A DNA stretch of 64,000 bases from Bacilli bacterium (GTDB lineage: Bacteria; Bacillota_I; Bacilli_A; RF39; UBA660), in contig JAFQQQ010000001.1 in the NCBI GenBank assembly GCA_017410525.1, forward strand, positions 1 through 64,000, written 5' to 3'. Numbering within the stretch: position 1 is the stretch's first letter; every line of letters starts with the position of its first letter. This document shows, in pieces, positions 1 to 64,000 of this stretch. Below the pieces are notes generated by a model. That model made no database searches and had not been told where the DNA came from. It saw only the letters and a program-made list of their open reading frames with translations. The position numbers were made by a program, and so were the translations under genes.

Positions 1-51
1 AAAAACAAAAAAATAAAAAAATAATTTTTCTTAAATTTTAGTAAAAATATA

Positions 52-80
52 TTGACTAGTTAATAGGGCAATGATATACT
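52..80 (+). promoter_or_regulatory. Promoter of nrdD operon
   Basis: TTGACT (52-57) and TATACT (75-80) are separated by 17 bp, with an extended TG two bases before the -10. This is a near-consensus vegetative promoter that would start transcription near 87, just before the nrdD ribosome binding site. No NrdR-type box is evident in the short sequence available upstream. Confidence 0.75.
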
Positions 81-108
81 TAAAATGTATAAAGATAGGA
101 GTAAGGTT

Positions 109-2409
109 ATGACAGAAACAGAAGAAAAATTAGACTTAGTAGTTGTCAAAAGAAATGGTAAAAAAGTTGATTTTGATGGTACTAAAATAGCACTTGCTAT
201 CAAAAAAGGTTTTGATAGTGTAAATGAACAAGATGAAGAAACAGGAAAATATAAATATGATGATAAAGATATTACTAAAGTTTATAACGAAGTAATTAAA
301 TTAATAGAAAAAAATTATACTGATAAAATTAAAATAGAAGAGATACAAGACTTAATAGAAGAATCATTAAAGAAAAAAGGTTATGAAGAAGTTTATGTAT
401 CATTTGCTGAATATAGGGATAGACGTGCTCAATCAAGAGAAATGTTTGTTGATGATAAAAGAATGCATAAGTTCTTAAAAACCATTGAAGGTTTAGGGCT
501 TAAATCTGCATCAGAAGATGATACTAAAAGAGAAAATGCAAATGTAGATGGGGATACTGCTATGGGGACTATGCTTCAATATGGTTCTACAGTATCAAAA
601 GAGTTTGCTAAAGCATATTTAGTTAAAAAGAAATTCTCAGATGCTCATGATAATGGAGAAATACATATTCACGATATGGATTTCCTTGCAATGGGAACTA
701 CAACTTGTATGCAAATTGAATTAGATAGATTATTTAAAAAAGGTTTTTCAACAGGCCATGGTTATTTAAGACCACCTAAAGATATTGCATCTTTTAGTGC
801 GCTTGCGGCTATTGCAGTTCAAGCAAACCAAAATGATCAACACGGTGGACAAAGTATTCCAGCATTCGATTTTTTTATGGCACCAGGTGTACTTATGACA
901 TTTAAAAAACAATTTAAACAACAAGTAAGTGATTATCTTGATTTACAAGGATTACTTTCTCATATAAGTATGGATAGGGTAGCTAGAGAAATAGATAAAT
1001 TAGAGAGCATTAATTTTAGTATAGAAATATTTAAACCTATATATAAAGAATCAGAACAAATGGAAAGATTATTTACTAAAGCTTATGAAAAAGCTTTAGC
1101 TAAAACAGATAGATTAACTTATCAAGCTATGGAAGCATTTATTCATAACTTAAATACAATGCATTCAAGAGCAGGAGCACAAGTACCATTCTCATCAATT
1201 AACTTTGGTACAGATATTTCTCCTGAAGGAAGAATGGTTTCTCTAAATTTCTTAAAAGCCACTGATGCTGGATTAGGAAAAGGAGAAACTCCTATATTCC
1301 CAGTATCAATCTTTAAAGTAAAAGAAGGAGTTAATTATAATCCAGAAGATCCAAACTATGATATTTTTAGATTATCTTGTGAAGTATCTTCAAAAAGATT
1401 ATTCCCTAACTTCTCATTCTTAGATGCACCATTTAATCTTTCATTCTATAAACCAGGAGATTATAGAACTGAAGTAGGTTATATGGGATGTAGAACAAGA
1501 GTTATGAGTGATATAACAGATTTAAATAATCAAACAACAGGTGGTAGAGGCAACTTATCATTTACTTCAATAAACTTACCTAGAATAGCTATTAAACATG
1601 GTATTTGCTTGCATGATAGAGATAAAGCGGATATGGAAGGTTTCTATAAAGAACTTGGAGAAACTATGGAATTAGTTAGAGATCAATTACTTGAAAGATT
1701 TGAAATTCAATGTAATAAGAGATGTTATAATTTTCCATTCTTAATTGAACAAGGTGTATGGACTGATGGAGATAAATTAAAACCAACAGATAGAATGAGA
1801 AAAATATTAAAACATGGTAGTTTAACTTTAGGATTTATAGGACTTGCTGAAACTTTAAAAGCACTTATAGGAGAACACCATGGTGAATCCGAAAAAGCTC
1901 AAAAATTAGGATTGGAAATAATTGGGTTTATGAGAAAAAAATCTGATGAATTTTCAAAGGATTACAATTTAAACTTTGCTTTAATCGCAACTCCAGCAGA
2001 AGGGCTTTCTGGAAGATTTGTTAATATAGATAGAGCAATCTATGGAAAAATTAAAGGAGTAACAGATAGAAGTTACTATACAAATTCATTCCACGTGCCA
2101 GTATATTACAGTACTTCAATTAAACATAAACTAGAAACAGAAGCTCCATATCATAATTTAACAAACGGTGGACACATTTCATATATCGAGTTTGATGGTA
2201 ATACCGCTATGAATGTTGATGCGTTTGAAAGTGTAATAAGAATGATGAAAGAAGTTGGAATTGGTTATGGTGCTATTAACCATCCAGTGGATAGAGATCC
2301 AATATGTGGATATGTAGGGGTAATTGGAGATGTGTGTCCAGGATGTGGACGTAGGGAATTTGATTCAGTACCACTTGAAGAAGTAAGAAACTATCAATGT
2401 GGATGTTAA
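109..2409 (+). CDS. nrdD: Anaerobic (class III) ribonucleoside-triphosphate reductase, large protein
   Basis: Reduces ribonucleoside triphosphates to deoxyribonucleotides without oxygen, using a glycyl radical made by NrdG. An N-terminal ATP-cone begins at VVVKRNGKKVDF and is followed by the long catalytic barrel. The C-terminus holds a zinc-ribbon-like cluster (CGYVG, CPGCG, final CGC). The ATG at 109 is chosen over the ATG at 85 because AGGAG (97-101) sits 7 bases before it. The usual tail after the zinc ribbon, with an R-V-x-G-Y-L glycyl-radical motif and a DRVKH end, is absent. That tail is encoded by the next small ORF in another frame. The product is 766 residues. Identity is secure; the split arrangement is the unusual point. 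Confidence 0.95.
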   Translation: MTETEEKLDLVVVKRNGKKVDFDGTKIALAIKKGFDSVNEQDEETGKYKYDDKDITKVYNEVIKLIEKNYTDKIKIEEIQDLIEESLKKKGYEEVYVSFAEYRDRRAQSREMFVDDKRMHKFLKTIEGLGLKSASEDDTKRENANVDGDTAMGTMLQYGSTVSKEFAKAYLVKKKFSDAHDNGEIHIHDMDFLAMGTTTCMQIELDRLFKKGFSTGHGYLRPPKDIASFSALAAIAVQANQNDQHGGQSIPAFDFFMAPGVLMTFKKQFKQQVSDYLDLQGLLSHISMDRVAREIDKLESINFSIEIFKPIYKESEQMERLFTKAYEKALAKTDRLTYQAMEAFIHNLNTMHSRAGAQVPFSSINFGTDISPEGRMVSLNFLKATDAGLGKGETPIFPVSIFKVKEGVNYNPEDPNYDIFRLSCEVSSKRLFPNFSFLDAPFNLSFYKPGDYRTEVGYMGCRTRVMSDITDLNNQTTGGRGNLSFTSINLPRIAIKHGICLHDRDKADMEGFYKELGETMELVRDQLLERFEIQCNKRCYNFPFLIEQGVWTDGDKLKPTDRMRKILKHGSLTLGFIGLAETLKALIGEHHGESEKAQKLGLEIIGFMRKKSDEFSKDYNLNFALIATPAEGLSGRFVNIDRAIYGKIKGVTDRSYYTNSFHVPVYYSTSIKHKLETEAPYHNLTNGGHISYIEFDGNTAMNVDAFESVIRMMKEVGIGYGAINHPVDRDPICGYVGVIGDVCPGCGRREFDSVPLEEVRNYQCGC

Positions 2410-2420
2410 GGAGGTAAATT

Positions 2421-2591
2421 ATGGAAAAATTAGTTGGTGAAGGTGTAGGGTTCGAAAGAATCAGAAGAGTTACAGGATACTTAAGTGGAGATGTAAAGAG
2501 ATTCAACAACGGTAAAAGAGCAGAAGAAAAAGATCGTGTAAAACACACTGGTATTAAAGAAGTAATGAATAGTGAAAAGTGTGCTAAATAA
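2421..2591 (+). CDS. Small glycyl-radical-domain protein, apparent trans C-terminus of NrdD
   Basis: A 56-residue protein starting at ATG 2421 behind a strong AAGGAGGT site that begins at the nrdD stop. Its core reads FERIRRVTGYLSGDVKRF, followed by NNGKRAEEKDRVKH. This matches the glycyl-radical tail normally fused to the end of class III reductases. It lies in a different frame from nrdD after a TAA, so readthrough cannot join them. Its stop overlaps the nrdG start (TAATG), so the three genes are translationally linked. By inference it carries the radical Gly (in TGYL) in trans, as GrcA/YfiD does for pyruvate formate-lyase. A frameshift-split single gene is less likely, because a good ribosome binding site has formed. 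Confidence 0.8.
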   Translation: MEKLVGEGVGFERIRRVTGYLSGDVKRFNNGKRAEEKDRVKHTGIKEVMNSEKCAK

Positions 2592-3136
2592 TGAAAATTA
2601 GACTTGCTGCAGATTTGCAAACAGATAGTATAGTTGATGGCATTGGTATAAGGACTGTTGTTTGGACTCAGGGATGTTCGCATAATTGCCCTGATTGCCA
2701 TAATCCGCAGACACATGATTTTAAAGGTGGAGACTTAGTAGAACTTGAAGATGTAATAGAAAAGATAGAGAATCTATCTGGTCAAGATGGTGTTACATTT
2801 TCAGGTGGGGATCCTATGTTTCAACCTAGAGAGTGTAGCATACTTGCCAAAAAAGTACACGAGTTAGGTATGAATGTTTGGGCATATACAGGATTTACTT
2901 ATGAAGAGTTAATAAATAAAGGAAGTAAAGATATATTAGAATTTTTAAAGAATATAGATGTACTTATAGATGGTAAGTTTGATCCTAATTTAAAAAGTTT
3001 AGATTGTTCTTTTAGGGGATCCACAAATCAAAGGCTTATAGATGTATCAAAATCTTTAGAAAATCATGGGGTCGTATTATACAATTTAAATAAAAACAAA
3101 ATAAATAGCAAAAAGAAAGAAGCTATATACATTTAG
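2591..3136 (+). CDS. nrdG: Anaerobic ribonucleotide reductase activating protein (radical SAM)
   Basis: A 181-residue radical-SAM activase that cleaves S-adenosylmethionine to place the glycyl radical on the reductase. The 4Fe-4S motif CxxxCxxC is at residues 29-36 (CSHNCPDC), and the glycine-rich FSGGDP that contacts SAM follows near residue 75. The start ATG overlaps the previous stop by one base, giving tight coupling to the small glycyl-radical ORF and nrdD. Length and order are typical of nrdDG operons. Confidence 0.95.
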   Translation: MKIRLAADLQTDSIVDGIGIRTVVWTQGCSHNCPDCHNPQTHDFKGGDLVELEDVIEKIENLSGQDGVTFSGGDPMFQPRECSILAKKVHELGMNVWAYTGFTYEELINKGSKDILEFLKNIDVLIDGKFDPNLKSLDCSFRGSTNQRLIDVSKSLENHGVVLYNLNKNKINSKKKEAIYI

Positions 3137-3143
3137 CTTCTTT
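3116..3143 (+). terminator. Intrinsic terminator of nrd operon
   Basis: A perfect 10-bp inverted repeat, AAAGAAGCTA (3116-3125) and TAGCTTCTTT (3134-3143), overlaps the 3' end of nrdG. The nrdG stop codon is in the 3' arm. A T-rich run follows after a short interruption. Confidence 0.65.
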
Positions 3144-3200
3144 AATTTGCTTTTTTCTTAAAATTGTGTATAATATTACTCGTTAAAGGGGGAAAATATT

Positions 3201-3587
3201 ATGTTTGGAGAAAAACCTATATTTGGACAAAGTGAATTAACTGTAGATTCAAATGGTAGAATATTTATTCCAGCAACTACAAAAAGAGAACCTGGTGAAG
3301 AATTAGTTTTAATAGATAATAAAGATTTAGGTGTTTATGAAATATATAGTGTGCTTAAGTTAAAAGAAAAATTTGAAGCAATAAATAAACTAATAACAGA
3401 ATCAAAAACTAAAAAAGAAAAATTATTTTATGAGAGAATGTTATGCGAAATAAGTAAATCGATACTTAGAAGTGAGAAGATAGACTCTCAAGGAAGATTT
3501 TCAACAGGAAAAACTTTTGAAGAGTGTGATAAGGTAATGAGTACAGGAGCCTATGATCATTTAATAATAGATAAAATAAAGAAGTAA
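3201..3587 (+). CDS. MraZ/AbrB-like double-repeat DNA-binding protein
   Basis: A 128-residue protein with two SpoVT-AbrB/MraZ-type motifs. The first is VDSNGRIFIPA near residues 16-26 and the second is KIDSQGRFS near residues 93-101. This two-repeat layout and length resemble MraZ, a ring-forming transcriptional regulator normally at the head of the division and cell-wall cluster. Here no mraW or fts genes follow, and the second repeat is degenerate (FSTGK where MraZ has a hydrophobic-P stretch). It has its own promoter (TATAAT at 3169-3174), a GGGGG ribosome site and its own terminator, so it is monocistronic. The family call is reasonable, but the target is unknown. Confidence 0.6.
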   Translation: MFGEKPIFGQSELTVDSNGRIFIPATTKREPGEELVLIDNKDLGVYEIYSVLKLKEKFEAINKLITESKTKKEKLFYERMLCEISKSILRSEKIDSQGRFSTGKTFEECDKVMSTGAYDHLIIDKIKK

Positions 3588-3600
3588 TCTTCTTTTTTTT
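3578..3600 (+). terminator. Intrinsic terminator after MraZ-like gene
   Basis: Stem AAAGAAG (3578-3584), loop TAAT and CTTCTTT (3589-3595), followed by T residues to 3600. The gene's TAA stop codon forms most of the loop. Confidence 0.85.
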
Positions 3601-3633
3601 ACGTGGCTATGATATAATTGACTTGGTGATAAA

Positions 3634-4101
3634 ATGAAAAAAGGATTGAAGGATGTTTTATTTTTTGGAATTTTATTTGCAATAATAGATCAAGTAGTAA
3701 AAATAGTAATAAGCGATAAAATGATTTTAAATCAAACTTATATAGTTATTAAAGATTTTTTCTCAATATCACTCGTACACAATACAGGAGCGGCATTTAG
3801 TATTTTTAGTGATAGTATAATATTACTTATAGCTATAGGGTTATTTGTTTTAATAGGTTTAATTTTTTACATAAAAAAATTAGAAATAATGGATAATATA
3901 GATACATTTGCTTATTCACTTTTAATAGGTGGTATAACAGGTAATTTAATAGATAGAATAGTACATGGATATGTGATAGATTATTTAAGTTTTAAGTTTG
4001 GAAGTTACTATTTTCCAATATTTAATTTTGCAGATATATGTATTGTAATATCAGTTTTAATCATTTTAGTAAAAATGATTAAGGAGGATTTATGGAAATA
4101 G
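3634..4101 (+). CDS. lspA: Lipoprotein signal peptidase (signal peptidase II)
   Basis: A 155-residue membrane aspartyl protease that removes signal peptides from prolipoproteins after lipid attachment. Four hydrophobic segments are visible. The catalytic aspartates are D116 in VIDYL and D134 in FNFADI, and the family motifs NTGAAF and GNLIDR are present. The start is ATG 3634 behind TTGGTGATAAA. A TATAAT at 3613-3618 lies just upstream. The gene overlaps rluD by 10 bases, the standard Firmicutes pair. Confidence 0.95.
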   Translation: MKKGLKDVLFFGILFAIIDQVVKIVISDKMILNQTYIVIKDFFSISLVHNTGAAFSIFSDSIILLIAIGLFVLIGLIFYIKKLEIMDNIDTFAYSLLIGGITGNLIDRIVHGYVIDYLSFKFGSYYFPIFNFADICIVISVLIILVKMIKEDLWK

Positions 4102-4994
4102 TGTTAAACGAAGATAAAAATGTAAGAATAGATTCTTATTTAAGCAGTGAATTAGATTATAGTAGAAGTAAAATAGTAAAGATGATAAGTGATGGTGTTA
4201 TTTTAGTTAATGGTAAAACAGTTAAAAATAGTTATGCATTAAAACAAGACGACGTAATAACTATAGGTGAATATAAAGAAGAAGAGATGAATATAGAGCC
4301 TGAAAATATACCTTTAGATATAGTTTATGAAGATGATGATGTAATAGTAGTAAATAAATCTAATGGGATGGTAGTGCATCCTGCAGTAGGTAACAACCAT
4401 GGAACTCTTGTAAACGCATTACTTTATTATTCTAAAAATTTAAGTGATATAAATGGCGAATTTAGACCTGGAATAGTGCACAGAATAGATGCAGATACAA
4501 CAGGACTTTTAATGGTTGCTAAAAACAATAAAGCACATGAAATACTTGCTGAACAATTAAGTAAAAAAGAAACAACAAGAAGATATATTGCATTAGTGTG
4601 GGGAGTAATAAAAGAAGATACTGCTACTATAGATGCCCCAATAGGCAGAGATAATACAGATAGAAAAAAAATGGCGGTTACTAGTATAAATAGTAAAGAT
4701 GCTGTTACTCATTTAAAAGTTTTAAAAAGATTTAAAGATGCAACTTTAATAGAGCTACAACTTGAAACAGGTCGAACACATCAAATAAGAGTTCACATGA
4801 ATTATATAAACCACCCAGTAGTTAATGATCCTGTATATGGAAGAAGAAAAATAATAGATGAATCAGGTCAATGTTTACATGCTTATTCATTAGGTTTTAA
4901 TCATCCTAAAACAAATGAATATATGGAGTTTAAATGTGACTTACCAGAATGTTTTGAAAATATATTAAAGATGTTTGAAGAAGAAAGTATCTAA
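4092..4994 (+). CDS. rluD: RluD-family 23S rRNA/tRNA pseudouridine synthase
   Basis: A 300-residue enzyme converting uridine to pseudouridine in structured RNA. An N-terminal S4 RNA-binding domain (about residues 10-70, SRSKIVKMISDGVILVNG) precedes the catalytic domain with HRIDADTTGLL, whose central Asp is the catalytic residue. GRTHQIRVH and an NHPVVNDPVYG block follow. The ribosome site AGGAGG lies within the end of lspA. This is the RluD/YlyB subgroup by neighbourhood; the exact modified position cannot be read from sequence. Confidence 0.9.
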   Translation: MEIVLNEDKNVRIDSYLSSELDYSRSKIVKMISDGVILVNGKTVKNSYALKQDDVITIGEYKEEEMNIEPENIPLDIVYEDDDVIVVNKSNGMVVHPAVGNNHGTLVNALLYYSKNLSDINGEFRPGIVHRIDADTTGLLMVAKNNKAHEILAEQLSKKETTRRYIALVWGVIKEDTATIDAPIGRDNTDRKKMAVTSINSKDAVTHLKVLKRFKDATLIELQLETGRTHQIRVHMNYINHPVVNDPVYGRRKIIDESGQCLHAYSLGFNHPKTNEYMEFKCDLPECFENILKMFEEESI

Positions 4995-5046
4995 ATGATA
5001 CTTTTAATTTTTAAGCAAAAAACAGTTCACATAAAACTGTTTTTTT
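4984..5046. terminator. Tandem hairpins between convergent genes
   Basis: The first hairpin is AAAGTATC (4984-4991) with GATACTTT (4997-5004) and holds the rluD stop codon in its loop. The second is AAAAAACAGTT (5017-5027) with AACTGTTTTTT (5035-5045). It is A-rich on the left and T-rich on the right, so it can terminate both rluD and the convergent minus-strand gene. Confidence 0.8.
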
Positions 5047-5301
5047 CTAATATGGTCTATATGGTGGATATGGTCTTGGGTATGGTGGGTAGTAATAATA
5101 ATTATTGTAATAAGGTCTTCTTCCATAGAATAAAGGAGAAATTAAACCACCTGTTATACCACCAAGTAAAAATGGTCCAGCAAATCCCCCGCCAATAAGT
5201 CTACTATCATAACTATTACTTATAGGTCTATTCATAGAACTGTCAAAAGAACTATTCATAGAATTATTAAAACTTCCTGGAATTTGATAAGAATTATACA
5301 T
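5047..5301 (-). CDS. Small Gly-rich, Tyr/Pro-tailed protein of unknown function
   Basis: An 84-residue protein with a Ser/Asn-rich N-terminus, a hydrophobic glycine-rich centre (GGGFAGPFLLGGITGGLI) and a C-terminus of Tyr, Pro and Arg (YPPYPRPYPPYRPY). It starts at ATG 5301 behind AAAGGCGG on the minus strand and ends against a bidirectional terminator. Proteins of this composition (hydrophobic Gly segment plus PYPPY tail) occur in spore-forming Firmicutes and are often guessed to be surface or spore associated. That is family impression only, and no function is assigned. Confidence 0.65.
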   Translation of the reverse strand: MYNSYQIPGSFNNSMNSSFDSSMNRPISNSYDSRLIGGGFAGPFLLGGITGGLISPLFYGRRPYYNNYYYYPPYPRPYPPYRPY

Positions 5302-5352
5302 AAAAACCGCCTTTCATGGTATAATATGTAAGTAGAGAGAATTGGTGATAAT

Positions 5353-6450
5353 ATGGATGAAAGATTAAGTAAACTTAGTAACACTATAGTTAATTATAGC
5401 GTAGGTGTTAAAGAGAATGATAAAGTATTAATTCAATATGAAAGTAGCACGTGTAAACCGCTTATAAAGTGTTTGATTAAGGATATTTATAAAAATAAAG
5501 GAATACCTTTTGTAAAGTTAGTGGATAATGAACTTGAAACTTTAATAAAAGAAAATGCTAATAGTGAAGTTATTGATGAAATGGTAAAAATGAAAACTTA
5601 TGAAGTAGATAACTTTGATTGTTTTATAAGAATATGTTATACGGAAAATGAATATGAAGATAAAGATATATCTATTGATATAAGAAAAGAATTAGGAAGT
5701 AAATCACAAAAAATAGATGATATTAGAATAAATGAAAGAAGATGGGTATTATTAAATTATCCGTCATTAGTAGATGCTTATAAAGCTAAAATGAAATATG
5801 ATGATTTCTATAATTTTTCTATGGATGTTATGAATGTTGATTATAGAAGTTTAAACGAAAAGATTAAACCATTAAAAGATTTAATGGAAAGAACTGATAA
5901 AGTTAGAATATTAGGCCCTAATACTGATATTGAATTTAGTATCAAAGGTATGAAAGCAATACCTTGCTGTGGTACTGCAAATATACCAGACGGGGAACTT
6001 TATACGGCTCCTATAAAGGAAAGTGTTAATGGGGTTATAACTTATAATACGCCTTCACCATATCGAGGTAATATATTCAATAATATAAGATTAGAATTTA
6101 AAGATGGAAAAATAATAAATTGTAGTGCAACTGAACACCAGGAAGAATTAGAAGAAATCTTTAATATAGATGAAGGTGCAAGATATATAGGGGAGTTTTC
6201 GTTAGGTTTTAATCCTATGATTACTAAACCTATGGGAGATATTTTATATGATGAAAAAATAATGGGTAGTCTACATTTCACACCAGGTAGGTGTTATGAA
6301 GATTGTTCTAATGGAAATATTTCTAGTGTTCATTGGGATTTGGTATTAATACAAACTGAAGAGTTTGGAGGAGGAGAAATATATTTTGACGATGTATTAA
6401 TCCGTAAAGATGGTAAGTTCGTATTAGAAGAATTAAAAGATTTAAATTAG
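5353..6450 (+). CDS. M29-family aminopeptidase (AmpS/PepS type)
   Basis: A 365-residue cytoplasmic metallo-aminopeptidase that trims N-terminal residues from peptides using two metal ions. The C-terminal half carries family landmarks: NIPDGELYTAP (metal-binding Glu), GEFSLGFNP, and the C-terminal HWDLVLI. The start is ATG 5353 after TTGGTGATAAT, with an extended -10 (TGG TATAAT, 5320-5325). It is monocistronic and divergent from the Tyr/Pro-rich gene. It is a little shorter than the usual ~410 residues, with a compact N-terminal half. Confidence 0.88.
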   Translation: MDERLSKLSNTIVNYSVGVKENDKVLIQYESSTCKPLIKCLIKDIYKNKGIPFVKLVDNELETLIKENANSEVIDEMVKMKTYEVDNFDCFIRICYTENEYEDKDISIDIRKELGSKSQKIDDIRINERRWVLLNYPSLVDAYKAKMKYDDFYNFSMDVMNVDYRSLNEKIKPLKDLMERTDKVRILGPNTDIEFSIKGMKAIPCCGTANIPDGELYTAPIKESVNGVITYNTPSPYRGNIFNNIRLEFKDGKIINCSATEHQEELEEIFNIDEGARYIGEFSLGFNPMITKPMGDILYDEKIMGSLHFTPGRCYEDCSNGNISSVHWDLVLIQTEEFGGGEIYFDDVLIRKDGKFVLEELKDLN

Positions 6451-6492
6451 TATACAAATTAAACTAAAACATATATTTAATTAGGTGATTTC

Positions 6493-7332
6493 ATGAAAAA
6501 AGTATTTCAGATGATAGGCCTAATTAGTTTAACTTGTTTTAGTTTTTTTGTGACTGAACAAACTGCTATTGTAGTTAGTGACATGGATGAAATAATGATA
6601 GAAATAAAGAATAAAAAAGATGATTACAAAACTGATCCAATAGATGCAATAATAAATAATAATACAATAATACCGGGTGTTAGTAAAAGAGAGGTTAATG
6701 TAAATAAAAGTTATAAAGTTATGAAAAATAATGGATATTTTAGTGATAAATTATTTGTTTATGATTATGAAGAACCTAAAATAAGTTTAAATGATAATAT
6801 AGACAAATATATAATAAAAGGTAATCCTAGTAAAAGAATGGTAAGTTTAATATTTAAAGTAGAACAAGATGAAGATATAACTGATATATTAAACATACTA
6901 AACAATTATAATGTTAAATCAACTTTCTTTGTAAATTATAACTGGTTTAGTAACAATAACGATTTAGTAGAAGAGTTAATAAAAAATAATCATATAGTCT
7001 CACCTTTAATGGAGGATTATACTAATTCTGATTTTGAATGGATGAATATGGTTTTAAAAAAAATAAATAAGCAGATTGTAGGTTTTTGTTATAATATAAA
7101 TGAAAATAAAAGTAATTTAGATGAATGTGTATTAAAAAATAATTATACTATTAAACCAATAGTTATTTCAGAGAACACACCTTTGGTAGATATAAAAGAT
7201 AAGTTAGAATCGGGTTCACTTTTATCTTTGAAAGTAAATTCTCAAGTAAAAAAAGAATTATCTACTATAATAATTTATACAAAATCAAAAGGATATAATT
7301 TAGTTAATATAAAAGATAATATTTTAGAATAA
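6493..7332 (+). CDS. Exported, degenerate polysaccharide-deacetylase-like protein
   Basis: A 279-residue protein with an N-terminal hydrophobic segment (about residues 5-28) that looks like an uncleaved signal anchor. Residues ~115-165 follow the NodB fold pattern: a VSLIF strand, then ILNNYNVKSTFFVNYNWF, then ELIKNNHIVS. The first metal-binding motif (TFDDG in active enzymes) reads IFKVEQD here, and the H-x(3)-H metal pair is not recognisable. It is therefore probably a non-catalytic relative acting at the cell surface. RBS TAGGTGAT precedes ATG 6493. Confidence 0.6.
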   Translation: MKKVFQMIGLISLTCFSFFVTEQTAIVVSDMDEIMIEIKNKKDDYKTDPIDAIINNNTIIPGVSKREVNVNKSYKVMKNNGYFSDKLFVYDYEEPKISLNDNIDKYIIKGNPSKRMVSLIFKVEQDEDITDILNILNNYNVKSTFFVNYNWFSNNNDLVEELIKNNHIVSPLMEDYTNSDFEWMNMVLKKINKQIVGFCYNINENKSNLDECVLKNNYTIKPIVISENTPLVDIKDKLESGSLLSLKVNSQVKKELSTIIIYTKSKGYNLVNIKDNILE

Positions 7333-7357
7333 AATTAGTACATTTACTAATTTTTTT
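7332..7357 (+). terminator. Intrinsic terminator after deacetylase-like gene
   Basis: AAATTAGTA (7332-7340), loop CATT, TACTAATTT (7345-7353), then T residues to 7357. The stem starts on the last base of the stop codon. Confidence 0.9.
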
Positions 7358-7381
7358 GATATAATTATAAAGGTGATATTT

Positions 7382-9523
7382 ATGATAGAATTGCTTGCTC
7401 CCGTAGGGAATATGGAATGTTTGAGTGCCGCAATAAACGCTGGATGTGATGCAGTTTATTTAGCTGGAAAAAGTTTTGGTGCTAGAAGTTTTGCTGGCAA
7501 TTTTTCTAAGGAAGAGTTAGAAGTTGCTATTAATACTTGTCACTTATATGGAGTAAAAGTTTATATAACTGTAAATACAATTATTTATGATGTGGAAGTA
7601 GACAGATTTATGGAATATATAGATTATATCCATAAAATAGGTGTGGATGCAGTAATAATGCAAGATATAGGGATGATAGATTTAGTAAGGAAGATTTATC
7701 CTAATTTAGAAATACATGCTTCAACACAAGCTAATATTCATAATTTAGAAGGAGTTAAATTATGTGAAGAATTAGGGATAAAAAGAGTTGTTCTTGCCCG
7801 TGAAACCCCTATAGAATTAGTTAAAGAAATAAAACAAAAAACAAACGCTGAAATAGAAATATTTGTGCACGGTGCTCTATGTATGAGTTATTCTGGTGAA
7901 TGCTTAATGAGTGCTTTAATAGGTAATAGAAGCGGTAATAGAGGGACATGTGCTCAAATTTGTAGACAACCTTATAGTTTAGAAATAAATGGTAAGGTTG
8001 TTAGTAGCAATGAATATTTACTTAGTACAAAAGACTTAAATATTCTAGATAACATAGGTGAGTTAATAGAGTGTGGAGTGAATAGTTTAAAAATAGAAGG
8101 CAGAATGAAAAGACCTGAATATGTATATTTGGTGACAAGTATGTACCGTAAAGCAATTGACAACTATGTTAAGTATAAGGAAACTAAAATAACAGACACT
8201 GATATGAGCGATTTAAAGAAACTATTTAATAGATATTTTACTAAAGGTTTTTTATTTAATGAACATAACGATAATTTTACAAATCCATTTAGACCTAATC
8301 ATTTAGGTATAGAAATAGGTACCGTTTTAGGTTATGAAAAAGGACAAGTTACAATAAAACTAAGTGATGATTTAAATATAAATGATGGTATTAGAATAAT
8401 AGATAACACTGACACTGGTGCTATCGTAACACTCATCTATAAAAATCGTAGTAGAATTATTGAAGCTAAAAAAGGAGATATAATTAGTATTCCATATAAA
8501 GAAAAAGTAGAAAAAGGTTCTATTGTTTTAAAGACTACTGATTATAATCAAATAAAAGAAATAGAAGAGAAAATAAAAATAACTAAAAAAATTAAGATAA
8601 GCGGTAAATGTATTTTAAAAGAAGGAAAACCTATAAAATTAATTGTTAGTGATTCTAAAAATGTAGTAGAAAAACATAGTGAATATATAGTTGAAAGTGC
8701 TAAAACGATGGAAACTACAACTGATAGAATCAAAGAACAATTAAAAAAATTAGGTAATACAATTTATGACTTTGATAATCTAGAAATAGAGAAAGATTCT
8801 AATATATTTGTTCCTATAAATGCATTAAATGAACTTAGAAGAGAAGTTATCAACACACTTAACAAACTTAGAATGTATAAAACTGAATACAAAAAGAAAA
8901 ACTACTATATATGTGTGGATAACTTTAAAAAAGAAAACAATAAAAATATACTTATAAGTACTTATGAACAATATTTAAACGTTAAAGATAAATACGATAT
9001 TATTTATGTTGATAACGAGTATGTTTTTAATAGAATAAGTGATGAAAAATGTGTATTAAAATTACCTAGAATTAATGAACACTTAAAAGAATATAATCAA
9101 CAATTATTAGTAAGTGATTTAGGTAGCATTTATAAATATAAGAATGTTGATACAGATTTTTCTTTTAATGTAACTAATTCATATAGTGTTGCTTTTCTGC
9201 ACTCCCTAGGTGTTAAAAAAGTAACTTTATCTCATGAATTAAATTATAAACAAATAAGTAATTTAATAAATATTTATGAAGCTAAGTTTAATAAACATCC
9301 AAACGTTGAAGTAATTATAGATGCAAATGTAGAAGCCATGGTTTGCAAATATAATTTATTAAATAAATATAAAGTGGATGAAGGATACTTAATAGATAGA
9401 TTTAATAATAAATATAAATTAAAAGTTAAAAATAATTTAATGCATATTTATGACTATAAAAGAACTAAATTAGAAGAAAATTATTTTGACATAGGGGTTA
9501 ATAATATAAGAATTAATTTATAA
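7382..9523 (+). CDS. U32-family peptidase-like RNA hydroxylation protein (RlhA/TrhP type)
   Basis: A 713-residue U32-family protein. Characterised members (RlhA, TrhP) hydroxylate cytidine or uridine in rRNA or tRNA rather than cutting peptides. The N-terminal barrel begins ELLAPVGNMECLSAAI and carries the family Cys cluster (CMSYSGEC, GNRGTCAQICRQPY) near residues 164-195. A long C-terminal extension follows, as in RlhA-length members. The start is ATG 7382 after AAAGGTGAT. An earlier in-frame GTG at 7373 lies inside that ribosome site and is rejected. TATAAT is at 7360-7365. Which RNA is modified cannot be told. Confidence 0.88.
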   Translation: MIELLAPVGNMECLSAAINAGCDAVYLAGKSFGARSFAGNFSKEELEVAINTCHLYGVKVYITVNTIIYDVEVDRFMEYIDYIHKIGVDAVIMQDIGMIDLVRKIYPNLEIHASTQANIHNLEGVKLCEELGIKRVVLARETPIELVKEIKQKTNAEIEIFVHGALCMSYSGECLMSALIGNRSGNRGTCAQICRQPYSLEINGKVVSSNEYLLSTKDLNILDNIGELIECGVNSLKIEGRMKRPEYVYLVTSMYRKAIDNYVKYKETKITDTDMSDLKKLFNRYFTKGFLFNEHNDNFTNPFRPNHLGIEIGTVLGYEKGQVTIKLSDDLNINDGIRIIDNTDTGAIVTLIYKNRSRIIEAKKGDIISIPYKEKVEKGSIVLKTTDYNQIKEIEEKIKITKKIKISGKCILKEGKPIKLIVSDSKNVVEKHSEYIVESAKTMETTTDRIKEQLKKLGNTIYDFDNLEIEKDSNIFVPINALNELRREVINTLNKLRMYKTEYKKKNYYICVDNFKKENNKNILISTYEQYLNVKDKYDIIYVDNEYVFNRISDEKCVLKLPRINEHLKEYNQQLLVSDLGSIYKYKNVDTDFSFNVTNSYSVAFLHSLGVKKVTLSHELNYKQISNLINIYEAKFNKHPNVEVIIDANVEAMVCKYNLLNKYKVDEGYLIDRFNNKYKLKVKNNLMHIYDYKRTKLEENYFDIGVNNIRINL

Positions 9524-9532
9524 TTATCGAAT

Positions 9533-9556
9533 AAAGGTAGAATTTATCTACCTTTT
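9533..9556 (+). terminator. Hairpin after U32 gene
   Basis: AAAGGTAGA (9533-9541) pairs with TCTACCTTT (9547-9555) around the loop ATTTA. The T run is short, so this is a moderate intrinsic terminator. Confidence 0.65.
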
Positions 9557-9602
9557 AAATTTTACTAAAAATAATGTGATATAGTAAGTTAGAGGTGATT
9601 AT

Positions 9603-10283
9603 ATGTATTATTATAAAAAGAAAGGTAAAGATATAATAAAATATGAAGTTAAAATAGAAAGAGAAAAATTAAATAAAATAAGATTTCAAATCATTAACAA
9701 TTGTAGTCATATAGAACACGTAAAAAATAGAGTGACAGATAGAATGAGACCAAGTGAATTTGATTATGAACACATAAGAAATTATAATGAAAAATATTTA
9801 GGTGTAATAGAGTATAATGATTTTTATTCAACTAGAGAAGATGAGTACTCAATAGAATATGACTATTATAAACATCCTCCTTTAGTAGGTTTTATCGATA
9901 ATTTATTAAATGGAGATACAAATGCTATAGAAGAAATACAAAAGTTAAAGGATGAAGTTGTAGATAAAGAACAAAAATTATTGGATGAGCAACAAAAAAT
10001 AATAAGTAAATTAAATAGTACGACAGAAACAAATAAAGAAAAACAAATATATTTACTAAATGAAAACCAAGAAAAATTATTAGAGTACTATAAAGAAAAA
10101 GAGTTAAATAAAAATCAAGTTCCAAGTAGTAAATATAAGAATAAAGTATTAAGTTGTATAGAACTTAAACAAGTAGAAATAATACCATATAAAACAGTGT
10201 TAGAAGTAATGAGATTTTTTGCTTGTTGTAGTGCTAAAAAAATGGAAAGTAGCTTAAATAAAGTTTTAAAATTAAAACTTTAA
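9603..10283 (+). CDS. Unrecognised protein with central coiled coil
   Basis: A 226-residue, highly charged protein not matched to a family. Residues ~1-95 form a Tyr/Arg-rich region. Residues ~108-170 have the Glu/Lys/Gln/Leu pattern of a long coiled coil (KEQKLLDEQQKIISKL and following). The C-terminus contains MRFFACCSAKK. There is no signal peptide or convincing membrane segment. RBS GAGGTGAT precedes ATG 9603, and the gene sits alone between a terminator and a promoter. Function unknown. Confidence 0.75.
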   Translation: MYYYKKKGKDIIKYEVKIEREKLNKIRFQIINNCSHIEHVKNRVTDRMRPSEFDYEHIRNYNEKYLGVIEYNDFYSTREDEYSIEYDYYKHPPLVGFIDNLLNGDTNAIEEIQKLKDEVVDKEQKLLDEQQKIISKLNSTTETNKEKQIYLLNENQEKLLEYYKEKELNKNQVPSSKYKNKVLSCIELKQVEIIPYKTVLEVMRFFACCSAKKMESSLNKVLKLKL

Positions 10284-10330
10284 TTTACTTATAAAAATAT
10301 CTATGCTATAATTATAAAGAGGTAGATATT

Positions 10331-10750
10331 GTGAGTATAGAAGTTGAAACTTTAAAGAAAAAAGATATAGATAGTTATATTAAGTTCACAGATGAAATAT
10401 TTGGATATGAAGCAAATAGAGAATCTATAGAAAAAATGATTAAAAAAAATAAAGTTTTAGTAATAAAAGAAAAAGAAGAAGTAGTTGCTAGTGTTTCTTT
10501 GGAAGAAAGATTTGAATATATTAAAAATCAAAAATATTATTTTTTAAGTTATTTGGGAGTAAAAAAAGAATATAGAAGAAATCATTATGCTTCAAAATTA
10601 TTTGATAAGGTTGAAGAATTAATAAAAGAAAATGATATCAAATATATTGAACTCACTTCAGGTAATCAAAGAAGACAGGCCCATTTCTTTTATAAAGATA
10701 AGCAATTTAAAATTAAAGATACAATGGTATTTATTAAATTTTATAATTAA
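10331..10750 (+). CDS. GNAT-family N-acetyltransferase
   Basis: A 139-residue single GNAT domain, which transfers an acetyl group from acetyl-CoA to an amine. The acetyl-CoA binding motif is YLGVKKEYRRNHYASKLF near residues 75-92, and the C-terminal QAHFFYKDKQFK is typical. The start is GTG 10331 after AAAGAGGTAG, with a TATAAT-type -10 shortly upstream. The substrate is unknown. Confidence 0.85.
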   Translation: MSIEVETLKKKDIDSYIKFTDEIFGYEANRESIEKMIKKNKVLVIKEKEEVVASVSLEERFEYIKNQKYYFLSYLGVKKEYRRNHYASKLFDKVEELIKENDIKYIELTSGNQRRQAHFFYKDKQFKIKDTMVFIKFYN

Positions 10751-10820
10751 AGTGAATCTATGTTCGCTTTTTTTATTGACTAACATTTTTATATTTTATA
10801 TAATTAATATGGTGATAATT

Positions 10821-12011
10821 ATGGATAATATATTTATGCACATAGATGTAAATAATGCTTTTCTTTCTTGGACAGCAATAGATTTACTAAATAAAGGTTA
10901 TAAGATAGATATAAGAAATATAGAATCCGTAATAGGTGGAGATGAATCTCAAAGAAGAGGAATTGTACTTGCTAAAAGTATGGTTGCTAAAAGCAGAGGA
11001 GTTAAAACTGCTGAAACAATTAGAGATGCTAAAAGAAAATGTAATGATTTAAAAGTATTCCCGCCTAATCATACATTATATAATGAAATGTCTAATAAAC
11101 TTTTTAAACTTATAAGCAATTATACTCCTGATATTGAAAAATTAAGTGTTGATGAATGTTTTATAGATTATACGAAGGTTAGAAAATTATATGGTGATCC
11201 TATAAAATTTGCTTATAAACTAAAAAGTGAAATAAAAGAAACTTTAGGATTTACTGTTAATATTGGAATTGCTAATAATAAATTGTGTGCTAAAATGGCA
11301 AGTGACTTTTTAAAACCAGATAGAGTTCATACCTTATTTAAAGAAGAAGTAGAGGAAAAAATGTATCCGCTTCCTATAGAAGAATTATATGGCATAGGAA
11401 AAAGCAGCGGTAAAAAATTAAGAGAACTTAATATAAATACAATAGGTGATTTAGCTAATAGTAATCCTAACACGTTATCTAAATATTTTAAAAATCAAAC
11501 AGAAAAAATAATTAACAGTGCTAAAGGAATAGATGACAGTGTTATAAATGTAAAAAGAACTGAAAGTGAATGCATAAGTAATTCTACAACTACTAGTTAT
11601 AATTTAAATAGTCTAGATGATATTTATAAGTTTTTATATCCATTAGTAGAAAATGTAAGTATTACTTTAAGGAAAAATAAAAAGTATACATCTTTAATTG
11701 GAGTAATGTTAAAAGATAAAACTTTTAGAACTTATTCTCATCAAAGAAGATTAAAAAATCCAACTAGCAATACAGATGAAATATATAAAATAGCTAAAGA
11801 ATTAGTCAAAGAATTGTGGAATGAAGAAGGTATTAGATTAGTAGGGGTTTCTTTAGGTAAGTTTTCTAATATTCAAACTCATCAAATATCAATGTTTGAA
11901 GATGTAAAAATTATAGAGAGTAATAATGAGCTTGATAAAGTATTAGACAAATTAAAGAATATATATGGAAGTAATATAATAAAGAAGGCATCACAAATAA
12001 AAAAAGATTGA
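10821..12011 (+). CDS. dinB: DNA polymerase IV (Y-family translesion polymerase)
   Basis: A 396-residue translesion polymerase. The start MDNIFMHIDVNNAFLSW is at ATG 10821 after TGGTGATAATT, giving a protein that begins directly at the catalytic palm. The metal ligands are the Asp in HIDVNN and SVDEC near residue 110. A helix-hairpin-helix (LYGIGKSSGKKL) and a little-finger domain follow. The stop is TGA, direct evidence that TGA is not Trp in this genome. The C-terminal QISMFED suggests a beta-clamp-binding peptide. Confidence 0.93.
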   Translation: MDNIFMHIDVNNAFLSWTAIDLLNKGYKIDIRNIESVIGGDESQRRGIVLAKSMVAKSRGVKTAETIRDAKRKCNDLKVFPPNHTLYNEMSNKLFKLISNYTPDIEKLSVDECFIDYTKVRKLYGDPIKFAYKLKSEIKETLGFTVNIGIANNKLCAKMASDFLKPDRVHTLFKEEVEEKMYPLPIEELYGIGKSSGKKLRELNINTIGDLANSNPNTLSKYFKNQTEKIINSAKGIDDSVINVKRTESECISNSTTTSYNLNSLDDIYKFLYPLVENVSITLRKNKKYTSLIGVMLKDKTFRTYSHQRRLKNPTSNTDEIYKIAKELVKELWNEEGIRLVGVSLGKFSNIQTHQISMFEDVKIIESNNELDKVLDKLKNIYGSNIIKKASQIKKD

Positions 12012-12052
12012 ATTAAGATTAAAAAATTAGTATAATTGTGTTGGTGATATTT

Positions 12053-12295
12053 ATGATGTGGATTTGGTTAGGTTTAATAATTGTTTTAACTCTACTAGAA
12101 GTTGCTTCTAAAAACTATGTTACTATATGGTTTGTTTTTAGTGCAACTATATCATTAATTTTATCTGTTTTTATAGACAGTTATATTATACAGTTTTTAG
12201 TATTTGTTCTATTAGGTAGTGTTTTATTATTAACTATAAGAGATAAAGTTATTAAATTTATTAAAGATAAAAAAAGAGGTAAAAGTGAAAAATAG
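12053..12295 (+). CDS. Short NfeD-like membrane protein
   Basis: An 80-residue protein consisting almost wholly of two or three transmembrane segments (WIWLGLIIVLTLLEVA; VTIWFVFSATISLILS; FLVFVLLGSVLLLT) with a basic cytoplasmic tail. The pattern matches the membrane part of NfeD proteins, partners of SPFH/stomatin proteins, but the usual C-terminal OB-fold is missing. An SPFH gene exists at 60820, far away. ATG 12053 follows TTGGTGATATTT. It overlaps the CPBP gene by 11 bases. Confidence 0.65.
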   Translation: MMWIWLGLIIVLTLLEVASKNYVTIWFVFSATISLILSVFIDSYIIQFLVFVLLGSVLLLTIRDKVIKFIKDKKRGKSEK

Positions 12296-13085
12296 TTTAA
12301 AATATATAAAGAACATATTAAAAGTATTAGTTTGGCCTATATTATTCTCTTTAGGCACATTTATTATAAATTACATTTTTGTAGCAATTTTTAATTCTAA
12401 AGAACAAGGTACAATGACTAATAATGAGTTTTTAGAATATATTAAGGGAATAGAATATCAAGAAAAACTTACTAATTATATTAATTCAAAATCTCTTTTA
12501 ATAATTTTAATTACAGTTGTAATATTTTTACCTATATTATTTAGAGTATTCAAAAAGTATATAATTAAAAATAATTTTAAAATTAAAAATATATTTATAC
12601 CAATTGCATTTGGTATATCTATCTCACTTATTTATAATATAATTTTATTTTATTTAAATAATTTCATTCCATTTACAAATAATTTTCAAGTAAGTAGTAT
12701 GCCTATAGTTGTTCAAATAATTTGTTCTGGAATATGTGGACCAATACTTGAAGAATTAGTATTTAGAGGGATTGTTTATAATAAATTAAAAGAGTTTAAT
12801 AAACCAATGAGAGCAATAATACTTACGAGTGTTATATTTGGATTATTTCATACTAATATTGTAAATGCTATTTATGCTTTTTGTGTAAGTTTTATTTTAA
12901 TTTATTTATATGAAAAATATAAAACATTAAAAGCGCCTATTATAATGCACATATCTTTAAACACAACAATAATACTTATGTTAAATATAATTACTAAAAA
13001 CTTTATGGCATTTAATATTTATTTATTAGTAATAAGTATAATTGTTTTGCTAATTTTAAGAATATATTTAAAAAAAGACGCATAA
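12285..13085 (+). CDS. CPBP-family intramembrane metalloprotease
   Basis: A 266-residue integral membrane protein with about seven hydrophobic segments. CPBP/Abi motifs are present: EELVFRG near residue 157 (EExxxR), FGLFHTNIVNAIYAF near 185, and HISLN near 224. Family members cleave or process peptides within the membrane. The GTG start at 12285 overlaps the NfeD-like gene and is preceded by AAAGAGG, so the two are cotranslated. Substrate unknown. Confidence 0.85.
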   Translation: MKNSLKYIKNILKVLVWPILFSLGTFIINYIFVAIFNSKEQGTMTNNEFLEYIKGIEYQEKLTNYINSKSLLIILITVVIFLPILFRVFKKYIIKNNFKIKNIFIPIAFGISISLIYNIILFYLNNFIPFTNNFQVSSMPIVVQIICSGICGPILEELVFRGIVYNKLKEFNKPMRAIILTSVIFGLFHTNIVNAIYAFCVSFILIYLYEKYKTLKAPIIMHISLNTTIILMLNIITKNFMAFNIYLLVISIIVLLILRIYLKKDA

Positions 13086-13149
13086 TAAAATAGAAGATAT
13101 AAATATATTAGATAAAATAAAAAGTAAAATATATTAAAGTTAATAATCA

Positions 13150-13196
13150 AAAAAAGTGTAAAAAAGTTTAAAAACTCTTTACATTTCTTTTTTTTT
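13150..13196 (+). terminator. Possible terminator before hydrolase operon
   Basis: GTGTAAA (about 13156-13162) can pair with TTTACAT (about 13188-13194), with one G-T pair, ahead of a long T run. The stem is weak, and its placement rests mainly on the T tract. Confidence 0.4.
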
Positions 13197-13231
13197 GTAT
13201 TTAAAAGTGTTATAATGGTAATGGTGATAAA

Positions 13232-13966
13232 ATGATTAAACATATAAACAATGTTGATATCAATTATGTAGATTATGGAGAAGGCGATAATACAATAGTA
13301 TTACTTCATGGATGGGGACAAAATATAGAAATGATGAAACCAATAGGAGATAAACTTCAAAAACATAATAGAATAATAATAGTAGATTTACCTGGATTTG
13401 GTCGTTCTTTAGAACCAGATACTATTTGGACAATGTATGATTATACAGAATGTATACACGAATTATTAAAAGAATTAAAAGTGAGCAATCCTATAATGAT
13501 AGGTCATTCATTTGGTGGTAAAATAAGTTTAATATATGCTTCAAAGTATAAAGTACAAAAGCTAGTATTGTTTGGTAGCCCTTTTAAAAAGGAAATAAAA
13601 AAACTTAGTACTAAAACTAAAATACTTAAAAGTTTAAAGAAAGTACCACTTTTAAACAAATTAGAAGGGCTTGCTAAAAAGCATATAGGTTCTAGAGATT
13701 ATAGACAAGCTAGTGAGTTTATGCGAAAAATCTTAGTTGAGCATGTTAATTTAGACATAACAGAAGATGTTAAGAAAATTAAATGTCCAACGCTTATTGT
13801 TTGGGGTACAATGGATCAGGAAGTACCAATTGAAAGAGCTTACGAGTTAGAAAAATTAATTAGTGATTCTGCAGTTATTCCTTATGAAGGATGTAGTCAC
13901 TATGCATATTTAGAAAGATTACCACAAACTATAAATATTTTAAAGAATTTTATAGGAGGAGAATAA
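13232..13966 (+). CDS. Alpha/beta hydrolase
   Basis: A 244-residue alpha/beta hydrolase. LLHGWGQ forms the oxyanion region, the nucleophile Ser is in GHSFGG near residue 94, the acid is Asp in WGTMDQEVP, and the His is in GCSHYAYLE. No signal peptide is seen. ATG 13232 follows TGGTGAT. One base separates it from the membrane MurF-like gene, and Ddl follows, so it is the first gene of a cell-wall-precursor operon. Substrate unknown. Confidence 0.88.
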   Translation: MIKHINNVDINYVDYGEGDNTIVLLHGWGQNIEMMKPIGDKLQKHNRIIIVDLPGFGRSLEPDTIWTMYDYTECIHELLKELKVSNPIMIGHSFGGKISLIYASKYKVQKLVLFGSPFKKEIKKLSTKTKILKSLKKVPLLNKLEGLAKKHIGSRDYRQASEFMRKILVEHVNLDITEDVKKIKCPTLIVWGTMDQEVPIERAYELEKLISDSAVIPYEGCSHYAYLERLPQTINILKNFIGGE

Positions 13967-13967
13967 T

Positions 13968-15545
13968 ATGACATTATTTTTAATATCACTTATACCTTAT
14001 TTGATATTTACAATATTTAAAACAAAGAAATCATTTCATATGTTACAACAAAACTTTTATGATGATGATAAAAGATATTTTAGATGGATAATAACTAATA
14101 TATCTAAAATTGCTTATGAAAGTGATATATTATTTGTGCTTATTATTTGTACACTTTTCTTTGAAATCGGTGTTACCATAGGAGTATTCATAATACTTTA
14201 TGGACTTATATTTATTAGTTATAGAAAGAAAAAGGTGGATGCTAAAAAACCATTAGTAATAACATCTCGTGTAAAAAGATTATCATTCACAATGTTTTTT
14301 ATATATATTATAATGCTAATTCCTTTTATAGTTAATTTCAGTTATGATAATTTAATTTATTGCTATTTAATATTAGGTTTAGTTACTTACCTTAATTACT
14401 TTGTAGTAATGACAGCTAATGTTATAAATAAACCTATTGAAAAATGTGTTTATTTAAAATATAAACATCAAGCTTTAAAGAAACTAAAAAACATGAATAT
14501 ACCTGTTGTAGGTATTACAGGTAGTTATGGCAAAACAAGTAGTAAAAATATAATAAATGATATATTAAATGTTAAATTAAATTCATTTGCTACTCCTAAA
14601 AGTTTTAATACACCATATGGATTAATTAATTCAATAAATAATTATTTAGATAAGTTTAATGACATATTTATTGCTGAAATGGGAGCATTCAAAATAGGTG
14701 AGATTAAACAAAATTGTAAAATAGTTAAACCTAAATATGGTATAATAACTAGTATAGGTGAAGCGCATTTAGAATCATTTGGTTCACGCGAAAACATAAT
14801 GAAAGGTAAATTTGAATTAGTTGAAAGTTTACCTAAAGATGGCCTTGCTATATTAAACGGAGATGATGAGTATCAATTAAAATATCAAATAAAAAATAAA
14901 TGTGATGTTTTATGGATTGGTATTGATAATAAAGATGTAGATTTATATGCTACAAACATTAAATTATCAGGTAATGGAACAACATTTGATTGTGTATTTA
15001 AAGGTGATAAAAAGAAATATACATTTAATACTAAGTTGCTTGGTAAACATAATGTATATAATTTACTTGCTGGCATTCTTTTAGGTAGTGAATTAGGTCT
15101 TAGTATAGAAGAATTAAAAAGAGGTGTAAGTAGTGTTAAACCTATCGAACACCGTTTAGAATTAAAAAAATATGGTAATATTAATATAATAGATGATGCT
15201 TATAATTCAAATCCAGTAGGTTCTAAAATGGCAGTTGAAGTTTTAGGACTTATGGAAGGAACCAAAATAATAGTAACTCCAGGTATGATAGAATTAGGAC
15301 CTAAACAATATGAATTAAATCATAAATTTGGAGAATACATAAGTAAGGTTTGTGATTATGTAATATTGATAGGCGAGAAACAAAGTAAACCTATATTTGA
15401 TGGATTGTTAGATAATAATTTTGATAAGAAAAAAATATTTGTACTTAATGATGTCAGAGATGCTTTTCCACTTATGAATAGATTAGCTACAAAAGACACA
15501 TATGTACTTTTAGAAAACGATTTACCAGACGTATTTAATGAATAG
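13968..15545 (+). CDS. Membrane-anchored MurF-like Mur ligase
   Basis: A 525-residue protein. Residues ~1-155 hold about five transmembrane segments (FLISLIPYLIFTIF; LFVLIICTLFF; IGVFIILYGLIFI; FIYIIMLIPFIV; YCYLILGLVTYL). Residues ~170-525 are a MurF-type ATP-dependent amide ligase with P-loop GITGSYGKTS, a central EMGA motif, HRLELKKYG and DDAYNSNP. The family normally joins D-Ala-D-Ala to UDP-MurNAc-tripeptide. Here the soluble N-terminal UMP-binding domain is replaced by membrane helices. The adjacent ddl supports a MurF role. Ligase class is secure; the membrane-borne substrate is inference. Confidence 0.85.
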   Translation: MTLFLISLIPYLIFTIFKTKKSFHMLQQNFYDDDKRYFRWIITNISKIAYESDILFVLIICTLFFEIGVTIGVFIILYGLIFISYRKKKVDAKKPLVITSRVKRLSFTMFFIYIIMLIPFIVNFSYDNLIYCYLILGLVTYLNYFVVMTANVINKPIEKCVYLKYKHQALKKLKNMNIPVVGITGSYGKTSSKNIINDILNVKLNSFATPKSFNTPYGLINSINNYLDKFNDIFIAEMGAFKIGEIKQNCKIVKPKYGIITSIGEAHLESFGSRENIMKGKFELVESLPKDGLAILNGDDEYQLKYQIKNKCDVLWIGIDNKDVDLYATNIKLSGNGTTFDCVFKGDKKKYTFNTKLLGKHNVYNLLAGILLGSELGLSIEELKRGVSSVKPIEHRLELKKYGNINIIDDAYNSNPVGSKMAVEVLGLMEGTKIIVTPGMIELGPKQYELNHKFGEYISKVCDYVILIGEKQSKPIFDGLLDNNFDKKKIFVLNDVRDAFPLMNRLATKDTYVLLENDLPDVFNE

Positions 15546-15556
15546 GAGAGATGTAT

Positions 15557-16741
15557 ATGAAAATAAAAGTTGCAGTAATATTCGGTGGTGAAACAGTAGA
15601 ACACGAGGTAAGTGTTATTACTGCCGTACAAGCCATGGAACATATAAACCAAGATAAATATGAAATAGTACCAATCTATATAAGTAAAGATAGAATTTGG
15701 TATACTAGTCCAATGCTTATGGATATAGATGTGTATAAGGATTTTAATGATTTAAAAAGATATGCTAAACAAGTTGTATTAACTAAAATAGGTGATAAGT
15801 TTTATCTTCAAAACACAAAAGGATTATTTAAAAGAAATATAACTGATATAGATATTGCTTTTCCAATAGTTCACGGAAATAATGTAGAAGATGGAACACT
15901 TCAAGGATATTTAGATAGTGTAGGTATTCCTTATGTAGGAAGTAAAGTGCTTGGTAGTTCACTTGGACAAGATAAAGTAGTAATGAAACAAGTATTTAAA
16001 GATATGGGATTACCAATTGTTGACTATACTTGGTTCTTTGATAGTGAATATGCTGATGACTGTGAAGAGATATTTGGTAATGTAAAAAAAATAGGCTATC
16101 CAGTAATAGTTAAGCCTGCAACCCTAGGTAGTAGTGTAGGTATAACTTATGTTAAAGAAGAAAAAGAACTTGCTAATGCTATAGAAGAAGCAATGAAATA
16201 TGATGTTAAAGTAGTAGTAGAAAAAGCAGTTAAAAACTTAGTAGAAGTAAACTGTAGTGTACTTGGAAACTATTCGCATCAAGAAGCAAGTGTTATAGAA
16301 GAAGTTACTAGTGATGAAGAATTCTTAACTTATGCAGATAAATATATAGGTGGATCTAAGGGTAAATTAAAAGGACCTTCTAAAGGAATGGCAAGTGCTT
16401 CTAGAATTATTCCTGCAAGAATAAGTAAAGAAATGACAGAAAGTATACAAGAGACATCTAAACAAGCTTTTAAAGCACTTAATTTAGGTGGAGTATGTAG
16501 AATAGATTATCTTATAGATAAGAAAACTAATAAATATTATATAAATGAACCAAATACAATTCCTGGATCTTTAGCTTTCTATTTATGGGAAAAGACAGGT
16601 AAAAAATATGAAGACCTATTAGATGAAATGATAACTTTATGTATTAAAGATTATAAAAATAGAAGTAAAAAAGTTTATTCTTTTGAAAGCAACATTTTAA
16701 GCAATTATGGAATTAAGGGGTTAAAAGGAATGAAAAAATAA
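15557..16741 (+). CDS. ddl: D-alanine--D-alanine ligase
   Basis: A 394-residue ATP-grasp enzyme forming D-Ala-D-Ala for peptidoglycan. Visible motifs are IFGGETVEHEVSVITA (N-terminal substrate loop), KPATLGSSVG, and the C-terminal INEPNTIPGS with the metal-binding Glu and Asn. The loop FLTYADKY resembles the Tyr-containing loop of D-Ala-D-Ala enzymes rather than VanA-type D-lactate ligases. ATG 15557 is preferred to ATG 15551 because AGGAG (15544-15548) is 8 bases before it. That site overlaps the stop of the MurF-like gene, so they are coupled. Confidence 0.93.
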   Translation: MKIKVAVIFGGETVEHEVSVITAVQAMEHINQDKYEIVPIYISKDRIWYTSPMLMDIDVYKDFNDLKRYAKQVVLTKIGDKFYLQNTKGLFKRNITDIDIAFPIVHGNNVEDGTLQGYLDSVGIPYVGSKVLGSSLGQDKVVMKQVFKDMGLPIVDYTWFFDSEYADDCEEIFGNVKKIGYPVIVKPATLGSSVGITYVKEEKELANAIEEAMKYDVKVVVEKAVKNLVEVNCSVLGNYSHQEASVIEEVTSDEEFLTYADKYIGGSKGKLKGPSKGMASASRIIPARISKEMTESIQETSKQAFKALNLGGVCRIDYLIDKKTNKYYINEPNTIPGSLAFYLWEKTGKKYEDLLDEMITLCIKDYKNRSKKVYSFESNILSNYGIKGLKGMKK

Positions 16742-16766
16742 AAGGATTTAAATATCCTTTTTATTT
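16741..16766 (+). terminator. Intrinsic terminator after ddl
   Basis: AAAGGAT (16741-16747), loop TTAAAT, ATCCTTT (16754-16760), then TTATTT. The stem begins on the last base of the ddl stop codon. Confidence 0.75.
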
Positions 16767-16795
16767 GTAATTTTTAAATCTATTTTAAAAAAATC

Positions 16796-16824
16796 TTGAT
16801 TTATTTTCTTCTATACTTTATAAT
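16796..16824 (+). promoter_or_regulatory. Promoter of rny
   Basis: TTGATT (16796-16801), a 17-bp spacer and TATAAT (16819-16824). It leaves a leader of about 35 bases before the GGAGG site of rny. Confidence 0.8.
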
Positions 16825-16867
16825 AATTATAGAGTGTTAAAACTCGAATAGAAAGTGGAGGAATAGT

Positions 16868-18421
16868 ATGGAAAATATTATGAGCTCCATGTTGCTAGTC
16901 CTAGTTGGACTTATTGTTGGAATAATTGTAATGTTTATATTTAATCTTATCAGAAAAAATACTGCGACTAATAAAGCTGATAAGATTTTAGAGAAAGCTC
17001 GTATAGAAGGCGAAAGAATTAAAAAAGATTATATCGCTGAAGCAAAAAATGAAGCTAATGAATTAAAAATTAAAATTGATGAAGAAATAAAAGAGAAAAA
17101 GTCTGAAATAAAAGAATCAGAAAGTAGACTTAATACTCGTGAAGAAAATATTGAAAGAAGAGATCAAAATCTTCAAAAAAGAGAAAATTTGTTAGATGAA
17201 AAAGAAAAAAATATATTAGATAAACAAAAAGATATTCAAGAACAAGAAGCAAATGTGGAGAAAATTAAAGAAGAACAATTAAAACTTTTAGAAAGTATTA
17301 GTGGTTATTCCAAAGAAAAAGCTAAAGATTTAGTAATGAAAAAGGTAGAAGAATCTATGACTTTAGAAATTGCTGCATACATCAAAGAAAAAGAAGCAGA
17401 AGCTAAATTAGAAGTAGATAAAAAGTCTAAAAATATGTTAGTAGAAAGTATGCAAAAGTATGCAAGTGATGTTGTAGAAGAACAAACAGTAACTGTTGTT
17501 AATTTACCAAATGATGATATGAAAGGTCGTATAATTGGTAGAGAAGGTAGAAATATCCGTACAATAGAATCTGTAACAGGAGTGGATTTAATTATCGATG
17601 ATACTCCAGAAGCAATTGTTTTATCATCTTTTGATCCTTTAAGAAGAGAAATAGCTAGAATTACTATTGAATCTTTGATTAAAGATGGTAGAATACATCC
17701 TGCGAGAATTGAAGAATTATATGATAAAACTTGTAAGGATATGAAGAAAAAAATAATAGAATATGGACAAAATGCATTATTTGAATTAGGTATAACTAAA
17801 ATGGATCCAGAACTTATTGAGTTAATTGGTAGATTACAATTTAGAACAAGTTATGGACAAAATGCATTAAAACATTCTATGGAAGTTGCACAACTTGCTG
17901 GTATTATGGCAGGAGAACTTGGAGAAAATGAAATGTTTGCTAAAAGAGCGGGACTACTTCATGATATTGGTAAATCAATTGACCATGAGATTGAAGGAAG
18001 CCATGTTGAAATAGGAGCAAACCTTGCTAAAAAATATAAGGAAAGTGAAGTTGTTATAAATGCAATTGAATCACATCACGGAGATACAGAAGCAAAAAGT
18101 ATTATTGCAGAACTTGTCGCAATTGCAGATGCTTTATCAGCATCTCGTCCTGGAGCTAGAAATGATTCATTAGAAAATTATGTACAAAGATTACACGATT
18201 TAGAAAATATCGCTAATGATCAAAAAGGTGTAGATACAGCTTTCGCAATGCAAGCAGGTAGAGAACTTAGAGTAATTGTTAAACCAGAAGAAATAAATGA
18301 TTTAGAAAGTCATAAAGTTGCTCGTGATATTAAAAATCGTATTGAAGAAGAATTGCAATATCCCGGGACAATTAAAGTTACTGTAATAAGAGAAACAAGA
18401 GCAATTGAAGAAGCTAAATAG
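16868..18421 (+). CDS. rny: Ribonuclease Y
   Basis: A 517-residue membrane-tethered endoribonuclease that starts mRNA decay in Firmicutes. An N-terminal transmembrane helix (residues ~5-27) is followed by a long coiled coil (~35-150), a KH domain with [15 protein letters not shown] near 220, and an HD domain with [12 protein letters not shown] near 365. The length matches the family. GTGGAGG precedes ATG 16868. It is monocistronic, with its own promoter and terminator. Confidence 0.97.
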
Positions 18422-18436
18422 TTTCTTCTTTTTTTT
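18407..18436 (+). terminator. Intrinsic terminator of rny
   Basis: GAAGAAGCT (18407-18415), loop AAAT, AGTTTCTTC (18420-18428) with one G-U pair, then eight T residues. The stop codon TAG is at the loop/3'-arm junction. Confidence 0.85.
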
Positions 18437-18447
18437 CTTAAAAAGGC

Positions 18448-18476
18448 TTGTATTTATTAATAAAATATGATATTAT
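18448..18476 (+). promoter_or_regulatory. Promoter of rplS
   Basis: TTGTAT (18448-18453), 17 bp, TATTAT (18471-18476). Transcription would begin near 18483, giving a leader of about 65 bases. Confidence 0.65.
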
Positions 18477-18481
18477 TAATA

Positions 18482-18546
18482 ACGTGATCCGCTGATTGTA
18501 TAATTTAATGTTCATGATCATAGATTAGATAAAGGAGAGTGACATT
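18482..18546 (+). promoter_or_regulatory. Candidate L19 leader (ribosomal-protein autoregulation)
   Basis: The rplS leader contains a closing helix GTGATC (18484-18489) with GATCAT (18516-18521). It encloses CCGCTG and GTTCAT, which resembles the short L19 leader element of low-GC Gram-positives. Position directly upstream of rplS fits autoregulation by L19. The match is from memory of the element's form; a covariance-model search would settle it. Confidence 0.4.
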
Positions 18547-18900
18547 GTGAATTTAGTTGAAAAAATTACTAAAAAACAAATCAGAACTGATTTACCAGAA
18601 TTCAGAGTTGGAGATACAGTTAGAGTTGATATTAAAATTGATGAAACTGATGCTTCAGGTAAAAAGAAATCAAGAATTCAAGCTTTCGAAGGTTTAGTTA
18701 TGGCAATTCAAGGTTCTGGAATAAGTAAAACTTTTACAGTTAGAAAAGTTTCTGGAAACGTTGGAGTTGAAAAAACTTTACCAGTTAATTCACCAAGAAT
18801 TGATATGATAACTGTAGTTAGAAAAGGTAAAGTAAGACAAGCTAAATTAGGTTATATTAGAAAGTCTTCTAAAACACCAAAGATTAAAGAAAGAGTATAA
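18547..18900 (+). CDS. rplS: 50S ribosomal protein L19
   Basis: A 117-residue L19, which lies at the 30S-50S interface. The FRVGDTVRVDIKI and QAFEGLVMAIQGSG blocks and the C-terminal GKVRQAKLGYIRK are characteristic. The start is GTG 18547 after AAAGGAGAG. It is followed by lepB, then (after an insert) rbgA, the usual Bacilli order. Confidence 0.98.
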   Translation: MNLVEKITKKQIRTDLPEFRVGDTVRVDIKIDETDASGKKKSRIQAFEGLVMAIQGSGISKTFTVRKVSGNVGVEKTLPVNSPRIDMITVVRKGKVRQAKLGYIRKSSKTPKIKERV

Positions 18901-18901
18901 G

Positions 18902-18924
18902 ATAAGGCTTAAGCCTTATTTTTG
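18902..18924 (+). terminator. Terminator/attenuator between rplS and lepB
   Basis: Perfect palindrome ATAAGGCTT-AAGCCTTAT (18902-18919) followed by five T residues. It lies 14 bases before lepB, so some readthrough is expected. Confidence 0.75.
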
Positions 18925-18937
18925 TTAAGGTGATAAA

Positions 18938-19453
18938 ATGAAAAAAATTTTAAAAGAATTATATCCTTATGTAGTAATAGTTGTGGTAGTAGTTCTTTTT
19001 AGAACGTTTATAGCTACCCCTGTACGTGTTGATGGGTCATCTATGGATTCTACACTAAAAAATGGAGAAATACTTATATTAAATAAACTTGATAGAAGTT
19101 ATGAAAGATTTGATGTAGTCGTTGTAGATATAGAAGTAGATGGGAAAAAATCTAAACTAGTAAAAAGAATAATTGGATTACCAGGAGAATCTATAGAATA
19201 TAAAGATAATCAATTATATATAAATAATGAAGTTATAAAAGATGTCGCACCATCAAGAACAAATGATTTTTCATTAAAAGAGTTATATAACATAAATAAA
19301 CTTCCTGAAGATTGTTATTTTGTTATGGGGGACAATAGAAAATATTCAAGAGATAGTAGAGATTATACAGTGGGTATAATAAAAAAAGAAGATATAGTAG
19401 GTACTACCACATTAAGAATATTTCCTTTAGATAAAATAGGTAAATTTAATTAG
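18938..19453 (+). CDS. lepB: Type I signal peptidase
   Basis: A 171-residue membrane serine protease that removes signal peptides from exported proteins. One N-terminal transmembrane segment (VVIVVVVVLFRTF) is followed by the catalytic Ser35 in GSSMDSTL, the Lys76 general base in KRIIGLPGE, and MGDNRKYSRDSR. The length is typical of Gram-positive SipS-like enzymes. AAGGTGATAAA precedes ATG 18938. Confidence 0.96.
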   Translation: MKKILKELYPYVVIVVVVVLFRTFIATPVRVDGSSMDSTLKNGEILILNKLDRSYERFDVVVVDIEVDGKKSKLVKRIIGLPGESIEYKDNQLYINNEVIKDVAPSRTNDFSLKELYNINKLPEDCYFVMGDNRKYSRDSRDYTVGIIKKEDIVGTTTLRIFPLDKIGKFN

Positions 19454-19473
19454 TGCTAGAAATAGTGCTTTTT
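19452..19473 (+). terminator. Weak terminator after lepB (G-U rich stem)
   Basis: AGTGCT (19452-19457) and AGTGCT (19464-19469) pair in RNA with two central G-U pairs around the loop AGAAAT, followed by T residues. It looks like a direct repeat in DNA but can fold as RNA. Confidence 0.5.
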
Positions 19474-19506
19474 ATTATTTTGTGGTATAATTTAGGTGGT
19501 AGATTT

Positions 19507-19557
19507 ATGAGTGCAAATAGAGGGAAAGAAGGATTTATAAAAAACAAATTAATATAG
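19507..19557 (+). CDS. Possible 16-residue peptide or gene remnant
   Basis: ATG 19507 is preceded by TTAGGTGGT and an extended -10 (TGG TATAAT, 19486-19491), and encodes MSANRGKEGFIKNKLI before TAG. It sits exactly where the lepB-rbgA continuity is broken. It may be a leader peptide or the 5' remnant of a gene cut by the insertion. No matching 3' part was found downstream. Confidence 0.35.
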   Translation: MSANRGKEGFIKNKLI

Positions 19558-19633
19558 ATTAGCGCACAGGAAAAATTTATATTAAAGACTTTAAATATAA
19601 TAAATGAACAATAATTTTGAAGGAGGACTTTAT

Positions 19634-20419
19634 ATGTCATATCAAAGTAGAAAAATTAGGGAATTATTTGAATCGTTAAAAGTTTATTCGGACAATAAAG
19701 ATATATATATATCTAAAATAATTGAGAATGTGATGTTTATTCTTATTAATAGAAGAGCAGTTAAAACAGATAATTTAGATAAAAGAAGAATAGAGTCTTT
19801 TTCAAATTATATAAAAGATATTTTAAATCAGCTTTATGAAGATTATATTGAAAGAAAAGGAAGTAAGAACAATGTTGGACAAGACATTGAATATGTTGGT
19901 TTGGGTTTTACTTTTATTACATTCAGAGTAGGAGATAATGTTATAAAATTTGGTAAAAGTGAACAAACCATTCCTCCGACCACATTGGAATCTCGATATC
20001 AAGTTCCTCTTTATATTAGAGAAAGTTATGAAATAACTAATAGAATTCATTTTAGAGTTGAAGTTGCACCTTATGTAGATACCTCTAATATTACTTATGA
20101 AGATTTATATAAAACTTATAGTAACATTAGAGATTTAGGATATATTTGGAATGATCCTAAAGAAGAAAATATGGGTAGAATCATTAATGTTGATGGCTGT
20201 AAGATTGGTGGTAAAACTTATTTGCCATCACAACAATTAAAAAAAGGTGACTTGGTTTTAATAGATTTAGATGATATTGCTTATGTTGGTGAGGAAACTA
20301 GCGATATTATATTAGAGGAAATATCTACTATGTCATATAACAGAAATGTATATATATTTGAAACTAGACATATGAAAGAAAAAGGGGAAAAAATAACTAA
20401 TAAAAACATTAAATGGTGA
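19634..20419 (+). CDS. Uncharacterised protein-kinase-fold protein
   Basis: A 261-residue protein. Residues ~1-80 are a helical, charged N-terminal region. Residues ~85-220 show kinase-like landmarks in order: a glycine-rich VGLGFTFITFRVG strand, Lys105 in NVIKFGK, a catalytic loop D-x-K-x-x-N at 174-179 (WNDPKEENMG), and a metal-binding DLDD at 211-214. This matches protein/small-molecule kinases and suggests phosphotransfer. ATG 19634 is chosen because AGGAGG (19621-19626) precedes it; the in-frame ATG at 19604 lies upstream of that site. The stop is TGA. The substrate is unknown, and its position beside an OLD-type nuclease suggests an accessory or defence role (inference). Confidence 0.6.
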   Translation: MSYQSRKIRELFESLKVYSDNKDIYISKIIENVMFILINRRAVKTDNLDKRRIESFSNYIKDILNQLYEDYIERKGSKNNVGQDIEYVGLGFTFITFRVGDNVIKFGKSEQTIPPTTLESRYQVPLYIRESYEITNRIHFRVEVAPYVDTSNITYEDLYKTYSNIRDLGYIWNDPKEENMGRIINVDGCKIGGKTYLPSQQLKKGDLVLIDLDDIAYVGEETSDIILEEISTMSYNRNVYIFETRHMKEKGEKITNKNIKW

Positions 20420-20709
20420 AGATTTATTTTTAAAATTAACAAACATATTATAAAACTTAAATATTAATCAAAAAATGTTATTGTTAAAACAAAAAGGAAG
20501 TGATTAAAATGGAAAATCGACAAAATTCTACAAATATCAACTGGGTAATGGAAGAATAAGAAAAAATACTCACAATTCCTTATAAAATAGGACAAAAATT
20601 ATTATTTCTTTTTACATTATTTTGATTATTCTAACTAAAAAAAATGATAAAAATGGGGTAATGGAAAAACAAGAAAAACTTTTTTTAAAATGTTGGGAAG
20701 TGATTAATA
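20420..20709 (+). other. Non-coding gap with duplicated start-region sequence
   Basis: Very AT-rich, with no full gene. A 16-codon ORF (20509-20559) follows GGAAGTGATTAA, the same ribosome-site string that precedes the next gene. A degenerate direct repeat (GGGTAATGGAAGAATAAG at 20543-20560; GGGTAATGGAAAAACAAG at 20656-20673) lies between. This looks like a decayed duplication of the upstream region of the OLD-type gene, possibly from a lost small gene. Confidence 0.4.
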
Positions 20710-22431
20710 ATGGATGAACAATTAATAAAAGATGAGAAGAAAACTCCATCTGTTACTATAAAAAATATTGAATTTAATGAAGGAACAAAAATCTCGTTAG
20801 ATCCAGATGATATTGTTGTTTTTGTTGGAGCAAATAATGTTGGTAAAAGTAGAGCATTGAAAGATATAATTGCAGACATAACTGAATCAACTATTCAAAA
20901 TGTAATAATAAATAAAATTGAATATAATGTAGAAAACTTTGAATGTGAGAGTATGAAAAATTTTTTTGCCACACATTTTACGAAAGACCAAAATAATCAT
21001 TATAATGTTCAAATGTCAGATGTATCTTCTCATTGTTATAGTGATGATAACTTTAAAAATATTGATGAAACATCAAAATACTTTTATAGAGTATTATTTA
21101 CCTTTTTATCAACAGAAAGTAGATTAGATATCACTAAACCAATAAGACTTAATTATTCAATTGATAGATATAATTTTAACATAATGAATATCCTTGAAAC
21201 TAACAAAGAAGCAATAACATTATTAAATAGATTTTTATTATTAGGGTTTAATAAAGCAGTTGAAATAGATAATAAATTACAAAATGGTGATTTCATTAAG
21301 AAATATAAAATCGGAAATGAACAAGAAATAAAAGATATTATTGAACTTGACAAAAGAAGCTCAGCCAAAAAATTAAAGATGTTAGAGAATTTAAACGAAC
21401 AAGGTGATGGTATTAGAAGTGCTGTTGCTGTTTTAGCATCTCTAATTGTTAATGAACATTCATTATATTTAATAGATGAGCCCGAAACTTTTTTACATCC
21501 TCCTCAAGCTAGACTACTTGGGAAAAACATTGTTGAATTATCAAAAAACAAACAATGTTTTATATCAACACATAATATTGATCTAATAAGGGGATTATTA
21601 GAAAACGGTTCGTCTAGAATAAAGATAGTAAAAATTGACAGAATGGATAATACAAATAAATTTCATGTTTTAGATAATGAATCAATTACTAAAATTGCTA
21701 ATGATAAGAATTTAAAATATTCAAATATTCTTAATGGCTTATTTTATAAACAAGTGGTATTGTGTGAAAATGAAAGTGACTGTAAATTTTACTCAGTTAT
21801 ATTAGAACATCTAGACAGTAATACATATCAAAATACATTGTTTTGTGCAGTAGGTGGAAAAGACCAATTTAAATTAATAATTCCTTTATTGAAAAAATTA
21901 GGAATAAATTATTTGATTGTTGCTGATATTGATTTAATAAATGATAAAACAAAATTAAAGCAGTTAATAAATTCTATAGAAAATGATGAATATAATAAGA
22001 TAGCTAGTTTACACAATGATTTTTTAAATGAATTTCAGGAAAAAAGTGATTCTTTGATAAAAAAACAAGCAACCATTAAACAAGAAATAGAAGAAATCTT
22101 TAATACTGACGAATATATGTCAACAGAAGCAGCAGAAAAGATTAAAGCTATATTAAAGAAAATTAATAGTTTAAAACTATTAAAAGAAGGTGGAAAATTT
22201 ATTCTCCCTGCTGGAGAGTGCACAATTAAATTTAATCAAATTCAACAATTTTTAAAGGAAAATAGTATATATATTGTGGAATGCGGAGAAATAGAGAGAT
22301 TTATTCCTGAAATTGATATGCATGGAAATTCATGGGTAGAAGCAGTCTTTGAAAAATATAAAGATTTAAATGATAGTAAGTATAATAGTGTAAAAGATTT
22401 TATTAAGGAAATATTTAAAATACCTAATTAG
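20710..22431 (+). CDS. OLD-family ATPase-TOPRIM nuclease
   Basis: A 573-residue protein of the OLD (overcoming lysogenisation defect) class. The ABC/SMC-like ATPase has Walker A GANNVGKS (40-47), signature GDGIRSAVAV (~232-241), Walker B LYLIDEPE (D256, E257) and H-loop STHNID (~288). A TOPRIM nuclease domain follows with Glu353 (VLCENESD) and Asp406/Asp408 (VADIDL). OLD proteins cut DNA and several protect against phage (for example GajA). No UvrD-type helicase partner is adjacent, so this resembles the stand-alone class or an unlisted pairing with the upstream kinase-fold gene. ATG 20710 follows GGGAAGTGATTAAT. The serine recombinase begins 21 bases later. Confidence 0.85.
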   Translation: MDEQLIKDEKKTPSVTIKNIEFNEGTKISLDPDDIVVFVGANNVGKSRALKDIIADITESTIQNVIINKIEYNVENFECESMKNFFATHFTKDQNNHYNVQMSDVSSHCYSDDNFKNIDETSKYFYRVLFTFLSTESRLDITKPIRLNYSIDRYNFNIMNILETNKEAITLLNRFLLLGFNKAVEIDNKLQNGDFIKKYKIGNEQEIKDIIELDKRSSAKKLKMLENLNEQGDGIRSAVAVLASLIVNEHSLYLIDEPETFLHPPQARLLGKNIVELSKNKQCFISTHNIDLIRGLLENGSSRIKIVKIDRMDNTNKFHVLDNESITKIANDKNLKYSNILNGLFYKQVVLCENESDCKFYSVILEHLDSNTYQNTLFCAVGGKDQFKLIIPLLKKLGINYLIVADIDLINDKTKLKQLINSIENDEYNKIASLHNDFLNEFQEKSDSLIKKQATIKQEIEEIFNTDEYMSTEAAEKIKAILKKINSLKLLKEGGKFILPAGECTIKFNQIQQFLKENSIYIVECGEIERFIPEIDMHGNSWVEAVFEKYKDLNDSKYNSVKDFIKEIFKIPN

Positions 22432-22452
22432 ATTAATATAAATGGAGATATA

Positions 22453-23673
22453 ATGAAAAAATTTAAAGTAGCAGGATATATTAGATTATCTAAAGAAGAT
22501 AAAATTAAAGATGAATCAAATAGTGTTACTAATCAAAAATTAATAATTACTTCATATATTGAAAAAAATGAAGATTTAGAACTTATTGATTTTTATATAG
22601 ATGATGGATATTCAGGTACAACATTTGATAGACCAGAATATAAAAGAATGTTTAAAGATATAGTAGATGGACAAGTAAATACAGTAATAGTAAAAGATTT
22701 GTCAAGGTTTGGAAGAAATCATATACAATCAGATGATTATATAGAAAACATTCTTCCTGGATATAATGTTAGATTTATTTCAATCATTGATGAGATAGAT
22801 AGTTTTAAAAATCCAAAATCAGTAAGTAGTATTGCTGTTCCATTAAAGAATTTAATGAATGACCAATATGCAAGAGATATTTCTGAAAAGGTTAGGTCAA
22901 CTTTAAAAGTAAAGCAATTAAATGGAGAATTTATTGGCGTAACAGCACCTTATGGGTATTTAAAAAATCCTAAAGATAAACATAAATTCATTATAGATAA
23001 AGAAGCATCTTATATTGTAAAGAAAATATTTAATATGATACTTTTAGGTAAGAGCAGAAAAGAGATAGCAGAACATTTAAATAATAAAAATGTGCTAACT
23101 CCAAGTTTGTATAAATTAAGTAAAGAAAATACAACTAGTGAAGATTTAATATATTCTAAGAAATGGAATTCTGAAATAGTAAATAGAATATTAAGAAATG
23201 AAACATATACAGGAACATTAATTCAAAATATTAAAACAAAACCGAATTATAGAACTGATAAGTTAATTGATGTAAATAAAGATGAATGGATAATAACTGA
23301 AAATCATCACGAACCAATAATAAGTAGAGATAAATTTGATAAAGTACAACAAATATTAAATAGAAAAACAAAGGTAAATAAAAATGCTGATATTGATTTG
23401 TTTTCAGGTTATTTAAAATGTTCACATTGTGGAAGTGGTTTAATAATCAAAAAGAGTAAGAATCAAGTATATTACTATTGTAGTTCTTATATAAAAGAAA
23501 AAAGTTGTTTGAAATATTCTATAAATAAAAAGAAATTAGAACAAATGGTAAAAGATGAACTAATTAAAAACTTTAATATAGAACACTTAGATAGAAAAGT
23601 ATTAAATGAATTAATAGATATGATTTATATTATAGATAAAAATAATATAAAAATTGAATTTAAAAATATATGA
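22453..23673 (+). CDS. Large serine recombinase (site-specific integrase)
   Basis: A 406-residue recombinase. The resolvase domain starts AGYIRLSKED, with the catalytic Ser at residue 13 and VKDLSRFGRNH near residue 80. A 'recombinase' DNA-binding domain (~160-290) and a zinc ribbon (CSHCGSGL ... YYYCSS ... C, ~325-355) follow. It is short for the family because the C-terminal coiled coil is reduced, but no key motif is missing. GGAGATATA precedes ATG 22453 and the stop is TGA. It is cotranscribed with the OLD-type gene and probably mobilised the block. Confidence 0.9.
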   Translation: MKKFKVAGYIRLSKEDKIKDESNSVTNQKLIITSYIEKNEDLELIDFYIDDGYSGTTFDRPEYKRMFKDIVDGQVNTVIVKDLSRFGRNHIQSDDYIENILPGYNVRFISIIDEIDSFKNPKSVSSIAVPLKNLMNDQYARDISEKVRSTLKVKQLNGEFIGVTAPYGYLKNPKDKHKFIIDKEASYIVKKIFNMILLGKSRKEIAEHLNNKNVLTPSLYKLSKENTTSEDLIYSKKWNSEIVNRILRNETYTGTLIQNIKTKPNYRTDKLIDVNKDEWIITENHHEPIISRDKFDKVQQILNRKTKVNKNADIDLFSGYLKCSHCGSGLIIKKSKNQVYYYCSSYIKEKSCLKYSINKKKLEQMVKDELIKNFNIEHLDRKVLNELIDMIYIIDKNNIKIEFKNI

Positions 23674-23731
23674 TATAATATATAAGAAAACTTTTAATTA
23701 GTTTTATAAAAACAAGTAGGGGGAAAATCAA

Positions 23732-24208
23732 ATGCAAGATATACAAAATGGATGTTATGATGTTTGTACTAACTGTTTTACTGGTGGAAATTGTTGTTCT
23801 TCGTTTGATAGAGTTAATGCCCCAGTATTAAATAAACAAGAATTAATACAACTAAGAGAAGTTTTGAAAAGTGATAAATTCTATGATGTTGTTGATGATA
23901 ATTTGTATAAAATAAGATTAAATAATAACGAATGTATTTTTTTAAAAAATGGAAGATGTTCGATTTATAATTACAGACCATTAGATTGTAAATTATACCC
24001 ATTTGATATTATAAAAAAGGATTCAAAATATTATCTTATTTTATATCAGTTAGGGTGCATTGAAGAATATACAGTAGTAGATAATTTTGATTGTCTTGAT
24101 GATTTGGTTGATAAGATAAAACCTTGGATAATAGACTATACAGATGATAGAAATTATACAAAAATGAAAAGATTAAAATATAAAGTAATAAAAGAAATAA
24201 AGGAGTGA
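23732..24208 (+). CDS. YkgJ-family cysteine-cluster protein
   Basis: A 158-residue protein with the YkgJ/CxxCC pattern: CTNCFTGGNCC near residues 13-23, then FLKNGRCSIYNYRPLDCKLYPF near 71-92. The clustered cysteines are thought to bind Zn or an Fe-S centre; no reaction is established. The GTAGGGGGAAA ribosome site precedes ATG 23732, and a TGA TATAAT extended -10 (23674-23679) gives it its own promoter. It ends in TGA four bases before rbgA. It may be part of the host operon rather than the insert. Confidence 0.8.
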   Translation: MQDIQNGCYDVCTNCFTGGNCCSSFDRVNAPVLNKQELIQLREVLKSDKFYDVVDDNLYKIRLNNNECIFLKNGRCSIYNYRPLDCKLYPFDIIKKDSKYYLILYQLGCIEEYTVVDNFDCLDDLVDKIKPWIIDYTDDRNYTKMKRLKYKVIKEIKE

Positions 24209-24212
24209 TAAT

Positions 24213-25088
24213 ATGAGCGAAGAAAAAAGTTTTCCTAAGACTTCGATTAACTGGTATCCAGGTCATATGGCTAAGACAAAACGATTAATAAGTGAAAATA
24301 TAAATTTAATAGATGTTGTATATGAAGTAATAGATGCAAGAATGCCTTATTCTTCTAAAATAAAAGACATAGATAATTATATAAAAAATAAAAAAAGAAT
24401 ACTTATTATGACTAAAATAGATTTATGTGATATGGATGAAACTAATAAATGGATTAAGTATTATGAATCTTTGGGACATACTGTAATTGGTTTAAACTTA
24501 GAAAAAAATACTAGTTTAAATAATTTAATAAACATAACTAATAAACTTATGGAAGAAGAAAATCAAAAAAGATTAGATAAAGGCATGTCTAAAAGAAAAA
24601 TAAGGGCTTTAGTGGTGGGAATACCTAATGTAGGTAAAAGCACTTTAATAAATAGATTAGTTGGTAAAAAAGTGGCTAATGTAGGTAATAAGCCTGGAGT
24701 AACTAAAAATCTTAATTGGATAAGAGTAAACAGTGATATAGAGCTTATGGATTCACCAGGTATACTTTGGCCAAAACTTGATGAAGAAAAAGTTGCTTTA
24801 AATCTTGCTAGTTTAACTGCTATAAAAGAAGAAATACTTCCTATAGATAGAGTAGTTATTTATATATTAAATACTTTAGATAAACACTATAACGATATAT
24901 TAAAAGAAAGATATGGTATAGATAAAGTAGATAATGAAGAAATAGAAGAAACTTTAGAAGCAATTGGTAGAAAAAGAGGTTGCTTAGTTCGTGGTGGCGT
25001 AGTTGATTACGATAAAGTTTATAATGTAGTTATAAATGATATAAAAACAGGAGCATTGAAGGGAATTACATTTGATAGATATGAATAA
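24213..25088 (+). CDS. rbgA: Ribosome biogenesis GTPase RbgA (YlqF)
   Basis: A 291-residue circularly permuted GTPase required for late assembly of the 50S subunit. The N-terminal INWYPGHMAKTKR is diagnostic. The G4 motif TKIDL comes before the P-loop GIPNVGKST (~130), and DSPG follows. AAGGAGTGAT precedes ATG 24213. Its place after rplS-lepB is the conserved one, now separated by the inserted block. Confidence 0.96.
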   Translation: MSEEKSFPKTSINWYPGHMAKTKRLISENINLIDVVYEVIDARMPYSSKIKDIDNYIKNKKRILIMTKIDLCDMDETNKWIKYYESLGHTVIGLNLEKNTSLNNLINITNKLMEEENQKRLDKGMSKRKIRALVVGIPNVGKSTLINRLVGKKVANVGNKPGVTKNLNWIRVNSDIELMDSPGILWPKLDEEKVALNLASLTAIKEEILPIDRVVIYILNTLDKHYNDILKERYGIDKVDNEEIEETLEAIGRKRGCLVRGGVVDYDKVYNVVINDIKTGALKGITFDRYE

Positions 25089-25446
25089 AAATATGTTAGT
25101 TTTAGCCTATTTAGGTGACAGTATATATGAAACTTATATTAGGAAATATTTAATAGATAAAGGTATTTCAAAAGTGAAAGAATTACAAAGTGAATCTATA
25201 AAATATGTAAGTGCAAGAGCGCAAGCCGATTATTTAAAAGAAATGATTAATAACAATTTTTTTGACGAACAAGAATTAAATATAATTACATGCGCTAGAA
25301 ATCATAAAAGTAATCATAAACCTAAAAATTGTGATATAATTACATATAAGAATGCCACTGGATTAGAAGCTTTAATAGGATATTTATATTTAGAAGAAAA
25401 AGTAGATAGAATAGATAAAATAGTAAACTATATACTAGGGAGGTAA
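25081..25446 (+). CDS. mrnC: Mini-ribonuclease 3
   Basis: A 121-residue catalytic domain of RNase III without the dsRNA-binding domain. It matures 23S rRNA ends. LAYLGDSIYETYIRKYL carries the acidic signature, and GLEALIGYLYLE the second acidic pair. The ATG at 25081 overlaps the end of rbgA. A TTG at 25072 in frame, seven bases after AAGGGAA, is an alternative start adding three residues. The following rlmB and sigH confirm the Bacillus-like order. Confidence 0.9.
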   Translation: MNKNMLVLAYLGDSIYETYIRKYLIDKGISKVKELQSESIKYVSARAQADYLKEMINNNFFDEQELNIITCARNHKSNHKPKNCDIITYKNATGLEALIGYLYLEEKVDRIDKIVNYILGR

Positions 25447-25448
25447 TT

Positions 25449-26144
25449 ATGCTTGTATTTGGAAAAAATGTTGCTTTAGAATATTTAAATAGTGATAAAA
25501 AAATATATAAGGCGTTTATACAAAATAATTTTAATGATTACGATTTAATAAATAAGGTAAAATATAAAAATATAAAATTTCAAACACTCACTAAGTTTGA
25601 TATGGATAAAAAAGTTAGTGGATTACACCAAGGTATAATTCTTGATGTAGAAGATTATAAGTATGCTGATATATATGATATTATAAGTGAAAATGATAGT
25701 TTAATTGTAATGCTTGATCATATAGAGGATCCTCATAACTTTGGTGCTATTATACGTTCGTGTGAAGCGGCAGGAGTAGAAGGAATAATTATTCCTACAG
25801 ATAGAAGTGTAGAAGTAAATTCAACAGTAATAAAAACTAGCGTAGGTACTACAGAAAAAATGAAAATTGCTAGAGTTACTAATTTAAATAGTACGATTAA
25901 AATTTTAAAAGATAAAGGCTATTGGATATTTGGTACTGATATGGACGGAACTGATTATACTAAGTTAGATTACAAAGGTAAAACTTGTATAATATGTGGC
26001 AATGAAGGATCTGGTATGTCTAAACTGGTAAGAGAAAATTGTGATTTTATTGCTAGTATACCAATGCAAGGAGAAGTAAATAGTTTAAATGCATCAGTTG
26101 CTACAGCAATAATAATTTTTGAAGCAGTTAAACAAAGGATGTAA
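25449..26144 (+). CDS. rlmB: RlmB-like 23S rRNA 2'-O-methyltransferase (SpoU family)
   Basis: A 231-residue SPOUT-fold methyltransferase that methylates a ribose in 23S rRNA or tRNA with SAM. An N-terminal substrate-binding region precedes DHIEDPHNFGAIIRSCEAAG (motif 1), CGNEGSGMS (motif 2) and IPMQGEVNSLNASVATA (motif 3, trefoil knot). GGGAGG lies in the tail of mrnC two bases upstream of its stop. The exact target nucleotide is inferred from synteny only. Confidence 0.92.
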   Translation: MLVFGKNVALEYLNSDKKIYKAFIQNNFNDYDLINKVKYKNIKFQTLTKFDMDKKVSGLHQGIILDVEDYKYADIYDIISENDSLIVMLDHIEDPHNFGAIIRSCEAAGVEGIIIPTDRSVEVNSTVIKTSVGTTEKMKIARVTNLNSTIKILKDKGYWIFGTDMDGTDYTKLDYKGKTCIICGNEGSGMSKLVRENCDFIASIPMQGEVNSLNASVATAIIIFEAVKQRM

Positions 26145-26163
26145 AAATAGAAAGGAAGCAATT

Positions 26164-26763
26164 ATGGAATATAAAGATTTCAATGATTATGAGCTATTAA
26201 GTTATATAGCTGAAGGTAATGAAGAAGCAAACAATATAATTATAAAAAAATATGAACCATTAATAAATAAAATAGCCATAAAAATGCTTCCATATTGTAA
26301 AAATAATGGTTTAGAAAAAAGTGATTTAGTTCAAGAAGGAATGATAGGACTAAATCATGCTATAGAAAGATATCATGAACAAAAAGACGTGTTATTTTAT
26401 ACGTATGCTAAAAAATGTATAGAAAGAAAGATAATAAGTGTAGTAATATCTTCCAATAGAAATAAAAATAAAATATTAAATGAATCAATATCCTATGATG
26501 ATGATGAAAATCTACTTCTTAGATTTATTAAATCAGAAACTCCTAGTCCAGAAGAAGAAATAATAAGTATAGAGTTAGAAGAACGCTTATTACAAAAAAT
26601 AAAAGGAGTATTAACCGATTTAGAAGATCAAGTGTTCTCGCTTCTTATATGTGGATTTAAATATAAAGAAATATCTAAAATATTAGATAAAGATATGAAA
26701 TCTATAGATAATACTATACAAAGGATAAAAGTAAAAATAAAAAATATTTTAAAAGATAAATAA
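26164..26763 (+). CDS. sigH: SigH-like RNA polymerase sigma factor
   Basis: A 199-residue sigma-70-family factor. Region 2 contains DLVQEGMIGLNHAIERY near residue 60, and region 4 a helix-turn-helix (YKEISKILDKDMKSIDNTIQRIK) at the C-terminus. Position after mrnC-rlmB is that of sigH in Bacillus, where it drives transition-state and competence/sporulation genes and transcribes spo0A. Spo0A is encoded 7 kb downstream. ATG 26164 follows AAAGGAAG; the upstream in-frame start at 26119 lies inside rlmB and is rejected. Confidence 0.85.
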   Translation: MEYKDFNDYELLSYIAEGNEEANNIIIKKYEPLINKIAIKMLPYCKNNGLEKSDLVQEGMIGLNHAIERYHEQKDVLFYTYAKKCIERKIISVVISSNRNKNKILNESISYDDDENLLLRFIKSETPSPEEEIISIELEERLLQKIKGVLTDLEDQVFSLLICGFKYKEISKILDKDMKSIDNTIQRIKVKIKNILKDK

Positions 26764-26798
26764 AAAATATGATATAAATATATTAACAAAATTGTTCA

Positions 26799-26826
26799 AA
26801 AAGCACTATTTAGTGCTTTTTTCTTT
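26799..26826 (+). terminator. Intrinsic terminator after sigH
   Basis: AAAAGCACTA (26799-26808) and TAGTGCTTTT (26811-26820) form a perfect stem with a very small loop, followed by a T-rich tract. Confidence 0.85.
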
Positions 26827-26867
26827 TTTAAAAATGTTGTATAATTATTATAGATTGTAGGTGGAAC

Positions 26868-27830
26868 ATGAATTTATTTAAACAAATTTATAAACAAATA
26901 AAAAAATACGATAAAATAGTAATTGCTAGACACGTAGGTGCTGATCCCGATGCTTTAGGTAGTACATTAGGATTAAAGGAAGTAATATTAAATACTTTTC
27001 CCAACAAGCAAGTTTATGTAGTAGGTGCTCCTGCTGCTAGACATAGATATATAGGTATTCTTGATAGATTTACGGATGATATGTATGAAGATTCATTGTT
27101 AATAGTATTAGATACCCCTAATGTCAGCAGAATAGATGGGGTAGATATAGATAAATTTAAATATAAAATAAAAATAGATCATCATCCATTTATAGAAAAG
27201 TATGCTGATATAGAGTTAATAGATGAGACATCTAGTAGTGCTTCTCAATTGATTGTTGAATTAGTAGTAAATACTAAATTAAAATTAAATAAAGAAGCCG
27301 CAGAAAAATTATTTATAGGCATAGTAGGGGATACGAATAGATTTATGTATTATTATACAACTCCTAAAACTTTTGATTTAGTATCTTATATGTTAGAACA
27401 AACTAATTTAGATTTTACAAATTTATATGAAAATATGTATATGAGAACACTCCATGATTTAAGATTTCAAAGCTACGTTATTAATAATCTAACACTCACA
27501 GAAGACGGGTTTGGTTACTTAAAACTAGAACAGGATGTTTTAGATGAATATGGAATTGATGCCTCAACTGCGGCTAACGTAGTAAATGTATTAACTTATA
27601 TAGATGGTATGTATGCATGGGCAATATTTGCTTATGATAAGGGTAATGATAATATAAGAGGATCCATTAGATCTAGGGGACCAATTATAAATGAAGTTGC
27701 TGCTAATTATAATGGTGGAGGCCATATATATGCGTCAGGTGTTAGATTAAAAGATTTTGATGTAGCAAATGATATAATAACTGATTTAAATGAAGTTTGT
27801 AAAAAATATAAAGAGGAAAAGAATATTTAG
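26868..27830 (+). CDS. nrnA: DHH-family phosphoesterase (NrnA-like oligoribonuclease/pAp phosphatase)
   Basis: A 320-residue DHH/DHHA1 protein that degrades short oligonucleotides and 3',5'-bisphosphate nucleotides. Metal motifs are GADPDALGS near residue 25, IVLDTPN, KIDHHP near 105 and GDTNRF. The DHHA1 domain ends in NGGGHIYASG near 290. It starts at ATG 26868 after GTAGGTGG. The pilin-like gene follows after 8 bases. Confidence 0.93.
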   Translation: MNLFKQIYKQIKKYDKIVIARHVGADPDALGSTLGLKEVILNTFPNKQVYVVGAPAARHRYIGILDRFTDDMYEDSLLIVLDTPNVSRIDGVDIDKFKYKIKIDHHPFIEKYADIELIDETSSSASQLIVELVVNTKLKLNKEAAEKLFIGIVGDTNRFMYYYTTPKTFDLVSYMLEQTNLDFTNLYENMYMRTLHDLRFQSYVINNLTLTEDGFGYLKLEQDVLDEYGIDASTAANVVNVLTYIDGMYAWAIFAYDKGNDNIRGSIRSRGPIINEVAANYNGGGHIYASGVRLKDFDVANDIITDLNEVCKKYKEEKNI

Positions 27831-27838
27831 AGGTGAAT

Positions 27839-28777
27839 ATGAAAAATAAGGGTTTTACTTTAATAGAATTATTAGGAGTAATAATAATTTTAGCTTTACT
27901 TATGATAATAGTATTTCCAAGCATAGTTAATTCAGTTAAAAATTCATCTAATAAAACAGACGATTTAACAAAGGAATTGATATATAATGCTGCTGATTTA
28001 TTTATAGATCAACACATAAATGATTTTCCTAAAATGAGTGGAAGTAAATACTCAATATTGTTAAGTGATTTAGTAGAAGAAGGTCTGTTAACTGGCCCTA
28101 TAAAACTATCGGGTAGTGATGCTGACATAACAAATAACAAATGTATTCAAGTAACTTATCAAAGTGATTATATATATGAATTAAAAGATAGTGGTACTTG
28201 CAAAGAAATAATAAAGTATATTTTACCTAGTGAATATAAACAAGTAGAATATATAAGTGGTATACAGCCAAATGGAACAACGAGGACAGCGGGCATAGAT
28301 TTAAATTGTACTTGGCAAGAAGTAAGCAAAATAAATCTTAAGATGCAGTTTTTAACACTCTCAGAAAACCAATATGGATCTATGATATTCAAAAGTAAAA
28401 CAGCAAGTGTTGAAAGTTCAACTCCATATATTTACAGCGCAACAAACGAGATAAGTTTTGTAGGAATTGGTGGTAGTGTAACGAATAATTATACTAAAGA
28501 ACAACTTACAAATAAGGGAACAAAGAAATTAGAAATATTAATTAATGCTAATACTGATTCTTCAAATATATATTTTGGCAGTTGGAATGATGTAACTTTT
28601 TCTAAAAATTGGCAAATTGAATATTTAAAAGTATATAATACTGAAAATAAATTAATTAGAAATTTAGTTCCTTGTTATCGTATATCAGATGATGTAATAG
28701 GCTTGTATGATTTGATAGATGGTAATTTCTATACTAATTCAGGTACAGGTGTTTTTGAAAAAGGAAATAATGTTTAG
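27839..28777 (+). CDS. Type IV pilin-like protein with C-terminal lectin-like (LamG/ConA-type) domain
   Basis: A 312-residue protein. The N-terminus MKNKGFTLIELLGVIIILALL is a prepilin signal with a class III cleavage site after KG and the conserved Glu5 of the mature form. A hydrophobic helix follows. Residues ~130-312 (LPSEYKQVEYI ... LVPCYRISDDVIGLYD ... FYTNSGTGVF) match the 'PSEY-QVEYI' concanavalin-like domain common on surface proteins of gut Firmicutes. It is a likely surface or pseudopilus-tip adhesin. No pilus assembly genes are nearby, so a remote prepilin peptidase would be needed. ATG 27839 is preferred to the GTG at 27833, which lies in the ribosome site. Confidence 0.8.
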   Translation: MKNKGFTLIELLGVIIILALLMIIVFPSIVNSVKNSSNKTDDLTKELIYNAADLFIDQHINDFPKMSGSKYSILLSDLVEEGLLTGPIKLSGSDADITNNKCIQVTYQSDYIYELKDSGTCKEIIKYILPSEYKQVEYISGIQPNGTTRTAGIDLNCTWQEVSKINLKMQFLTLSENQYGSMIFKSKTASVESSTPYIYSATNEISFVGIGGSVTNNYTKEQLTNKGTKKLEILINANTDSSNIYFGSWNDVTFSKNWQIEYLKVYNTENKLIRNLVPCYRISDDVIGLYDLIDGNFYTNSGTGVFEKGNNV

Positions 28778-28802
28778 TCAATGAATTGTCATTGACTTTT
28801 TA
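28776..28802 (+). terminator. Intrinsic terminator after pilin-like gene
   Basis: AGTCAATGA (28776-28784), loop ATTG, TCATTGACT (28789-28797), then T residues to about 28801. It begins within the stop codon. Confidence 0.9.
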
Positions 28803-28856
28803 TTATAAAATATAGATTTTGTAATAAAAACATGATAAAATTATTATGGTGACGAT

Positions 28857-30035
28857 ATGAAAAAAAGTATTAGAGATTTTGATTTAAATAATAAAAGAGT
28901 AATAATTAGGGTGGATTTTAATGTACCTATTAAGGATAATAAGATATTAGATGATAATAGAATAGTTATGAGTTTAAAAACTATTAAGTATGCGATAGAA
29001 AATAAAGCTAAAGTAATATTAATGAGCCATTTAGGCAGAGTTAAAGAACAAAGTGATAAAGATACTAAATCTTTAAAAAAAGTTGCAGAAAGATTAAGTG
29101 AATTATTAGATCAAGAAGTTATTTTTATAAATAACACTAGAGGTGATGAATTAGAGGCTGCTATTAAAAATTTAAAAAATGGACAAATATTACTTATGGA
29201 AAATACTAGATTTGAAGATTTAGATGGTAAGAAAGAATCTGGTAATGATTTAGAATTAGGTAAGTATTGGGCCTCTTTAGGAGATATTTTTATAAACGAT
29301 GCATTTGGTACTTCTCATAGAGGACATGCTTCTAATGTAGGTATAGCAAGTAATTTAGAAAGTGGTATTGGTTTTTTAATAGAAGAAGAATTAGATAAAT
29401 TAAGTTTAGTTATAAATAATCCTAAAAAACCATTTGCAGTGATACTAGGTGGGGCTAAAGTAAGTGATAAAATAGGTGTAATAAAAAATTTAGTAGATAA
29501 ATGTGACTATATAATAATAGGTGGTGGAATGGCTTACACATTCTTAAAAACGCAAAACTATAATATAGGTAATTCGTTACTTGATAGTAACTCGTTAGAT
29601 TTTTGTAGAGATATGCTAGATAAATATAGTAATAAGATTATATTACCGATTGATTCTATAGTATCAAAAGAATTTGATAAAGATGTTACATTAAAAAATA
29701 ATAATAATTTTGATAATGATGATATAGGATTAGACATAGGTGATAAATCTATAGAATTATTTAAAAATAAATTAAGTAGTTGTAAAACTGTAGTTTGGAA
29801 TGGGCCTGTTGGTTATTCAGAAATAGAAAAGTATTCAAAAGGTACGAAAGAAATATTAAAATATTTAAGTGAAAGTGATAAAACAGTTGTAATAGGTGGT
29901 GGAGATACTGCATCTGCAGCAATTAATTTTGGTTATAAAGAAGTATTTACACATATTTCAACTGGAGGAGGAGCATCTTTAGAACTATTAGAAGGCAAAG
30001 TTTTACCTGGAATAGATATAATAGATGATAAATAG
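28857..30035 (+). CDS. pgk: Phosphoglycerate kinase
   Basis: A 392-residue glycolytic enzyme making ATP from 1,3-bisphosphoglycerate. Landmarks are the N-terminal VIIRVDFNVP, MSHLGR, ENTRF, FGTSHRGHAS, the hinge VILGGAKVSDK and the C-terminal GGGDTASA with TGGGASLELLEG. TGGTGACGAT precedes ATG 28857. It opens a four-gene operon ending with tpiA. Confidence 0.97.
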   Translation: MKKSIRDFDLNNKRVIIRVDFNVPIKDNKILDDNRIVMSLKTIKYAIENKAKVILMSHLGRVKEQSDKDTKSLKKVAERLSELLDQEVIFINNTRGDELEAAIKNLKNGQILLMENTRFEDLDGKKESGNDLELGKYWASLGDIFINDAFGTSHRGHASNVGIASNLESGIGFLIEEELDKLSLVINNPKKPFAVILGGAKVSDKIGVIKNLVDKCDYIIIGGGMAYTFLKTQNYNIGNSLLDSNSLDFCRDMLDKYSNKIILPIDSIVSKEFDKDVTLKNNNNFDNDDIGLDIGDKSIELFKNKLSSCKTVVWNGPVGYSEIEKYSKGTKEILKYLSESDKTVVIGGGDTASAAINFGYKEVFTHISTGGGASLELLEGKVLPGIDIIDDK

Positions 30036-30036
30036 T

Positions 30037-31047
30037 ATGAAAAAGAAGTTAAATAAAAAATTAAACATTATAATTTTAATAATTATAACTATATTAGTGT
30101 TATTTTTTTCTTTAAAAGATAATTTTTTAGAAACTTTAACACAAATTTTTACTATGAATATTTGGTATATATTAATTGCTTTAATATTTTTAATATTGTT
30201 TTGGTTATTTAGAAGTTATCCAATATATACATTTTGTAAAAAAATAAATAAAGATTTTAAGTATTTATCTGCAGTACAACTTACTTTAAGAACACAATTT
30301 TTTAATGCTGTAACACCATTCGCTACAGGAGGACAACCTTATCAAATATTTTATTTAAAACAATTAGGAATAGACTATGCGTCTTCTACTAGTGTTGTTA
30401 TACAAAATTTTATAGTATATCAAATAGCTCTAGTATTTCTTGGTATAGTTGCTCTAATTATCAATCAAATATTTAATATATTTAAGAATGCTGAACTTTT
30501 ACAACGATTAATTGCTTTAGGTTTTATAATAAATGCTTTAGTAATAATACTTTTATTTGTAGTTGCGTTTTCTAAAAAACTTAATAAAGTTATTATTAGT
30601 TTTGGAATAAAGGTTTTAACAAAATTAAAACTAGTTAAAGATAGAGAAAAGAAATTAAAAGAGTGGGATGAATATATAAATAAGTTTAATAAATGCGCAA
30701 ATGTTCTTTTAGAAGATAAAAAAACATTTATATTAAATATACTTTATAATTTTTTAGCTCTTTGCAGTTTATATTTGATACCATTATTTGTTCTATATTC
30801 TATGGGTAACTTTACTGCGTTTACTGCAGGTATTTCTATAATTTCATGTGCTTATATAATGATTATAGGATCATTTGTACCTATACCGGGGGCTACAGGT
30901 GGTATTGAATTTGGATTTATACAATTTTTTGGTAATTTTATTACAGGAAGTAAACTATCTGCTATGATGCTTGTATGGAGATTTATAACATACTATTTTG
31001 CTATGATAGTAGGCGCTATTGCTTTAAATATCAAGAAGGTGAAATAA
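30037..31047 (+). CDS. Flippase-like membrane protein (lysylphosphatidylglycerol synthase TM family)
   Basis: A 336-residue integral membrane protein with about eight hydrophobic segments. The family motif GSFVPIPGATGGIEFGFIQ lies near the C-terminus, and ATGGQPYQIFYLKQLG is near residue 95. Relatives (MprF N-domain, UPF0104) move or act on lipids at the membrane. The start is ATG 30037 just after the pgk stop; ATG 30025 inside pgk is possible and adds four residues. Its end overlaps the glycosyltransferase start (TAATG), suggesting that it exports or handles that enzyme's glycolipid product. Confidence 0.8.
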   Translation: MKKKLNKKLNIIILIIITILVLFFSLKDNFLETLTQIFTMNIWYILIALIFLILFWLFRSYPIYTFCKKINKDFKYLSAVQLTLRTQFFNAVTPFATGGQPYQIFYLKQLGIDYASSTSVVIQNFIVYQIALVFLGIVALIINQIFNIFKNAELLQRLIALGFIINALVIILLFVVAFSKKLNKVIISFGIKVLTKLKLVKDREKKLKEWDEYINKFNKCANVLLEDKKTFILNILYNFLALCSLYLIPLFVLYSMGNFTAFTAGISIISCAYIMIIGSFVPIPGATGGIEFGFIQFFGNFITGSKLSAMMLVWRFITYYFAMIVGAIALNIKKVK

Positions 31048-32288
31048 TGAGAATAGGTATATTTTCAGATGCTTGGGAACCATACATAAGTGGTTTAGTA
31101 ACAAGTGAAGTTATGCTTAAAAATGCTTTAGAAAAAATGGGACATGAAGTATATGTGGTAACTGCTAACTTAGAATCATTTACTTATGAATGGGATGAAA
31201 AAAATAAAGTATATAAAATACCTGGTATTCCTACTGGAATATATGATTCTAGATTAACAGGAATTTATCCGATTAAAGCAATAAAAATGATAAAAAGTTG
31301 GGATTTGGATATAATACACTCTCAAATGGAGTTTGCTATAGGTACATTTGCTAGAATATTTGCTAAACAATTTGATATACCTATAGTTCATACATATCAC
31401 ACCATGTATGAAGATTATATTCATTATATAACAAAAGGTTACTTTGATGGACCTAGTAAAAAAATAGTAGAATATTTAACTAAGTTTTATTGTGATAAAA
31501 CAATAGATGAATTAATTGTCCCTACCAAAAAAACTTATGATTTATTTAAAGAAAAATATAAATATGAAAGAAATGTTCATATAATACCAACTGGTATTGA
31601 AATAGATAGATTTTATAAAGAAAAAATAGATTTATTCAAAATAAATAATAAAAAAACTGAATTAGGGATTACTAGTGATGACTTAGTTATTTTGTTTGTT
31701 GGAAGAGTTGCTTCTGAAAAAAATATAGATTTCTTAATAAATAATCATTCTCAAATACTTAAGAAAAATAAGAACGTTAAGTTATTGATAGTGGGTGATG
31801 GTCCTGATTTAGAAGAATATAAGAAACTAGCAAAAAAACAAAAAATAGATAATAGAGTTATATTTACAGGAAAAGTACCTTGGGAAGATATTCCAATCTA
31901 TTATGCTTTAACTGATATATTTGTAACTGCTTCTCATACCGAAACACAAGGTTTAACTGTAGTAGAGGCAATGGCGGCTTCTGTCCCTGTAGTTGCTTTA
32001 AATGATGAAAGTTTTAGAAATACAGTTATAGACGGTCTTACAGGTTTTTTATTTAAAAATAAAAAAGAATATATAAGTAGAATGAATGAATTAATTCTTG
32101 ATAAACAAAAAAGAATAAATATGGGTAATCAAGGTAGAGTTAATTCAGAAGCATATTCCTCTAAATATTTTGCTGAAAGGGTTCTCCAAGTATACAAAAC
32201 AGCTTTAAAGGGTAAGCCATTAAAACAAGATAAAACTTTCTTTAATAGAGTCAAAAATATAATAAAAAGAGGTTTACATGGAAAATAA
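31047..32288 (+). CDS. GT4-family glycosyltransferase, diacylglycerol 3-glucosyltransferase type
   Basis: A 413-residue GT-B enzyme. It opens MRIGIFSDAWEPYISGLVTS. HTYHTMYEDYIHY near residue 113 is a motif seen in the monoglucosyl-diacylglycerol synthases of Acholeplasma and Firmicutes. The nucleotide-sugar site ETQGLTVVEAMAASVPVVA is near 305. It probably makes membrane glycolipid, the anchor for lipoteichoic-acid-like polymers. It overlaps tpiA by 11 bases. The precise sugar and acceptor are inferred from family. Confidence 0.82.
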   Translation: MRIGIFSDAWEPYISGLVTSEVMLKNALEKMGHEVYVVTANLESFTYEWDEKNKVYKIPGIPTGIYDSRLTGIYPIKAIKMIKSWDLDIIHSQMEFAIGTFARIFAKQFDIPIVHTYHTMYEDYIHYITKGYFDGPSKKIVEYLTKFYCDKTIDELIVPTKKTYDLFKEKYKYERNVHIIPTGIEIDRFYKEKIDLFKINNKKTELGITSDDLVILFVGRVASEKNIDFLINNHSQILKKNKNVKLLIVGDGPDLEEYKKLAKKQKIDNRVIFTGKVPWEDIPIYYALTDIFVTASHTETQGLTVVEAMAASVPVVALNDESFRNTVIDGLTGFLFKNKKEYISRMNELILDKQKRINMGNQGRVNSEAYSSKYFAERVLQVYKTALKGKPLKQDKTFFNRVKNIIKRGLHGK

Positions 32289-32991
32289 ATTAATAGTTGG
32301 AAATATAAAGATGAATATGAGATTTGGTGAACTTGCTAACTATTTAAATCATTTTAAAAATATAAAAGGCAAGAATATAATTATATGTCCTAGTTATATC
32401 TACATTCCTTATTTTTTGAATTATAATTTTATAGTAGGAAGTCAAAATGTATGTGCTTATGAAGATGGCGGATATACAGGAGAAGTATCTGCTAGACAGC
32501 TTGCTAGTATAGGGGTTAAATACACTATAGTAGGACATAGTGAAAGAAGAATAAAATTAAATGAAAGTAATTTAGAAATAAATAAAAAAGTAAAAAATGC
32601 TTTGGATTCTAAATTAAAAGTAATTCTTTGTATAGGTGAAACACTAGAAGAATCTAAGTTGCTTAGAAAGGAAATAGTTTTAAAAAGACAGATAAGAGAT
32701 GCATTATTTGATATAAAAGATTTATCTAACGTAGTAATTGCTTATGAACCTGTATGGAGTATTGGTACAAATAAAATACCAAATAAAGAAGATTTAGTTT
32801 ATACACTAGAGTATATAAAACAACTGGTTAAAGACTTATATAAAACAAATATTAAGGTTATATATGGTGGTAGTATAAATGAAAAAAATATTGATAGTAT
32901 AAAAGACATAGAAGAATTAGATGGATTTTTAATAGGATCTGCTAGTATTAATCCAATGAAATTTATAGAAATAATAGAAAAAATATCTTAG
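32278..32991 (+). CDS. tpiA: Triosephosphate isomerase
   Basis: A 237-residue glycolytic TIM barrel. Catalytic residues are Lys in GNIKMN (usual GNWKMN), His in VGHSERR and Glu in AYEPVWSIGTN. The phosphate loop YGGSINEKN and GFLIGSAS are present. AAAGAGG precedes ATG 32278, which overlaps the glycosyltransferase. It is shorter than the usual ~250 residues by small loop deletions, with active-site residues intact. Confidence 0.95.
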   Translation: MENKLIVGNIKMNMRFGELANYLNHFKNIKGKNIIICPSYIYIPYFLNYNFIVGSQNVCAYEDGGYTGEVSARQLASIGVKYTIVGHSERRIKLNESNLEINKKVKNALDSKLKVILCIGETLEESKLLRKEIVLKRQIRDALFDIKDLSNVVIAYEPVWSIGTNKIPNKEDLVYTLEYIKQLVKDLYKTNIKVIYGGSINEKNIDSIKDIEELDGFLIGSASINPMKFIEIIEKIS

Positions 32992-32997
32992 ACTTAT

Positions 32998-33024
32998 TTC
33001 GACAATATTCGACAAATATAGACA
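32998..33024 (+). promoter_or_regulatory. Three tandem Spo0A boxes upstream of spo0A
   Basis: TTCGACA at 32998-33004 and 33008-33014, and a degenerate ATAGACA at 33018-33024, repeat every 10 bp exactly. TTCGACA is the reverse complement of the 0A-box TGTCGAA. The spo0A -10 (TATAAT, 33068-33073) lacks a good -35, which fits an activator-dependent promoter. Autoregulation is inferred. Confidence 0.7.
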
Positions 33025-33096
33025 AAACTAGCTAAAATAAACTCTAGAAGCTTTATGATGTATGTTGTATAATTATTATAGAAAAGGAAGATGATT

Positions 33097-33855
33097 ATGA
33101 ACAAAATAAAGGTTCTTATGATAGACGACAATGTGCAGTTAATAGAAGCAGTAAAAGAGTATTTTAAAAGTAGTAAATTGATAGAAATTATTGCGTCAGC
33201 TAATGATGGCATAGAAGGTATTAAATCAATAGAAAATGAAATTTATGATGTAATAATACTAGATTTAATAATGCCTAAAAAAGATGGATTATATGTTCTT
33301 GATGAAATGAAGAAAAGAAATATAAATAAGAAAGTTATAGTTGCTACTAGTTATAATACACAAGAAGTAATCAGAGAAGTATCAGATTATGGAGTAAATT
33401 ATTATATATTAAAACCTTTTGATTTTGATGATTTAGAAAAGAGAATATTGGATTGTTGTAATAAGAAAAAAGAAGGTAAAAATATAGATTTACACTATAA
33501 TAATCTTCAAATAAGTATAACTAAAATTTTGCACGAATTAGGAATACCATCTCATATAAAAGGATATCAATATATAAGAGATGGAGTAGGCTTGATATTT
33601 GATAATCCTGAAATGATAGGCGGAATAACTAAAGAGTTATATCCTGAACTTGCAAACAAATTTGATACTACAGTATCTCGTGTAGAAAGAGCAATCCGTC
33701 ATGCGATAGAAGTTAGTTGGAATAGAGGAAATTGGGATTTAATGGAAGAAATATTTGGTAATAGTGTAGATATAGATAGAGCTAAACCAACCAATTCAGA
33801 GTTTATAGTTACAGTAGCAGATAAATTAAGATTAGATTATCATAGAGTTCGATAA
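33097..33855 (+). CDS. spo0A: Sporulation/transition-state response regulator Spo0A
   Basis: A 252-residue response regulator. The receiver domain has acidic D10/D11, phospho-acceptor D56 (ILDLIMP) and the conserved Lys in ILKPFDFDD. The C-terminal Spo0A DNA-binding domain (~130-252) includes HIKGYQYIRDGV and the recognition region TVSRVERAIRHAIEVSWNRG. It is essentially full length. AAAGGAAG places the start at ATG 33097, not at 33091, which is too close. In Bacilli and Clostridia it commits cells to sporulation. Here tandem 0A-boxes precede it and a SigH-like gene is nearby. Confidence 0.95.
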   Translation: MNKIKVLMIDDNVQLIEAVKEYFKSSKLIEIIASANDGIEGIKSIENEIYDVIILDLIMPKKDGLYVLDEMKKRNINKKVIVATSYNTQEVIREVSDYGVNYYILKPFDFDDLEKRILDCCNKKKEGKNIDLHYNNLQISITKILHELGIPSHIKGYQYIRDGVGLIFDNPEMIGGITKELYPELANKFDTTVSRVERAIRHAIEVSWNRGNWDLMEEIFGNSVDIDRAKPTNSEFIVTVADKLRLDYHRVR

Positions 33856-33870
33856 AATATCGAACTTTTT
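33846..33870 (+). terminator. Intrinsic terminator of spo0A
   Basis: AGTTCGATA (33846-33854), loop AAA, TATCGAACT (33858-33866), then TTTT. The stop codon lies at the top of the 5' arm. Confidence 0.9.
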
Positions 33871-33953
33871 AATTTAATTTTTAAAAAAATACATAGAAAT
33901 ATTTTTTTTTAACTTTAAATGTGTTAAACTATATATAGATTGGAGGATTAGTT

Positions 33954-35228
33954 ATGAGTGTACTACCTGCGGATACATTTATTGTTGTAAATAAAACAAC
34001 ATTAAGTGATAAAGATAGAAATTTACTTATTCTTTTATATCAACCTATAGTAGGTTCTACTAGTATAAGTTTATATTATACACTCTGGTCTTATTTAGAT
34101 AAATCAGAATTAATGTCTAATGAATGGACTCATCACCACATCCTCAGGGACATGATGATCAGTAATACTGAGCTCAGTGAATCAAAAGAAAGATTAGAAG
34201 CAATCGGTTTAATAAAGACTTATATGAAAAAAGGTAATATAAATAATTATGTATATGAATTATATTCTCCTGTTAATGCGAATGAGTTTATAAATAATCC
34301 GTTACTTAATATTGCTTTATTTAATGCAGTAGGTAAGTTAGAATACGAAAGAATAGTAAACTATTTTAGAATACCTAAAATAAATTTAAGGGAGTATGAA
34401 GATGTTACTAAAAAGTTTAGTGATGTATTTGCTTACTCAAGTACTCCTCTGAATGATAATTTAATTTATGACATAAAAAAGTCTAGTCATAGAAATTTAG
34501 AATTGTTAAGTAAAATAGATATAAATACAATATTTAGTTTAATAAGCGATGAAATATTAAACAAAAAGTCAATAACTAAAGATATGAAAGAGTTTTTATA
34601 TAAAATATCTTATATATATAATTATGATAATGATGATATGATAGAGTTAATTAGAAACTCAACAACTGAAAAACATACTATAGATAAAAAATTACTACAA
34701 GAGAATGCAAATAAATATTATAGATATGATAATATGGGCAAACTTCCTAGTATTATCTATAAAAATCAACCAGAATACTTAAGAAAAGAAAACTTGGATA
34801 CATCTAACAGATCTAGAATGATTCATTTATTTGAAACTACTAGTCCATATGATTTTATTAATAGCAAATATAAAACTGGAAATCCAACAAGCAGTGATTT
34901 AAGTATAATCTCTTATTTATTAATTGATTTAAATCTAAAACCTGGAGTAGTTAATGTGCTTGTTGATTATGTTTTAAAAATAAATAACAATAAACTTATT
35001 AAATCTTTTGTAGAAGTAATCGCTGCTCAATGGAGTAAGAGTGGGATAGAAACAGTGGAAGCAGCTATGGAGATAGCAGAAAAAGAATACAAGAAGAAAA
35101 AGAATACTACTCATAAAGTAACTAATAAAGAAAAAAATACTCCTGATTGGTTCAACAAAGATATAAAAGAAAATATTGCTAGTGATGAAGAAATAAAAAA
35201 ATTAGAAAGTCGTATGAAAAGAGGTTAG
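33954..35228 (+). CDS. dnaB: Replication initiation and membrane attachment protein DnaB
   Basis: A 424-residue Bacillus-type DnaB, the helicase co-loader, not the replicative helicase. The N-terminal part has the DnaD/DnaB winged-helix (LLILLYQPIVGSTSISLYYTLWSY), and the C-terminal DnaD-like domain has ISYLLIDLNLKPGVVNVLVDYVL near residue 320. A charged Lys-rich tail follows. TTGGAGGA precedes ATG 33954. The gene ends 3 bases before dnaI, the usual order. Confidence 0.92.
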   Translation: MSVLPADTFIVVNKTTLSDKDRNLLILLYQPIVGSTSISLYYTLWSYLDKSELMSNEWTHHHILRDMMISNTELSESKERLEAIGLIKTYMKKGNINNYVYELYSPVNANEFINNPLLNIALFNAVGKLEYERIVNYFRIPKINLREYEDVTKKFSDVFAYSSTPLNDNLIYDIKKSSHRNLELLSKIDINTIFSLISDEILNKKSITKDMKEFLYKISYIYNYDNDDMIELIRNSTTEKHTIDKKLLQENANKYYRYDNMGKLPSIIYKNQPEYLRKENLDTSNRSRMIHLFETTSPYDFINSKYKTGNPTSSDLSIISYLLIDLNLKPGVVNVLVDYVLKINNNKLIKSFVEVIAAQWSKSGIETVEAAMEIAEKEYKKKKNTTHKVTNKEKNTPDWFNKDIKENIASDEEIKKLESRMKRG

Positions 35229-35231
35229 TTT

Positions 35232-36134
35232 ATGCATAATGTACTTGAGAATTTAGAAATAGATGAATTAAATAAAATTGATTTGGATACAGAATATGAA
35301 CAAGCTAAAAAGGATTCCAATTTTAAAGCAATTACTAAAAATTTAAAATTAAAAGATGATGTATTAAAAAAATATACTTCTTTATTGGAAGAGTGTAGTG
35401 GTGAATACGAACACTGTAAAAACTGTAAAGGATTGCTTGATTGTTTGAATAAGGTAGAAGGTTTTTGCTATTTACCAGTAAATATAGATGGTAATTTAAG
35501 TTTTACTTATAAACCTTGTAAATATAAAGAAGCGATGGATAAAAAAAATAAACACTTAGATAATGTAAAATTTTTCAATACTCCAGAATATGTTAAGGAT
35601 GCTTCTTTAGATAGTATTTATAAAACTGATAAAAATAGATTTCAAGTTATAAATTATTTAATGGATTTTCTTGATGAATATGAAGAAAAGAAACGAGGTA
35701 AAGGACTCTATCTACACGGTAATTTTGGATGTGGTAAAACATATTTAATAGCTGCTATTTTTAATGAACTTGCTAAAAGTGGTAATAAGAGTAGTATTAT
35801 ATTTTGGCCTGAGTTTTTAAGAGGGGCATTTTATGATGACTTTAGAGAAAAATTTGAATATGTAAAAAAAGTACCACTTCTTCTTATAGATGATATAGGA
35901 GCAGAAGGGTTAACTGCTTGGAATAGAGATGAAATACTTTGCCCGTTATTGCAATATAGAATGGATAATAATTTAACAACTTTCTTTACTTCTAATTTAA
36001 ATTTGAAAGAATTAGAAAGTCATTTATCTAATTCAAAGAGTGGAGTAGATGAGGTTAAAGCAAGAAGAATAATATCTAGAATAGAACAATTAACTACTGA
36101 TTTAGAGATGATAAGTAAAAATTTAAGAAAATAA
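35232..36134 (+). CDS. dnaI: Helicase loader DnaI (AAA+ ATPase)
   Basis: A 300-residue AAA+ protein that loads the replicative helicase at origins. An N-terminal Cys cluster (HCKNCKGLLDC ... CKYKEAMD) fits the zinc domain of DnaI. Walker A GNFGCGKTY is near residue 164, Walker B LLLIDDIGAEG is near 215, and sensor-type TSNLNLKEL follows. AAGAGGTT precedes ATG 35232. It is paired with dnaB. Confidence 0.94.
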   Translation: MHNVLENLEIDELNKIDLDTEYEQAKKDSNFKAITKNLKLKDDVLKKYTSLLEECSGEYEHCKNCKGLLDCLNKVEGFCYLPVNIDGNLSFTYKPCKYKEAMDKKNKHLDNVKFFNTPEYVKDASLDSIYKTDKNRFQVINYLMDFLDEYEEKKRGKGLYLHGNFGCGKTYLIAAIFNELAKSGNKSSIIFWPEFLRGAFYDDFREKFEYVKKVPLLLIDDIGAEGLTAWNRDEILCPLLQYRMDNNLTTFFTSNLNLKELESHLSNSKSGVDEVKARRIISRIEQLTTDLEMISKNLRK

Positions 36135-36163
36135 TTGTATTTAGTATATAATAGGTGATCTAT

Positions 36164-36238
36164 ATGAAGACGTTTGAAGAACAACATAAAAGAGCTTTAA
36201 TAGAAATAATAGGGAAAAATAGAATAAAACAGAAGTAA
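36164..36238 (+). CDS. Possible 24-residue small protein downstream of dnaI
   Basis: ATAGGTGATCT precedes ATG 36164, and the peptide MKTFEEQHKRALIEIIGKNR plus IKQK ends at TAA inside a terminator hairpin. A good ribosome site and amphipathic composition favour translation, but the size makes this uncertain. Function unknown. Confidence 0.4.
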   Translation: MKTFEEQHKRALIEIIGKNRIKQK

Positions 36239-36248
36239 TTCTGTTTTT
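36226..36248 (+). terminator. Intrinsic terminator of dnaB-dnaI operon
   Basis: AACAGAA (36228-36234), loop GTAA (containing a TAA stop), TTCTGTT (36239-36245), then T residues. Confidence 0.85.
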
Positions 36249-36327
36249 CTGTTGGAAAAAATTAAAATAAATGTTATAATTATTATGTATTAATAACAAA
36301 ATAAGGGATTGGAAAAGTGGTGATAAT

Positions 36328-38709
36328 GTGTATGATTTAGGACCATATTTTAAGTTTGATTTAAATAAATCAACTGCGAATAAAGAATGTATATTTAAGG
36401 GAAATAATTATAGAATAACTGTAATTACAGAAAGATTGGTTCGACTTGAATATAATGAAAATCAAATGTTTGAAGATTATCCTACAGAACTTGTTTGGTA
36501 TAGAAATTTTCCAAAACCAGACTTTATTATAAAAGAGAGTAGTAAAATATTAAATATAACTACTAAATATTTTGAATTAACATATGTTAAGGGAAAAAAG
36601 TTTAGCTCTAATAAACTAACTCCTATGAAAAATTTAAAAATAAAACTTTTTAATACTGATAAGATATGGTATTATGGACATCCGGAAGTTAGAAATTATG
36701 ATACAAGTGCATTTAATATAGATGATACAAAAGAAAAAATATTTAAAAAAAGTTTGTATTCTTTGGATGGGTTTGTTTCAATTGATGATTCAAAATCATC
36801 GCTTATTCTTGAAAATGGTTCATTTAAGAAAAGAGATAATGCCGGAGTGGATATTTATGTATTCTTGTATGATAAAGATTTTTATTACTGTTTAAATGAT
36901 TACTTTATGTTAACAGGTTATCCACCTTTAATACCTAGATATGCTTTAGGTAACTGGTGGGATAAAAAAGAATTTTATAATGAATTTAGTATTGTTCATT
37001 TGCTTAAAAAGTTTGAAGAATATAATATACCATTATCTTTATTTACTTTAAATAAATGGCAAAAAGAAAATAATTTTGAATTTAATGAATTATATAAAGA
37101 TCCTAAGGCGGTTATAAAATATTTAAAAACTAAGAACGTTAGGTTTGGTCTTTCTATAGAAGATCCAAAAGTATTTAAACCCAATACAGGATCATTTAAT
37201 AAATTAAAAGAGTATTTATATCCTGATAAGTCAGGTAATATACCTTTTAACGTATATGATGCTAAAACAATAGATGCATTTTTAAAATTATTAATTCATC
37301 CTTTAACTGATATGGGAGTAGACTATTTCTCTTTAAATACATTTGATAAAAATGATTTGGAAAGACTTTCAATTTTAAAACATTATTTGTATTATGATAG
37401 TTTTAGATTTGAAAACAAAAGACCACTTATATCTGCTTATAATTATGTAACTGCACCCCATAGATATCCAATACTTTATGCAGGGAAATCAACTGTAAGT
37501 TGGGATACATTAAAGAAAATACCTTCATTTAATTCATCCTCTACTAATAATGGAGTAAGTTTTTGGAGTCATGATATAGGGGGAACTAGTGGTGGGATTG
37601 AAGATCCGGAACTATTTATAAGATCTGTTCAATTAGGAGTATTTAGTCCAATAATGAGATTAGGTGCAGATGACGGAAAATATTATAAAAGAGAACCTTG
37701 GAAATGGGGTTTAAAACCTAGAAAGATAACAATAGATTTCTTAAATCTAAGACATAAATTAATTCCTTACTTATACACGGAAGCATATAAATATTTTAAA
37801 TATGGTAAACCTTTAATAGAACCTATTTATTATAAGTATCCTACTATGTATGATGATGAATTATATAAAGATCAATATTTCTTTGGATCTACATTTTTAG
37901 TTAGTCCAATTACAACAAAAAAAGATTATTTGATGAATAGAGTTATTCAAAAGTTTTATATTCCGGATGGAATTTGGTATGGTTTCTTTACTGGTAAACA
38001 ATTTAAAGGAAATAAAAAATATGTGTCTTTCTATAGGGATCATGAATATCCTGTATTTGTAAAAGCGGGAGCAATTATTCCTATGACTTTAAAAGGTACT
38101 AATGATACAAGTTGTCCATCTAAAACTGAATTACAAATATTTCCTGGCGCTAGTAATACATATAGTATTTATGAAGATGATGGAGAATCTAATGCTTATT
38201 TAAGAGGAGATTATTTAATTACTAATGTTGAATTCATATATGAGAAAGATAATTATAAATTAACAATACTCCCTGTAGAAGGTAAAGTAGGTGTTGCTCC
38301 TTTAAAAAGATCTTATAAAGTAAGATTTAAAAATACTAAACCTACATCTAAAGTAACAAGTTATGTTTCAAGTACTCAAATAAATAATAATTGTTATAAA
38401 GATGAATCAGATTTAATTGTAGAAGTAGATAATATTCCATCTAATGAGCAATTAACAATTATTTGTAGTGGACAAGATATAGAAATAGAGGCGCTTAGAA
38501 TACTTAGTGATGATATTGTATCTATAATAAGTGATTTACCGATTAAATCATCATTAAAACAAAAGATAGATAATATAATGTTCTCTAATGAATTAGATTT
38601 ATCTAAGAAAAGAATTGCTATAAAGAAACTTGGTCATGAAAAAGAAAGTTTGGAGAAAAAATATATAATTTTATTATTAAAATTACTTGAATATATTAAC
38701 GAAGTGTAA
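36328..38709 (+). CDS. Glycoside hydrolase family 31-like protein, probably catalytically inactive
   Basis: A 793-residue protein with GH31 (alpha-glucosidase/xylosidase) architecture: N-terminal beta domain, barrel starting at LIPRYALGNWWDKKEF (~200), HDIGGTSGGIEDPELF (~420), and C-terminal beta domains (YLYTEAYKYFKYGKPLIEP). The nucleophile region, normally W-x-D-M-N-E, reads YFSLNTFDK near 333-341. The acid/base region, normally W-x-G-D, reads YAGKSTVSW near 384-392 with Lys387 at the Asp position. Both catalytic carboxylates therefore appear lost. The start is GTG 36328 after GTGGTGAT. No signal peptide. It could be a carbohydrate-binding regulator or scaffold (inference). Confidence 0.8.
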   Translation: MYDLGPYFKFDLNKSTANKECIFKGNNYRITVITERLVRLEYNENQMFEDYPTELVWYRNFPKPDFIIKESSKILNITTKYFELTYVKGKKFSSNKLTPMKNLKIKLFNTDKIWYYGHPEVRNYDTSAFNIDDTKEKIFKKSLYSLDGFVSIDDSKSSLILENGSFKKRDNAGVDIYVFLYDKDFYYCLNDYFMLTGYPPLIPRYALGNWWDKKEFYNEFSIVHLLKKFEEYNIPLSLFTLNKWQKENNFEFNELYKDPKAVIKYLKTKNVRFGLSIEDPKVFKPNTGSFNKLKEYLYPDKSGNIPFNVYDAKTIDAFLKLLIHPLTDMGVDYFSLNTFDKNDLERLSILKHYLYYDSFRFENKRPLISAYNYVTAPHRYPILYAGKSTVSWDTLKKIPSFNSSSTNNGVSFWSHDIGGTSGGIEDPELFIRSVQLGVFSPIMRLGADDGKYYKREPWKWGLKPRKITIDFLNLRHKLIPYLYTEAYKYFKYGKPLIEPIYYKYPTMYDDELYKDQYFFGSTFLVSPITTKKDYLMNRVIQKFYIPDGIWYGFFTGKQFKGNKKYVSFYRDHEYPVFVKAGAIIPMTLKGTNDTSCPSKTELQIFPGASNTYSIYEDDGESNAYLRGDYLITNVEFIYEKDNYKLTILPVEGKVGVAPLKRSYKVRFKNTKPTSKVTSYVSSTQINNNCYKDESDLIVEVDNIPSNEQLTIICSGQDIEIEALRILSDDIVSIISDLPIKSSLKQKIDNIMFSNELDLSKKRIAIKKLGHEKESLEKKYIILLLKLLEYINEV

Positions 38710-38721
38710 TATAATACTAGT

Positions 38722-38930
38722 AATTGATAAAAAAAACGGAGAAGAAGAGTAGTAATAATTGATTTATTTTAAAGAGAGTTAGTGTTTGGTGTGAACTAAC
38801 AAATAAAAATTATGAACTTACTTTGGAGTTTTATCGTTAACTGCGTTAAAGTTTTAAGGTGTATTTATACACGAATTAAGGTGGTACCACGAAAATAGAT
38901 TCGTCCTTATATAGGAAGAATCTTTTTTTA
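38722..38930 (+). ncRNA. T-box riboswitch (leucine) of the leuS operon
   Basis: Starts after TATAAT (38710-38715). It contains an AGTA box, a stem II pair GTTAG/CTAAC, a specifier region GAACTTAC (CTT at 38817-38819, a Leu codon), the T-box sequence AAGGTGGTACCACG (about 38878-38891) and a terminator AGATTC/GAATCT with T residues (38897-38929). Uncharged tRNA-Leu pairing with the T-box would favour the antiterminator and turn on the membrane-protein gene and leuS. Confidence 0.92.
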
Positions 38931-38946
38931 TTAGAAAGGATATTTT

Positions 38947-39294
38947 ATGAGAGAATTAATTTTATATTTAATAACATTCGTTTTATCTTATTTGTTTTAT
39001 GTAATATTTGTATTATGTAGAAAAAATGTATTAAAAAAATTTCCTAATGGAAAAGAAATGACATATTTAAAATTAAAGTATGGGATAACTGTAAACGAAA
39101 AAAACCTAAAGAAAATAGCTAATATTATTTTTTTGGTCAATTCATTTATTTTAGCAACTGCAGTATATGTAGTATGTTTATTTGATAATTTCTTTATAGA
39201 AATAATAGTGGGTGTAGTTACATTAACAATATTGATATTAGTTTTTTATCACTTATTAGGAACACATTTAAAAAAGAAACAGGGAGGTAAATAA
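38947..39294 (+). CDS. Unknown small membrane protein in leuS T-box operon
   Basis: A 115-residue protein with three hydrophobic segments (~3-24, ~58-80, ~84-105) separated by a basic cytoplasmic loop (KKFPNGKEMTYLKLKYGITV). No known family recognised. AGAAAGGA precedes ATG 38947. It lies directly after the T-box terminator and one base before leuS, so its expression should follow leucine-tRNA charging. Confidence 0.75.
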   Translation: MRELILYLITFVLSYLFYVIFVLCRKNVLKKFPNGKEMTYLKLKYGITVNEKNLKKIANIIFLVNSFILATAVYVVCLFDNFFIEIIVGVVTLTILILVFYHLLGTHLKKKQGGK

Positions 39295-39295
39295 A

Positions 39296-41713
39296 ATGTA
39301 TAATTTTAGTGAAATAGAAAAAAAATGGCAAAAATACTGGGAAGAAAATAAAACCTTTAAAACAGATGTATATGACTTTAGTAAACCTAAATTTTATGCT
39401 TTAGATATGTTTCCATATCCTTCAGGAGTGGGTCTTCATGCAGGTCATCCAGAAGGATATACAGCTACTGATATAGTATCACGTATGAAAAAAATGCAAG
39501 GATATAATGTGCTTCATCCAATGGGTTTTGACTCATTTGGTCTACCTGCAGAACAATTTGCAATTAATACAGGTAATCATCCTGATGGATTTACTAAACA
39601 AAATATTGAAACATTTAAAAAGCAATTAAAAATGTTAGGGTTTGGTTATGACTGGGATAAGGAAGTATCTACATCAGATCCAAAATTTTATAAATGGACA
39701 CAATGGATATTTAGAGAACTTTTTAAAGATGGGTATGCTAAATGCATAGATATGCCTGTTAATTGGTGTGAAGAATTAGGCACAGTACTTGCTAATGATG
39801 AAGTAATAGATGGAAAAAGTGAAAGAGGTGGATATCCTGTTGTTAGAAAAAATATGAAACAATGGGTAATAGATATTCCCGCTTTTGCTGAAACATTACT
39901 TAGTGGATTAGATAATATTGATTGGCCGGAGTCTACTAAGGAGATGCAAAGAAATTGGATAGGTAAATCTACAGGTGTAGAAGTAGATTTTGAAATAGTA
40001 GATGGTGGTAAATTTTCTATTTATACAACTTGTGTAGAAACTATATATGGTATTACATTTATGGTTTTAGCGCCAGAAAATAAATTAGTGGATGAATTTA
40101 AACCTAGAATTAAAAACTGGGAAGAAGTAGAAAGCTACAGAAAAGAAACTGCTAAAAAATCTGATTTTGATAGAACAGAATTAAATAAAACTAAAACAGG
40201 GGTTAAATTAGAAGGCGTAACTTGTATAAATCCAGTCAATGGTAAAGAAGTTGCTATATTCTTAGGAGACTTTGTGCTTGCTAGTTATGGTACTGGTGCT
40301 GTAATGGCAGTTCCAAGTCATGATCAAAGAGACTTTGAATATGCAGTTGCTTACAATATTCCGATGATTCAAGTAATTAGCGGAAGAGATACAAAAGAGT
40401 GTGCATTTGAAAAACAAGATTATTTAGGTAAAGGTTGTACGCTTATTAACAGTGAAGAGTTTGATGGTTTAACAGTTGAAGAAGCAAAAGAGGCTATAAC
40501 AGATAAATTAGTTAATATGGGTGTAGGTAGAAAAAAGGTAAATTATAGATTAAGGGAATGGATATTTGCTAGACAAAGATATTGGGGAGAACCTATTCCA
40601 GTAATTCATTTAGAAGATGGAAGAGATATAGTTCTACCAGATGAAGAATTACCTTTAATATTACCGGAATTAGAAGATTATAAAGGTAAGAATGGAAAGG
40701 CGCCACTAGAAAATGCAGAGGATTGGGTAAATGTAGAAGTAGACGGTGTTAAAGGAAAAAGGGAAACTAGTACTATGCCAGGAAGTGCAGGATCTAGTTG
40801 GTATTTCTTAAGATATATAGATCCACATAATGATAAGGAATTAGCGGATAAAAAATTATTAGAACACTGGCTACCAGTAGATCTTTATGTTGGCGGTCCT
40901 GAACATGCAGTTGGACACTTATTGTATTCTAGAATGTGGAACAACTATCTTTATGATAAGGGAATAGTTCCAGTAAAAGAGCCATTTAAAAAATTAGTGC
41001 ACCAAGGAATGATATTGGGTTCTAATGGTATAAAAATGGGAAAAAGATTCCCTGAGTTTGTAGTAAATCCTAGTGATATAGTAAGAGATTATGGAGCTGA
41101 TACACTTAGACTTTATGAAATGTTCATGGGACCTTTAGAAGCTGATAAACCATGGAATGATTCAGCAGTAGAAGCATCTAAAAAATTTTTAGATAGAGTT
41201 TGGAGACTGTTTGTAGAAGAAAATAAAATAAAAGATGAACAAAATAAAAATCTTGAAAAGATATATCATCAAACAGTAAAAAAAGTTACTAATGATTATG
41301 AAACGTTAAATTTTAATACAGCTATAAGTCAAATGATGATATTTATAAATGCTGTATATAAAGAAGAAACATTTCCTAAGGAATATGCTATAGGATTAGT
41401 AAAACTATTAAATCCTATTGCACCACATATTACAGAAGAAATATGGCAACAAGTATTTAAAGAAGAAGAATCAATTGCTAATGAAACATGGCCAGTTTAT
41501 GATGAAAGTAAAATAGTAGATGAAACATTTACTTTAATAGTTCAAGTAAATGGTAAAGTAAGAGGTAAAATAGAAATTGATTCAAATACAAGCGAAGAAC
41601 AGATGAAAGCTAGTGCACTTAATATTGAAAATGTTAAAATATTTACTGAAGGAAAAGAAATAGTTAAAATAATTGTTATTCCTAAAAAAATAGTAAATAT
41701 AGTAATCAAATAG
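39296..41713 (+). CDS. leuS: Leucyl-tRNA synthetase
   Basis: An 805-residue class Ia synthetase charging tRNA-Leu. The HIGH-type motif is YPSGVGLHAGHPEGY near residue 42. The editing CP1 domain spans ~220-400 (AVPSHDQRDFEYA). DLYVGGPEHAVGHLLYSR is followed by the KMSKS loop, which here reads IKMGKRFPEF, a divergent form. GGGAGG precedes ATG 39296. Regulated by the upstream T-box. Confidence 0.97.
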   Translation: MYNFSEIEKKWQKYWEENKTFKTDVYDFSKPKFYALDMFPYPSGVGLHAGHPEGYTATDIVSRMKKMQGYNVLHPMGFDSFGLPAEQFAINTGNHPDGFTKQNIETFKKQLKMLGFGYDWDKEVSTSDPKFYKWTQWIFRELFKDGYAKCIDMPVNWCEELGTVLANDEVIDGKSERGGYPVVRKNMKQWVIDIPAFAETLLSGLDNIDWPESTKEMQRNWIGKSTGVEVDFEIVDGGKFSIYTTCVETIYGITFMVLAPENKLVDEFKPRIKNWEEVESYRKETAKKSDFDRTELNKTKTGVKLEGVTCINPVNGKEVAIFLGDFVLASYGTGAVMAVPSHDQRDFEYAVAYNIPMIQVISGRDTKECAFEKQDYLGKGCTLINSEEFDGLTVEEAKEAITDKLVNMGVGRKKVNYRLREWIFARQRYWGEPIPVIHLEDGRDIVLPDEELPLILPELEDYKGKNGKAPLENAEDWVNVEVDGVKGKRETSTMPGSAGSSWYFLRYIDPHNDKELADKKLLEHWLPVDLYVGGPEHAVGHLLYSRMWNNYLYDKGIVPVKEPFKKLVHQGMILGSNGIKMGKRFPEFVVNPSDIVRDYGADTLRLYEMFMGPLEADKPWNDSAVEASKKFLDRVWRLFVEENKIKDEQNKNLEKIYHQTVKKVTNDYETLNFNTAISQMMIFINAVYKEETFPKEYAIGLVKLLNPIAPHITEEIWQQVFKEEESIANETWPVYDESKIVDETFTLIVQVNGKVRGKIEIDSNTSEEQMKASALNIENVKIFTEGKEIVKIIVIPKKIVNIVIK

Positions 41714-41740
41714 AATTGAAATAAATCAATTCTATTTTTT
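41711..41740 (+). terminator. Intrinsic terminator of leuS
   Basis: TAGAATTGA (41711-41719), loop AATAAA, TCAATTCTA (41726-41734), then T residues to 41740. The stop codon is the first three bases of the stem. Confidence 0.9.
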
Positions 41741-41787
41741 ATTATAAAAATTATGGAAATGTCTAAATACGAATATTATATTATAAA

Positions 41788-41816
41788 TAAAAAGACTACT
41801 CAGTAGTCTTTTTTAC
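41788..41816 (-). terminator. Terminator of rnj (usable from both strands)
   Basis: AAAAGACTACT (41790-41800) and AGTAGTCTTTT (about 41802-41812) form a near-perfect palindrome with A and T tracts on its two sides. The rnj stop codon (41796-41798) lies within it. Confidence 0.8.
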
Positions 41817-43478
41817 GTCATTTATAATAGGTAGTATTATAGGATATCTACCTGTTTTTTCATATATAAATGAAGCTAGATTACTTATTAAATCATTTTT
41901 AATATCATTAAAAATACAATTAACTTTTAATCTATTATTTATTATATTACATGCTTCATCTTCTATTTGTTTTAATAATTCTAAGTTTTCTTGTATTAGT
42001 ACAAATCCTCTTGTAGTTATATTAGGCGGCATAACTAATTTTTTGTGTTGAGTATCTATATTAGCGATAACAACAACTATACCATCATTAGACATTATTT
42101 TTCTTTCTCGCATAACTACATTACCAATTTCACCAATACGATTACCATCTACATATACATCTCCAGCTTGAATAGATTTATCTTTTTTTATGACACCTTT
42201 TCTTAAAGATAAAACATCTCCATTTTCAAGTATAAATGTATTTTCTTTAGGCATACCACATTCAAATGCTAAATCGGCATGACTTTTAAGCATTCTATGT
42301 TCACCATGGAATGGCATAAAGTATTTTGGTTTAATAAGTCTTAACATTAATTTTAATTCTTCTTTATTGCCATGCCCAGATGTATGTACATCGTTTAGCG
42401 ATGTATTGGTATAAACTTTAACACCTTGTAAATATAGTTTGTTAATTATTCTAGAAATACTTAAAGCATTGCCTGGAATTGCAGATGATGAGAAAATAAC
42501 AACATCCTCATCTTGAAGTTTAATTTGTCTATGTGAGTTATTAGCAATTCTAGATAGGGCAGCAAGCGGTTCGCCTTGAGATCCTGTACAAAGCAAACAC
42601 ACTTCATTAGGCGGAAGATTATTTGCTTCCTCTGGAGTAACAAATATTTCTTTATGTTTAATATATCCAGAATTTAAAGATATCTCTATATTGTTTTCCA
42701 TGCTTCTACCAAATATAGCAACTTTTCTATTATTTCTTTTACAAGTATCTATTATATGTTTTAATCTATAAATATTAGATGCGAAAGTAGCTATTATGAT
42801 TCTTGAATCATGTTTCATAAATATATGGGATAGGGCAGCATCTACTTTAGATTCACTAACACTCATACCTTCGTTTAAAGCATTTGTACTATCACTAAGT
42901 AAAAGTGATACTCCTTTAGAACCAATACTAGCCATCTTATGAATATTAGCCATAGGCCCAATAGGTGTTAAGTCAAACTTGAAATCTCCAGTTGTAACTA
43001 TAGTACCGTTTGGCGTATGAACTATTATTCCATGAGAATCTGGGATAGAGTGAGTTGTTCTAACGAACTCAACTGTCATAGTTTTAAATTTTACTTTAGT
43101 GTTTTCGTTATAAACAAATAAGTTTTTATAATTAATATTTCTATCTTCTAATTTTTTTCTTATAAGTCCAGCTGCTTGATTAGGGCAGTATATAGCTGGA
43201 ACATTTACTGCTTGTAACAAAAATGGTATACCACCTATATGATCTTCGTGACCATGTGTTATAAAAAGAGCTTTTATTTTACTTTCATTTTTCTTAAGAA
43301 AAGTAAAATCTGGAATGATATAATCTACACCTGGCATATCATCAGATGGAAATGTAATACCAACATCGGTAATAATAAGTTCATTACCAGTCATAACACA
43401 ATACATATTTTTTCCAACTTCACCAAGTCCACCTAAAGCAAATACTTTTGTGTCATTTGCATTATTTATAAGTTTCAA
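41796..43478 (-). CDS. rnjA: Ribonuclease J
   Basis: A 560-residue metallo-beta-lactamase/beta-CASP exo- and endoribonuclease central to Firmicutes mRNA decay. Metal motif HGHEDHIGG is near residue 75, DSHG near 145, TGDF near 165, and SGHGNKEELKLML and PFHGEHRML are the beta-CASP blocks. A C-terminal domain follows. The start is TTG 43478 behind AAAGGAGG. Assignment to J1 rather than J2 is by overall resemblance only. RNase Y is in the same window. Confidence 0.92.
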   Translation of the reverse strand: MKLINNANDTKVFALGGLGEVGKNMYCVMTGNELIITDVGITFPSDDMPGVDYIIPDFTFLKKNESKIKALFITHGHEDHIGGIPFLLQAVNVPAIYCPNQAAGLIRKKLEDRNINYKNLFVYNENTKVKFKTMTVEFVRTTHSIPDSHGIIVHTPNGTIVTTGDFKFDLTPIGPMANIHKMASIGSKGVSLLLSDSTNALNEGMSVSESKVDAALSHIFMKHDSRIIIATFASNIYRLKHIIDTCKRNNRKVAIFGRSMENNIEISLNSGYIKHKEIFVTPEEANNLPPNEVCLLCTGSQGEPLAALSRIANNSHRQIKLQDEDVVIFSSSAIPGNALSISRIINKLYLQGVKVYTNTSLNDVHTSGHGNKEELKLMLRLIKPKYFMPFHGEHRMLKSHADLAFECGMPKENTFILENGDVLSLRKGVIKKDKSIQAGDVYVDGNRIGEIGNVVMRERKIMSNDGIVVVIANIDTQHKKLVMPPNITTRGFVLIQENLELLKQIEDEACNIINNRLKVNCIFNDIKNDLISNLASFIYEKTGRYPIILPIINDVKKTTE

Positions 43479-43514
43479 AATTAACCTCCTTTCTCTAAGA
43501 TATTTGACTATATA

Positions 43515-43543
43515 ATTATACTATTAAATTAAAAAAATGTCTA
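43515..43543 (-). promoter_or_regulatory. Promoter of rnj
   Basis: On the minus strand, TAGACA (43543-43538) is separated by 17 bp from TATAAT (43520-43515). Transcription would start near 43508, about 30 bases before the TTG start. Confidence 0.7.
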
Positions 43544-43550
43544 GTCAAAG

Positions 43551-43572
43551 AAAAAAAGACCGAAGTCTTTTT
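43551..43572 (-). terminator. Intrinsic terminator of rpsD with UUCG loop
   Basis: On the minus strand, AAAAAGAC, loop TTCG and GTCTTTTT are followed by T residues. The UUCG tetraloop makes it unusually stable. It abuts the rpsD stop codon. Confidence 0.92.
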
Positions 43573-44173
43573 ATCTGTTGTAGAATTCAACTATTAGTGA
43601 TTCGTTAATTTCACCATTTAATTCAGATCTTTCTGGATATCTAACGAAAGTAGCAGCCATTTTAGCTTCATCGTAAGTAACGAACTCAACTCTTTTGCTT
43701 AAAGCTTCTAATGAAGATTTAACGATTGCTAATTCTTTATCAGATTCTTTAATAGCGATTACGTCACCTGGTTTACATCTGTAAGAAGGGATATCAACTT
43801 TTTTACCATTAACAGTAATATGTCCGTGGTTAACTAATTGTCTAGCACCTCTTCTTGTAGTAGCAAATCCAGTACGATATACTAAGTTATCTAATCTACT
43901 TTCTAGTAATTTGAATAAGTTTTCACCATGAACACCTTTCATTTTACCAGCATCTTCAAAAGTCTTTTTGAATTGTTTTTCGTTTAATCCGTACATAAAT
44001 CTAACTTTTTGTTTTTCTTGTAATTGTACACCATAGTTAGATAATTTTTTAGCTCTCTTAGAACCATGAGCACCTGGAGCATAAGGTTTTCTAGCTAATT
44101 CTTCTCCAGTTTCTAATGTTGAGAAACCTAAACGACGACTTATACGATAACTTGATTTAGTGTATCTTGCCAT
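43571..44173 (-). CDS. rpsD: 30S ribosomal protein S4
   Basis: A 200-residue primary 16S rRNA-binding protein. An N-terminal ARYTKSSYRISRRLG is followed by an S4 domain with LDNLVYRTGFATTRRGARQLVNHGHITVNGK near residues 90-120. AAAGGAGAA precedes ATG 44173. It is a single gene with its own strong promoter and a long leader, as in Bacillus where S4 represses itself. Confidence 0.97.
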   Translation of the reverse strand: MARYTKSSYRISRRLGFSTLETGEELARKPYAPGAHGSKRAKKLSNYGVQLQEKQKVRFMYGLNEKQFKKTFEDAGKMKGVHGENLFKLLESRLDNLVYRTGFATTRRGARQLVNHGHITVNGKKVDIPSYRCKPGDVIAIKESDKELAIVKSSLEALSKRVEFVTYDEAKMAATFVRYPERSELNGEINESLIVEFYNR

Positions 44174-44317
44174 AATTTTTCTCCTTTCTTTACGAAAAGA
44201 CCATTTTTGTCTAATTATAGGGAGTTTGTTTTAATATTTTCACTAATAAGCACTTAGTTACTAATAATCCATTTGGAACAAACACATTATAAAAATCAAA
44301 AATTGCTTTAATTCGCA
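44174..44317 (-). promoter_or_regulatory. Candidate S4 autoregulatory leader of rpsD
   Basis: The transcript from the rpsD promoter has a leader of about 140 bases. It can form a stem GTTTGTT (44283-44277, minus strand) with AACAAAC (44230-44224) around a ~46-base loop containing two copies of TTATTAGT. A structured leader on rpsD fits the known S4 repression in Firmicutes, but the fold is not proven here. Confidence 0.45.
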
Positions 44318-44323
44318 AGTCTA

Positions 44324-44352
44324 ATTATATAATTAAATGTATGATTTGTCAA
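44324..44352 (-). promoter_or_regulatory. Strong promoter of rpsD
   Basis: On the minus strand, TTGACA (44352-44347), a 17-bp spacer and TATAAT (44329-44324) give a perfect consensus. Confidence 0.9.
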
Positions 44353-44409
44353 GTAAAATATGATTAAAAGAGTAAAGAATGAAAGTTTTATGAAATAATT
44401 ATATTTTTG

Positions 44410-44438
44410 TTGCAAACATATATTCGTTTTGCTATAAT
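44410..44438 (+). promoter_or_regulatory. Promoter of BRO-N gene
   Basis: TTGCAA (44410-44415), 17 bp, TATAAT (44433-44438). It is divergent from the rpsD promoter. The interval 44174-44505 holds only these promoters and the rpsD leader. Confidence 0.75.
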
Positions 44439-44505
44439 ATTTTTATAGAAAAGAAGATATGAAAGAGAGATGATTTAAAATAAAAAATATAAAGGAGACG
44501 ATATA

Positions 44506-45336
44506 ATGCAAGAAAACAAATTAAAAACTATAACTAATCTTTTCGAAGGAAGAGAAGTTAGGAGTATGTGGAATGCTGAAATAGAAGATTACTATTTCAG
44601 TGTTGTAGATGTAATAACTGTATTAACAGACAGCCCTAGGCCAAGAAAATATTGGAATGATTTAAAAATGAAACTTTTAGAAGAAGGAAGTCAGTTGTCC
44701 GACAATATAGGACAACTGAAATTAAAGTCCAAAGATGGTAAATATTATAAGACAGATGTACTGGATACAGAAGGAATATTTAGACTTATAGAATCAGTTC
44801 CAAACAAAAAAGCTGAACCATTTAAACTATGGCTTGCTAAACTAGGAAGACAAGAAGTAGATAATGTATTTGATCCATCAAAAGGAATAGATAAAATGAT
44901 AGATTATTATACAAGAAAAGGATATCGTTTAGATTGGATAGAAGGAAGAATAAAAGCAATAATAAATAGAAAGAAATTAACAAATGCTTGGAAAGAACAA
45001 GGAATAGAAGAAAATAAAGAATATGCAATATTAACGAATGAAATATATAAAACTTGGTCAGGAATGGATGCTAAAGAATATAAAGAGTATAAAGGAATAA
45101 GAAAAGAATCTTTAAGAGATAATATGACAGATATAGAAGTATTACTTACTGATTTAGGTGAACTTGCTACAAGGGAACTAACTAAAAAACATAAACCATC
45201 TAATTTAGAAGAAAATAAAAAACTTGCTAAAAAAGGTGGTAATATTGCTAAGAATACTAGAAATGATTTAGAAAAAGAATTAGAAACCAATGTAATAGAA
45301 AGAACCAATAATTTAGATATAAAATATTTAAAGTAA
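44506..45336 (+). CDS. BRO-N / DinD-like phage antirepressor-type protein
   Basis: A 276-residue protein. Residues ~8-115 form a BRO-N domain (FEGREVRSMWNAEIEDYYFSV, then YWNDLKMKLLEEGSQLSD, GIFRLIESVPNKKAEPFKLWLAKLG). The C-terminal region (DWIEGRIKAIINRKKLTNAWKEQG ... GGNIAKNTRNDLE) resembles DNA-damage-inducible protein D. BRO-N domains bind DNA and occur in phage antirepressors, but this one stands alone between housekeeping genes. GGAGACGATATA precedes ATG 44506. Cellular role unknown. Confidence 0.82.
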   Translation: MQENKLKTITNLFEGREVRSMWNAEIEDYYFSVVDVITVLTDSPRPRKYWNDLKMKLLEEGSQLSDNIGQLKLKSKDGKYYKTDVLDTEGIFRLIESVPNKKAEPFKLWLAKLGRQEVDNVFDPSKGIDKMIDYYTRKGYRLDWIEGRIKAIINRKKLTNAWKEQGIEENKEYAILTNEIYKTWSGMDAKEYKEYKGIRKESLRDNMTDIEVLLTDLGELATRELTKKHKPSNLEENKKLAKKGGNIAKNTRNDLEKELETNVIERTNNLDIKYLK

Positions 45337-45338
45337 TA

Positions 45339-45366
45339 TTGACTTTGATTGTTAATTTAATATAAA
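45339..45366 (+). promoter_or_regulatory. Promoter of thyX
   Basis: TTGACT (45339-45344), 16 bp, TATAAA (45361-45366). It lies just after the BRO-N stop codon. Confidence 0.6.
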
Positions 45367-45387
45367 ATTGTTTTAGGAGGGTTAGAT

Positions 45388-46182
45388 ATGGAAGAAAAAA
45401 GTGCAAAAGTATATTTACTTGCTCATACAATGCCAGTAAATACTATAGATGGAAGTAAAAATCCAGAAAGGGTAGTGGCTGCTGCCGGTAAATTATGTTA
45501 TTCAAAAAGTGATGTTATGAATTTATATAATGGACTTGATGATGAGGCAACAGAAAAGTTTGTTAATATGTTAAGTAGTATGGGACATCAAAGTCCTATT
45601 GAACATATAAGTTTTACATTTGGAATAGAAGGAATTAGTAGAACTTGTTCTCATCAAATAGTTAGACATAGAATAGCTAGTTATTCACAACAAAGTCAAA
45701 GATATGTAGACTTACAAAACTCATTTAATTATATCATTCCAGAAGCAATAAAAAATAATGAAAAAGCTAAATTATTATATGAAAAAAGTATGTTAGCTGA
45801 TATGGATGTGTATAAAGAAATCACTCAGGCTTTAATAGATGAATATACACAAGGTATTACTGATAAAAAAGAAATTAGTAAATTAATAAAAAAAGCTTTA
45901 GAAGATTCTAGATTTGCTTTACCAAATGCTTGTGAAACTAAAATAATAGTTACTATGAATGCTAGAACTTTATTAAATTTCTTCAAAGAAAGATGTTGTA
46001 ATAGAGCGCAATGGGAAATTCGTGATGTAGCTAATCAAATGTTAGATATAGTTTTAGATGTTGCGCCTAATGTATTTGCTAATGCAGGTGCTCCTTGTAC
46101 TTTTGGCAAGTGTCCAGAAGGTCAAATGAGTTGTGGAAAAAGAGTTGAACCTAAGATAAAACAAATAATAAGAAGAAAATAA
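45388..46182 (+). CDS. thyX: Flavin-dependent thymidylate synthase
   Basis: A 264-residue enzyme making dTMP from dUMP with methylenetetrahydrofolate and FAD. The ThyX signature RHRX7S is at residues 93-103 (RHRIASYSQQS), followed by QRY. HQSPIEHISFTF and the C-terminal CGKRVEP region fit. TTAGGAGGG precedes ATG 45388. ThyX instead of ThyA is common in anaerobes and small genomes. Confidence 0.96.
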   Translation: MEEKSAKVYLLAHTMPVNTIDGSKNPERVVAAAGKLCYSKSDVMNLYNGLDDEATEKFVNMLSSMGHQSPIEHISFTFGIEGISRTCSHQIVRHRIASYSQQSQRYVDLQNSFNYIIPEAIKNNEKAKLLYEKSMLADMDVYKEITQALIDEYTQGITDKKEISKLIKKALEDSRFALPNACETKIIVTMNARTLLNFFKERCCNRAQWEIRDVANQMLDIVLDVAPNVFANAGAPCTFGKCPEGQMSCGKRVEPKIKQIIRRK

Positions 46183-46213
46183 TTTTTTCTTTTTTTATTT
46201 CCAGAAAAAAACA

Positions 46214-46242
46214 TTGTCGAAAAAAAATTAGTGTGATATAAT
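46214..46242 (+). promoter_or_regulatory. ezrA promoter overlapped by a Spo0A box
   Basis: TTGTCG (46214-46219), 17 bp, TATAAT (46237-46242) with extended TG (46234-46235). A perfect TGTCGAA 0A-box spans 46215-46221 across the -35. Spo0A binding here could repress or switch ezrA transcription (inference). Confidence 0.55.
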
Positions 46243-46259
46243 TATAATAGGTGATTGTA

Positions 46260-47984
46260 ATGGATAATTTAACACTTATAATGTTAACACTATTCCTAAT
46301 CTGTGCAGGTCTTATAATAGGTATATTAAACTTTGTACAAAGCAGAAAAAATAAAAAGTTTAAAAAGACATTAGAACAATTAGAGATAGAAAAGAATAAA
46401 CTTGCTACATCTCCAATCGTTCCTGAACTTGCTAAAGTAGAAAGTTTTTTAAATAATGATAAATTAAAAGCACTCTATGATGAATGGTCTACTAGATTAA
46501 AACAAATAAAAGAAGTACAAATTCCAAAATTATCAGATATGATTTTAGATGCAGAGTATTCTTTATCTCAAATGGACTATAAAAGTACTATGTATAAAAT
46601 TGCTAAATTAGAAATGGAACTTTATAAAGTTAGAACTAATTCAGATTTCTTATTTGGAGAAATAAAAGATTTAACATCTAGTGAAGAAAGAAGTAGAACA
46701 GTTATAACTGGTTATAAAGCGCGTTATAGAACTTTGTACCACAAATTTACAGAAGCAAAAGTAGAATATGGACAGTTTGCTGATGTAATTAATACTCAAT
46801 TTGAAGTAATTGCTAAAAGATTTGAAGATTTTGAATCTATAATGGATAATAATGAATATACAGAAGTAGATAAGATATTAAATATTATAGATGAACTACT
46901 TAATCACATGAATGTAGTTATAGAAGAAGTTCCTTCTATAGTTATAATGACAGATAATGTTATTCCTAAAAACATTAAAGAAGTGGAAGAAATATATCAA
47001 GCTATGTTAAAAGAAGGTTATCCACTTGATTATTTAAATGTAGAATATAATTTAAAAGAAATAAATAATAAAGTAGAAGAAATAATAGAAAGAACTAAAA
47101 AATTAGATATGAATCAAAGTTTATTAGAGTTAAAAGTTTTAGTTGAATATTTTGATGACGTATTTAAAGATTTTGAAAATGAAAAGATAGATAGAAGGAC
47201 TTATGAAGATAAACTTTTATCATTTAGTACTAAATTAACTAAAATAAATAGTGTAGTTGATGATATATATAATCAAATAGAAGAAGTAAAAAATATATAC
47301 AATCTAAAAGAAGAAGATGTTGGTATATTAAATGAAATAAGGGATGAAATAAATAATTTAAATACTAATTATAAAGTATTACAAGATCATACTAATTTTA
47401 ATAATTCATTTGCTTATTCTAAATTAGTTAAAGAAGTAGAAGGATTATCTAACAATTTATCTCATACTGAAGAAAAATTAGATATGTTATTAAACATAAT
47501 AGGAAGTATGCATGATGATGAAGTTAGAGCTAGACAACAGTTAGAAGAAATTAAAATGGTATTAAAAGATTCTAAATTACAAATGAGAGATTATAAATTA
47601 CCAGTAATACCTGATTATTATTATGTTGAACTTAATGAAGCAAATGTTGCTATTAGAGAGATAGTAAAAGAGTTAGATAAAAAACCAATTACTATTGAAG
47701 TATTAAATACAAGAGTTGATACTGCAAGAGATTTAGTTTTAAAATTGTATACTAAGACTAAAGATTTAATGAAGAATGCTATGTTTGCTGAAAAAGCAAT
47801 TGTATATGGAAATAGATATAGAAGTAGTCATAGTGAACTTAATAATCATTTAACTATATCTGAAAAATTATTCTATAAAGGTGAATATAAAAAATCATTT
47901 GAATTAACAGTAAATGTATTAAATAAAATAGAACCTGGAATATATAATAAAATATTAAATTTATATAGTTCTAAAGAAAAATAA
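46260..47984 (+). CDS. ezrA: Septation ring formation regulator EzrA
   Basis: A 574-residue membrane-anchored regulator of FtsZ ring assembly. One N-terminal transmembrane helix (~4-25) is followed by about 540 residues of coiled-coil spectrin-like repeats. The core DAEYSLSQMDYKSTMYKIAKLE and the C-terminal AEKAIVYGNRYRS match the family. ATG 46260 is used; the in-frame GTG at 46251 is part of the AGGTGAT ribosome site. It is monocistronic, and its end runs into the thrS T-box region. Confidence 0.92.
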   Translation: MDNLTLIMLTLFLICAGLIIGILNFVQSRKNKKFKKTLEQLEIEKNKLATSPIVPELAKVESFLNNDKLKALYDEWSTRLKQIKEVQIPKLSDMILDAEYSLSQMDYKSTMYKIAKLEMELYKVRTNSDFLFGEIKDLTSSEERSRTVITGYKARYRTLYHKFTEAKVEYGQFADVINTQFEVIAKRFEDFESIMDNNEYTEVDKILNIIDELLNHMNVVIEEVPSIVIMTDNVIPKNIKEVEEIYQAMLKEGYPLDYLNVEYNLKEINNKVEEIIERTKKLDMNQSLLELKVLVEYFDDVFKDFENEKIDRRTYEDKLLSFSTKLTKINSVVDDIYNQIEEVKNIYNLKEEDVGILNEIRDEINNLNTNYKVLQDHTNFNNSFAYSKLVKEVEGLSNNLSHTEEKLDMLLNIIGSMHDDEVRARQQLEEIKMVLKDSKLQMRDYKLPVIPDYYYVELNEANVAIREIVKELDKKPITIEVLNTRVDTARDLVLKLYTKTKDLMKNAMFAEKAIVYGNRYRSSHSELNNHLTISEKLFYKGEYKKSFELTVNVLNKIEPGIYNKILNLYSSKEK

Positions 47985-48032
47985 AAAAAGTATTCACAAA
48001 ATTATAAAAATGTGTTAAACTATAATACATAA

Positions 48033-48240
48033 AGAGAAAAACTGTGATTAGGACACGATTATTAATAGATGTTTTTAAAGAGAGTTTGCGGTAGGTGTGA
48101 GTAAACAAACAAATTAATAATTACTACCTATGAGTTGTTATCGAAAGATACACCGGATAAAACCGTTATTTAAATTAAGGTATAAATTAGGATGGTACCG
48201 CGACATCTATTCGCTCCTTGAGGGATAGATGTTTTTTTTG
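48033..48240 (+). ncRNA. T-box riboswitch (threonine) of the thrS operon
   Basis: Starts after TATAAT (48021-48026). Specifier region ATTACTACC contains ACT (48123-48125, Thr). The T-box sequence AGGATGGTACCGCG lies at about 48189-48202, and the terminator ACATCTAT/ATAGATGT with eight T residues at 48203-48239. It controls the unknown gene at 48257 and thrS through tRNA-Thr charging. Confidence 0.93.
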
Positions 48241-48256
48241 TAGTAGGGTGGTTTTT

Positions 48257-48769
48257 ATGGATAAGCAAGCTTTAATAAATTTAAAAAGAGAATTGGAATA
48301 TAATAGTATAAGTGTACAAAAATTTTTAATTAATTTTTGTGGAATATATAACGAAAGAATACATAATATGAAAATCAGTCATCAAGACATAAAAGAACTT
48401 ATGCCAGATTTAAAACGTGTAAGTTTTGAAAGTTTATTAAAAGATAAAACTTGTATTTACAATGGTGATATTATCCCCGTAAAAGACACCTTTAATAATA
48501 TTGTTCCATATAAAAATCCTATGATAGAGTATGAGATTCTTAGTGAATTTAATTGTGAGCCAGAGAAAGAACAAGATGTAATAGAGTATGAGGTAATTAG
48601 TGAAGATTTAAATATGTATGAATTATATCAACTTTGTAGATATTTTAAAACTCACAATAAAATGTTGGAATATAGGGCAACTTATAAAATTTTAAAAGAA
48701 CGAAAAGAGGAAAAACAAAATAAATATAATAAAAAAATTAAAAATTATAAAGGAGAGAAGAGAAAATGA
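48257..48769 (+). CDS. Unknown 170-residue protein in thrS T-box operon
   Basis: Soluble, charged protein not matched to a family. Residues ~85-120 contain two similar strings (IEYEILSEF and IEYEVISED), an internal repeat. The C-terminus is a Lys/Glu-rich helix (KERKEEKQNKYNKK). ATG 48257 follows GTAGGGTGG; the longer in-frame start at 48218 lies in the terminator and is rejected. It overlaps thrS by 4 bases (ATGA) and ends in TGA. Function unknown; regulation by threonine-tRNA charging is clear from the leader. Confidence 0.8.
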   Translation: MDKQALINLKRELEYNSISVQKFLINFCGIYNERIHNMKISHQDIKELMPDLKRVSFESLLKDKTCIYNGDIIPVKDTFNNIVPYKNPMIEYEILSEFNCEPEKEQDVIEYEVISEDLNMYELYQLCRYFKTHNKMLEYRATYKILKERKEEKQNKYNKKIKNYKGEKRK

Positions 48770-50523
48770 TAAATATAAAAGAAAACGAAAAATTAAATAT
48801 ATTAAATCATAGTTGCGCACATTTACTAGCCCACGCTTTAAAACATTTATATCCAAATGCTAAGTTTTGGGTAGGACCTGTTGTAGAAAACGGATTTTAT
48901 TACGATGTTGATTTAGGAGATCAAGTTCTTACTGAAGAAGATTTACCTTTAATAGAAAAAGAAATGAAAAAGATTGCTAAATCAGATAAGTTAATAAAAA
49001 GAATTGAACTTTCTAAAGAAGAAGCAAAAGAAATGTTTAAAGATGATTTATATAAACTTGATTTAATTGAAAGAATGGATGAAGAAGAAACTATAATATC
49101 AGCTTATAAACAAGATGATTTTATAGATTTATGTCGTGGTCCACATATGCCTACAACAAAATCAATGAAGTATTTTAAACTAATTAAGTTTAGTGGTGCT
49201 TACTGGAAAGGTGATGCTAAAAATAAAATGCTTCAAAGAATATATGGTGTATGTTTTGATACGGAAGAAGATTTAAATGATTATTTAAATGAACTTGAAG
49301 AAGCAAAATTAAGAGATCATAGAAAAATAGGTAAAGATTTAAGTATATTTATGTCTCATGACTTAGTAGGTAAAGGTATGCCTTTATGGTTACCAAATGG
49401 TGCTACTATAAGAAAACAATTGGAAAATTATATATATGAAAAAGAAAGAAAGATGGGTTATTACCACGTATATACACCTTGTGTGGGTACAGTTGATTTA
49501 TATAAAACATCTGGGCACTGGGATCATTATAAAGAAAATATGTTCCCAACTATGAAAGTAGATGAAGAAGAGTTTGTTCTTCGCCCTATGAACTGCCCCC
49601 ATCATATGTTAGTATATGGAAATGAACTACATTCTTATAGAGATTTACCAATAAGAATAGGTGAGTTTGCTACTGACTTTAGATATGAAGCAAGTGGCGC
49701 TGTTAAAGGCCTTGAAAGAGTTAGATGTATGTGTCAAAATGATGCTCATCTATTTGTAAGACCTGATCAAATAGGAGAAGAGTTTAAAAAAGTTGTTTCT
49801 TTAATACTTGATGTATATAAAGATTTTGGCTTAAAAGAATATAAGTTTAGATTATCATTAAGAGATCCTTTAGATAAAGAAAAATATTTTGATGATGACA
49901 ATATGTGGAATGAAGCAGAATCAACATTAAGAGAAGTATTAAATGAACTTGGCGTTGAATACTTTGAAGCAGTAGGTGAAGCTGCATTCTATGGACCAAA
50001 ACTAGACGTAGAAGTTAAACCTGCAGTAGGACCTGAAGTAACTCTTTCTACTTGTCAATTAGACTTTTTGCTTCCAAGAAAGTTTGAATTAACTTATGTA
50101 GATAGTGATGGTACTAAGAAAATTCCAGTAGTACTTCATAGGGCAATCTTTGGAACATTTGATAGATTTACTGCATTCATTCTAGAAGAAACAAAAGGAG
50201 TACTTCCATTATGGTTAGCTCCAATACAGCTTAATGTAATACCAGTAAATAATCAATATCACTTACAATACGCAAATGGAGTTTTTGAAGAATTAAAAGA
50301 AAATGGATTTAGAGTAGAACTAGATGATAGAGAAGAAAAACTTGGATATAAAATGAGAGAATCAGTAATGAAAAAAATACCATACTCAATAATACTCGGA
50401 CAAAAAGAAGTGGATAACAGAAACATAAGTTATAGAACTCATGGTAGTGAAGAAACTATTACAGTATCTATTGAAGAATTTATTAAACTAATAAGTGATA
50501 AAATAAAAAATAGAGAGGTTTAA
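48766..50523 (+). CDS. thrS: Threonyl-tRNA synthetase lacking the TGS domain
   Basis: A 585-residue class II synthetase charging tRNA-Thr. It begins directly at the editing domain (HSCAHLLAHALKHLYP at ~15-30; LCRGPHMPTT), so the ~60-residue N-terminal TGS domain found in most bacterial enzymes is absent. Catalytic motifs are PMNCPHH (zinc site), FRYEASG (motif 2) and HRAIFGTFDRF (motif 3). The anticodon domain is at the C-terminus. AAAGGAGAG precedes ATG 48766. Confidence 0.96.
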   Translation: MINIKENEKLNILNHSCAHLLAHALKHLYPNAKFWVGPVVENGFYYDVDLGDQVLTEEDLPLIEKEMKKIAKSDKLIKRIELSKEEAKEMFKDDLYKLDLIERMDEEETIISAYKQDDFIDLCRGPHMPTTKSMKYFKLIKFSGAYWKGDAKNKMLQRIYGVCFDTEEDLNDYLNELEEAKLRDHRKIGKDLSIFMSHDLVGKGMPLWLPNGATIRKQLENYIYEKERKMGYYHVYTPCVGTVDLYKTSGHWDHYKENMFPTMKVDEEEFVLRPMNCPHHMLVYGNELHSYRDLPIRIGEFATDFRYEASGAVKGLERVRCMCQNDAHLFVRPDQIGEEFKKVVSLILDVYKDFGLKEYKFRLSLRDPLDKEKYFDDDNMWNEAESTLREVLNELGVEYFEAVGEAAFYGPKLDVEVKPAVGPEVTLSTCQLDFLLPRKFELTYVDSDGTKKIPVVLHRAIFGTFDRFTAFILEETKGVLPLWLAPIQLNVIPVNNQYHLQYANGVFEELKENGFRVELDDREEKLGYKMRESVMKKIPYSIILGQKEVDNRNISYRTHGSEETITVSIEEFIKLISDKIKNREV

Positions 50524-50541
50524 AATAAACCTCTTTTTTTG
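50514..50541 (+). terminator. Intrinsic terminator of thrS
   Basis: AGAGGTTTA (50514-50522), loop AAA, TAAACCTCT (50526-50534), then T residues. The thrS TAA is at the top of the stem. Confidence 0.92.
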
Positions 50542-50584
50542 TTTAATTTTGTTTTTCATGATATAATTAATAATGTGGTGATAT

Positions 50585-51172
50585 ATGAAAAGATATGATG
50601 ATGTATTTTTATATAAATTATTAAGACCTTTAATAACTTTTCTTTTTAAATTATTATATAGACCTAAAATAGTAGGCGCTGAAAACATAAAAAGTAGTGG
50701 TGGAATAATATTAGCAGGTAACCATAATAAAAATTTAGATGGTGCTATTTTAATAAGTTCTACTAAAAGAAATATACATTTTTTAGGTAAAATAGAATTA
50801 TTTAAAGGTATTAAAAAAATATTTTTTAAAAACTTTGGTTTGATACCTGTTGATAGAAAAAAGAAAAATCATAAAGCGTTAGAATCTGCTTGTGAATATT
50901 TAAAGAATGCCAAAGTAATAGGTATATTTCCTGAAGGGACATTTGGTAGGGGAAAAATACTTTCGTTTAAAATAGGTGCAGTTAAAATGGCTTATGAAAC
51001 TAATAGTGAAATAGTACCTTTTGCAATAACTGGAGATTTTAAAATGTTTTCTAAGAATTTAAAAATAGAGTTTGGTAAACCTATAAAAATTAAAAGTGAT
51101 GATTTAGAGAAAGAAAATGAAAGGTTAAGAAATATAGTAGTAGGATTGGTGAATAATAATGAGCATATTTGA
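50585..51172 (+). CDS. PlsC-type lysophospholipid acyltransferase (copy 1)
   Basis: A 195-residue acyltransferase of phospholipid synthesis (1-acyl-glycerol-3-phosphate type). The catalytic motif H-x4-D is in GNHNKNLDG near residue 49 and the glycerol-phosphate site is FPEGTFGRG near 117. A hydrophobic N-terminal segment suggests membrane association. GTGGTGATAT precedes ATG 50585. It overlaps the acyl-CoA synthetase by 14 bases. Confidence 0.88.
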   Translation: MKRYDDVFLYKLLRPLITFLFKLLYRPKIVGAENIKSSGGIILAGNHNKNLDGAILISSTKRNIHFLGKIELFKGIKKIFFKNFGLIPVDRKKKNHKALESACEYLKNAKVIGIFPEGTFGRGKILSFKIGAVKMAYETNSEIVPFAITGDFKMFSKNLKIEFGKPIKIKSDDLEKENERLRNIVVGLVNNNEHI

Positions 51173-52889
51173 TATATTTAGAAAGAGAAAAGAGATTCTA
51201 AAACCTTGGAGTAAATACTATACAGATGAAGAGATGGATATTAAAATACCTAATATAAGTTTATATAGACAACTTAAAAATACAGCGAATAAATATCCTA
51301 ACAATTTTGCTTATAGATATTTAGGTAAAAATGTTACATACCAAAAGTTTATTAAACAAATAGATGAAGTAGCGCTCTCATTCAAAGAAATGGATGTTAA
51401 AAAGGGTGATGTAGTAACTTTTTGTATGCCTAATATACCTGAGGTATTAATAGGTTTTTATGCATTAAATAAAATAGGTGCGATTGCTAATATGGTGCAT
51501 CCTTTATCTGCTGAAGAAGAGATAAAAGAAGCGCTTATTTCGACAAAAAGTAAATATTTAGTAATGGTAGATATTTTTTATGATAAAGTTAAAGATGCTA
51601 CTAAAGGAACAAAAGTTAAAAATGTAATATTTGTTTCTCCTTCTAATTCAATGAAATTACCACTTAAATTAGGATATAAATTAATTAATATTGGTAAATA
51701 TAAAAGATACCCAAGAAATGATTTTTATATATCTTGGAAAAAGTTTATAAAAAAATCAAAGTTTAGTAAGATAGAAATAAAAGCAACATATGGTAAAGAT
51801 ACCCCAGCAGTAATATTACACAGTGGAGGAACAAGTGGTAAACCTAAGAATGTAGTATTACAAAATAGAGCATTCTTAATGGCTGTTATCCAAGAAAGTT
51901 TATTTTTAAAATATTTAAATGTAGGGGATAGTGTTTTAGCTATTATGCCAAATTTCCATGGATTTGGGTTAAGTGTATGTATGCATTCTACAATTGCTTT
52001 AGGTTTTACATCTATATTGGTACCTCAATTTGATGCTAGAAAGTTTGATATACTATTTAAAAAAAATAAACCAACTGTAGTACTTGGTGTTCCAACACTA
52101 TTTGAAGCATTAATACAAAACAATAATGTTAAGAACTTTGATTTATCATTTTTAAAAATGGCTATATGTGGTGGGGATATGTTACCTAAAAAGTTAGAAG
52201 ATAAAGTAAATACTTATTTTGAAGAACACGGATCTAGCGCTAAAATAACTCAAGGTTATGGTATGACAGAAGCTTTAGCTGCTGTATGTTTAGGTATTGC
52301 TGATATAAATAAAAGTGGCTCTATAGGTATACCACTTCCAGGAAATAATATAAAAATAATAAATCCTTCCACAAGAAAAACTAATCCATACAATGTAGTA
52401 GGAGAAATATGTATAAATACAAAGGCTTTAATGATGGGATATTTAAATAATGAATCCGAAACTAATCAAGCATTACAAATACACGATGATGGTCATGTAT
52501 GGCTACACTCAGGTGATTTAGGTTATATGGACGAAGATGGTTTTATATTTTGTAAAGGAAGAATTAAAAGAATGATTATAACAAGTGGATATAATGTATA
52601 CCCATCACATATTGAAGAAGTAATTCAATCACATCCAGCAGTACTTCAATGTACAGTTGTTGGTGTACCACATCCATATAAACAAGAAGTACCAAAAGCA
52701 TTTATAGTTTTAAAAGAAGGATATTTACCTTTGTTTGTAAAAAACGAAATAAAGGATCATTGTAAAAAGAATCTTGCTAAATATATGGTTCCAAAAGAAT
52801 TTGTATTTAGAAAGAAATTACCTAAAACAAAATTAGGTAAAGTAGATTTTAAAAAATTACAAAGTGATATTGGTGGTAGTGATGAATAA
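51159..52889 (+). CDS. Acyl-CoA/acyl-ACP synthetase (AMP-forming)
   Basis: A 576-residue adenylate-forming enzyme activating fatty acids with ATP. The P-loop is LHSGGTSGKPK near residue 223. QGYGMTEALAA and LHSGDLGYMDEDGFIFCKGR (A8) follow, and the C-terminal catalytic Lys is in KTKLGKVD. It lies between two PlsC acyltransferases, with overlaps on both sides. The three genes therefore probably form a fatty-acid uptake and phospholipid acylation pathway. Confidence 0.9.
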   Translation: MSIFDIFRKRKEILKPWSKYYTDEEMDIKIPNISLYRQLKNTANKYPNNFAYRYLGKNVTYQKFIKQIDEVALSFKEMDVKKGDVVTFCMPNIPEVLIGFYALNKIGAIANMVHPLSAEEEIKEALISTKSKYLVMVDIFYDKVKDATKGTKVKNVIFVSPSNSMKLPLKLGYKLINIGKYKRYPRNDFYISWKKFIKKSKFSKIEIKATYGKDTPAVILHSGGTSGKPKNVVLQNRAFLMAVIQESLFLKYLNVGDSVLAIMPNFHGFGLSVCMHSTIALGFTSILVPQFDARKFDILFKKNKPTVVLGVPTLFEALIQNNNVKNFDLSFLKMAICGGDMLPKKLEDKVNTYFEEHGSSAKITQGYGMTEALAAVCLGIADINKSGSIGIPLPGNNIKIINPSTRKTNPYNVVGEICINTKALMMGYLNNESETNQALQIHDDGHVWLHSGDLGYMDEDGFIFCKGRIKRMIITSGYNVYPSHIEEVIQSHPAVLQCTVVGVPHPYKQEVPKAFIVLKEGYLPLFVKNEIKDHCKKNLAKYMVPKEFVFRKKLPKTKLGKVDFKKLQSDIGGSDE

Positions 52890-53472
52890 AACTCCATTAT
52901 TATATAAAATATGTAGAGTAGTATTAGGATTTGTATTTAAACTATATTATAATCCTACAATAATAGGTAAAGAAAATATTCCTAAAGAGGGATCTATAAT
53001 AGTAGCTGGAAATCATGTTCATTTATTTGATCAATGTTTAACAATTTTATCTACTAAAAGATATTTGTGCTATATGGCAAAAAAAGAATACTTTGATAAT
53101 AAAAAAGTAGCATGGTTTTTTAAGGGTAATGGTTGTATTCCAGTGGATAGAAGCAAAAAAGATTCAAGTGCTAAAGAAAAAGCATTAGAAATATTAAATA
53201 ATAATGGTGCTATTGGAATATTTCCAGAGGGTACTAGAAATAGAACTAATGAAATATTGCAACCTTTCAAATATGGTGCTGTTAGTTTAGCGCAGAAAAC
53301 AGATGCAACTATAGTACCATTTGCAATTACAGGTCAATATAAGTTTGCAAGTAAAGATTTAACAGTTACATTTGCTGAACCTTTTAAAGTAGGGGATATG
53401 ACTTTAGAAGAAGCAAATGAAAAATTATATAAAGAAGTATTAAAACTATTGAAAAAAAATATAAATAAATGA
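52882..53472 (+). CDS. PlsC-type lysophospholipid acyltransferase (copy 2)
   Basis: A 196-residue paralogue of the gene at 50585. Motif GNHVHLFDQ near residue 44 and FPEGTRNRTNEI near 113 are intact. ATG 52882 follows TTGGTGGTA and overlaps the synthetase by 8 bases; the longer frame from 52864 is rejected. The stop is TGA. The FPEGTRNR form is closer to canonical PlsC than copy 1. Confidence 0.9.
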   Translation: MNKTPLLYKICRVVLGFVFKLYYNPTIIGKENIPKEGSIIVAGNHVHLFDQCLTILSTKRYLCYMAKKEYFDNKKVAWFFKGNGCIPVDRSKKDSSAKEKALEILNNNGAIGIFPEGTRNRTNEILQPFKYGAVSLAQKTDATIVPFAITGQYKFASKDLTVTFAEPFKVGDMTLEEANEKLYKEVLKLLKKNINK

Positions 53473-53501
53473 TATAATATGAAAAGAAAGAGGAGAGATT
53501 T

Positions 53502-54041
53502 ATGGAATTAAAAGGAAGTAAAACAGAACAAAACTTAATGGCTGCATTTGCAGGTGAAAGTCAAGCAAGAAATAAATATAGTTATTTTGCTAGTAAAGCT
53601 AAAAAAGATGGTTATGAACAAATAGCTGCTATATTTGAAGAAACTGCTAATAATGAAAAAGAACATGCTAAGATGTGGTTTAAATTATTAGAAGGGGGAT
53701 CAGTTAAATCAACACCCGAAAACTTAAAAGCTGCAGCTGAAGGCGAAAATTATGAATGGACTGATATGTATGCAGGATTTGCTGAAACAGCTAAAGAAGA
53801 AGGATTTGATCATATAGCATTCTTATTTAGTGAAGTAGCTAAAATAGAAAAAGAACATGAAGAAAGATATAAAAAATTATTAAATAATATTGAAGATGAA
53901 TTAGTATTCTCTAATGATGGTGATACTATCTGGGTATGTCGTAACTGTGGACACGTTGTAGTAGGAAATAAAGCTCCAAAAGTTTGTCCAGTTTGTGAAC
54001 ACCCACAAAGCTATTTTGAAAGAAAAGCAAATAATTATTAA
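53502..54041 (+). CDS. rbr: Rubrerythrin
   Basis: A 179-residue peroxide-scavenging di-iron protein of anaerobes. The ferritin-like domain has the iron ligands in [20 protein letters not shown] and IEKEHEERY. The C-terminal rubredoxin-like domain (CRNCGH ... CPVCEHPQ) binds one Fe. AGAGGAGAG precedes ATG 53502. Supports an anaerobic lifestyle with NrdD. Confidence 0.96.
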
Positions 54042-54064
54042 GAAAGTGTAAAACTTTCTTTTTT
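54040..54064 (+). terminator. Intrinsic terminator of rbr
   Basis: AAGAAAGT (54040-54047), loop GTAAA, ACTTTCTT (54053-54060), then T residues. It starts within the stop codon. Confidence 0.88.
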
Positions 54065-54079
54065 AATACTAAAAAAGTG

Positions 54080-54108
54080 TTGACAAACATAATATTAAAT
54101 GTTATATT
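54080..54108 (+). promoter_or_regulatory. Promoter of the str operon (rpsL)
   Basis: TTGACA (54080-54085), 17 bp, TATATT (54103-54108). The leader of about 85 bases contains two small hairpins (TTTGC/GCAAA and ACACCT/AGGTGT, near 54130-54145 and 54168-54181) that may be regulatory. Confidence 0.8.
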
Positions 54109-54199
54109 ATTTAAGGTTTTAATTTTGGTTTGCTTAGTGCAAATCATTAATTAGGATAAAAATGAAACACCTGGAGGTGTGGAAAGAAAGGAGAATAAT

Positions 54200-54619
54200 A
54201 TGCCAACAATAAACCAATTAGTAAGAAAGAGAAGAACTCAAAAAACTAAAAAGAGTAAATCACCTGTTTTAAACATTGGATATAATAGTAAAGATAAAGT
54301 ACAAACTAATAGAACAGCTCCACAAAAACGTGGTGTATGTACTCGTGTTGGAACAATGACACCAAAGAAACCAAACTCTGCGTTAAGAAAATATGCTCGT
54401 GTTAGACTTTCTAATAACATGGAAGTTACAGCATATATTCCAGGAGAAGGACACAACTTACAAGAACACAGTGTTGTATTAATACGTGGTGGACGTGTTA
54501 AAGACTTAATCGGTGTTCGTTATCACATTGTTCGTGGTACATTAGATACAGCAGGTATCGAAAAACGTCGTCAAGGACGTAGTAAATATGGTACTAAAAA
54601 ACCAAAAGCAGCAAAATAA
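54200..54619 (+). CDS. rpsL: 30S ribosomal protein S12
   Basis: A 139-residue decoding-centre protein. [11 protein letters not shown] at the start, [15 protein letters not shown] (streptomycin-resistance region, Lys in KKPNS) and [12 protein letters not shown] are diagnostic. AAAGGAGAA precedes ATG 54200; the in-frame GTG at 54179 lies before that site. Arg is often CGT here, unlike the AGA used elsewhere, consistent with high expression. Confidence 0.98.
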
Positions 54620-54642
54620 TAATTAATAAAGGAGGAAATTAA

Positions 54643-55110
54643 ATGCGTAAAAGACGTGCAGTTAAAAGAGACGTTTTAGCGGATCCTATATATAATTCAA
54701 AATTAGTTACTAAAATCATTAATACAATTATGATAGATGGTAAAAAAGGAACTGCTCAAAAAATCTTTTATGGTGCTATGGATATAGTAAAAGAAAAAAC
54801 TAACCAAGAACCTATGGATGTTTTAAATAAAGCTTTAGAAAATATAATGCCTCAACTAGAAGTTAAATCTCGCCGTGTAGGTGGAGCTAACTATCAAGTG
54901 CCAGTTGAAGTTAAAGCTGATCGTAAACAAGCTTTAGGATTACGTTGGTTAATAAATTATGCTAGATTACGTGGAGGACACTCTATGGCTGATAATTTAG
55001 CTAATGAAATAATTGATGCATCTAATGGAACTGGTGCAGCAGTTAAAAAACGTGAAGAAACTCACAGAATGGCAGAAGCTAACAAAGCATTCGCTCATTA
55101 TAGATGGTAA
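54643..55110 (+). CDS. rpsG: 30S ribosomal protein S7
   Basis: A 155-residue head protein of the 30S subunit, contacting E-site tRNA and nucleating 16S 3' domain assembly. [30 protein letters not shown] and the C-terminal [17 protein letters not shown] are typical. AAAGGAGG precedes ATG 54643; second gene of the str operon. Confidence 0.98.
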
Positions 55111-55128
55111 TAAGAAAGGAAATATAGT

Positions 55129-57198
55129 ATGGCTCGTGAATATAGTCTAGAAAATACTCGTAACTTGGGAATAATGGCTCATATCGATGCAGGTAAAACT
55201 ACTTGTACTGAACGTATATTATTCCATACTGGTAAAATCCATAAAATTGGTGAAACTCACGATGGTGCAGCACAAATGGACTGGATGGAACAAGAACAAG
55301 AACGTGGTATTACAATTACATCAGCTGCAACTACTGCTTACTGGAAAGGTCATAGATTTAATATCATAGATACTCCAGGACACGTAGACTTTACAGTTGA
55401 AGTTTCAAGATCTCTTCGTGTACTTGACGGTGCAGTTGCACTTCTAGATGCACAAGCAGGTGTTGAACCACAAACAGAAACAGTTTGGAGACAAGCTACA
55501 GAATTTAAAGTTCCAAGAATGATTTTCTGTAACAAGATGGACAAAATGGGTGCTAACTTTGAATACAGTTTATCTACAATTGATTCAAGATTAGGAGTTA
55601 ACGCTAAACCTATTGAATGGCCAATTGGTGCAGAAGCAGATTTCGATGGAATTATAGATTTAGTTACAATGACAGCTTATCATTACGATAGAAAACAACA
55701 AGAAGAACCAACAATTATTGAAATTCCTGCTGAATTAAAAGACGAAGCAGAAATGAGAAGAAATGACTTAATTGAAGCTGTTGCAGAATTTGATGATGAA
55801 TTAATGGAAAAATATCTTGAAGGACAAGAAATAAGTGTAGATTTAATCAAACGTGCAATTAGAAAAGGAACACTTGCTGTTGAATTCTTCCCAGTACTTT
55901 GTGGTACTGCATTAGGAAATACAGGTGTTAAATTATTACTAGATGCAGTTGTTGATTACTTACCAAGTCCAGTAGATGTTGAATCTATTAAAGGTGTTGA
56001 TTTAGATGGAAACGAAATTGAAAGAAAACCAAATGACAAAGAACCATTCTCAGCATTAGCATTCAAAATCATGACAGATCCATTCGTTGGACGTTTATCA
56101 TTCTTCCGTGTTTATTCAGGACACTTATCAAGTGGTTCTTATGTATTAAATGCTACAAAGAATGTTAAAGAAAGAATTGGTCGTATCTTACTAATGCATG
56201 CTAATAACCGTTCAGAAATTAGTGAAGTATGGACAGGGGATATTGCTGCAGCAGTAGGGTTAAAAAATACTACAACTGGAGATACATTATGTGAAGAAAA
56301 ACATCCTTGTATTCTAGAATCAATGGTATTCCCAGAACCAGTTATCGAACTTGCTGTTGAACCAAAATCGAAAGCAGACCAAGATAAAATGGCTACAGCT
56401 TTACAAAAATTATCTGAAGAAGATCCAACTTTTAGAGCTTCTACAAACCATGAAACTGGTCAAACAATCATCGCTGGTATGGGTGAGTTACACCTTGATA
56501 TCATCGTTGACCGTATGAAAAGAGAATTCAATGTTGAAGCAAATATTGGTCAACCACAAGTTGCTTATCGTGAAACAATCACTCAAGAAGCTGAATGTGA
56601 AGGTAAATACATTAAACAATCTGGTGGACGTGGACAATACGGACATGTTAAGATTAAATTCGAACCAAATCCTGGTAAAGGATATGAATTCGTTGATGCT
56701 ATCGTTGGTGGTGTAGTTCCTCGTGAATATATACCAGTAACTGATAAGGGATTACAAGATGCACTTAAAACTGGTGTGCTTGCTGGATTCCAAATGATAG
56801 ATGTTAAAGCTACTTTATATGATGGTTCTTACCACGAAGTAGACTCATCTGAAATGGCATTTAAAGTTGCTGCTTCATTAGCATTAAAAGATGCTAAAAA
56901 CAAATGCAAAGCAGTACTTCTTGAACCAATCATGAAAGTACAAGTTGTTGTACCAGATGAATATTTAGGAAATGTTATGGGAGATATTACTGCTCGTCGT
57001 GGACGTCCTATGGGACAAGAATCTCGTGGAAATGCTCTTGCAATCGATGCAATGGTACCACTTTCAGAAATGTTTGGGTACGCAACTTCATTAAGAAGTA
57101 ATACTCAAGGTAGAGGAAACTTTGTAATGGTATTTGACCATTATGAAGAAGTTCCAAGAAATATTGCTGAAGAAGTAATTAAGAAAAATGGAAATTAG
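55129..57198 (+). CDS. fusA: Elongation factor G
   Basis: A 689-residue translocase GTPase. The P-loop AHIDAGKTT, switch motifs [10 protein letters not shown] and DTPGHVDF, and NKMD are all present. Domains II-V follow to the usual length, including [10 protein letters not shown] and [19 protein letters not shown] precedes ATG 55129. It is followed by a long hairpin and then tuf. Confidence 0.98.
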
Positions 57199-57203
57199 TT
57201 TTG

Positions 57204-57234
57204 TGTGAAATAAGGACTTAGTTCTTATTTCACA
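57204..57234 (+). other. Long perfect hairpin without U tract between fusA and tuf
   Basis: TGTGAAATAAGGAC (57204-57217), loop TTA, GTTCTTATTTCACA (57221-57234), a 14-bp stem with one G-U pair. It is followed by A-rich sequence, not T residues, so it is a poor intrinsic terminator. It may be an RNA processing or 3'-end stabilising element for the str mRNA (inference). Confidence 0.7.
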
Positions 57235-57253
57235 ACAAAAAAACAAAAAACTA

Positions 57254-57282
57254 TTGATATTTTTTGCTAATTGATATAAAAT
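57254..57282 (+). promoter_or_regulatory. Promoter of tuf
   Basis: TTGATA (57254-57259), 17 bp, TAAAAT (57277-57282); an overlapping TATAAA (57275-57280) gives 15 bp. It lets tuf be transcribed separately from the str operon. Confidence 0.6.
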
Positions 57283-57315
57283 ATTATTGTAATTAAATAA
57301 AAGGAGGAAAAATTT

Positions 57316-58500
57316 ATGGCAAAAGCAAAATATGATCGTTCAAAACCACATGTTAACATTGGTACAATTGGACACGTAGACCACGGTAAAACAACTACTA
57401 CAGCTGCTATTACTAGTGTTCTATCAAAACAAGGGTTAGCTAAATTCGAAGATTATGCAAATATCGATAAAGCACCTGAAGAAAGAGAACGTGGTATTAC
57501 AATTAATACTGCACACGTTGAGTATGAAACTGCTAATAGACATTATGCTCACGTAGACTGCCCAGGACATGCTGACTATGTTAAAAACATGATCACTGGT
57601 GCTGCTCAAATGGACGGAGCTATCTTAGTTATAGCTGCTACAGACGGACCTATGGCTCAAACTCGTGAACACATCTTATTATCACGTCAAGTTGGAGTAC
57701 CTCGTATGGTTGTATTCTTAAACAAATGTGATATGGTTGAAGATGAAGAATTATTAGATTTAGTTGAAATGGAAGTTCGTGAATTATTAAGTGAATATGG
57801 ATTCGATGGAGATAATACTCCAATCGTTCGTGGATCTGGATTAAAAGCTCTTGAAGGAGATGCTGCTTACGAAGCTAAAATCTTAGAATTAATGGATGCA
57901 GTTGATGCTTGGATCGAAACTCCAGCTAGAGATACTGAAAAACCATTCTTAATGCCAATTGAAGACGTTTTCACAATCACTGGACGTGGAACAGTTGTTA
58001 CAGGACGTGTTGAACGTGGACAATTAAAATTAAATGATGAAGTTGAAATAGTTGGTTTAAAAGAAACTAAGAAAACAGTTGTTACAGGAATCGAAATGTT
58101 CCGTAAATCACTTGATTATGCTGAATCAGGAGATAACGCTGGTGTATTATTACGTGGTGTTTCTCGTGAAGATGTTGAACGTGGTCAAGTATTAGCTAAA
58201 CCAGGAACAGTTACACCTCATACTAAGTTTAAAGCACAAGTTTATGTTTTAACTAAAGAAGAAGGTGGAAGACATACTCCATTCTTCTCAAACTATCGTC
58301 CACAATTCTATTTCAGAACTACAGACGTTACTGGTGTTATTGAATTACCAGAAGGTGTTGAAATGGTTATGCCAGGAGATAATGTTGAAATGACAGTTGA
58401 ATTAATAGCTCCAATCGCTATTGAAAACGGAACTAAATTCTCAATCCGTGAAGGTGGTAGAACAGTTGGTTCTGGATCTATTTCAGAAATTATCAAATAA
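57316..58500 (+). CDS. tuf: Elongation factor Tu
   Basis: A 394-residue GTPase delivering aminoacyl-t[35 protein letters not shown] and [14 protein letters not shown] are canonical. AAAGGAGGAAA precedes ATG 57316. Codon use is biased (CGT, GGT, GGA), as in other highly expressed genes of the window. Confidence 0.99.
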
Positions 58501-58518
58501 TTAACTTAAAAAAAATTA

Positions 58519-58545
58519 AAACTTGAGACTATCTCAAGTTTTTTT
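58519..58545 (+). terminator. Intrinsic terminator of tuf
   Basis: AAACTTGAGA (58519-58528), loop CTA, TCTCAAGTTT (58532-58541), then T residues. A perfect strong terminator. Confidence 0.95.
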
Positions 58546-58550
58546 GTAAA

Positions 58551-58577
58551 ACAAAAGAGACTTATTTGTCTCTTTTT
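58551..58577 (-). terminator. Terminator of FemX-like gene
   Basis: On the minus strand, AAAAGAGAC, loop AAATAA and GTCTCTTTT (58576-58553) are followed by GTTTT. The gene's stop codon TAA is in the loop. Confidence 0.8.
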
Positions 58578-59821
58578 AGTATGTATCTAATTGGTTTAGA
58601 GTTTCTATATAAGTTATATAATTTTTGATTAGTTATTAGTTCTAAATCACCAATATATTCTACACATCTTGCATTAAAACTTAATTTAAATTCATTTAAT
58701 CCTTTATATTTATCATTTTTTATATAAGGATTCGTCATACCTCCTAAATTAAACCTTTTATATTTTTCTTTAGAGTATTTTTCAATTAATTTCCAAGTCA
58801 TTAAATGTTTAGCATTTAATTTTTTAAAATCTTTGTTATATCCATCCATAAATATATATACTTCATCTCTATATTTAGCAATTAAGATAGTAGCAAGTAA
58901 AATACCTTCAGGATTTTCTTTAAGTAATTTAGTAGCAAATACTAATTCATTTTTAACTTCATTAAGTTTATTTTCTTCGTATATCTTATTTGTAATTAAT
59001 TTGTTATTATTTTTACCAGCATTTTTAAATAGTTTGTTGTTTAGTTTATTACATAAATCTATTTGTTTTTGATATTTCTTTTGTATATTTATTAAATATG
59101 CGTTTGTGTCAAGTTTAGCATAATAATAATCAATCATATCTCTTTTATTGAAGAAGAATAATACGTCTTCAAAATATTTTTTATCTCTGGGATATTTATT
59201 TTTTACTTGCTCATATAAATAATCTAATTGATCACTATTTCCTTTAATTACTCTGACACCGTTTCTATCTGCGCTCTTAATTTTATTTTTAAAGTTTTTA
59301 TTCATGTTACCAAATAGAGTAGTTGTAGGTTTATTTAAATCTATAATTGCATCATATCTAGGTTTAAATGCTTCAAACAAGTTATTGTAACCTAGGTGGT
59401 AATAATCTAATGATTTAAGGAAATCTATTTGACCTTGAAACTCAGGGTTAATTCTAGTAGAATCGGTATTATAATCATATGAACTTTTAATAATCATAGG
59501 ATTAATTTTAATAGCCATTATTTTTTTCTTACCTAGATAATTTTTTATAAGGATAGTGAATTGTTCTACTAATCCTTTATTTGAGTAATCTATTAAGAAT
59601 CCTTTAGGTGCGTATGCATACTTAAAAATACCTTCTTTTTCTATTAAAATAAGACTAGCTGCAACTATTCTTTCATAATCATCAATAAGACCTAAAAATA
59701 ATGAAGTATAATTTTGAGTATTCATAATAAATCCATATTCGCTAGTTTGATATATAGAAAATTGTGGATAATTATCTGTGAATAAATTAAATTCAGCATT
59801 ATTTAATTCTTTTATATACAT
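58562..59821 (-). CDS. FemABX-family peptidoglycan interpeptide-bridge aminoacyltransferase
   Basis: A 419-residue tRNA-dependent aminoacyltransferase with two GNAT-like domains split by a coiled-coil arm (~245-295, KKYQKQIDLCNKLNNKLF). It opens with LNNAEFNLFTDNYPQFSIYQTSEYG, and the end FNLGGMTNPYIKNDKYKGLNEFKLSF is diagnostic. Members (MurM, FemX) add amino acids to the stem-peptide Lys of lipid-linked precursors. AGGTGAT precedes ATG 59821, with TATAAT on the minus strand at 59853-59848. The amino acid added is unknown. Confidence 0.9.
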   Translation of the reverse strand: MYIKELNNAEFNLFTDNYPQFSIYQTSEYGFIMNTQNYTSLFLGLIDDYERIVAASLILIEKEGIFKYAYAPKGFLIDYSNKGLVEQFTILIKNYLGKKKIMAIKINPMIIKSSYDYNTDSTRINPEFQGQIDFLKSLDYYHLGYNNLFEAFKPRYDAIIDLNKPTTTLFGNMNKNFKNKIKSADRNGVRVIKGNSDQLDYLYEQVKNKYPRDKKYFEDVLFFFNKRDMIDYYYAKLDTNAYLINIQKKYQKQIDLCNKLNNKLFKNAGKNNNKLITNKIYEENKLNEVKNELVFATKLLKENPEGILLATILIAKYRDEVYIFMDGYNKDFKKLNAKHLMTWKLIEKYSKEKYKRFNLGGMTNPYIKNDKYKGLNEFKLSFNARCVEYIGDLELITNQKLYNLYRNSKPIRYILKRDK

Positions 59822-59901
59822 AAAATCACCTAAACTTTGAGATAAATATTATATCACATCTCATGCTATAATTTTACTACAAAAATATAAAAAAGTAAAT
59901 A

Positions 59902-59921
59902 AAAAGACTTATTAGTCTTTT
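59902..59921 (-). terminator. Terminator of DUF1540-like gene
   Basis: Minus-strand AAAAGACT (59921-59914), loop AATA, AGTCTTTT (59909-59902), then T-rich sequence. The stop codon is at the loop. Confidence 0.8.
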
Positions 59922-60076
59922 CTAGGTTTGTAACTATCACACATAGTTGCTTCTTTTTCTTTATTTTTATTACAGTTACTAACTTTAATTTCTTTTAAAC
60001 TGCAACACTCAACTTCTAAATCACAATGTCTACAATCATATACATCACATTTTATAGTTTGTCTATCTTTTTTCAT
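59912..60076 (-). CDS. Small cysteine-rich DUF1540-like protein
   Basis: A 54-residue protein starting at ATG 60076 behind GGAGG on the minus strand. The pattern IKCDVYDCRHC ... CC ... VSNC ... EATMCDSYKP matches the DUF1540 layout (C-D-V-x-x-C-x-x-C and a late T-x-C-x-S-Y/F). Seven cysteines suggest metal binding. DUF1540 proteins are common in Firmicutes, but their job is unknown. Confidence 0.75.
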   Translation of the reverse strand: MKKDRQTIKCDVYDCRHCDLEVECCSLKEIKVSNCNKNKEKEATMCDSYKPRKD

Positions 60077-60121
60077 AAAAACCTCCAGTAATATACTGTG
60101 TATAATATGAAGTTTTATTCT

Positions 60122-60151
60122 TTGATATATTTTAAAAAAATGTGCTATAAT
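60122..60151 (+). promoter_or_regulatory. Promoter of third plsC gene
   Basis: TTGATA (60122-60127), 18 bp, TATAAT (60146-60151). Confidence 0.65.
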
Positions 60152-60169
60152 TAAGTGGGTGGTTTTGAA

Positions 60170-60748
60170 ATGAATAAATACAATATAAAATTTTATAAAA
60201 GTATAAAAAAACTATTAACTATGCCTATGAAATTAATTTTTAATACAAAAGTAACTGGATTAGAAAATTTACCTGATAAACCATATGTTCTTGCTGGTAA
60301 TCACAAGAATATGTTTGATGTAGTAATACTAATTACTAATATAGATGATGAAATACATTTTATGGCAAAAAAAGAATTATTTAAAGTAAAAATATTAAAT
60401 AGTATTTTTAGTAAGATGGGAGCTTTCCCTGTAGATAGGAATGGTAATGATATAAAAGCAATAAAAGAATCTTTTAGAATATTAAAAAGTGGTGAAGTTC
60501 TAGGTATATTTCCGGAAGGAACTAGAAATAAAACTGATAATATTTTATTACCTTTTAAAGAAGGTGTTACAAGTATTGCTAGTAAGACAAATGTACCAAT
60601 TGTACCTTTTGGGATAGGTGGAGAATTTAAAAGAAATAAATTAAAATTAAATATAGGAGAACCTATAAATATAGGTAATATTGAAAAAGAAAAACAAAAA
60701 GAATATTTAGAAGAAAAAGTAAAAGAATTAATATTAAGAAAAAATTAA
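60170..60748 (+). CDS. PlsC-type lysophospholipid acyltransferase (copy 3)
   Basis: A 192-residue acyltransferase. Motif GNHKNMFD near residue 44 (H-x4-D), FPVDRNG, and FPEGTRNKTDN near 111 are intact, with IVPFGIGG at the end of the core. ATG 60170 follows GGGTGG; the in-frame GTG at 60155 lies in the ribosome site. It stands alone with its own promoter and terminator, unlike copies 1 and 2. Confidence 0.9.
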   Translation: MNKYNIKFYKSIKKLLTMPMKLIFNTKVTGLENLPDKPYVLAGNHKNMFDVVILITNIDDEIHFMAKKELFKVKILNSIFSKMGAFPVDRNGNDIKAIKESFRILKSGEVLGIFPEGTRNKTDNILLPFKEGVTSIASKTNVPIVPFGIGGEFKRNKLKLNIGEPINIGNIEKEKQKEYLEEKVKELILRKN

Positions 60749-60757
60749 TTCTTTTTT
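60721..60757 (+). terminator. Intrinsic terminator of third plsC gene
   Basis: AAAAGAATTAAT (60721-60732) and ATTAATTCTTTT (60744-60755) form a 12-bp stem inside the coding end, followed by T residues. The stop codon is in the 3' arm. Confidence 0.85.
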
Positions 60758-60819
60758 CATATAATTTATTGTTAAGAGAAAAAATGTGTGTTAAAATTAA
60801 ATTAGAAAGGTGGTATGTT

Positions 60820-61587
60820 ATGATATTTTTATTATTTGTTGTTGCTATAGTTTTATTAGGATCAATTAAACAAATTAGCGAATATGAAAGAGGAGTTAAA
60901 TTTACTTGTGGTAAATTTACTAAAATAATGGAACCAGGATGGAGACTTGTTTTACCTATATTTCAATCATTTAAAAAAATAGATATAAGAACTAAAGTTA
61001 TAGATGTTCCAGAGCAAGAAGTTATAACTAAAGATAATGTATCTGTAAAAATAAATGCAGTTATTTATTATAATATATTTGATGCATCAAAAGCACTGCT
61101 TGCTGTAGAAAATTTTCATTATGCGGTTAGTCAACTTGCTCAAACTACAATGAGAAATATTGCAGGTTCTGTAACTTTAGATGAATTATTAACAGGTAGG
61201 GAACAAATCTCTGTAAACATTTGTAAAATAGTAGATGAAGCAACTGATGGATGGGGAATAAAAGTTCAAAATGTTGAACTTAAGGATGTAGCTCTTCCAG
61301 GAGAAATGAAAAGAGTAATTGCTAAAGTTGCAGAAGCAGAAAGAGAAAAACAAGCTGTGATTACTAAAGCAGCAGGAGAACTTGAAGCATCTAAAAATTT
61401 AGCTCAGGCTGCTGAAACATTAAGTTCATCTCCAGGTGCACTTCATCTAAGAACTTTATCAACAATAAACGATGTGTCATCAGATCAATCAAATACGATA
61501 ATATTCGCACTCCCAATAGAAATTTTAAGAGCCTTTGAAGGTAAGACTGTTTCTAAAGATATTATAGATAAATTAACTAATAAGTAA
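60820..61587 (+). CDS. SPFH/stomatin-like (slipin) membrane protein
   Basis: A 255-residue protein. An N-terminal hydrophobic anchor (~1-20) is followed by an SPFH domain (ISEYERGVKFTCGKFTKIMEPGWR, then DNVSVKINAVIYYNI, LLTGREQISVN, VQNVELKDVALPGEMKR) and a short helical tail (AEAEREKQAVITKAAGELEASKNLAQAAE). Such proteins scaffold membrane microdomains and often pair with NfeD proteins; a short NfeD-like gene is at 12053. ATG 60820 follows AAAGGTGGTATG. Confidence 0.93.
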   Translation: MIFLLFVVAIVLLGSIKQISEYERGVKFTCGKFTKIMEPGWRLVLPIFQSFKKIDIRTKVIDVPEQEVITKDNVSVKINAVIYYNIFDASKALLAVENFHYAVSQLAQTTMRNIAGSVTLDELLTGREQISVNICKIVDEATDGWGIKVQNVELKDVALPGEMKRVIAKVAEAEREKQAVITKAAGELEASKNLAQAAETLSSSPGALHLRTLSTINDVSSDQSNTIIFALPIEILRAFEGKTVSKDIIDKLTNK

Positions 61588-61603
61588 TGCTTATTAGTTT
61601 TTT
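61575..61603 (+). terminator. Intrinsic terminator of SPFH gene
   Basis: AACTAATAAG (61575-61584), loop TAATG, CTTATTAGTT (61590-61599), then T residues. The stop codon TAA is in the loop. Confidence 0.92.
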
Positions 61604-61702
61604 CATAAAAAAACAAAAAAATATTATGTATAATACTAATAGGATTAAAAATTTGTTTTATTTATTCTTATATTTTTCTAAAACTGTAATATTATTATAT
61701 AG

Positions 61703-61731
61703 TTGACAAAAAAAACTAAATAGTGTATAAC
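61703..61731 (+). promoter_or_regulatory. Promoter of topA
   Basis: TTGACA (61703-61708), 17 bp, TATAAC (61726-61731), with TG immediately before the -10. Confidence 0.8.
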
Positions 61732-61753
61732 TTATAGAGAAAAGGTGATTATT

Positions 61754-63790
61754 ATGTCAAAAAGTTTAGTTATAGTGGAATCTCCAAGTAAAACAAAACC
61801 AATAGAAAAATATTTAGGTAGTGATTATAAGGTGCTATCTAGTAAAGGTCATGTAAGGGATTTATCTACTCATGGTAAATATGGATTAGGTGTTGATTTA
61901 GAAAATGATTTTAAACCTGATTATATTACTATGAAAGGTAAAAAAAGTGTTATTGATGAATTAAAACGTGAAGCAAAAAAATGTGATCATGTATATCTTG
62001 CAACCGACCCAGATCGTGAAGGAGAAGCAATTTCTTGGCACTTACAAGATGTTTTAGGGTTAAAAGAAAACGATTATGATAGAGTTGTATTTAATGAAAT
62101 AACTAAAAATGCTGTAGTAGAAGCTTTCAAGTCTGTTAGAAAGATAGATAAAAACTTAGTTAATAGTCAAGAAACAAGAAGAATACTTGATAGAATTATA
62201 GGATTTAGACTTTCAAGATTAATACAATCTAAAACAGATGGAAGTAGTGCTGGACGTGTCCAAAGTGTCGCTTTAAAACTTATAGTGGATAAAGAAAGAG
62301 AAATAAGTGCTTTCAATCCAGAAGAGTATTGGACTATAGAAGCTGTATTTCCCGAATTTACTGCAGAACTTTTTAACTATAATCATAAAGATTTTAAAAT
62401 AAATAATGAAATAGAAGCTAATGAGGTGTTAGATTCTTTAAGCAATACTTTTGAAATAGAGAGTGTTGATAAAAAGACTAGACAGAAACAATCTAAATCA
62501 CCATATACTACAAGTACTATGCAACAAGATGCATCAAGTAAATTAAACTTTAATGCTAAAAAGACAATGCAAATTGCTCAAAAACTTTATGAGGGTATAG
62601 AACTTGAAGATGATACAGTGGGTTTAATTACATATATGCGTACCGATTCTATAAGATTATCTAATGATTTTATTGCTTCAACTTATAAATATATAGAAGC
62701 TAAATATGGTAAAGAGTATATAGGTCATGTAAAGGAAAGTAAGAAAACTGAAAATGTTCAAGATGCTCATGAAGGTATTAGACCAACCAGTATTAATAGG
62801 ACTCCAGAATCAGTTAAACCTTTCTTAAGTAATGATGAATTTAAATTATATAGAATGATTTATTATAGAGCTTTGGCATCTTTAATGAAGAATGCTACAA
62901 CTATCAATACGACAGTTATACTTGATAATAATAATTATCAATTTAAAGTAACTGGACAAATAATTGATTTTGATGGTTATTTAAAAGTTTATAAAGATTA
63001 TGAAGATACTAAAGATAAACTTTTACCACCCCTAGATCAATATAATTCTAAAATATTAGTATCTAAAGAAATAAACAAGGAGCAACATTTTACTCAACCT
63101 CCAGCGCGTTATACAGAAGCTAAACTTATAAAAGAGATGGAAGAGTTAGGTATTGGTAGACCTAGTACTTATGCCACAACTATGGATATAATAAAAAAAC
63201 GTGGTTATGCTAATTTAGTTGAGAAAAAGTTTATTCCAACTGATATTGGGTTTGAAATAACTGATAAACTACAAGAATTCTTTAGTCATTTAATAAATGT
63301 AGAATATACTGCTAATATGGAAACAGATTTAGATAAGATTGCTGAAGGTAATCAAGATTATGTTAAAGTATTAAGAGAGTTTTATAATGAATTTGAGCCA
63401 AGTGTTAAAAATGCGTTTGATGCTATGCCTAAAAAAGAAGCAGAAAAAACTGGAGAAGATTGTCCAGAATGTGGGAACCCTTTAGTAATTAGAAAAGGTA
63501 AATATGGAGAGTTTATTGCTTGTAGTAATTATCCAAAATGCAAATATATTAAACAAGATGAAAGGCAAATTACTGAAATATGTAATTGTCCAAAATGCGA
63601 TGGCAAAATAATTGAAAAAAAGAGTAAAAGAGGAAAAGTATTCTACGGATGTAACAATTATCCAAAATGTAAAGAAGCATACTGGGATAAACCAATTGGT
63701 AAAAAATGTCCAGAATGTGGAAGTATGTTAACAGAAAAAAAGAATACAATTAAATGTAGTAGTTGTGATTATAAAAGTGATACTGAATAG
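61754..63790 (+). CDS. topA: DNA topoisomerase I
   Basis: A 678-residue type IA topoisomerase relaxing negative supercoils. The TOPRIM domain begins SLVIVESPSKTKPIEKYLG and contains TDPDREGEAI. The catalytic Tyr is in GLITYMRTDS near residue 297. GIGRPSTYATTMDII is followed by three C-terminal zinc ribbons (CPECGNP, CPKCDG, CPECGS). AAAGGTGAT precedes ATG 61754. Length is normal. Confidence 0.97.
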   Translation: MSKSLVIVESPSKTKPIEKYLGSDYKVLSSKGHVRDLSTHGKYGLGVDLENDFKPDYITMKGKKSVIDELKREAKKCDHVYLATDPDREGEAISWHLQDVLGLKENDYDRVVFNEITKNAVVEAFKSVRKIDKNLVNSQETRRILDRIIGFRLSRLIQSKTDGSSAGRVQSVALKLIVDKEREISAFNPEEYWTIEAVFPEFTAELFNYNHKDFKINNEIEANEVLDSLSNTFEIESVDKKTRQKQSKSPYTTSTMQQDASSKLNFNAKKTMQIAQKLYEGIELEDDTVGLITYMRTDSIRLSNDFIASTYKYIEAKYGKEYIGHVKESKKTENVQDAHEGIRPTSINRTPESVKPFLSNDEFKLYRMIYYRALASLMKNATTINTTVILDNNNYQFKVTGQIIDFDGYLKVYKDYEDTKDKLLPPLDQYNSKILVSKEINKEQHFTQPPARYTEAKLIKEMEELGIGRPSTYATTMDIIKKRGYANLVEKKFIPTDIGFEITDKLQEFFSHLINVEYTANMETDLDKIAEGNQDYVKVLREFYNEFEPSVKNAFDAMPKKEAEKTGEDCPECGNPLVIRKGKYGEFIACSNYPKCKYIKQDERQITEICNCPKCDGKIIEKKSKRGKVFYGCNNYPKCKEAYWDKPIGKKCPECGSMLTEKKNTIKCSSCDYKSDTE

Positions 63791-63803
63791 TATTGCTTTT
63801 AAT

Positions 63804-63832
63804 TTGACAAAGTATAAAATTTATGTTAGTAT
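63804..63832 (+). promoter_or_regulatory. Promoter of the truncated last gene
   Basis: TTGACA (63804-63809), 17 bp, TAGTAT (63827-63832). The leader is about 50 bases. Confidence 0.55.
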
Positions 63833-63887
63833 ATACGACATAGATTTGAAAAGAAAAATTTTTTCAAGAAAGAAAGAGGGTTATGGT

Positions 63888-64000
63888 ATGAAAAACAATT
63901 ATGAAACATTAGATCAAAAGTTAGATAGTATACATGGCAAAAAGAAAACAACAAAACCAGTAAAAGCGTCTAAATCAAAGAAAATTAAATCAAAAGACGA
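63888..64000 (+). CDS. N-terminus of an unidentified Lys-rich protein (cut by window end)
   Basis: ATG 63888 follows AAAGAGGG. The 37 visible residues (MKNNYETLDQKLDSIHGKKK, then Lys/Thr/Ser-rich) show no domain. A basic, disordered N-terminus is all that can be said. Confidence 0.55.
   Translation, partial: MKNNYETLDQKLDSIHGKKKTTKPVKASKSKKIKSKD

What the first reader, a model, noticed from the sequence alone, without database searches (positions are those of the whole stretch)
19454..23731. Accessory island pairing a kinase-fold protein, an OLD-type nuclease and a serine recombinase at a split housekeeping locus
In Bacilli, rplS, lepB and rbgA lie close together; here about 4.7 kb separates lepB from rbgA. 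The insert holds only a kinase-fold protein, an ATPase-TOPRIM nuclease of the OLD class (a class with several phage-defence members) and a large serine recombinase at the right edge. There is no cargo for transfer or replication. A phosphotransferase beside an OLD nuclease is not a pairing I recognise from named systems (Gabija uses a UvrD helicase; PARIS uses separate ATPase and TOPRIM proteins). It is the best candidate in this window for an undescribed mobile defence module.
Basis: partly seen in the sequence, partly recalled or inferred. Interest (0 to 1): 0.75.

Follow-up and report, generated by a model that had tools for sequence, protein, structure and literature searches.

The report
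OLD-nuclease cassette inserted at rbgA start
A 3.7-kb mobile element, made of a single-gene OLD-type nuclease that is probably a phage defence, a serine recombinase and one small gene, has jumped into the very beginning of the essential gene rbgA and rebuilt that gene with a new start, while the neighbouring kinase-like gene lies outside the element and is not its partner.

Summary
The genes are real, but the proposed kinase plus OLD module is not supported. Between the two genes (20491-20544) lies a relic of an rbgA start (MENRQNSTNINW; 47/50 nt identical to a congener's rbgA start). It is the left attachment site of a serine-recombinase element; the right site is in the start of the present rbgA (24246-24254). 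The element is 3,710 bp: OLD nuclease, serine recombinase, a CxxCxxCC (YkgJ-like) protein and a replacement for the first ~14 codons of rbgA. The kinase-fold gene lies outside. It belongs to a divergent family of lone genes, and none of 78 surveyed OLD loci (window apart) has one nearby. The OLD protein is a Class 1 (stand-alone) type with intact motifs. The architecture recurs: congener G011 has a 4,427-bp element at the same site with a 46%-identical recombinase and other cargo, and three other genera have long serine recombinases directly upstream of rbgA. The 5' end of rbgA is a known target of tyrosine-integrase ICEs (Tn5253), but I found no serine-recombinase user in the literature searched. 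The short recombinase lacks the coiled-coil domain that enforces directionality. Anti-phage function is inferred, not shown.

The parts
18938..19453 (+). lepB, signal peptidase I; resident left flank
   Evidence: in outgroup G066 a lepB-like ORF lies directly upstream of rbgA
19509..19559 (+). relic of the coiled-coil gene that follows lepB in most congeners (MSANRGKEGFIKNKLI* versus MNGNRGAKGSIKDRLISMLYR); not part of the element
   Evidence: sequence comparison
19634..20419 (+). kinase-fold protein, 261 aa; outside the element; retains K105, D174, N179, D211/D213
   Evidence: (alignment A2)
20491..20544 (+). relic of an earlier rbgA 5' end (Shine-Dalgarno plus MENRQNSTNINW); host side of attL
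   Evidence: 47/50 nt identical to G006 rbgA start, 44/50 to G001; 41/44 identical upstream of the core, 16/50 downstream
20536..20570 (+). attL: ATCAACTGG followed by the element arm GTAATGGAAGAATAAG; crossover within the shared AACTGG
20647..20678 (+). second, 81%-identical copy of the attL/arm sequence, 113 bp inside the element; unexplained
   Evidence: repeats D5 and D14
20710..22431 (+). Class 1 OLD-type nuclease, 573 aa; Walker A GANNVGKS, Walker B LIDEPE, TOPRIM E353, D406xD408
22453..23673 (+). serine recombinase, 406 aa, catalytic Ser13, zinc ribbon present, coiled-coil insertion absent
23732..24208 (+). CxxCxxCC (YkgJ-like) protein, 158 aa; element cargo
24213..24254 (+). element-borne replacement of the rbgA start (MSEEKSFPKTSINW); its end is attR (ATTAACTGG at 24246-24254)
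   Evidence: against G005, 14/46 identical upstream of the core and 47/50 downstream
20545..24254 (+). whole integrated element, 3,710 bp
24213..25088 (+). rbgA, ribosome-assembly GTPase; target gene, reading frame intact

Best explanation
The finding covers two unrelated things. From 20545 to 24254 there is a minimal integrative element. A short serine recombinase recombined the element's attP with attB inside about codons 11-14 of an earlier rbgA (ATCAACTGG|TATCC). The cut-off 5' end of the old rbgA stayed on the left, and the element's right end supplied a new Shine-Dalgarno, start codon and first ~14 codons in frame, so the essential gene stayed open (anatomy shown; reaction inferred). The cargo is a Class 1 OLD ATPase-TOPRIM nuclease, most likely a single-gene anti-phage or anti-element defence that is triggered by infection and cleaves nucleic acid (inferred from the family), and a CxxCxxCC protein of unknown role. 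The recombinase lacks the coiled-coil that blocks attL x attR recombination in other serine integrases, so excision probably needs no directionality factor; the element has no obvious one (inferred). The kinase-fold gene was already upstream of rbgA and is a separate accessory gene.
For: The relic of an rbgA start lies between the kinase and OLD genes, 47/50 nt identical to the rbgA start of G006, and similarity ends at the core. The present rbgA switches from unrelated to near-identical at the same core: against G005, 14/46 identical upstream and 47/50 downstream. Independent copy: G011 has an rbgA-start relic, RhuM, a 46%-identical serine recombinase, KilA-N and a new rbgA start, 4,427 bp between the cores. 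In G023 a related recombinase plus KilA-N with an rbgA-start cassette sits away from rbgA, and similarity to G011 breaks at AACTG. A serine recombinase lies within 1.5 kb upstream of rbgA in 5 of 28 readable loci (window, G011, G018, G023, G034) against 0.03 expected. The reconstructed attP is partly palindromic around the core: window 10/15 pairs, P = 0.0015; G011 8/15, P = 0.035. Lone OLD and lone kinase. Coiled-coil loss: alignment and tail-to-tail match, with the published delta-CC behaviour (PMC3783163).
Against: No excised circle, empty-site strain or read evidence; the relatives are draft assemblies. The centre for the attP symmetry test was picked after looking, and a first test that joined the arms 2 bp wrong was not significant. 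A second att-like copy 113 bp inside the element (20647-20678) is unexplained. Anti-phage activity of this OLD is untested. In published work the delta-CC mutant of the Listeria (LI) integrase excises promiscuously but does not integrate efficiently (PMC3783163), so how a recombinase without the coiled-coil integrates is open.
Confidence: 0.83

Rival explanations
1. One reading: kinase and OLD form one undescribed two-gene defence module, moved together by the recombinase.
For: Same strand, 290 bp apart, in the same variable gap.
Against: The attL relic lies between them. No co-occurrence in 78 OLD loci or in 11 kinase-homologue loci. The nearest OLD (55%) is alone.
Confidence: 0.04
2. Kinase and OLD are two stacked insertions at the same rbgA hotspot: the kinase came with an earlier element whose right end supplied the MENRQNSTNINW start and which later lost its recombinase; the OLD element then landed on that start. 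(Compatible with the best explanation; it concerns only the origin of the kinase gene.)
For: Stacking is seen in G011, where a decayed KilA-N and an older rbgA start precede attL, and in G010, where an rbgA-start relic follows KilA-N. MENRQNS is a longer start than those of G031 and G066.
Against: The same start type in G006 follows a different gene. No att relic was found left of the kinase. Kinase homologues elsewhere are not at rbgA.
Confidence: 0.3
3. The rbgA-start relic is a chance match or a small tandem duplication rather than an attachment site.
For: Serine-integrase cores are short; the region is about 75% A+T (base composition).
Against: 50-nt match at 94% identity to an orthologous start, including the Shine-Dalgarno; abrupt ends at the core; the same layout in G011.
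Confidence: 0.03
4. The OLD protein serves the element or the host in another way (for example DNA maintenance or excluding rival elements at rbgA) rather than acting against phages.
For: One archaeal OLD family member acts in cell-cycle progression (PMC12796447 abstract). Class 1 OLD defence is shown for very few members (PMC10568477; PMC13261556).
Against: PADLOC's Old model is the best match (E = 2.3e-22); the family is patchy and carried by plasmids and islands.
Confidence: 0.25

Closest known systems
Class 1 OLD nucleases (P2 Old, T. scotoductus OLD, E. coli YbjD/OldB)
   Same: Single-gene ATPase plus TOPRIM; conserved Walker and TOPRIM acidic residues; best PDB fold match is T. scotoductus OLD 6p74, E = 3.5e-11
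   Different: Only 14% identical to T. scotoductus OLD in the structural alignment; carried by a serine-recombinase element at rbgA
Tn5253-type ICEs at the 5' end of rbgA in streptococci and enterococci (PMC6079316, PMC8571831, PMC4701971)
   Same: Same target: the first codons of rbgA, with the gene's start restored by the element
   Different: Those use a tyrosine integrase and conjugation genes and leave the RbgA N-terminus essentially unchanged; here a serine recombinase, no transfer genes, and the first ~14 codons are replaced by a different sequence
Staphylococcal cassette chromosome (SCC, CcrA/CcrB)
   Same: Serine recombinase plus cargo without conjugation genes, stacking at one housekeeping gene (stacking here); the recombinase matches NCBIfam CcrB at E = 1.4e-28, below its cut-off
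   Different: One recombinase, not a pair; 5' end of rbgA instead of the 3' end of rlmH (the rlmH detail from general knowledge)
Gabija (GajA), retron-Eco8, PARIS
   Same: OLD-class ATPase/TOPRIM fold
   Different: No UvrD-like helicase, no reverse transcriptase, ATPase and TOPRIM in one chain

Membership tests
Class 1 OLD nuclease | N-terminal ABC ATPase and C-terminal OLD-type TOPRIM in one protein | tested here: met
   AAA_21 E = 1.4e-10 and OLD-like_TOPRIM E = 2.6e-9, both above cut-off; fold match to 6p74
Class 1 OLD nuclease | Walker motifs and TOPRIM acidic residues conserved | tested here: met
   G40, N42-N43, G45-S47, D256-E257 at least 90% conserved; E353, D406, D408 invariant in 26 homologues
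Class 1 OLD nuclease | Occurs as a single gene without a fixed partner | tested here: met
   No neighbour family recurs in more than 3 of 78 loci, apart from split pieces of OLD itself
Class 1 OLD nuclease | Anti-phage activity | not testable with these tools
   Needs expression and plaque assay
Gabija | Adjacent GajB UvrD/PcrA/Rep-like helicase | tested here: not met
   No helicase among the neighbouring genes
Retron (ATPase-TOPRIM type) | Adjacent reverse transcriptase | tested here: not met
   No reverse transcriptase among the domain hits for the gap genes or recognisable among the ORFs at 15000-30000
PARIS | Separate AriA ATPase and AriB TOPRIM proteins | tested here: not met
   Both domains in one 573-aa protein
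Serine-recombinase (LSR) integrative element | Resolvase, Recombinase and Zn-ribbon domains with catalytic serine | tested here: met
   S13, R85 invariant
Serine-recombinase (LSR) integrative element | Flanking attL and attR sharing a short core, with the target gene split | tested here: met
   AACTGG core, rbgA relic at attL and rbgA body at attR
Serine-recombinase (LSR) integrative element | Coiled-coil insertion in the zinc-ribbon domain (typical of directional LSRs, not of every member) | tested here: not met
   About 110 residues absent against the 522-528 aa homologues, C-terminal tail retained
SCC element | ccr genes of the CcrA/B/C family at rlmH | tested here: not met
   CcrA and CcrB models match far below cut-off; target is rbgA
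ICE / IME | Relaxase or other mobilisation gene | tested here: not met
   None among the four ORFs in the gap

The most novel reading that the evidence does not exclude
The 5' end of rbgA in this bacterial family is a cassette platform run by natural coiled-coil-less serine recombinases. Cassettes with and without their own recombinase (OLD, RhuM, KilA-N, DinD/BRO-like, DUF1016-like genes) stack upstream of rbgA, are moved in trans, and each carries an interchangeable rbgA start, so that an essential GTPase acts as the anchor, much as rlmH does for SCC.
Probability: 0.3. Interest if true: 0.7.

Novelty: new variant of a known kind. Interest (0 to 1): 0.47.

Why it matters
It shows a very small, self-contained carrier for a defence nuclease and gives precise ends, which makes mobility directly testable. 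A serine recombinase that uses the start of an essential ribosome-assembly gene and swaps its first codons parallels the tyrosine-integrase ICEs of streptococci. A natural recombinase lacking the coiled-coil is a ready test of the current model of directionality control. It also warns that two neighbouring genes in a variable gap need not form a system.

Tried and rejected
Kinase plus OLD as a system: rejected. Relatives of the kinase in phage and plasmid collections: no match. OLD in phages: no match; in viral contigs: none confirmed. OLD as Gabija, retron or PARIS: no partner genes. A first attP symmetry test with wrongly joined arms was not significant; the corrected one is. A first run at reading rbgA loci looked at one strand only and was redone. 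A motif search for the element arm TGATTACGA across loci gave extra copies in the G011 gap, one beside a full att-like site at 7745-7790, and one upstream of rbgA in G004, but also matches in coding sequence (11 exact against 3.0 expected), so it is only suggestive.
Full report
OBSERVATION. The window lies on a 145-kb contig of a 1.04-Mb, 10-contig assembly. lepB ends at 19453 and rbgA starts at 24213. The gap holds four genes on the + strand: a kinase-fold protein (19634-20419), an OLD-type ATPase/TOPRIM protein (20710-22431), a serine recombinase (22453-23673) and a CxxCxxCC protein (23732-24208). No transfer or replication gene is present. The OLD protein matches AAA_21 and OLD-like_TOPRIM above the curated cut-offs, PADLOC's Old model best (E = 2.3e-22), and the T. 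scotoductus OLD structure best by fold. The kinase-fold protein has no family match above a cut-off; its model (pLDDT 77.5) matches only protein kinases among the leading hits, with low TM-scores, and its kinase-like K, D, N and D positions are largely conserved in 12 homologues.

WHERE THE ELEMENT REALLY ENDS. The sequence between the kinase and the OLD gene contains GGAAGTGATTAAAATGGAAAATCGACAAAATTCTACAAATATCAACTGG, which reads MENRQNSTNINW. This is the start of an rbgA gene: 47 of 50 nt are identical to the rbgA start of congener G006 and 44 of 50 to that of G001. Upstream of the core AACTGG the relic is 41/44 identical to G006; downstream it is 16/50, which is chance. At the other end, the rbgA gene in use begins MSEEKSFPKTSINWYPGHM. 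Against G005, whose RbgA is 94% identical, the first 46 nt before the core are 14/46 identical and the 50 nt after it are 47/50. Both junctions share AACTGG and lie 3,710 bp apart. This is what one site-specific crossover inside rbgA would leave: the old 5' end on the left, the gene body with an element-borne 5' end on the right. The kinase gene is to the left of attL, outside the element.

INDEPENDENT COPIES. Congener G011 shows the same structure with other cargo: an rbgA-start relic (MSNEEKSFQKTNINW), a RhuM-like gene, a 235-aa protein, a 46%-identical recombinase, a KilA-N-like gene and a new rbgA start (MSNEEKNFQKASINW), 4,427 bp between cores. Upstream of its attL is a decayed KilA-N and the end of an older insertion, so insertions stack. 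G010 has an rbgA-start relic after a KilA-N gene. In G023 a related recombinase and KilA-N with an rbgA-start cassette lie away from rbgA, and similarity to G011 stops at AACTG, which shows that the start cassette belongs to the element. Long serine recombinases lie directly upstream of rbgA in G018, G023 and G034. In all, 5 of 28 readable rbgA loci have a serine recombinase within 1.5 kb upstream, against 0.03 expected. Nine of 13 congeneric rbgA contigs break within 1.1 kb upstream, against about 1 expected (P about 3e-8), as expected for a repeat-rich variable site. RbgA N-termini before INWYPGHM differ in length and sequence between genomes, while some more distant members have short ones (MTNINWYPGHM in G031, MNNIHWYPGHM in G066).

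THE KINASE AND THE OLD PROTEIN ARE NOT A PAIR. Eleven relatives carry a kinase-family homologue, in unrelated contexts such as between lon and gmk, before obgE, or near tex. Of 1,017 ORFs around the OLD loci surveyed, the kinase profile hits only the window's own. Among 78 OLD loci no neighbour family recurs in more than three, apart from split OLD genes. The nearest OLD (55% identical, G437) is a lone gene in a surface-polysaccharide locus. OLD homologues on plasmids also stand alone or beside plasmid genes. Gene names in neighbour contexts are my reading of the sequences, not curated annotation.

THE RECOMBINASE. The 406-aa recombinase and two relatives keep the catalytic and zinc-ribbon residues but lack about 110 residues present in the 522-528 aa homologues; the C-terminal tail still aligns (the tail match is clear for the window's protein against two of three long homologues and weaker for the others). 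In the Listeria (LI) integrase the coiled-coil inserted in the zinc ribbon supports attP x attB synapsis and blocks attL x attR; its deletion gives promiscuous intramolecular excision but poor integration (PMC3783163). I infer that this element excises without a directionality factor; how it integrates is open. The reconstructed attP is partly palindromic about the core (window P = 0.0015, G011 P = 0.035), but the centre was chosen after inspection.

MECHANISM, SHOWN AND INFERRED. Shown: element ends, rbgA-start replacement, cargo, recurrence at the site, absence of the pair elsewhere. Inferred: that the recombinase catalyses the reaction, that the OLD protein defends against phages, that the CxxCxxCC gene is cargo of the element (it is within the ends and absent from 57 other genomes).

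COMPARISON. Class 1 OLD proteins are defined by isolated context (PMC10568477); E. coli YbjD is a recent member with anti-phage phenotypes on induced expression (PMC13261556). The 5' end of rbgA is a known target of Tn5253-like ICEs with a tyrosine integrase, which restore the coding sequence by duplicating the site (PMC6079316; PMC8571831; PMC4701971). The papers I could search did not describe serine recombinases there, but that library is incomplete. I therefore file this as a new variant of a known kind: a serine-recombinase element at a known tyrosine-integrase hotspot, with replacement of the target's first codons and a single-gene OLD cargo.

Noticed in passing
window 19509-19559: Relic (MSANRGKEGFIKNKLI*) of a coiled-coil gene that follows lepB in most congeners; it has been lost here.
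   Followed up: partly
window 20647-20678: Second att-like copy 113 bp inside the element; its arm is also partly complementary to the attR arm (inverted repeat I11). Unexplained.
   Followed up: partly
L182 7745-7790 (G011): Full att-like site just after the RhuM gene, inside the G011 element: the RhuM gene may be a separate cassette without its own recombinase.
   Followed up: partly
rbgA-upstream loci L029, L031, L183, L193-L195: RhuM, DinD/BRO-like and DUF1016-like genes repeatedly occupy the slot just upstream of rbgA in congeners.
   Followed up: partly
L191 3931-4461 (G015): A DinD-like gene whose end runs into the RhuM-like motif AAEIIYN, as if the two families had recombined.
   Followed up: no
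window 27833-28777: Pseudopilin-like protein (GFTLIELLGVIIILALL) with a long C-terminal extension after the pilin-like region.
   Followed up: no
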